A stretch of DNA of 23,365 bases, from positions 1 to 23,365 of IMG/VR virus record IMGVR_UViG_3300030104_005002, one strand, 5' to 3'. Source of the stretch: a virus. The translations under genes and the position numbers were made by a program. The notes below the pieces were generated by a model that was not told the origin of the DNA, searched no databases, and was given only the letters and a program-made list of their open reading frames with translations. Shown here in pieces: positions 1-23,365 of the stretch (the stretch's first letter is position 1; every line of letters begins with the position of its first letter).

Positions 1-282
1 GCTACCAGTGAAAATCCTGCTGAACACAAGTCTCATAACTTGATTGAGTTGGAAAATGGACAGTATGCACTCTATCCAAACAATAGACTACGCATTTATG
101 ACAATAGTCTGACACCAGTCGAACCAAAGATGCCTGACTTTAAGGTATCAACGCAGTATTACCAGGTTGAAAATGGATTTGATCGACTCGGAATGGGTCG
201 TGAAGATGAATATTTCTGGAAAACTGCTAAAGAAAGAATAAATACTGAAAAAGAGGATGAAGATGGGGAACTCACCAGTTGA
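1..282 (+). CDS. 3' end of an unidentified phage protein (partial)
   Basis: The reading frame is open from the first base to the TGA at 280-282, so this is the C-terminal 93 residues of a gene that begins upstream. A TTG at 40 could be read as a start, but the open frame upstream makes truncation by the window edge the simpler reading. The visible part has an N/P/Y-rich segment (YPNNRLRIYD), a motif PDFKVSTQYY, and a charged tail rich in Glu, Asp and Lys. I see no membrane segment and no family motif I can name. It overlaps the next gene by 20 nt and lies just upstream of baseplate wedge genes on the same strand. A tail or baseplate role is therefore plausible by context only. Confidence 0.7.
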   Translation, partial: ATSENPAEHKSHNLIELENGQYALYPNNRLRIYDNSLTPVEPKMPDFKVSTQYYQVENGFDRLGMGREDEYFWKTAKERINTEKEDEDGELTS

Positions 283-484
283 TAGAGACAGCAAGTACAT
301 GAAAGAAACATGGGGAACGACTCATTTGGTCACAGATCACTGGTCATTACCCGGTGAAGCACCTCAAGATACCCCTGTGGAGTTGAAAGAAGTGCTGAAT
401 GACGAGGCAAAACCCGTTGGTGGCGCTAAAAAACAGATGCTTTCGGAAGAAACATCTTACGATTCAATACCAAATCGATACTAA
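263..484 (+). CDS. Small hypothetical protein upstream of gp25
   Basis: This is a 73-residue acidic/polar protein that I do not recognise. Two in-frame ATGs are possible, at 257 and 263. The Shine-Dalgarno-like AGAGG at 252-256 touches the first ATG, but is six bases from the second, a normal spacing. I therefore place the start at 263, giving an N-terminus MGNSPVDRDSKYMKE. There is no signal peptide or transmembrane segment. Gly/Pro-rich stretches (LPGEAPQDTP, KPVGGAKK) suggest a mostly disordered or extended protein. It overlaps the preceding gene by 20 nt, which suggests coupled translation, and ends 36 nt before gp25. Its position suggests a small tail-assembly or structural accessory protein, but nothing in the sequence proves that. 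Confidence 0.6.
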   Translation: MGNSPVDRDSKYMKETWGTTHLVTDHWSLPGEAPQDTPVELKEVLNDEAKPVGGAKKQMLSEETSYDSIPNRY

Positions 485-488
485 CCAT

Positions 489-496
489 TATAGATA
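489..496 (+). promoter_or_regulatory. Possible T4-type late promoter before gp25 (one mismatch)
   Basis: TATAGATA differs by one base from the T4-type late promoter box TATAAATA. It sits in the 36-nt gap before gp25. With T4 spacing, transcription would begin near 502, giving a leader of about 19 nt. The single mismatch, and the lack of other conserved bases to test, keep this uncertain. The two perfect boxes elsewhere in the window are stronger. Confidence 0.35.
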
Positions 497-520
497 GTAT
501 GTTGAAGTGTATCGAAGCAG

Positions 521-919
521 ATGCCAATTAAGCGTTCACGTAGTTTTAGGGATATTAGTCTATCTTTTAAACGTCATCCCATTACGAACGATGTGACTGC
601 CCTCAAGAATGAGGACGCAATCAAGAAATCTGTCATAAATCTCGTCCGAACTGCAATCGGAGAGAGATTTTTCAATGATATTCTGGGAACATCTGTTGGA
701 GATGCACTTTTTGAATTAGATACATTTGATAATGATGTATTAAGGGAAGAAATTATCGCATTATTGCAGAACTATGAACCTAGAATCGATCTGACCAACG
801 TTTTTGTTCAGGTTTCACCCGATTCTAATGATTTATTTGTCAAAATTGAGTATGACATTGTTGGATTACCACTTCCTACACAGAATGTAGAGTTTCTATT
901 ACAACCATCTAGGATATAA
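521..919 (+). CDS. gp25: Baseplate wedge subunit gp25
   Basis: This 132-residue protein has the same length as T4 gp25. It carries the family's diagnostic segment NYEPRID (about residues 87-93), the EPR-type core shared by gp25 and the contractile-injection-system TssE proteins. The earlier GERFFNDILGTSVGDALFE corresponds to the 'G.RPF.PEFG..L...LFE' segment of the family. In T4, gp25 forms part of the wedge core with gp6 and gp53 and helps seed sheath attachment. The ATG at 521 is the first start in the frame, because TAG (491-493) and TGA (503-505) stop codons lie just upstream. Its ribosome-binding site is weak (GAAG at 514-517). The stop codon overlaps the ATG of gp6 by one base (TAATG), so the two are likely translationally coupled, in keeping with their joint place in the wedge. 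Confidence 0.95.
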   Translation: MPIKRSRSFRDISLSFKRHPITNDVTALKNEDAIKKSVINLVRTAIGERFFNDILGTSVGDALFELDTFDNDVLREEIIALLQNYEPRIDLTNVFVQVSPDSNDLFVKIEYDIVGLPLPTQNVEFLLQPSRI

Positions 920-2829
920 TGGCATTCAATCAGTTTACCAATCTCGATTTTAATGATATCAGAGAGCAGATAAAGGATTATCTGCGGTCGAATAGTAATT
1001 TTACGGACTTCGACTTTGAAGGATCGAACTTTTCGGTTTTAATCGACACGTTAGCATATAATTCTTACGTCACTGCCTACAACACTAACATGGCAGTGAA
1101 CGAATCGTTCATTGATAGTGCGACATTGAGAGAAAATGTCGTATCTTTAGCAAGAAATATTGGATATGTCCCCAGATCGAAGAAAGCAGCAACTGCAAGA
1201 GTCACTTTTAATGCTCAAGTCAATGCTAGATCGGTCACATTGAAGAAAGGTGTAGTTGCACTGGGTGGTGCAGAGAACTCAAACTACATTTTCTCGATTC
1301 CAGAGGATATTACAGTAACTTCAAACTCCCAAGGAGTGGTGACGTTTAGCAATATTGAAATTTTTGAAGGAAATTTACTGAAAAAGTCCTTTACAGTCGA
1401 TTATTCCCAACCAGATCAGAAATATATCCTACCAACTGCGGGTGTTGACACTTCTACCATCCGTGTTAAGACTGTTGGAACTGCAATTGAGGAATATACG
1501 CCATATACAAACATTTTCAACGTCGATGCCGACACTCGCTTGTACCTCATACAAGAAATTTCGGATGAAAAGTATCAAATTCTCTTCGGAGACGGCATTT
1601 TAGGTAAAAGACCTGCTGATGGAAGTAAAGTTGAAGTCACTTATATTGAAACAACTGGTTCAGCAGCAAATGGTGCTAGCAACTTCAATTTCTCTGGTCA
1701 GTTGATTGCTAGAAAAGAAGGAATTGACCGAAATGTAACAAGTGGTATCTCCGCTGTAACGACCCTACAAGCGGCAGAACAGGGTGATGACATAGAAGAC
1801 ATCGATACTATTAAATACCTTGCTCCTAGGGTCTATGCATCGCAGTACAGAGCGGTCACTGCCAATGATTACACTTCATTGATACCTTTTCTGTATCCCA
1901 ATGTTGAATCTGTCTCCGCATACGGTGGTGAAGAGTTAGATCCTCCACAATACGGTAAAGTCTTCATTACAATCAAACCCAAGAATGGTGATTTTCTCTC
2001 CGATATCGCAAAAGACAATATCAAGAGCAAATTAAAGGAATACACCATTGCTGGTATCAGACAAGAGTTCTTGGATTTGAAATATCTATATGTAGAGTAT
2101 GATAGCACAGTTTCATATAACCCAAGTTTCGTTACAAACACTGAAGATCTGTTTACTAGGGTTACAAATGCAATTGTAAACTACTCTAAGTCAACTGATA
2201 TCAATTCCTTCGGTGGAAGACTGAAGTATAGTAAACTTCTTCGTCAAATTGATAACGTTGATGCTGGAATCACTTCAAATATCACTAATCTGGTCATCAG
2301 AAGGAATTTGGTCCCTGCATACGACACTCTTGCCAATTATGAACTCTGTTATGCAAATGCATTCCATGTTGAGGTCGAAGGTTTCAATCTTAGATCATCT
2401 GGATTTACAGTTTCCGGTATTACTGGGACTTGTTTCCTGACTGATGTCCCTGATACCACTATTACCATTCCTGGAAGACCACAGCAAGTTGCACCAACGA
2501 CTGGATCTATATCAATCTTCAAATTTAATGAAAATAATGAGATTGTTACTGTTATTGCAAATGCTGGAACTGTTGATTACGTAAAAGGTGAGGTTATTCT
2601 CTTCCCAATCAACATTTCATCGACAGTTCTTAGTAATCGCATTGAAATCGGGGTCACACCTGAGTCAAATGATATCGTCGCAAAAGAGAATCTTTATATC
2701 ATCCTAGATACTACAGGAAAAAGTGTTTTAACGTTGAAAGAAGATTTGATCACCTCAGGATCAAGTAGATCTGGTATGAAATACGTTCCTCCCTCAAGTT
2801 ACACTAGCAGCACGAAATTTACTCGATAA
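919..2829 (+). CDS. gp6: Baseplate wedge subunit gp6 (gpJ-like)
   Basis: This 636-residue protein is close to the length of T4 gp6 (660). The N-terminus (FTNLDFNDIREQIKDYLR...FEGSN, then LIDTLAYNSYVTAYN and SATLRENVVSLARNIGY) is the classic start of cyanomyovirus gp6 and of the wider baseplate J-like family. The middle contains the family's GDG core (YQILFGDGILGKRPADGSKV, about residues 217-236) and the later RVYASQYRAVTANDYTSLI segment. Gp6 dimers form the continuous ring that joins the wedges and responds to sheath contraction. It overlaps gp25 by one base. Its TAA stop is followed by a single codon (GAA) and then the in-frame ATG of the next gene. The C-terminal tail is Ser/Tyr-rich and likely disordered. 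Confidence 0.95.
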   Translation: MAFNQFTNLDFNDIREQIKDYLRSNSNFTDFDFEGSNFSVLIDTLAYNSYVTAYNTNMAVNESFIDSATLRENVVSLARNIGYVPRSKKAATARVTFNAQVNARSVTLKKGVVALGGAENSNYIFSIPEDITVTSNSQGVVTFSNIEIFEGNLLKKSFTVDYSQPDQKYILPTAGVDTSTIRVKTVGTAIEEYTPYTNIFNVDADTRLYLIQEISDEKYQILFGDGILGKRPADGSKVEVTYIETTGSAANGASNFNFSGQLIARKEGIDRNVTSGISAVTTLQAAEQGDDIEDIDTIKYLAPRVYASQYRAVTANDYTSLIPFLYPNVESVSAYGGEELDPPQYGKVFITIKPKNGDFLSDIAKDNIKSKLKEYTIAGIRQEFLDLKYLYVEYDSTVSYNPSFVTNTEDLFTRVTNAIVNYSKSTDINSFGGRLKYSKLLRQIDNVDAGITSNITNLVIRRNLVPAYDTLANYELCYANAFHVEVEGFNLRSSGFTVSGITGTCFLTDVPDTTITIPGRPQQVAPTTGSISIFKFNENNEIVTVIANAGTVDYVKGEVILFPINISSTVLSNRIEIGVTPESNDIVAKENLYIILDTTGKSVLTLKEDLITSGSSRSGMKYVPPSSYTSSTKFTR

Positions 2830-2832
2830 GAA

Positions 2833-5800
2833 ATGTCAGATAGTAAAGTAAAAATCTCCAATATTCTGGAAAGTCAACTTCCAGAATTTATTTTAGATGA
2901 TAATCCCCTTTTTAAAGAATTTTTAGAACAATACTATCTGTCTCAGGAACATGAGTACGGAACAATCTTTCTTGCAGAGAATGTTGATATATTAAAAGAT
3001 GTTGATAGTTACGTAAATCTCAAATTTACTGCAACTGCACCACAACTGACCAAATTCATTTCAAACGATGATGATCTCATTGAGGTCACCAATCATTTAG
3101 GATTTTTGTCAAAAAATGGACTTGTGAAAATCGGTGAAGAGATTTTTACGTACACTGGCAAAACAACCTATGCCCAAAAGGTCACTTTAGTTGATCCGAC
3201 TGCTAATACCATCAAATTGACATCTACTGTCGGTTTAGATTCATTTAGAGCGCAAAGTATTATCTTTGATACGTCATTTTCGACTGTTGTTGCTGGTCGG
3301 GTCTATTACGTCAGTGAAGTTATAGATTCTAACACTATTACAATTTCTGATGACCCAACTACTCTTGATGATGTATTAAATCTTGATATAACTAACCCAT
3401 TAGGTGCAACTCTTCCTACTGCTACTAATTTTGCCTTTACTGGATGCGTCAGAGGATTTTCTGGTATTGATAATATCAGTGGAGAGTATCTGAACTTCAA
3501 TAATAGTCGATCTTCGTTCCATGATGCAGGATCAACTCTTACTAATCTTGGTCTGGTATTCTTAGCAGAATTCTTCAGTAAGTACAAGAATATGTTCTTA
3601 CCAGGAATTGAAGAAAGAAAGTTCCAGAACGTTAATATCGATAATATCCTCTCAAGAGCAAGAGACTTCTATAGTTCAAAGGGAACTGACACTTCATTGA
3701 AGATTCTCTTCACTGTTCTCTTTGGAAAGTTTGTTGAGGTTCTAAAACCATTCGATAATACGATTCAGGCATCTGGTGCTAACTTCTCACAGTCAGATGT
3801 AGTGGTTGTAGAAGCAATTGAAGGAAATCCAAGAAATCTTGGAGAAACAACTTTACTTCAAGGATCAACTGATGCTCCAACTGCAACAGCTACCATTTCA
3901 AGAGTTGAAACTATACTCTTAGGTACAAAGTATTATCACAAGTTATTCTTCCCCAAGAATACGATTCAAAATAAGTTCATGGTCAGTAAAAAGACCAGAG
4001 TCTTAGGTGTTGGTGCTACAAATACAACTCTGACTGTAGATTCAACGATTGGATTCCCAGACAGTGGTTCATTCCTCAATGAAGATAATAATGGACTCGA
4101 AACAGTCACATATGAAAGTAAGAGTGCTAACCAATTCTTTAACTGTGTAGGACTCTCCACAACTCTTGTAGAGAATAGTCCAATCATTGATGGAAACTTT
4201 GTATATGGTTACGAAAATTTCGATATCAACAAACTCGTCACAATGCGAGTTGTTGGCACTGTTATAGGACTTGCAGATAACAAAAAAGGTACGAGTCAGT
4301 TCAGAAAGAATGATATGCTTCGAGTGAAGCACCTTGGTGAAAAGGTAGAAGAAGATGATGTAAGATTCAACAGGTGGTTCCATAACAATGTAGTTCTTAC
4401 AAATGTCGATAGTGTTACTGGAACAACGTTTACAACCGAAGTTGACCACCACTTACATCAGGGCGACAAAGTTGATATTTTACTGAAAAATGACAAGTCC
4501 GTATTAGAAGAAAATCTGAATGTTTCTGATGTAGACAACAGAAAGACATTTACAGTCTCTGGAACTATAACCACTACTTTTGTTAACACTAAAGATTATC
4601 TTATCAAGAAAAAACTTGATTTTGGATCCAGTAACCTCAATGCGGATGGTGTTTTGGCAAATATCCAAAATACTTTCGTTGACACAGATAAGAACGCATA
4701 CGTCGCATTCTCGGGACTTCCTGGGTACGATAATATAGAAGTGACAAATAGATCTAAAACTTTTACTGATTCGGAGATAGATCAAAATGCCAATGAGTTT
4801 AATATTTCCGATCACAACTTTAGAAATGGTGAAAGAGTATACTACGAAGTAGTTTCAGGTGCTACTGGTATTGCAACAGGAAACTATTATGCTTCCGTAA
4901 TTGATACAAATACTGTAAAACTATCATTCAGTCGTGCATCTCTTGACAATGAAGTTTATATTAACTTTACTGGTATTACTACAGGTAGTGAGCATAGACT
5001 GACTCCATCAACTTTGTTTAATAGAAATCTAGTTAATCAGAATCATTTCAAGAGAATTAATAGAAATCCAGCAGAAGCAACTGAACACAATGATATTATT
5101 GGACCAATTGGTGTTGCATTAAATGGTATTGAATATCAATCACCAATTTCAAGAGATGTAATTTTCTATGGTCAGATAGATGGTATTAATGTTCTGAATT
5201 CAGGAACTGGTTACGATGTTGTGAATCCACCCCAAATTGGAATTGCAAATACTAATGGAAGTGGTGGTGCTACTTTTGTGGGACAGTTTATAGGAAAGAT
5301 TGAAGATATCAATCTTACTGCTCCTGGTTTCAATTACGTAGAAACTCCTGTTGTTACGATTTCTGGAGGAAACGGAACAGAAGCAACTGCTGAGGCAAGA
5401 CTGAGAGGATTTTTCTACAGCCAGACATTCACCGATTTTGATGGTGTAAAAATTGCTAGTAATGTTATTAGTATCCCTGATCATAGATTCGCAGATAATG
5501 AAGAGGTTATATACTCCAGCACTGGAACTCCTATTGGTATCGGTAGCACTGCTGTTGGTTTTGGAACAGACAGACTGACATCTGAAGCAATATACTTCCT
5601 TAAGAAGATCAGTTCTACTGATGTACAGATCCACCCATCAAGAGCAGATGTATTAGCGGGAATCAACACAGTTGATATAACTGCTTTCGGAAATGGTACT
5701 CATAAGTTTAGATCTAGAGATCAGAGAAAGATCATTGATAGGATTGTTGTTACAAGTTCTACTGATGACTTTTCTACTAAAAAAGTAGTTGTAGATGGCG

Positions 5801-8800
5801 TAGCATGGCCACCAGCAGATCAGAAGGATCTTTATAAGTCTTTTGTCGGTGTTAATGTAGAACAGAACTACATCTATGCAAGAAATCACGCTTTGAAAAC
5901 TGGTGATAACGTAGAGTATTCATTTGATGGCACTACTATTGGTGGACTATCAACATCGGCAAATTACAAGGTAACTGTCCTGGATCAAGACAGATTCCTC
6001 TTGAGTGAGGCAGGAACACCAACCACTATCAGTAGTGTTAACTTTGATAAAAAGTCTTATGTGGACCTTACCAGTGTGGGTGCTGGTACACATACGTTCC
6101 AGTATCCAGTAATCAGCGTTAAGATTAATGGAATAGTTTCTGCTGGAAATACTGATGCTATTCCTTCATATTATAACGCCATTGGTTCTCCCGTAATCCG
6201 TGGAAGACTTGATAATGTATTTGTCAGAAATGGTGGTGTCGGATATGGTGTATCCGATGTAATGAACTACAAGAGAGATATTGAAGTTAAGGTTGAGACT
6301 GGAAAGGGAGCAGACCTCAAAGCAATCGTTGTTAATGGAAAGATTGTTTCAGCGTATGTTGCAAATGCAGGTGTAGAATATACATCTCCTCCAACCATTA
6401 ATGTTGTTGGTTCGGGTAGATTGGCAAGAGTGACTGCCAATATTCAAAATGGTTCAATAACATCGGTTACTATTATCGATGGTGGTAGTGGATATACCTC
6501 AGACACAAGACTAGAAGTTATTCCAACTGGTGCCAATGCTCAGTTGAGTCCAGATATTCATGAATGGGCGCTTAATGATGTAGAAAGATTTAAAGTAGCA
6601 CTTCAACTGGATAATTCACAAATCCTGAAAAAGGATAGATTGAATAGAGAAACGGTTCAGATTCACTCTGGAACTCCTCTAAAAGAAACTAAGTTGGTTT
6701 CTTTCTATCCTGGAGCACATTATCGTGGTATATTAAAAGATAACGTCAAAGACACTGGAGAGGAAGTTGATACAGACTTTGCTCACTCTCCAATAGTTGG
6801 ATGGGCATATGACGGTAATCCAATCTATGGTCCATATGGTTTCGCTGAAGCAGTATTCGATGGTGCCAATAATGGTGGCGTCAAGGTAATGCAATCAAGT
6901 TATGAAATTGATTTAGAAGGTTCCACATTACTCAGACCACCTGGTAATGATGGATTATATGTACAAGACTATGTTTATAAAGCAACTGGTGATCTTGATG
7001 AGTACAATGGAAGATTCTGCAAAACAGATGAGTTCCCTGAGGGAACATATGCATATTTCTCCACTATAGAAAATGCTGATACTGCTGCACCACCTATTGC
7101 AGGTCTTGCGTATCCATATATCACAAAGTCACACTATAATCAAACTGACTCTTTCAACTACGATTCTCTTCATAGTCAAGCTGATGTAATCATCAATACT
7201 GGTGATTATAAGAGAAATGTAACTCATCTTGGACTTAATGATCCCTCTAGAGAATATGTCTTCTTAGATGATTCTATGTCTTCTGATGTAAAAGTTACCA
7301 TCAAAGATATTAAACCTTCTAGGATTGGTTCTGTTAGTGTTATTAATTCTGGTTCTGATTATAAAGTTGGTGAGCAAGTTAATTTCAATGAGGAATCAAT
7401 TGATGTTGAAATTGGTGAAGTTAAAGGAAAGGATATTGTTTCTATTGGAACTTCTGACACTGTATTGCAAAATACTATCTTTAGAGTTAAAGGTAATGTA
7501 GTCACTGGTGTTACTACAATTCCACACGGTTTCTTTGATGGTGATATCGTCGAAATTACTGGTATTGGTTCTGCAACTTATAAAAACCTTGAAGGTTTTG
7601 TAAGTGTTGGAGTTGCTACAGTAATATCCAATACCACAGTTGCCATTGGTGCAACAACAGCAACTGGTATTACCACTACAATTTCACTGAGTTCTTCTAC
7701 ATTCACAGAAAAATTTGTAGCAGGTGACATTATCAAAGTTGGTAATGAGTTAATGAAGATTAATGCTATCGATGATGTCAATAACAATTACAAAGTTACA
7801 AGGATTGTTAATGATAGCACTGGAAGTAACCATAGTCTGAATGCTATTGTTAGATTGCAACCCCAGGTCTTCAGATTCATTATTGATCAGAAGTTAGAAA
7901 ATAAAAATATAATTGTCGCACATGAACAAAACTTTGCCAAAGTTAATATTGGTATAGGTAACAGTTATACTTCAGTTGTTGTTGGAACTGCCGGAAGTTC
8001 AAATGTCACAGTTTCAATTCCAGACCGTGCAATCTTCCTTCCAGGACACAAGTTTGAAACTGGTGACGAACTGAATCTCGTTTCTATTGGAGGAACGATT
8101 CGTGCTTCTGCAAAATCAGACGGATCTAATCCCTTTGATATTTCCACAACTTCTCTCTTTGCAGTCAATGTAAGTACTGACTTCATCGGAATTGCAACTT
8201 CTAAAGCATTTGTTGGTATCAACTCTACGCTTTTCTTTGTCAGTGCTTCTACAGGAAATAATCACACGTTATCACAGGTAAAGAATAATCTTTCAGGTAC
8301 TGTTAAGAAGGTATTTGCTAATGTTGGAGTTGCAACTGATCATGGATTGCAACTAGGAGATGAAGTTAAATTTGGTATAACCCCTAATGCAGTTCAACAG
8401 TTTGTACTTAAGTTTAACCCAGATATTAATAAACTGGTTGTAGATCCTAAGACCTTCGCACCTGCTGGAATTACAACTGTAACTAATCCACTTGATTCAA
8501 TCGTAGTCGTAAATCACGGATTGAATACCGGTGATCTTGTGGTTTATACAAATACTGGTGGCGTTGCAACACCCCTTCAGGATAATAGAGAGTATTATGC
8601 AATCAAGATTGACGAAGATACATTTAGACTTGCAGAAACAAAAGTTGATACCCTGTTCCCATTTAATGATATTACTATTACTAGTCAGGGCAGTGGAACT
8701 CACGAAATTGCAAAAGTAAATCCAAAGATTGATATTATCAATGGTGGAAGATTTGCATTGAATACAGGAGATACAAGTCTTTCTGGATATGATATCAATT

Positions 8801-11800
8801 TCTATAAGGATAATAAGTTCCAGTGTAGATATGATTCCCTTAACATCAAGAGAGATGGAGTGATTGGTGATGGTAGTCCCACCACACAAATCATAGTCGA
8901 TATCGATAAAGATCTCTTAAATACTTTCTATTACAGAATTGAAGGAGATGATGCAAACTTTACAAATACATTCCCATCATCTGCAGATGAAACTGTAGAT
9001 AACTATTCTACTATCACCAAAGTAGAATCTAAGTTCAACCAAAACTACAAACTTACAGGAGTTGGAAACACTACCTTTAGTTTCACTTTAGTTGGTGCTG
9101 CAGAAACAACATTATACACTCCTGCAGGATTTAGCACTGGATTCTATTCTACCAGTTCACTAACTGCTGTTGGTGGAATTCATTCAGTTAAAGTAGTGAA
9201 TGATGGTATCAATGTCAGAGAGTTCCCAGCAATTACATCTATAGGAACTACCACAGGAGTTAATGCAGACCTGAAGGTGACAGACACAGATATTGGTGAA
9301 GTTACAGATGAAGTAGTCACCATTCCTGGTATTGATTTCTCTGAAGATAAAACTATTAAACCAAAAACAGATAGTTCTCTTGTTCTGAAACTCAAGAATA
9401 TTAGAACACTGTTGGGAGTTGGTATTGCTACTGCTGGAAATGATTATAATGTTCCACCAAAAGTTATTGCAATTGGAAATGATAGTATCGTTACAAAGAC
9501 AACATTATCTGGTGGTTCTGTTGGAAAGGTTGAAGTTATTTCTACTGACAGTAATTTAAGAGAAGATCTTAGGATTATTGCAACCAATAACTCAAATGGA
9601 ATTGGTGTTGTTAATGCTACCTCTTCTAGCGGTGTGAATGAAATTTTCCTCAAAGCACCACAAGGATTAGGTGGATTTGGGGATAACTTCCCATTTGCAG
9701 AAAAGGATCTAGTTTTTATAGAAAACATCCAGGTCACTAATGCTCCTCTTGTAGATGGATATAACTCAAGTGATTATGGTTTCAGATTATTTGAAGTATC
9801 TGGGATTAGCACTACTCCTGGAATTGAAAGTATCAAGTACAAGATCACTGGTATAGGTTTTACTGGTGGCACCTATAACATTGCTCAGAATGCACAGTTT
9901 GGTAGAGTCATCAAAGCAACTGATCTGGCAACATTTACTCCAGAGTTTGGTAGCATACGATTCTCAGCAGGTGAAAAAATTGTTGATATCAATAATCCAA
10001 ATGTATTTGGTATTGTAGCAGAGGATGGATGGGATGAAGAATCAGGTATATTGAGACTGAATGGTGTCAGTGGTGAATTTACTACAGATACAGTCGTTCG
10101 TGGTAATGTAGGCAACTTTAAAGGAACTATTTCTGAGATTAATGAGTATGACTTTGACTTTGAGGTAGGAAGCACTTCAAGAGATTCTGGAATGTGGAAA
10201 GATGATATTGGTAAGACGAATGATAGTCTCCAGAGACTTCATGATAATGATTACTATCAAAGATTCTCATATAGTATCCGTGGTGAAATCCCACTACAAG
10301 AGTGGGAAGAGGCTGTTGATAGTCTAGACCATACTGCTGGATACAAGAACTTCTCAGATTACCAGATTATCACTTACCCACCAAAGAAAGTAAATGTTGC
10401 AATTGCAGACACAGCAGAATTTAACCTTCTGGTGGATATTGAGCAAGATGCATCAGTCCATTCAAGAATAAGTTATGATCTTGCATCTGAAGATACGGAT
10501 ACATCAGGACTTTCTAAAATCATTAAACTTGATTCTAAGGTAATTACTGATTACAACGAATCTAGAACCAATAAGGTTCTGATGATTGATGATATTGGTT
10601 CACAGTTTAATGGTGTTGGAAACTCTGCTGGTCAACTTGTTGGTCTGAGCACCTTCAGCATATTTACTGGTGGCAATACAATGCTTCATCATATCGTCAA
10701 TCCTGCGACTGGTATTGGTAACAGCATAGTTACAGTCACAGACCACGAATTTAATACTGGTGAAGAACTTCTATATGATCCAACAAATGCTGGCATCAAT
10801 ACCGGATCTCGTTTGAGTATTGGATCTACCAGTGTTCCTGGTATTGGTCTTACTACTCTTCTCCCAGATAAGGTATTTGCAGTCAGAATAACCAAAGATC
10901 AGTTCAAAGTTGCTATCAGTGCAGCAGATGTAGCACTTGGAAGATTTGTATCATTTACAAATAGCACTGGAATCGGTCTTACTCAATCCTTCTCTACAGA
11001 TGGTGATCTTGCGACTACCAGAAGTATGATTACGATTGATAATATTGTACAAAGTCCTATTGCAGTAAAACCAGTAGGTGTTGCTATCACCATGTCTGAG
11101 GCTGTTGGAGTTGGTTCAACTCAGATTACAGTCAGTGATTCATCTAAGATTGTAGGTAAGTCCTTACTCCGATTCGGAAATGGGGAGATTGTTAAAGTTG
11201 ATCTGGTAAATGCAGGTAATGTCCTCGATGTCCAACGTGGAGCAATGGGAACAGTTGCTGCTGCATATGCTGTCGGTACTGCTAGTAGCGTCGTTACAGG
11301 CGATTATAGAATCAAACAGGGTAAGATCTACTTCAGTGATGCACCATACGGACCTGCTGGAGTTGTTGGTATAACAACTAGATCAACTTTCTCTGGTAGA
11401 ATTTTCTACAGATTAAACTACGATAGTAATGCTATCTTTGATGATATCTCCGAATCTTTCAATGGAACTGCTGATCAATTTGCAATCATTAGCAGTGGTG
11501 TTGCAGTAACTGGTATCACTACTGCTCATGGTGCAGTTCTGATTAACAATATCTTCCAGAAACCATTCCTTTCACCGATTGGTTCGATTTTAGTCGCTGA
11601 CTATCGAATCGTCAAAAATACTACCGGAGAGGATCTTGACTTTACTGGAAGTCCAAATATTGCTGATCTTCCCAAGGGTGGTATTATCAATGAGTTTACA
11701 GCGACTTCTGGTACTAACTATACTGTCCCTGCTCGTGCCATCGGTGTTGCAGTAGTAAATGGTTCTGGTGTAGTCACCGGAGTTACAGTTGGTGTTGGTA

Positions 11801-13728
11801 GCACTGGCATTCGTTCTGGTGGTGGCGGTCACTTATTCGCACCCAATGTCTCGATTGCAGATACATTGGGTGGTGGAACAGGTGCTGCTGTTACTGCAAC
11901 AGTTGGTGCTGGTGGATCAATCACTGGATTCACTGTTGTATCTGGTGGTACTGGATATACCCAAGCAACTCCACCTCTGGTATTCACAGACGAACCTGCA
12001 CCATATAAAAATCTTAAATTGGTTGGTGGTGCAGGTACTGACGCCAAGATGGACGTTGTTGTAAGTACTGGTGGTAGTATTATCAGTTTCAATATGTCCG
12101 ATCGGGGTATTGGATATCAAGAAGGTGATGTTCTTGAGTTGAGTGGTTTACCATTCGATCCAGTTGGTATTGGTTCTACCAATATGTTGGTAACTGTCAG
12201 CAACAAGTTCCAAGATAAGTTCTCTGGATGGGTATTTGGTCAACTTCTTGAATTGGATGATATCAGTATTCAATTTAATGGTGCTAAAACTCAATTCCTA
12301 ATTACCAGGACAGAAACCAACAAGGAGTTCTACAGTATTGTTGCTCAAGAAGGATCTGGTGTAATACTCCAAAATAACTTCTTGATTTTCATGAATGATG
12401 TTCTTCAGAAACCTGGAGTTGATTATGAATTTAATGGTGGTACAAGACTTAAGTTCAAAGAAGCACCGAGAAAAGGAAGTAAGTTTAGAATGTATTTCTA
12501 CACTGGATCTGAAGATGACTTCCTTAAAGTTGATGTTGATCAAACAATTAAAGAAGGTGATGAATTAAGACTCCAATATCAAGATCCTTTTGTTAGTCAG
12601 GATCCGAGAGTTGTCTATGCATTGATTGCTTCGGATACTGTTGAGACTGAAACTTATACCGGTGTTGGTATTAATACAGATAATGCATTCCTTAGACCTG
12701 TAGAATGGACTAAGCAAACTTCTGATGTTATTATTGATGGTCTTACCATCTCCAAGAAGAGAAATTCCCTTGAACCACAGTATTTCCCATCAACGAATCT
12801 TACTCAACCTGTTGGTGAAACAGATACTGAAATAAATGTTGAAAGTACCTGGAATTTCCAACAGGTTGATAATCTTCAACAAACACAACAGGATATTAAG
12901 ATTATTTCTCAAGATCCAAACGAACTTGCTTTTGCTACTGCTACCGTTAATGGGTCAGGAGTAGTTACTGGACTTACTATTACAGATGCTGGATCTGGAT
13001 ACAAAACTGCACCACAAGTTACTATAAGTTCACCCGGAGTGGGATCATCACAAAGAGCCCTCGCTACTGCAACCATTGGTGCAGGTGGAACTGTTACTGG
13101 ATTTACTGTTACTGCTGGTGGTAGTGGATATACCAGTGCAAATCCACCAATAGTAATAATTGAAGCAGAACCACCTGTTACTGAAAAGATTCAGCAAGTT
13201 ACATATCAAGGTGACTACGGATTAGTTGAAGAAATTACAGACTTTGCTTCTGGTGATTCGGGTGCAGTCAATTCATTAGATACAATTAAGTTTAGAATAA
13301 TTCCAAACCCAGAGATTTTTATTACATCAGGAAATTCAGCACCAAACAAGATTACAAGCACTGCTATTACTGCAGGAGATTACTTTGTAATTAGGAATAC
13401 TGTTATTGGTACTGGTGTTACTTCAATTGATGGTGATGTATCCACTATCGTTGCAAATGGAGAAAACTTCATTGATAATGTTTATCGTGCTGCTTCGGTC
13501 GTTTCTATCTCTGGAACAGACGCAAAACTTGTATCTGCAAATGTTCTTTCTATTGTAGGAGTTAATACTTCTATCCAACTCAAAAAATATGGAGACTTTA
13601 GTTGGGGTAAAATCGTTACGGGATCTAGAAATGGATCATCGTTCGTATTCCAAAAAGATAATCCACTTGGAGTTACTACTTCAGGATTTGTTCAGCGAAG
13701 TACCGAGTTAAAAGCAGAGTACTCATAA
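2833..13728 (+). CDS. Giant gp7-position baseplate/tail protein with YHYH domain and beta-module repeats
   Basis: This is an uninterrupted 3631-residue frame, more than three times T4 gp7 (1032). Residues 16-310 resemble the C-terminal part of T4 gp7: an N-terminal FKEFLEQYY...YGT segment and RDFYSSKGTDTSLKILF (277-293), matching T4's DFYSTKG...YKFLF. Position between gp6 and gp8 agrees. The rest is a mosaic: small E-x-x-xY / GCVRG modules (about 92-212, 397-440, 2757-2822); nine H-x-[FL]-x-x-G-[DE] modules (539-2638); eleven GSGY-type beta repeats (794-3433); a YHYH-like domain (1319-1411); a Trp/Tyr-rich DYYQRFSY block (2455-2505); and FNG/LQKP fibre-type modules (2586-3200). I count only four Cys by eye. 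There is no signal peptide or membrane segment. The likely role is the wedge gp7 equivalent, with a long C-terminal extension forming peripheral fibre- or arm-like structure. The gp7 link rests on motif comparison from memory. Confidence 0.9.
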   Translation: MSDSKVKISNILESQLPEFILDDNPLFKEFLEQYYLSQEHEYGTIFLAENVDILKDVDSYVNLKFTATAPQLTKFISNDDDLIEVTNHLGFLSKNGLVKIGEEIFTYTGKTTYAQKVTLVDPTANTIKLTSTVGLDSFRAQSIIFDTSFSTVVAGRVYYVSEVIDSNTITISDDPTTLDDVLNLDITNPLGATLPTATNFAFTGCVRGFSGIDNISGEYLNFNNSRSSFHDAGSTLTNLGLVFLAEFFSKYKNMFLPGIEERKFQNVNIDNILSRARDFYSSKGTDTSLKILFTVLFGKFVEVLKPFDNTIQASGANFSQSDVVVVEAIEGNPRNLGETTLLQGSTDAPTATATISRVETILLGTKYYHKLFFPKNTIQNKFMVSKKTRVLGVGATNTTLTVDSTIGFPDSGSFLNEDNNGLETVTYESKSANQFFNCVGLSTTLVENSPIIDGNFVYGYENFDINKLVTMRVVGTVIGLADNKKGTSQFRKNDMLRVKHLGEKVEEDDVRFNRWFHNNVVLTNVDSVTGTTFTTEVDHHLHQGDKVDILLKNDKSVLEENLNVSDVDNRKTFTVSGTITTTFVNTKDYLIKKKLDFGSSNLNADGVLANIQNTFVDTDKNAYVAFSGLPGYDNIEVTNRSKTFTDSEIDQNANEFNISDHNFRNGERVYYEVVSGATGIATGNYYASVIDTNTVKLSFSRASLDNEVYINFTGITTGSEHRLTPSTLFNRNLVNQNHFKRINRNPAEATEHNDIIGPIGVALNGIEYQSPISRDVIFYGQIDGINVLNSGTGYDVVNPPQIGIANTNGSGGATFVGQFIGKIEDINLTAPGFNYVETPVVTISGGNGTEATAEARLRGFFYSQTFTDFDGVKIASNVISIPDHRFADNEEVIYSSTGTPIGIGSTAVGFGTDRLTSEAIYFLKKISSTDVQIHPSRADVLAGINTVDITAFGNGTHKFRSRDQRKIIDRIVVTSSTDDFSTKKVVVDGVAWPPADQKDLYKSFVGVNVEQNYIYARNHALKTGDNVEYSFDGTTIGGLSTSANYKVTVLDQDRFLLSEAGTPTTISSVNFDKKSYVDLTSVGAGTHTFQYPVISVKINGIVSAGNTDAIPSYYNAIGSPVIRGRLDNVFVRNGGVGYGVSDVMNYKRDIEVKVETGKGADLKAIVVNGKIVSAYVANAGVEYTSPPTINVVGSGRLARVTANIQNGSITSVTIIDGGSGYTSDTRLEVIPTGANAQLSPDIHEWALNDVERFKVALQLDNSQILKKDRLNRETVQIHSGTPLKETKLVSFYPGAHYRGILKDNVKDTGEEVDTDFAHSPIVGWAYDGNPIYGPYGFAEAVFDGANNGGVKVMQSSYEIDLEGSTLLRPPGNDGLYVQDYVYKATGDLDEYNGRFCKTDEFPEGTYAYFSTIENADTAAPPIAGLAYPYITKSHYNQTDSFNYDSLHSQADVIINTGDYKRNVTHLGLNDPSREYVFLDDSMSSDVKVTIKDIKPSRIGSVSVINSGSDYKVGEQVNFNEESIDVEIGEVKGKDIVSIGTSDTVLQNTIFRVKGNVVTGVTTIPHGFFDGDIVEITGIGSATYKNLEGFVSVGVATVISNTTVAIGATTATGITTTISLSSSTFTEKFVAGDIIKVGNELMKINAIDDVNNNYKVTRIVNDSTGSNHSLNAIVRLQPQVFRFIIDQKLENKNIIVAHEQNFAKVNIGIGNSYTSVVVGTAGSSNVTVSIPDRAIFLPGHKFETGDELNLVSIGGTIRASAKSDGSNPFDISTTSLFAVNVSTDFIGIATSKAFVGINSTLFFVSASTGNNHTLSQVKNNLSGTVKKVFANVGVATDHGLQLGDEVKFGITPNAVQQFVLKFNPDINKLVVDPKTFAPAGITTVTNPLDSIVVVNHGLNTGDLVVYTNTGGVATPLQDNREYYAIKIDEDTFRLAETKVDTLFPFNDITITSQGSGTHEIAKVNPKIDIINGGRFALNTGDTSLSGYDINFYKDNKFQCRYDSLNIKRDGVIGDGSPTTQIIVDIDKDLLNTFYYRIEGDDANFTNTFPSSADETVDNYSTITKVESKFNQNYKLTGVGNTTFSFTLVGAAETTLYTPAGFSTGFYSTSSLTAVGGIHSVKVVNDGINVREFPAITSIGTTTGVNADLKVTDTDIGEVTDEVVTIPGIDFSEDKTIKPKTDSSLVLKLKNIRTLLGVGIATAGNDYNVPPKVIAIGNDSIVTKTTLSGGSVGKVEVISTDSNLREDLRIIATNNSNGIGVVNATSSSGVNEIFLKAPQGLGGFGDNFPFAEKDLVFIENIQVTNAPLVDGYNSSDYGFRLFEVSGISTTPGIESIKYKITGIGFTGGTYNIAQNAQFGRVIKATDLATFTPEFGSIRFSAGEKIVDINNPNVFGIVAEDGWDEESGILRLNGVSGEFTTDTVVRGNVGNFKGTISEINEYDFDFEVGSTSRDSGMWKDDIGKTNDSLQRLHDNDYYQRFSYSIRGEIPLQEWEEAVDSLDHTAGYKNFSDYQIITYPPKKVNVAIADTAEFNLLVDIEQDASVHSRISYDLASEDTDTSGLSKIIKLDSKVITDYNESRTNKVLMIDDIGSQFNGVGNSAGQLVGLSTFSIFTGGNTMLHHIVNPATGIGNSIVTVTDHEFNTGEELLYDPTNAGINTGSRLSIGSTSVPGIGLTTLLPDKVFAVRITKDQFKVAISAADVALGRFVSFTNSTGIGLTQSFSTDGDLATTRSMITIDNIVQSPIAVKPVGVAITMSEAVGVGSTQITVSDSSKIVGKSLLRFGNGEIVKVDLVNAGNVLDVQRGAMGTVAAAYAVGTASSVVTGDYRIKQGKIYFSDAPYGPAGVVGITTRSTFSGRIFYRLNYDSNAIFDDISESFNGTADQFAIISSGVAVTGITTAHGAVLINNIFQKPFLSPIGSILVADYRIVKNTTGEDLDFTGSPNIADLPKGGIINEFTATSGTNYTVPARAIGVAVVNGSGVVTGVTVGVGSTGIRSGGGGHLFAPNVSIADTLGGGTGAAVTATVGAGGSITGFTVVSGGTGYTQATPPLVFTDEPAPYKNLKLVGGAGTDAKMDVVVSTGGSIISFNMSDRGIGYQEGDVLELSGLPFDPVGIGSTNMLVTVSNKFQDKFSGWVFGQLLELDDISIQFNGAKTQFLITRTETNKEFYSIVAQEGSGVILQNNFLIFMNDVLQKPGVDYEFNGGTRLKFKEAPRKGSKFRMYFYTGSEDDFLKVDVDQTIKEGDELRLQYQDPFVSQDPRVVYALIASDTVETETYTGVGINTDNAFLRPVEWTKQTSDVIIDGLTISKKRNSLEPQYFPSTNLTQPVGETDTEINVESTWNFQQVDNLQQTQQDIKIISQDPNELAFATATVNGSGVVTGLTITDAGSGYKTAPQVTISSPGVGSSQRALATATIGAGGTVTGFTVTAGGSGYTSANPPIVIIEAEPPVTEKIQQVTYQGDYGLVEEITDFASGDSGAVNSLDTIKFRIIPNPEIFITSGNSAPNKITSTAITAGDYFVIRNTVIGTGVTSIDGDVSTIVANGENFIDNVYRAASVVSISGTDAKLVSANVLSIVGVNTSIQLKKYGDFSWGKIVTGSRNGSSFVFQKDNPLGVTTSGFVQRSTELKAEYS
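2878..3750 (+). other. gp7-like core region of the giant protein
   Basis: Residues 16-306 carry two blocks that I match to the C-terminal part of T4 gp7. The first is a helical block around residues 20-45 (FKEFLEQYY...EYGT). The second is around residues 244-306, with FFSKYKNMFLPG, then RDFYSSKGTDTSLK and FGKFVEV. Between them (about 92-212) an inserted module contains EEIFTYTGK and FTGCVRGFSG, which T4 gp7 lacks at this point. The core thus lies at the extreme N-terminus here, whereas in T4 it follows a long N-terminal portion. Confidence 0.7.
4441..6108 (+). repeat. H-x-[FL]-x-x-G-[DE] beta modules, first cluster (four copies)
   Basis: Four protein-level repeats start with HHLHQGDKV (His 539), DHNFRNGERV (His 661), DHRFADNEEV (His 884) and NHALKTGDNV (His 1019). 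In the last three the motif is followed by a Tyr-rich strand, an [A/I]YF or NYY/NYK segment, a 'D..x.V/F.L/H.S' strand, and a closing GT-H or EH segment (SEHRLTP, GNGTHKF, GAGTHTF). Each full unit is roughly 65-85 residues. The copies are strongly diverged at DNA level, so this is an old protein repeat and not a recent tandem duplication. Confidence 0.7.
5161..6540 (+). repeat. GSGY-type beta repeats in the giant, first cluster (five copies)
   Basis: Five short repeats match 'I..V.....G.GY....P.V.I': aromatic positions 794 (NSGTGYDV), 835 (APGFNYVETP), 1138 (NGGVGYGV), 1183 (NAGVEYTSPP) and 1221 (GGSGYTSDT). Each is a beta strand, a Gly-rich turn ending in Tyr, then a Pro-containing strand of about 30-40 residues, often followed by a G-[AS]-x-A-x-[AV] strand. 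They are interleaved with the H-x-[FL]-x-x-G modules. Confidence 0.7.
6787..7074 (+). other. YHYH-like domain within the giant protein
   Basis: Residues 1319-1411 contain SPIVGWAYDGNPIYGPYGF (from 1319), then LDEYNGRFCKTDEFPEGTYAYF (ending about 1409). These match, in order, the hallmarks of the YHYH domain family: 'G.A.DGfPIYGPyg', 'LDe.NGr', and 'T.EfPdGtYhYh'. The family's name-giving Tyr-His-Tyr-His is here Tyr-Ala-Tyr-Phe, so both His are missing. A YPGAHYRG segment about 20 residues upstream may belong to the same fold. The family is found in many secreted or surface proteins, and its biochemical role is not well defined. Within a baseplate protein it is likely a surface-exposed binding or structural domain. 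Confidence 0.75.
7501..8715 (+). repeat. H-x-[FL]-x-x-G-[DE] beta modules, second cluster (four copies)
   Basis: PHGFFDGDIV (His 1565), GHKFETGDEL (His 1739), DHGLQLGDEV (His 1837) and NHGLNTGDLV (His 1895) continue the series. The fourth is complete, with REYYAIKIDEDTFRLA and a closing GSGTHEI. The second and third are shorter, ending near NNHTLSQV and running into the next copy. Short G-[IV]-[GA]-[ST]-T linkers recur between them. Confidence 0.65.
10180..10380 (+). other. DYYQRFSY block in the giant protein
   Basis: Residues about 2450-2516 read MWKDDIGKTNDSLQRLHD, DYYQRFSYSIRG, LQEWEEAVDSLDHTAGYKNF. The block is rich in aromatic and charged residues, unlike the Gly/Thr/Val-rich sequence around it. 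I recall a similar 'W..d.G..Nd..q...D..YYQ.FSY.I......W...V....H.AG.k' block in other large myovirus tail proteins, so it is probably a conserved folded domain rather than a repeat. No function is known to me. Confidence 0.5.
10585..12480 (+). repeat. FNG / LQKP fibre-type modules (three copies)
   Basis: Three segments share 'DI[GS]x.FNG': DIGSQFNG (from 2587), DISESFNGTADQF (from 2872) and DISIQFNGAKTQF (from 3143). The second and third are followed by a short strand and then NNIFQKP or NDVLQKPGVDYEF, with the third continuing into LKFKEAPRKGSKFRMYFY. This order is the familiar 'FNG..T.F.L ... NGVLQ.PG.DY ... I.F...P..G....I.Y' module seen in many phage tail-fibre proteins. It supports a fibre-like nature for the C-terminal third. 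Confidence 0.6.
10720..10999 (+). repeat. H-x-[FL]-x-x-G-[DE] beta module, ninth copy
   Basis: DHEFNTGEELLY (His 2638) begins a full unit of about 90 residues. It runs through VFAVRITKDQFKVAIS and AADVALGRFVSF, closely paralleling the second copy's YFLKKISSTDVQIHPS and RADVLAGINTVDI. The pairing of copies two and nine is the clearest internal evidence that the repeat is real. Confidence 0.65.
12937..13164 (+). repeat. Tandem GSGY repeats near the C-terminus of the giant
   Basis: Two nearly adjacent copies, ATATVNGSGVVTGLTI.DAGSGYKTAPQVTI (Tyr 3390) and ATIGAGGTVTGFTV.AGGSGYTSANPPIVI (Tyr 3433), are the best-conserved pair of the family. They repeat with a period of 43 residues. Earlier relatives lie around Tyr 3042 (SGGTGYTQATPP) and Tyr 3095 (DRGIGYQEGD). 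The segment AVVNGSGVVTGVTV at 11743-11784 is very similar to the 12943-12981 stretch, which points to internal copying. Confidence 0.75.
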
Positions 13729-13731
13729 CAG

Positions 13732-13739
13732 TATAAATA
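13732..13739 (+). promoter_or_regulatory. T4-type late promoter (TATAAATA) before gp8
   Basis: A perfect TATAAATA box lies in the 30-nt gap between the giant gene and gp8. In T4 this octamer is recognised by the late sigma factor gp55 with the sliding clamp; no such regulators are in the window. With T4 spacing, transcription would start near 13745, giving a leader of about 14 nt to the ATG at 13759. It would drive gp8, the DUF4815 gene and the coiled-coil gene. Confidence 0.8.
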
Positions 13740-13758
13740 ATCAAAAAATCGGACAGAC

Positions 13759-15294
13759 ATGCCTGCCATAATCACTGACCAATTTAGAATTTTGAATGCG
13801 GAGACCTTTACCAAGTCCGTGACTGGTATTGGCACGACTTCAAACTTTTATTATACCTTCTTGGCGCACCCCAATCCTACGAATGTCTCTATTGAAGACT
13901 ATGGTGATGGTAATTGGGGAACTACTCCACCAGATCCAAGAGATTCTTTTCAACAAGAAGACAGATATGCTGACTCAATGCTCTTCTTGAAAAAGATTGG
14001 TATTAATGATTTTGCAAGAATTGTACCAAGAATCAATTGGGCATCTGGTATAACCTATGACATGTATAGGAATAATTATGATATTACCAATGATGCACCA
14101 CAGACTAGTGCAAAGACATTATATGAGTCTCGCTTCTATGTCGTAAACTCTGAATTCAAGGTTTATATCTGCATCAACAATGGAGCAAATCCTGATTTCC
14201 CAGATGGAAGACCATCACAGTTTGAACCAACCTTTGTAGATACCTCTCCACAAATTGCAGGAGATGGTTCTGATGGATATCTTTGGAAGTTCCTTTATTC
14301 GATTTCTCCTGCGGATATTGTTAAATTTGCTACAGAAAAGTACATACCAGTTCCTGCAAACTGGGGAGATGTCAATACCGCAGCAGTGAAGGATACTGCT
14401 GTTCGTGGTCATATTGAAACAGTTGTAATCACGAAAAGAGGAACTGGATATACAACAGGAACTAATACATATTCAAATATAGATATTCTTGGTGACGGAA
14501 CTGGAGGTAAGGTCTCTATCACTGTATCTGACCAGGAAGTTTCTTCCATTGAAGTTACAGATGGTGGAAAGGACTACACCAAAGGATTGATTAACTTTAC
14601 TCAAGCCGGTGGATCTGGTGCAGAATTTGAAATTATCATTCCCCCAAAGGGAGGTCATGGAGCAGATATTTATCGTGAGTTAGGTACGTATAGAGTAATG
14701 GTTTACTCTAAGTATGATACTGCTGCTGACTTTGCAGCACAAAATAACTTCTCAAGAATTGGTATCGTAAGAAATCCAAATGAATTTGGAAGTTCAACAT
14801 CCATCCTAAATAAAAATACCGCAACCTCGCTCGGTGCATTGAAATTGGCAGGTGCTGGAAACACTTCCGACACCATTTACAAACTAAATGCTGAAATCAG
14901 ACAATCAGTCGGTACTGCCGGTTCATTTGCTGTTGGATATGTTGCTTCTTGGGACAGAGATACTGGAGTCCTAAGATATTATCAACCAGTTGGTTTTACT
15001 ACCTTAACGGGTAATAATTTCAAAAACTTTGATTTTGAAAGTAATGCTAATGTGATCAACACTTCTCCATCCACTGATGTAACAGGTCCTGCTTTAGCAC
15101 CTGATACCACATTCAATGGTTCCAGTATAACACTTAGCAACAAAGTAGTTGATTTAGGACAAACTTTCGCTGGTGGAAAATCAAATCCAGAAGTTGAAAA
15201 GTTTTCAGGTGATATTATCTACATTGATAACAGAGCACCAGTCGGTAGATCTGAATCCCAAAAAGAAGAAGTAAAAATCGTAGTAGAGTTCTAA
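13759..15294 (+). CDS. gp8: Baseplate wedge subunit gp8 (enlarged)
   Basis: This is a 511-residue protein; T4 gp8 has 334. Blocks match T4 gp8 in order: an N-terminal ITDQFRI...NF (T4 ITSKFRT...NF); PPDPRDS near residue 54 and IVPRINW near 88 (T4 VIPRRDW); DGYLWKFLYSISPADIVKFATEKYIPVP at about 171-198 (T4 DGYVWEYLFEIPPDV...EYIVVP); RIGIVRNPNEF (T4 QISIITNPLEA); and the C-terminal GDIIYIDNRAPV...EEVKIVVEF (T4 GEMIYMENRPPI...EEINILFTF). In T4, a gp8 dimer binds gp7 and gp10 in each wedge. The added length sits in two places: residues about 205-300, which hold two GSGY-type repeats, and about 350-470. The start follows GGA at 13751-13753 at a normal spacing, downstream of the late promoter. Confidence 0.93.
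   Translation: MPAIITDQFRILNAETFTKSVTGIGTTSNFYYTFLAHPNPTNVSIEDYGDGNWGTTPPDPRDSFQQEDRYADSMLFLKKIGINDFARIVPRINWASGITYDMYRNNYDITNDAPQTSAKTLYESRFYVVNSEFKVYICINNGANPDFPDGRPSQFEPTFVDTSPQIAGDGSDGYLWKFLYSISPADIVKFATEKYIPVPANWGDVNTAAVKDTAVRGHIETVVITKRGTGYTTGTNTYSNIDILGDGTGGKVSITVSDQEVSSIEVTDGGKDYTKGLINFTQAGGSGAEFEIIIPPKGGHGADIYRELGTYRVMVYSKYDTAADFAAQNNFSRIGIVRNPNEFGSSTSILNKNTATSLGALKLAGAGNTSDTIYKLNAEIRQSVGTAGSFAVGYVASWDRDTGVLRYYQPVGFTTLTGNNFKNFDFESNANVINTSPSTDVTGPALAPDTTFNGSSITLSNKVVDLGQTFAGGKSNPEVEKFSGDIIYIDNRAPVGRSESQKEEVKIVVEF
14415..14640 (+). repeat. GSGY-type repeats inserted in gp8 (two copies)
   Basis: Residues about 220-294 hold two copies: IETVVITKRGTGYTTG (Tyr 231) and VSSIEVTDGGKDYTKG (Tyr 273). 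They are separated by 42 residues, nearly the same period as the tandem pair near the end of the preceding giant. The intervening GDGTGGKVSITV and GGSGAEFEIII strands match the 'G.GA.A.A.V' strands of the giant's copies. T4 gp8, as I recall it, has no counterpart here. Confidence 0.7.
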
Positions 15295-15298
15295 GAAC

Positions 15299-18200
15299 AT
15301 GACCCAGAACACCAATCTCAATGTATCGCCTTATTTTGACGATTTTGATGAGGATAAGAATTATAATAAGGTATTGTTCAAACCTGGATTCCCAATTCAA
15401 TCCAGAGAACTAACTACGTTACAGTCTATCCTACAAGGACAGATTGAAAAGTTCGGTCAACACTTCTTTAAAGAAGGGTCAATGGTTGTCCCTGGTGGTA
15501 TATTCTATGATTCAAACTATCCTGCGGTTAAGATTGATCCCACCTTCTTAGACGTTCCTGTTTCTGCATATACTACGTATCTTAAAGATAATAAAATTGA
15601 GATTCAAGGTGAGACTTCTGGTGTAAAAGCAACTGTTGTTAATTGCCTTTCAAGTACACAATCAGTTGATAATGTAGATACTCTTTATATTAAGTACACT
15701 TCTTCTGGAACTGATGGCGCAACGACAAAGTTCACAGACGGTGAAACTTTAATTACATTAGAAGATATTGTCTTTTCTTCTACTACTATTACTGCAAATA
15801 ATCCATTTGCAAGAGTAGTTGTATCTGACGCAACAAAGATTGGTTCTTCTGCTTCAATCAATGAGGGAGTATTTTTTGTTAGAGGATTTTTCATAAAAGT
15901 ATCTCCAGCGACTGTGATCCTGGATCAATATACCAATTCACCTAGTTATAAAGTCGGTCTTCAGATTTCAGAAGATATTCTGACTGCTTCTTCTGCAAAT
16001 CCAGATTTGTTTGACAATGCCAAGGGATTCTCAAATGAATCTGCTCCTGGTGCAGACAGACTTAGATTGACGGCAACTCTGGTCAAGAAAACACTCAAAG
16101 ATAATAACGATTCTAATTTCGTAGAACTGCTGCGTGTTGAGAATGGACTTACTCAAAAATTAGTCAGTAGAACTGAGTATAACATATTCAAGGATGAACT
16201 TGCAAGAAGAACTTTTGACGAATCTGGTGATTACTACGTCAAGAAATTTGCCATTGACGTCAGAGAGACTTTAAATGATAGACTTGGTAATAAGGGCATA
16301 TATTCACCAACTCAATTAACTCAGAGAGGTAATACACCTTCTGATGACTTAATGTCTCTCCAGATATCCTCTGGTAAGGCATATGTAAAAGGATACGAAG
16401 TTGAGAAAATTGGTTCGACTTCACTCGATAGTGTTAAACCAAGAACTACTAAGAAGAAAGAAAATATCAGTGTTCCAGTTAAAATTGGAAACAATGTCCA
16501 GGTAGAGAACCTAAGGGGTCAACCAACTATTGGATTCAGTAATAATAGTGTGGTGGATCTCAGAGATCGTAGACTTGCTCAAGATGGAACTCTTGATACT
16601 GCAGCAGTACTTATCGGTAATGCTAGAGTTTATGACATCAGTAAGAAAAATATAGCTGGCGTTGGCACAGAAAGATTCGATTTAAGACTTTACGATATTC
16701 AAACGTTTACTACTATTACACTCGGACTTGCAGTTACTGCTGGAAATGCAGCACATGTTAAGGGTGTATTCAGTGGAGCAACTGGTCACCTTAAAGATGC
16801 AGTTACAGATGCAACTGTTCTGAACTTATTAGATGTAACCGGTCAGTTCCAAATCAACGAACCAATTGAAATCAATGGACTTGCTGTAGGTAGAAATATC
16901 ACAGCAGTCAGGGATAATGATATCCGTGATGTCAAGTCTATCAGTGCAACAAGTTTTGCTTGTAACGTTGCAATGCAACAGACGACTAATCTTATCGAAC
17001 CTGGTTCAGCATTCCAAATTGGAGCAGATGCTGGTTCTGGTAGTGCTGTAACATCACCATCTGTTGGAGACTTCAGAAACGTTCCTGTCAGGGTCAATGA
17101 TATTGTTTCATTTACCATTCCAGGTCAAACTCTGCCTACATTCAACAGAGTAAGCGCAGTTACTGCTGGTTCACTCACCTTAGTTGGCGTTAGTACAGTA
17201 GTTGGTGTGAACACTGGTGGCACAGTAAAGGCTGCCAATGGTGGTGCTCTTGATAATGTTCAGAACTTGAATGTTGTTCAAGGTTTTATTGAAAAGGGAA
17301 ATGCTCCAGGAAAAACAGTTAAACTTCCCAACACTTCAATTTCGTCTATCAACCTTCTCGATAGTAGTTACATTGTAAGAAAGCAAAGAACTCTTAATGT
17401 TACTGCGACTACACTCACATTTAATATAAATGACCTCGGTGATGATACTCTGTTCTTAGAACCCTATAATCAAGAAAATTATAATTTGACCTTTGCAAAT
17501 GGTCATAAAGAAATTATTCTTGCATCTCAGGTTACAATCACTGCCAATCTTAAAGAGATTCAGTTTACAGGTCTTAGCCAGACTGGTAATAATGCGATAC
17601 TTACTGTTACTTGCAGAAGAAGCACTCTTACTTCTAAAACAAAGACTGTCAAGAGATGTTCTAATTTAGTTATATCAAGATCCAGAGTCCAAGGTTCTGG
17701 TGTTGGTGCTACAACGTTCGGTGATGGACTGACATTCTCAGAAGCGTTCCCATATGGAACAAGAGTCCAGGACGAAAGCATTTCACTCAATGTTCCAGAT
17801 GTTACTAGGATTCTTGGTATATTTGAATCCAATGATGAGGGTGCTCCCGATCTCCCACAACTTATTGGTTCTGCTCAAAGCGACACATTCTCCAATAATG
17901 TAGTTGTCGGAGAACAGATCGTTGGTGCAGAATCAGGTTCAGTTGCTCGCGTTGTCAGTGTTGATAGTGGCAATACACTTAGTTTTGTATATGAAAACGA
18001 TAAGATCTTTGAATTATTAGAAATAATTTCACTGCAAAGTTCTGGCATCACTGCAACTGTTAATACACTTGTCCTTGGTGATAGAAACGTAAGTTATGAC
18101 TATACTCTAGACGCTGGTCAAAGAGCAGAATTCTGTGATATTGCAAGGATCAATAGAAACTCAGATGCTGCCGCTCCATCTAGACAACTCAGAATTGTCT

Positions 18201-21200
18201 TTGATCATCTTGAAACTGATGAGAGTTCAGGAACAATAGAATCTGTCAATAGTTATAATAGTCTCGACTTCTCAACAGAGGTTCCACTAGTCAGTGGATA
18301 TAGAATATCAGACTTCATTGACCTGAGACCAAGAGCAAATACGTATACTCTCAATTTAACTGATTCTCCATTCGCATTTGAAGCAAGATCATTCTCCAAT
18401 TCAAGTTCTGAAACTGCAGTAACCGATAGAACTCTTGTCGTTGACTATTCCCATTATCTTGGAAGAATTGATAGACTGTACTTGACTAGAGATGGAGAGT
18501 TCTTAATCAAGCAAGGGGAACCATCAGAGTTTCCAAAACCACCAGTTGGTAACACCGAAGGATTTGAAGTCGCTGTTATCACCATGGACCCATATGTGTT
18601 CAATGCGACCTATGACACTACTCTGAAACTCATTCCTCATAAGAGATTCACCATGAAGGACATTGGTGGAATTGAGAATAGAGTTAAGAATCTTGAGAAC
18701 TATACTACACTATCCCTGCTTGAGACTGATACTAAGAATCTTTCGATCAAGGATCCCAACACTGGACTGGATAAGTTTAAGTCTGGTTTCTTTGTAGATA
18801 ACTTCAGAAATCACACAGGTGCTAATCTACAAGGTGAATCAAGATTTGATATCGACATCAAGCGTGCTGAGTTGCGTCCACGTTCTGCTGAAAGAAACGT
18901 TACTCTGCAGTTTGAAACCGTATCAACCGAAGCAAACTTTACAGATGCCGATTATGCTTGGGCAAATGACTTCTCTGATGTCAATGTAACCAGAAAAGGT
19001 CCAGGTCTGACTCTCAACTTTGAAGAAGTAGAATTCATTGATCAACCACTTGCAACCAGAACAGAAAACCTGAATCCATATCACATTGCACTGTATGCTG
19101 GATCAATCGATCTGTCTCCTGCTACAGACTACTGGATTGAGGAAGTTGTTCTTGCTACTCCCGATATTGTCCAGGTTGATTCTGTATTCAATAGCATGGC
19201 GGAACTGCTTGCTGTTGAAGACCGTGAAAATGGTGGAATGGCAGCAAGTTGGTGGAACTCTTCTGAATTCACCTGGAACGGTGATGACAGAGTTATTGAT
19301 AGTGAACTAGTCGGCAGCACAACACTTAGTTCTTCAAGCGGTAGCAGCAGTAGCACCAGCACTAATTCCACACTCTCAGACTTTGAACCAGGCAGAGGTC
19401 GTCGTAGAACCACTACCACTACTACAACAGAAAGTAGTTGGTGGAGTGCTACTATCAGAGATGACTTTATCGATACTGCTGTTGAAACTGGTGAAGAAAG
19501 AGTATTCGGTCTTGAACTTTCTTCTGGACTGGAAGAGATCAGTCTTGGAGACAGAGTTGTTGGCGTAGAAACTATCCACAACTGTCGTTCTAGAAACATT
19601 CATGTAACTGCTAAGAAACTGAAGCCAAATACAAAGTATTATGTCTTCATGGAAAGTGTTGACATGAATGAATTCGCATTCCCCAAGAATCTGCCAGTCA
19701 CTATGGTAAGGGGTTCATTCAAGACTGGTGATATTGTACAAAGCATTGGTTTAACTCAAGTTGGTGCAGCAGGTATTACTTTCCGTGCAGCACAACATAA
19801 CCATGAGATTGGTCCATTCAATAACCCACAAGTTACTGTTCCTGGACGTAGTTCTACTTATTCTGGAACTTCAGAACTCATCAACATTGACCTTGCAGAC
19901 CTTTCCAATCAAACGAGACCAGAACACCTTGGATTCGTTAAGAAGGGAATGTTCATCGTTAATTCCGATGGAAGTGCAGAAGCACAGGTAGGCGAGACAT
20001 CGTTGGTCACTGATGATAAGGGTGAGTTACAGTTCTCCCTTCACATTCCTGATCCAGTTGTTGCTGCTAATCCTAAGTTTACCACTGGATCAAGCACAAT
20101 TAGAATAACCTCATCTGCTATTAACTCACCTGTATTGGATCCAGGTGGTAGTTCTGCTGAAACTGAGTATCTGTCTTCTGGATACGCCACGAGTTATGAA
20201 GAGCAAGTTCTTGCTATTAAGACACCAGAAGTCGATAGAAGATTTGTTGAGTCTCTGGATGCATTAAGACTTCAACAGAGTGAAAGATCTGAAACCAGAA
20301 CCGAAAGTGGTTCTTCTTCTAGTTCCAGTTCCGAGACGGTTGTTGGTGAATACTTTGACCCACTTGCACAGTCATTCTTGATTACTGCTGAGAATGACAA
20401 TGGAACAGAATCCGATGGTATTTACATAACTGGTGGTGAAGTATACTTCAAGACTAAGGACCCCACAATTCCAGTCACGGTTCAAATCAGAACCATGAGA
20501 GATGGTACACCAACAACCCAGGTTGTACCATTCGGTCAGGTCAATATTGCATCAAACGATATCAATCTGTCTGATGATGGTAGTGCAGGAACTACATTCT
20601 CGTTCCCCACTCCTGTCTATCTGCAGACTGGATATGAATATGCTCTGGTTCTTATCTCACCCACAGAGAAGTATCTGACATTCATCACTAGAATGGGTGA
20701 AGAGGATCTTGCCCTGAAGGCAGTCTATAACAAGCAACCATACCTTGGTTCACTGTTCAAGTCACAGAACCAGTCAACCTGGACTCCAAGTCAGTTGGAA
20801 GACCTTAAGTTCAAACTGAATAAGGCAAAGTTTGTAACCAACACTCCTGTCTCAGTCTCGTTCTATAATAGCGAACTGCCTAGAGTTGGTATTAGAAAGA
20901 TCAATCCAATCCAATCGTTCTCTAAGAGACAGTTTGTTGGTATCAATACATCAGAAGTGAATTATGGACCTGGTAATCAAATTGTCCAGGGAACAAATAG
21001 TGGTAATGTTTTCGCTGCTGGTAGTCGTTGTGGTCTGGTTGGTATGACTACTGCGTTAGTTCAACCAACTGCTGGTGTTGGACTGACACCTGGATCTGGT
21101 ACTTTTACATATACCGGTATTGGATTTACTTCTCTCACTGGTTTCGGTGTATCCTGTACAGCAAAGGTTATAGTTGCAAATGGAGCAGTTAATACTATTG

Positions 21201-22678
21201 AAATTGAAAATGGTGGTGCCGGATATCAAGTCGGAGATCTTCTGCTGATGAATCAACTTGGTGCAACTGGAAGTGGAGTGAGAGTTACTGTCGGTGTTGC
21301 GACCGTAACCAACCTGCTTGTTGTTGACAATGTTAAAGGTTCACTTGCTTCTGGTACTGGATACAATTATATCGATGATAATGGTTCTAGTACAGCACAA
21401 CCAGCAATTCAGTTCGTCAATAACGATCCAATCAGAGACGGTAAGACAATGTTCTTCAGTCACTTTAACCATGGTATGCATTCAAGTCAGAACAAACTTA
21501 GAGTGTATAATGTCGCAAGTGATGTTGCTCCAACAACTCTGAGTGCTGCATTCAATGAAGGTGATACAGTTATCAAAGTTGCAGATGGAACTGCATTTGC
21601 TACCTTTGAAGGAGCAGCAATTGGTGTTGGTAACACTGGTTATCTGCAGATTGATCAAGAGATCATTGGATACCAGTCAATCTCTGGCAATGACATTACT
21701 ATTTCGGAAAGAGTTGTAGACAGCAGTCTCAAATCCAACCATGCACAAAACGCAGCTGTATTTAAGTATGAGGCAAATGGCGTAAACTTGATTAAGATCA
21801 ACACAATCCATAATATAGATCCAAGAGAGAAGACATTCAATAGTTACCATGTAAGTCTCGATAACACTGCTAAGTCATTCGATGTGACCAAGGCAATCGG
21901 TGGTAACAATGTTCAGATAACTCAGAACATTCCCTTTGAATACATCAGACCAAATATCAATCTGGTCAGTCCTTCAGGAACAACTGTTTCTGCAAGAATC
22001 AGAACAACTACAGGAACAAGTATCGATAGCAATGAGGCATCATTCAGTAATACTGGATATGAGAGCGTTACTCTGAATCAGTTGAATCGTCTTGATAGTC
22101 CAAGACTGGTTGCATCTCAGGTAAATGAAACTGCACTCCTTAATGGTGAAAAATCATTTGAACTTGAAATGCTGCTATCAACCACTGACGAGAACGTATC
22201 TCCCATGGTTGACCTTGATACAACTAATATTGTTGCAATCAGCAACCTTGTTAATAATCCAGAAGTTGATTATACTACTGATAGTAGAATCAATGTTCCC
22301 GGATTTGATCCTCACGCTGCAATCTACGAAACCAAGAGAATTAATCTTGAGTTTACTTCTAACTCTATATTCGTTCAGTTCGACGGACACAGAATGGGAG
22401 ATTCAAATATCAGAGTCTTCTACAGACTGTTTAGAAATGATGAAAACGAGAAGGGACAAACCTATATCCCATTCAACGAGAATGGTTTATCAGACAACAC
22501 TGTAAATCCAAACAAGCGAGAGAACGGATTCAGCGAGTATAAGTATACCGCAGAAAACACTCCACAGTTCAACGGATTCCAGATCAAGATTGTCATGACA
22601 TCTCCTGACCAATCTGAAGCTCCAAGAATCAAGAACTTGAGAGCAATTGCACTAAGAACATTTGATTCACAGACATGA
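15299..22678 (+). CDS. Giant virion structural protein with N-terminal DUF4815 region
   Basis: This is a 2459-residue protein. The N-terminus (SPYFDDFDEDKNYNKVLFKPG, QSRELTTLQSILQGQIEKFG, HFFKEGSMVVPGG) is the hallmark of DUF4815 phage structural proteins. The family pattern continues with LARRTFDESGDYYVKKF and SGKAYVKGYEVEKIG (about 303-390), then MKDIGGIENRVKNLENY...LSLLETDT (from 1119) and FKSGFFVDNF. Residues 1342-1377 are a Ser/Thr-rich linker with an Arg cluster. Residues about 1380-1660 form a domain with NIHVTAKKLKPNTKYYVFM. A second Ser run (1672-1678) leads to YFDPLAQSFLI and a sandwich-like domain (1683-1800). A GSGY repeat (Tyr 1976) and an E-I-I-x-Y module (about 2082-2160) follow. 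It starts four bases after gp8, so it is probably co-transcribed. It occupies the place of T4 gp9-gp10, so an outer baseplate or fibre-anchoring role is likely but unproven. Confidence 0.92.
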   Translation: MTQNTNLNVSPYFDDFDEDKNYNKVLFKPGFPIQSRELTTLQSILQGQIEKFGQHFFKEGSMVVPGGIFYDSNYPAVKIDPTFLDVPVSAYTTYLKDNKIEIQGETSGVKATVVNCLSSTQSVDNVDTLYIKYTSSGTDGATTKFTDGETLITLEDIVFSSTTITANNPFARVVVSDATKIGSSASINEGVFFVRGFFIKVSPATVILDQYTNSPSYKVGLQISEDILTASSANPDLFDNAKGFSNESAPGADRLRLTATLVKKTLKDNNDSNFVELLRVENGLTQKLVSRTEYNIFKDELARRTFDESGDYYVKKFAIDVRETLNDRLGNKGIYSPTQLTQRGNTPSDDLMSLQISSGKAYVKGYEVEKIGSTSLDSVKPRTTKKKENISVPVKIGNNVQVENLRGQPTIGFSNNSVVDLRDRRLAQDGTLDTAAVLIGNARVYDISKKNIAGVGTERFDLRLYDIQTFTTITLGLAVTAGNAAHVKGVFSGATGHLKDAVTDATVLNLLDVTGQFQINEPIEINGLAVGRNITAVRDNDIRDVKSISATSFACNVAMQQTTNLIEPGSAFQIGADAGSGSAVTSPSVGDFRNVPVRVNDIVSFTIPGQTLPTFNRVSAVTAGSLTLVGVSTVVGVNTGGTVKAANGGALDNVQNLNVVQGFIEKGNAPGKTVKLPNTSISSINLLDSSYIVRKQRTLNVTATTLTFNINDLGDDTLFLEPYNQENYNLTFANGHKEIILASQVTITANLKEIQFTGLSQTGNNAILTVTCRRSTLTSKTKTVKRCSNLVISRSRVQGSGVGATTFGDGLTFSEAFPYGTRVQDESISLNVPDVTRILGIFESNDEGAPDLPQLIGSAQSDTFSNNVVVGEQIVGAESGSVARVVSVDSGNTLSFVYENDKIFELLEIISLQSSGITATVNTLVLGDRNVSYDYTLDAGQRAEFCDIARINRNSDAAAPSRQLRIVFDHLETDESSGTIESVNSYNSLDFSTEVPLVSGYRISDFIDLRPRANTYTLNLTDSPFAFEARSFSNSSSETAVTDRTLVVDYSHYLGRIDRLYLTRDGEFLIKQGEPSEFPKPPVGNTEGFEVAVITMDPYVFNATYDTTLKLIPHKRFTMKDIGGIENRVKNLENYTTLSLLETDTKNLSIKDPNTGLDKFKSGFFVDNFRNHTGANLQGESRFDIDIKRAELRPRSAERNVTLQFETVSTEANFTDADYAWANDFSDVNVTRKGPGLTLNFEEVEFIDQPLATRTENLNPYHIALYAGSIDLSPATDYWIEEVVLATPDIVQVDSVFNSMAELLAVEDRENGGMAASWWNSSEFTWNGDDRVIDSELVGSTTLSSSSGSSSSTSTNSTLSDFEPGRGRRRTTTTTTTESSWWSATIRDDFIDTAVETGEERVFGLELSSGLEEISLGDRVVGVETIHNCRSRNIHVTAKKLKPNTKYYVFMESVDMNEFAFPKNLPVTMVRGSFKTGDIVQSIGLTQVGAAGITFRAAQHNHEIGPFNNPQVTVPGRSSTYSGTSELINIDLADLSNQTRPEHLGFVKKGMFIVNSDGSAEAQVGETSLVTDDKGELQFSLHIPDPVVAANPKFTTGSSTIRITSSAINSPVLDPGGSSAETEYLSSGYATSYEEQVLAIKTPEVDRRFVESLDALRLQQSERSETRTESGSSSSSSSETVVGEYFDPLAQSFLITAENDNGTESDGIYITGGEVYFKTKDPTIPVTVQIRTMRDGTPTTQVVPFGQVNIASNDINLSDDGSAGTTFSFPTPVYLQTGYEYALVLISPTEKYLTFITRMGEEDLALKAVYNKQPYLGSLFKSQNQSTWTPSQLEDLKFKLNKAKFVTNTPVSVSFYNSELPRVGIRKINPIQSFSKRQFVGINTSEVNYGPGNQIVQGTNSGNVFAAGSRCGLVGMTTALVQPTAGVGLTPGSGTFTYTGIGFTSLTGFGVSCTAKVIVANGAVNTIEIENGGAGYQVGDLLLMNQLGATGSGVRVTVGVATVTNLLVVDNVKGSLASGTGYNYIDDNGSSTAQPAIQFVNNDPIRDGKTMFFSHFNHGMHSSQNKLRVYNVASDVAPTTLSAAFNEGDTVIKVADGTAFATFEGAAIGVGNTGYLQIDQEIIGYQSISGNDITISERVVDSSLKSNHAQNAAVFKYEANGVNLIKINTIHNIDPREKTFNSYHVSLDNTAKSFDVTKAIGGNNVQITQNIPFEYIRPNINLVSPSGTTVSARIRTTTGTSIDSNEASFSNTGYESVTLNQLNRLDSPRLVASQVNETALLNGEKSFELEMLLSTTDENVSPMVDLDTTNIVAISNLVNNPEVDYTTDSRINVPGFDPHAAIYETKRINLEFTSNSIFVQFDGHRMGDSNIRVFYRLFRNDENEKGQTYIPFNENGLSDNTVNPNKRENGFSEYKYTAENTPQFNGFQIKIVMTSPDQSEAPRIKNLRAIALRTFDSQT
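19322..19429 (+). repeat. Ser/Thr-rich low-complexity linker with Arg cluster
   Basis: Residues 1342-1361 are almost all Ser, Thr, Gly and Asn. After DFEPG, residues 1366-1377 read RGRRR followed by seven Thr. The Thr run is encoded by mixed ACC/ACT/ACA codons (19409-19429), a trinucleotide microrepeat that could slip during replication. It lies between the DUF4815-type N-terminal half and the next domain, so it is most simply a flexible hinge. Confidence 0.8.
20306..20332 (+). repeat. Second Ser run in the DUF4815 protein
   Basis: Residues 1670-1678 (SGSSSSSSS), flanked by a charged ERSETRTE stretch, separate the 1380-1660 domain from the YFDPLAQSFLI domain. With the first linker it brackets one domain of about 280 residues. 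Confidence 0.75.
21171..21296 (+). repeat. GSGY-type repeat in the DUF4815 protein
   Basis: Residues about 1959-1999 read VIVANGAVNTIEIENGGAGYQVGD (shown here as adjoining VIVANGAVNTIE and IENGGAGYQVGD parts; Tyr 1976), followed by GATGSGVRVTVGV. This matches the giant's repeats, for example DRGIGYQEGDVLEL, and continues the module into the third adjacent gene. Confidence 0.65.
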
Positions 22679-22905
22679 CCGAGCGTTTAAAAGTTGACTC
22701 CGACACATCCCTTTATAGGGATATGTCGAATGGTGCTATCGTTAATTCTAATAAAAGAGAATACGATAAGTTTATGGAACTTTCCAAAAGGAAACTCAAG
22801 GAAAAACAAGAAATGGATAAACTAAAAGATGAAGTGAAGGATATGAAGTCCGATATTCAGGAAATAAAGTCTTTGTTATTATCCATAGCGAAAAATGATT
22901 TATAA
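22675..22905 (+). CDS. Small coiled-coil protein
   Basis: This is a 76-residue, highly charged protein. The ATG at 22675 overlaps the TGA of the DUF4815 gene as ATGA, so its translation is probably coupled to that gene. Residues 1-30 (LKVDSDTSLYRDMSNGAIVNSNKREY) look like a short folded or extended head. Residues about 34-71 are helical, with a perfect 4-3 heptad run: L50, V54, M57, I61, I64, L68, I71. That predicts a parallel coiled coil, most likely a dimer or trimer. No membrane segment is visible. The role is unknown. Its tight coupling suggests a tail assembly factor or a small virion component partnered with the DUF4815 protein. Its stop codon lies inside the next late promoter. Confidence 0.8.
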   Translation: MTERLKVDSDTSLYRDMSNGAIVNSNKREYDKFMELSKRKLKEKQEMDKLKDEVKDMKSDIQEIKSLLLSIAKNDL

Positions 22906-22908
22906 ATA
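22901..22908 (+). promoter_or_regulatory. T4-type late promoter (TATAAATA) before the 112-residue gene
   Basis: A perfect TATAAATA box overlaps the TAA stop (22903-22905) of the coiled-coil gene. With T4 spacing, transcription would start near 22914, leaving a leader of about 24 nt before the ATG at 22938. It would drive the small beta protein and the gene that runs off the window. Confidence 0.8.
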
Positions 22909-22937
22909 CACGTAGATAGATCTAACTGACTGTAATA

Positions 22938-23276
22938 ATGGCAGCATATGTAAGCAACATTGTAGTTGACGTTGGTGCAAATTTCGACCAATCGTTTAAC
23001 CTTGAAACTAATGCAAATGCTCCTCTTGACTTGACAGGTTTTACTGGTGCAGCAAAATTGAAGAAATCAGCAGCAACATCAACAACTGCTGCCGACTTTG
23101 TTGTATCCTTTCCAAATGCAACAGAAGGACAACTAAAGATTTCTTTAGGATCCTCAATTACTGCTGGATTGAAACCTGGTAGATATGTATATGATGTTCT
23201 ATTGACTGATGCTTCTTCACTTAAAACCAGAGTCGTAGAAGGTAGTGCTATCGTTACCGCTGGAGTTACTACTTAA
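22938..23276 (+). CDS. Small beta-rich tail-associated protein
   Basis: This is a 112-residue protein. It resembles the small Ig-like phage tail proteins in which 'V..GA.F...F.L....N.PLDLTG......LKKS' is followed by an 'L..G.Y.YDVLLTD.....R.VEGS..VT..VT' ending. Here these are DVGANFDQSFNLE, PLDLTGFTGAAKLKKS (about 31-46) and GRYVYDVLLTD (about 82-92), then VVEGSAIVTAGVTT at the C-terminus. Such proteins, like the N-terminal domain of the lactococcal baseplate protein BppU, are usually adaptor domains in tails or fibres. It has a good late promoter but no strong Shine-Dalgarno sequence. The next gene begins five bases after its stop. It is probably a virion component; the exact role is not known. 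Confidence 0.8.
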   Translation: MAAYVSNIVVDVGANFDQSFNLETNANAPLDLTGFTGAAKLKKSAATSTTAADFVVSFPNATEGQLKISLGSSITAGLKPGRYVYDVLLTDASSLKTRVVEGSAIVTAGVTT

Positions 23277-23281
23277 AACTT

Positions 23282-23365
23282 ATGGCAGATATTAAAGTCA
23301 GAGTTGGATCACAAAATGCGATTAAGGTCTTGTCCTCCTTTGCTGGAGGTGGTGGAACCTTAGGT
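23282..23365 (+). CDS. Start of a structural-type gene cut by the window end (partial)
   Basis: ATG at 23282 opens a frame that stays open for 28 codons to the window end: MADIKVRVGSQNAIKV, LSSFAGGGGTLG. It starts five bases after the previous stop, so it is probably co-transcribed from the 22901 late promoter. The short beta strand with 'K.RVG....IKVL' followed by a Gly-rich turn is like the N-termini of other cyanophage tail-fibre-type proteins I recall. Too little is present to assign a family. Confidence 0.7.
   Translation, partial: MADIKVRVGSQNAIKVLSSFAGGGGTLG

Follow-up and report, generated by a model that had tools for sequence, protein, structure and literature searches.

The closest described counterpart of the protein considered here is gp7 of phage T4 (Straboviridae; phrog_964; PDB 5IV5 and 5HX2), which is encoded between gp6 and gp8. 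In T4 and in compact phages, the gp7 core runs in the order block 1 (helical), domain V, and block 2, the last with the consensus D-N-x-Y-Y-Q-x-Y-S-Y ... H-P-A-G ... F-G; T4 gp7 also has a 640-aa N-terminal extension and a C-terminal domain VI, and its two core halves are adjacent. The compact gp7s (phrog_17744, phrog_26741; Pfam PF23786), among them those of phages OC (631 aa), X1 (498 aa), and Cr30 (767 aa), carry blocks 1 and 2 in an N-terminal core, as does the giant protein described below, but they lack its insertion A and have an inter-block gap of only ~100-550 aa. The gp7 orthologue of Vibrio phage XM1, gp17, has 242 residues with the core-bundle motif at 1-48, and its inter-helix loop (80-106) and C-terminus (201-242) each hold six tail spikes (PMC10457771). 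Giant proteins named gp7 or "baseplate wedge initiator" are found in the Kyanoviridae (phrog_2885, phrog_4406, phrog_701), in S-SSM7, P-SSM2, S-SCSM2R, and Syn33, while T4 gp7 has been stated to be absent from cyano- and pelagimyophages, with VrlC in its place (PMC7029224).

The window, by which we mean the whole stretch of DNA that was analyzed, comprises 23,365 bases from one cyanomyovirus, an ocean cyanobacterial virus, with the gene order gp25-gp6-giant-gp8-VrlC-type:

521-919: gp25, upstream of the giant gene
919-2829, plus strand: gp6, the wedge partner (phrog_219, E 7.5e-191; Pfam Gp6 domains)
2833-13728, plus strand: giant gp7 gene, an intact ORF with an ATG start, 3631 aa, and no internal stop
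13759-15294, plus strand: gp8, baseplate wedge (phrog_438, E 2.4e-149; Phage-Gp8)
15299-22678: DUF4815/VrlC-type protein, downstream of gp8

ORF calling and the PHROG and Pfam matches of the neighbors thus bear out the original prediction that a 3631-aa ORF lies between gp6 and gp8, directly after the former and before the latter. The giant matches phrog_2885, "baseplate wedge subunit", with E=0 in a PHROG search, and several GenBank records label its homologues as gp7 or "baseplate wedge initiator". Among related contigs, gp6 is immediately 5' of the gene in the gp7 place in 156 of 157. We note that the DUF4815/VrlC protein (2459 aa), directly 3' of gp8, is a second large protein of the baseplate cluster.

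The prediction had placed at the giant's N-terminus the sequence blocks that T4 gp7 carries in its C-terminal third, and both motif positions and profiles agree with this. FKEFLEQYY occurs at residue 27, EYGT at 41, and RDFYSSKGTDTSLKILF at 277; the T4 counterparts are YGT at 679 and DFYSTKG at 733. Searched against PDB, a profile of 39 N-termini of giant-like (window-type) proteins returned gp7 of T4 at E 5.6e-6 and that of a Klebsiella phage at 3.3e-5; no other solved structure matched, the first unrelated entry having E 0.22. The block-1 HMM scored 20.7 bits (residues 4-62) and 26.6 bits (263-314) on the giant and 33-43 bits on five Straboviridae gp7s, against 10.8 bits for the best of 483 decoys (reversed or shuffled sequences). 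The giant carries a block-1 helical core homologous to T4 residues ~643-758. No rival gp7 gene emerged: across the genomes of 13 complete relatives, the T4 gp7 family profile (phrog_964) found no second gp7, and its matches, present in nine, all fall in the core of the gene after gp6. The profile gave no match in the other four (S-RSM4, MC09, HTVC008M, and DLP6), where the block HMMs do match. A phmmer search of the whole giant against PDB returned nothing useful, and the gp7 signal needs core alignments; an NCBIfam search of the giant returned no family. On sequence grounds, we identify the giant as the gp7 equivalent, the wedge subunit, of a T4-related cyanomyovirus.

Alignment of the giant with T4 gp7 and with its own relatives divides it into three core islands separated by two insertions and followed by a C-terminal extension:

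2842-3018, plus strand: core island 1, residues 4-62, the first block-1 helices (FKEFLEQYY...EYGT; block-1 HMM 20.7 bits)
3019-3546, plus strand: insertion A, residues ~63-238, within block 1, from alignments and HMM gaps
3547-4005, plus strand: core island 2, residues ~239-391, the second helices with RDFYSSKGTDTSLKILF and a domain-V-like beta domain
4006-10194, plus strand: insertion B, ~2060 aa (residues ~392-2454), predicted to be rich in beta strands over the part modelled, no window of it matching T4 gp7
6766-7071, plus strand: YHYH domain, residues 1312-1413, inside insertion B (Pfam PF14240, E 7.6e-22)
10195-10392, plus strand: core island 3 (block 2), residues ~2455-2520, LHDNDYYQRFSYSIRGEIPLQEWEEAVDSLDHTAGYKNFSDYQI
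10393-13725, plus strand: C-terminal extension, residues ~2521-3631 (~1110 aa)

The first island coincides with helices at residues 8-66 in an AF2 model of the giant, and giant residues 151-450 align with T4 gp7 709-823 by hhalign (prob 97.7, E 2.4e-12). Sliding a 300-residue window along the profile of the giant's own family gave just two regions of match to T4 gp7, and these follow the T4 order: windows within giant 1-450 matched T4 709-823, and windows within 2251-2700 matched T4 811-910, the latter moderately (prob 66, E 5e-5). All other windows had a probability of <5%. These two T4 gp7 segments lie side by side, and ~2060 residues separate their counterparts in the giant. As had been predicted, the profile and sliding-window matches are confined to T4 residues after ~640, and the long N-terminal portion of T4 gp7 (~640 residues) is missing from the giant, in which block 1 starts at residue 4. 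Domain VI was likewise not detected, there being no Pfam match to Gp7_6th and no T4 match after residue ~2550; insertions A and B and the ~1110-aa extension are the giant's in comparison with T4.

The block-2 HMM scored 58.1 bits at giant residues 2463-2514, with the best decoy at 2.1 bits, and this segment corresponds to T4 ~863-908, where the window-only profile is moderate (prob 66). In T4 gp7, the block HMMs hit residues 644-758 (block 1) and 864-888 (block 2); they also match the five Straboviridae gp7s, which were left out of HMM building, and every complete gp7 examined in a gp6-gp8 interval, with the order unchanged. A compact core profile containing both blocks aligned with Straboviridae gp7 over T4 644-906 (prob 99.1, E 1.7e-18; reversed control, prob 0.5). 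Against PDB, a profile of the same kind ranked two gp7s first, that of a KP1-variant Klebsiella phage (5.8e-11) and that of T4 (1.5e-9), with both blocks aligned; an alignment mixing compact forms diverged too much to be used for scanning. The case for block-2 homology between giant and T4 is made mainly through intermediate phages, with compact phages supplying the strong link.

Taken as an alignment result, the ~300-residue gp7 core is conserved, is colinear with T4 gp7 ~643-906, and is broken into three islands by insertions A and B. The blocks keep their T4 order but stand far apart, so the core has been split rather than moved. The original prediction, which had the core relocated to the N-terminus with an arm behind it, thus stands as to the N-terminal blocks and fails as to the move. 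Nor do ~3300 residues follow the core, as it had supposed; with block 2 at residues 2463-2514, only ~1110 do. Its beta modules are half right: residues 320-1150 are predicted to be nearly all-beta, but they precede the last island.

Relatives indicate how such a protein may have grown. Among 160 metagenomic loci, both blocks occur in 115 frames, in all of which block 1 is N-terminal, and block 1 alone occurs in 45, every one of which runs off the contig end. The inter-block gap widens from ~97 aa in the compact phages through ~180-980 in the intermediates to ~1570-2730 in cyanophages (in the metagenomic set, 96 to 981 for compact and intermediate forms and ~1870-2500 for cyanophage contigs). 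In named phages it measures ~100 (OC), ~550 (Cr30), ~1575 (S-RSM4), and ~2730 (Syn33), and ~2150-2230 in the window giant, S-SSM7, P-SSM2, and S-SCSM2R. As aligned here, the relatives form a continuum of core-gap lengths, and in one alignment (A4) additional segments of GGxGY type stand between domain V and block 2 of the intermediates. We also observed weak, repeated matches of these segments (loci L104-L183) to the T4 tail sheath protein gp18 (Gp18_dom_I; PDB 9x3p, 3foa). The Kyanoviridae giants share the core islands and the insertion B site with the window giant, and S-SSM7 aligns with it continuously from giant residue ~193 to ~2667.

A second growth site is insertion A, which is absent from compact phages and spans ~100 aa in most cyanophages, ~175 in the giant, and ~595 in Syn33. 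Syn33_092, whose best gp7 match lies at about residue 694, was considered as a candidate for a T4-like N-terminal extension and rejected, as helix 1 of its block 1 lies at 4-57 and the ~595 residues between its block-1 helical parts are insertion A. The gene in the gp7 place of P-SSM7, PSSM7_090 (L185, record positions 54052-75426), is longer still, at 21.4 kb and about 7124 aa compared with 6376 aa for Syn33_092. The third growth site is the C-terminus, which differs among the giants, with ~1110 aa in the window giant and ~2670 in P-SSM2. Compact gp7s that start directly with block 1 are found in Ochrobactrum OC, Desulfovibrio 7757, Xanthomonas X1, Caulobacter Cr30, Sinorhizobium phiM7, and Stenotrophomonas DLP6. 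Since every compact relative, like the XM1 orthologue, has its core beginning close to residue 1, the T4-family N-terminal extension is the exception, and this ~640-aa segment is most simply read, by parsimony on an unrooted comparison, as the T4 family's own addition.

Insertion B contains five copies of a beta-barrel-like repeat module that resembles the Pfam endosialidase beta-barrel (residues 653-702, 872-942, 1007-1065, 1727-1795, and 1887-1941), and the giant's modules (GGxGY, beta-barrel-like) recur in several cyanophage structural proteins. Within the C-terminal extension, residues 3340-3614 (window 12850-13674) match the gp14 neck / head closure family phrog_460, with a DNA match to cyanophage gp14 at 13063-13133. 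In S-SSM7, a stretch related to the giant's C-terminus is carried by a separate gene, SSSM7_103 (L003:30090-39095), behind a gp9-like connector; blastp aligns the extension with SSM7b 93-339 and 2087-2426. The extension is thus partly homologous to SSSM7_103, and this part is, depending on the phage, either fused to gp7 or encoded by its own gene. SSSM7_103 bears the annotation gp7 baseplate wedge subunit but lacks both core blocks; SSSM7_101 is the gene with the core. Syn33_094 (L012:10796-15961) was noted alongside SSSM7_103.

Structure prediction adds local support. The AF2 model of giant residues 1-1150 has a mean pLDDT of 70.9 and shows nearly all strands over 320-1150; Foldseek with this model returned nothing below 1e-3 from PDB, gp7 included, and its best BFVD match was a "baseplate wedge initiator" of phage Bellamy (E 1.3e-78). 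For an AF2 model of a compact relative, the top three PDB matches were baseplate chains of gp7 length from the KP1-variant phage, T4, and T4 (E 6e-10 to 4e-7), the only ones below 1e-3, with the next at 1.3e-2. With a mean pLDDT of 48.5 and TM-scores of ~0.15, this model is weak outside residues ~130-220, and what Foldseek supports is accordingly local. The gpI of P2 and gp48 of Mu, compared with the core by hhalign on single sequences only, gave prob 0.4-0.5 and no match.

Several readings other than a split core must be weighed against these data. The complete gp7 core could be residues 1-320, with everything behind it a C-terminal arm or fiber. The strongest T4 match, comprising block 1 and the domain-V-like region, does fall within giant 1-450, and the strands predicted for 320-1150 suit an arm; T4 gp7, however, also has block 2 (863-910), found in the giant at 2463-2514, and every complete relative examined carries block 2 as well, always in one frame with block 1 and farther downstream. 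We consider this reading improbable. One could instead suppose that block 2 belongs to tail proteins in general and occurs independently in gp7 and the giant, in which case the core would not really be split, and the recurrence of other giant modules in several cyanophage structural proteins offers a precedent. Block 2 does not behave in this manner: six-frame scans of 80 contigs turned it up in no frame without block 1; it is always a single copy and always downstream; and the block HMM did not find it in gp6, gp8, gp9, gp10, or VrlC-type proteins. This makes independent origins very hard to credit.

The published statement cited above leads to the most different reading, in which cyanophages lack T4 gp7 and use VrlC instead, the giant being an unrelated structural protein; consistent with this, T4 gp7 and the giant match no common Pfam family. 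VrlC-annotated genes are located after gp8, however, the VrlC-type protein of the window has neither block 1 nor block 2, and it is the giant, with homologues already called gp7, that carries the core between gp6 and gp8. We regard this last reading as refuted at the sequence level and give it almost no weight, and the statement that gp7 is absent is contradicted by the same comparisons. In pelagiphage HTVC008M, gp055 (L015:33435-36485), between gp6 and gp8, has both core blocks, and its annotation as "head closure Hc2" is probably a misnomer. None of the open-licence papers that we searched describes a gp7 whose core is split.

The account that we favor, and consider highly probable as a whole, is a three-island gp7 core with insertions A and B and a C-terminal extension, whose islands would rejoin as the wedge center and whose insertion B and C-terminus would become arms. 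The three islands would assemble with two copies of gp6 into the (gp6)2-gp7 wedge center, and insertion B and the C-terminus would leave it at surface points, giving six long peripheral arms. Such arms may do the work of the outer baseplate: they would carry receptor-binding parts and relay contact with the host to the wedge. Peripheral arms on the wedge core are suggested by where the insertions lie, by what they are made of, and by the example of XM1, with receptor binding or fiber holding as candidate functions; XM1 gp17 holds separate spike proteins and has no long arm of its own, and we liken it to the giant on its published anatomy. Possible, though on balance we lean against it, is a further step in which a kilo-residue receptor or sensor arm is inserted mid-core, so that its movement would act directly on the (gp6)2-gp7 center without separate T4-type gp10, gp11, and gp12. 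If that were true, the mid-core arm would be sensor and trigger in one polypeptide.

These findings locate which ~300 of the 3631 residues should make the wedge, and they allow annotations to be corrected, as for SSSM7_103, which is called gp7 without having the core. The wedge subunit gp7 is at the heart of T4-type baseplates, and its fate in cyanophages has been described in print as absence; the comparisons made here indicate instead that it persists in these phages, with outer modules added inside the core and not only at its ends.
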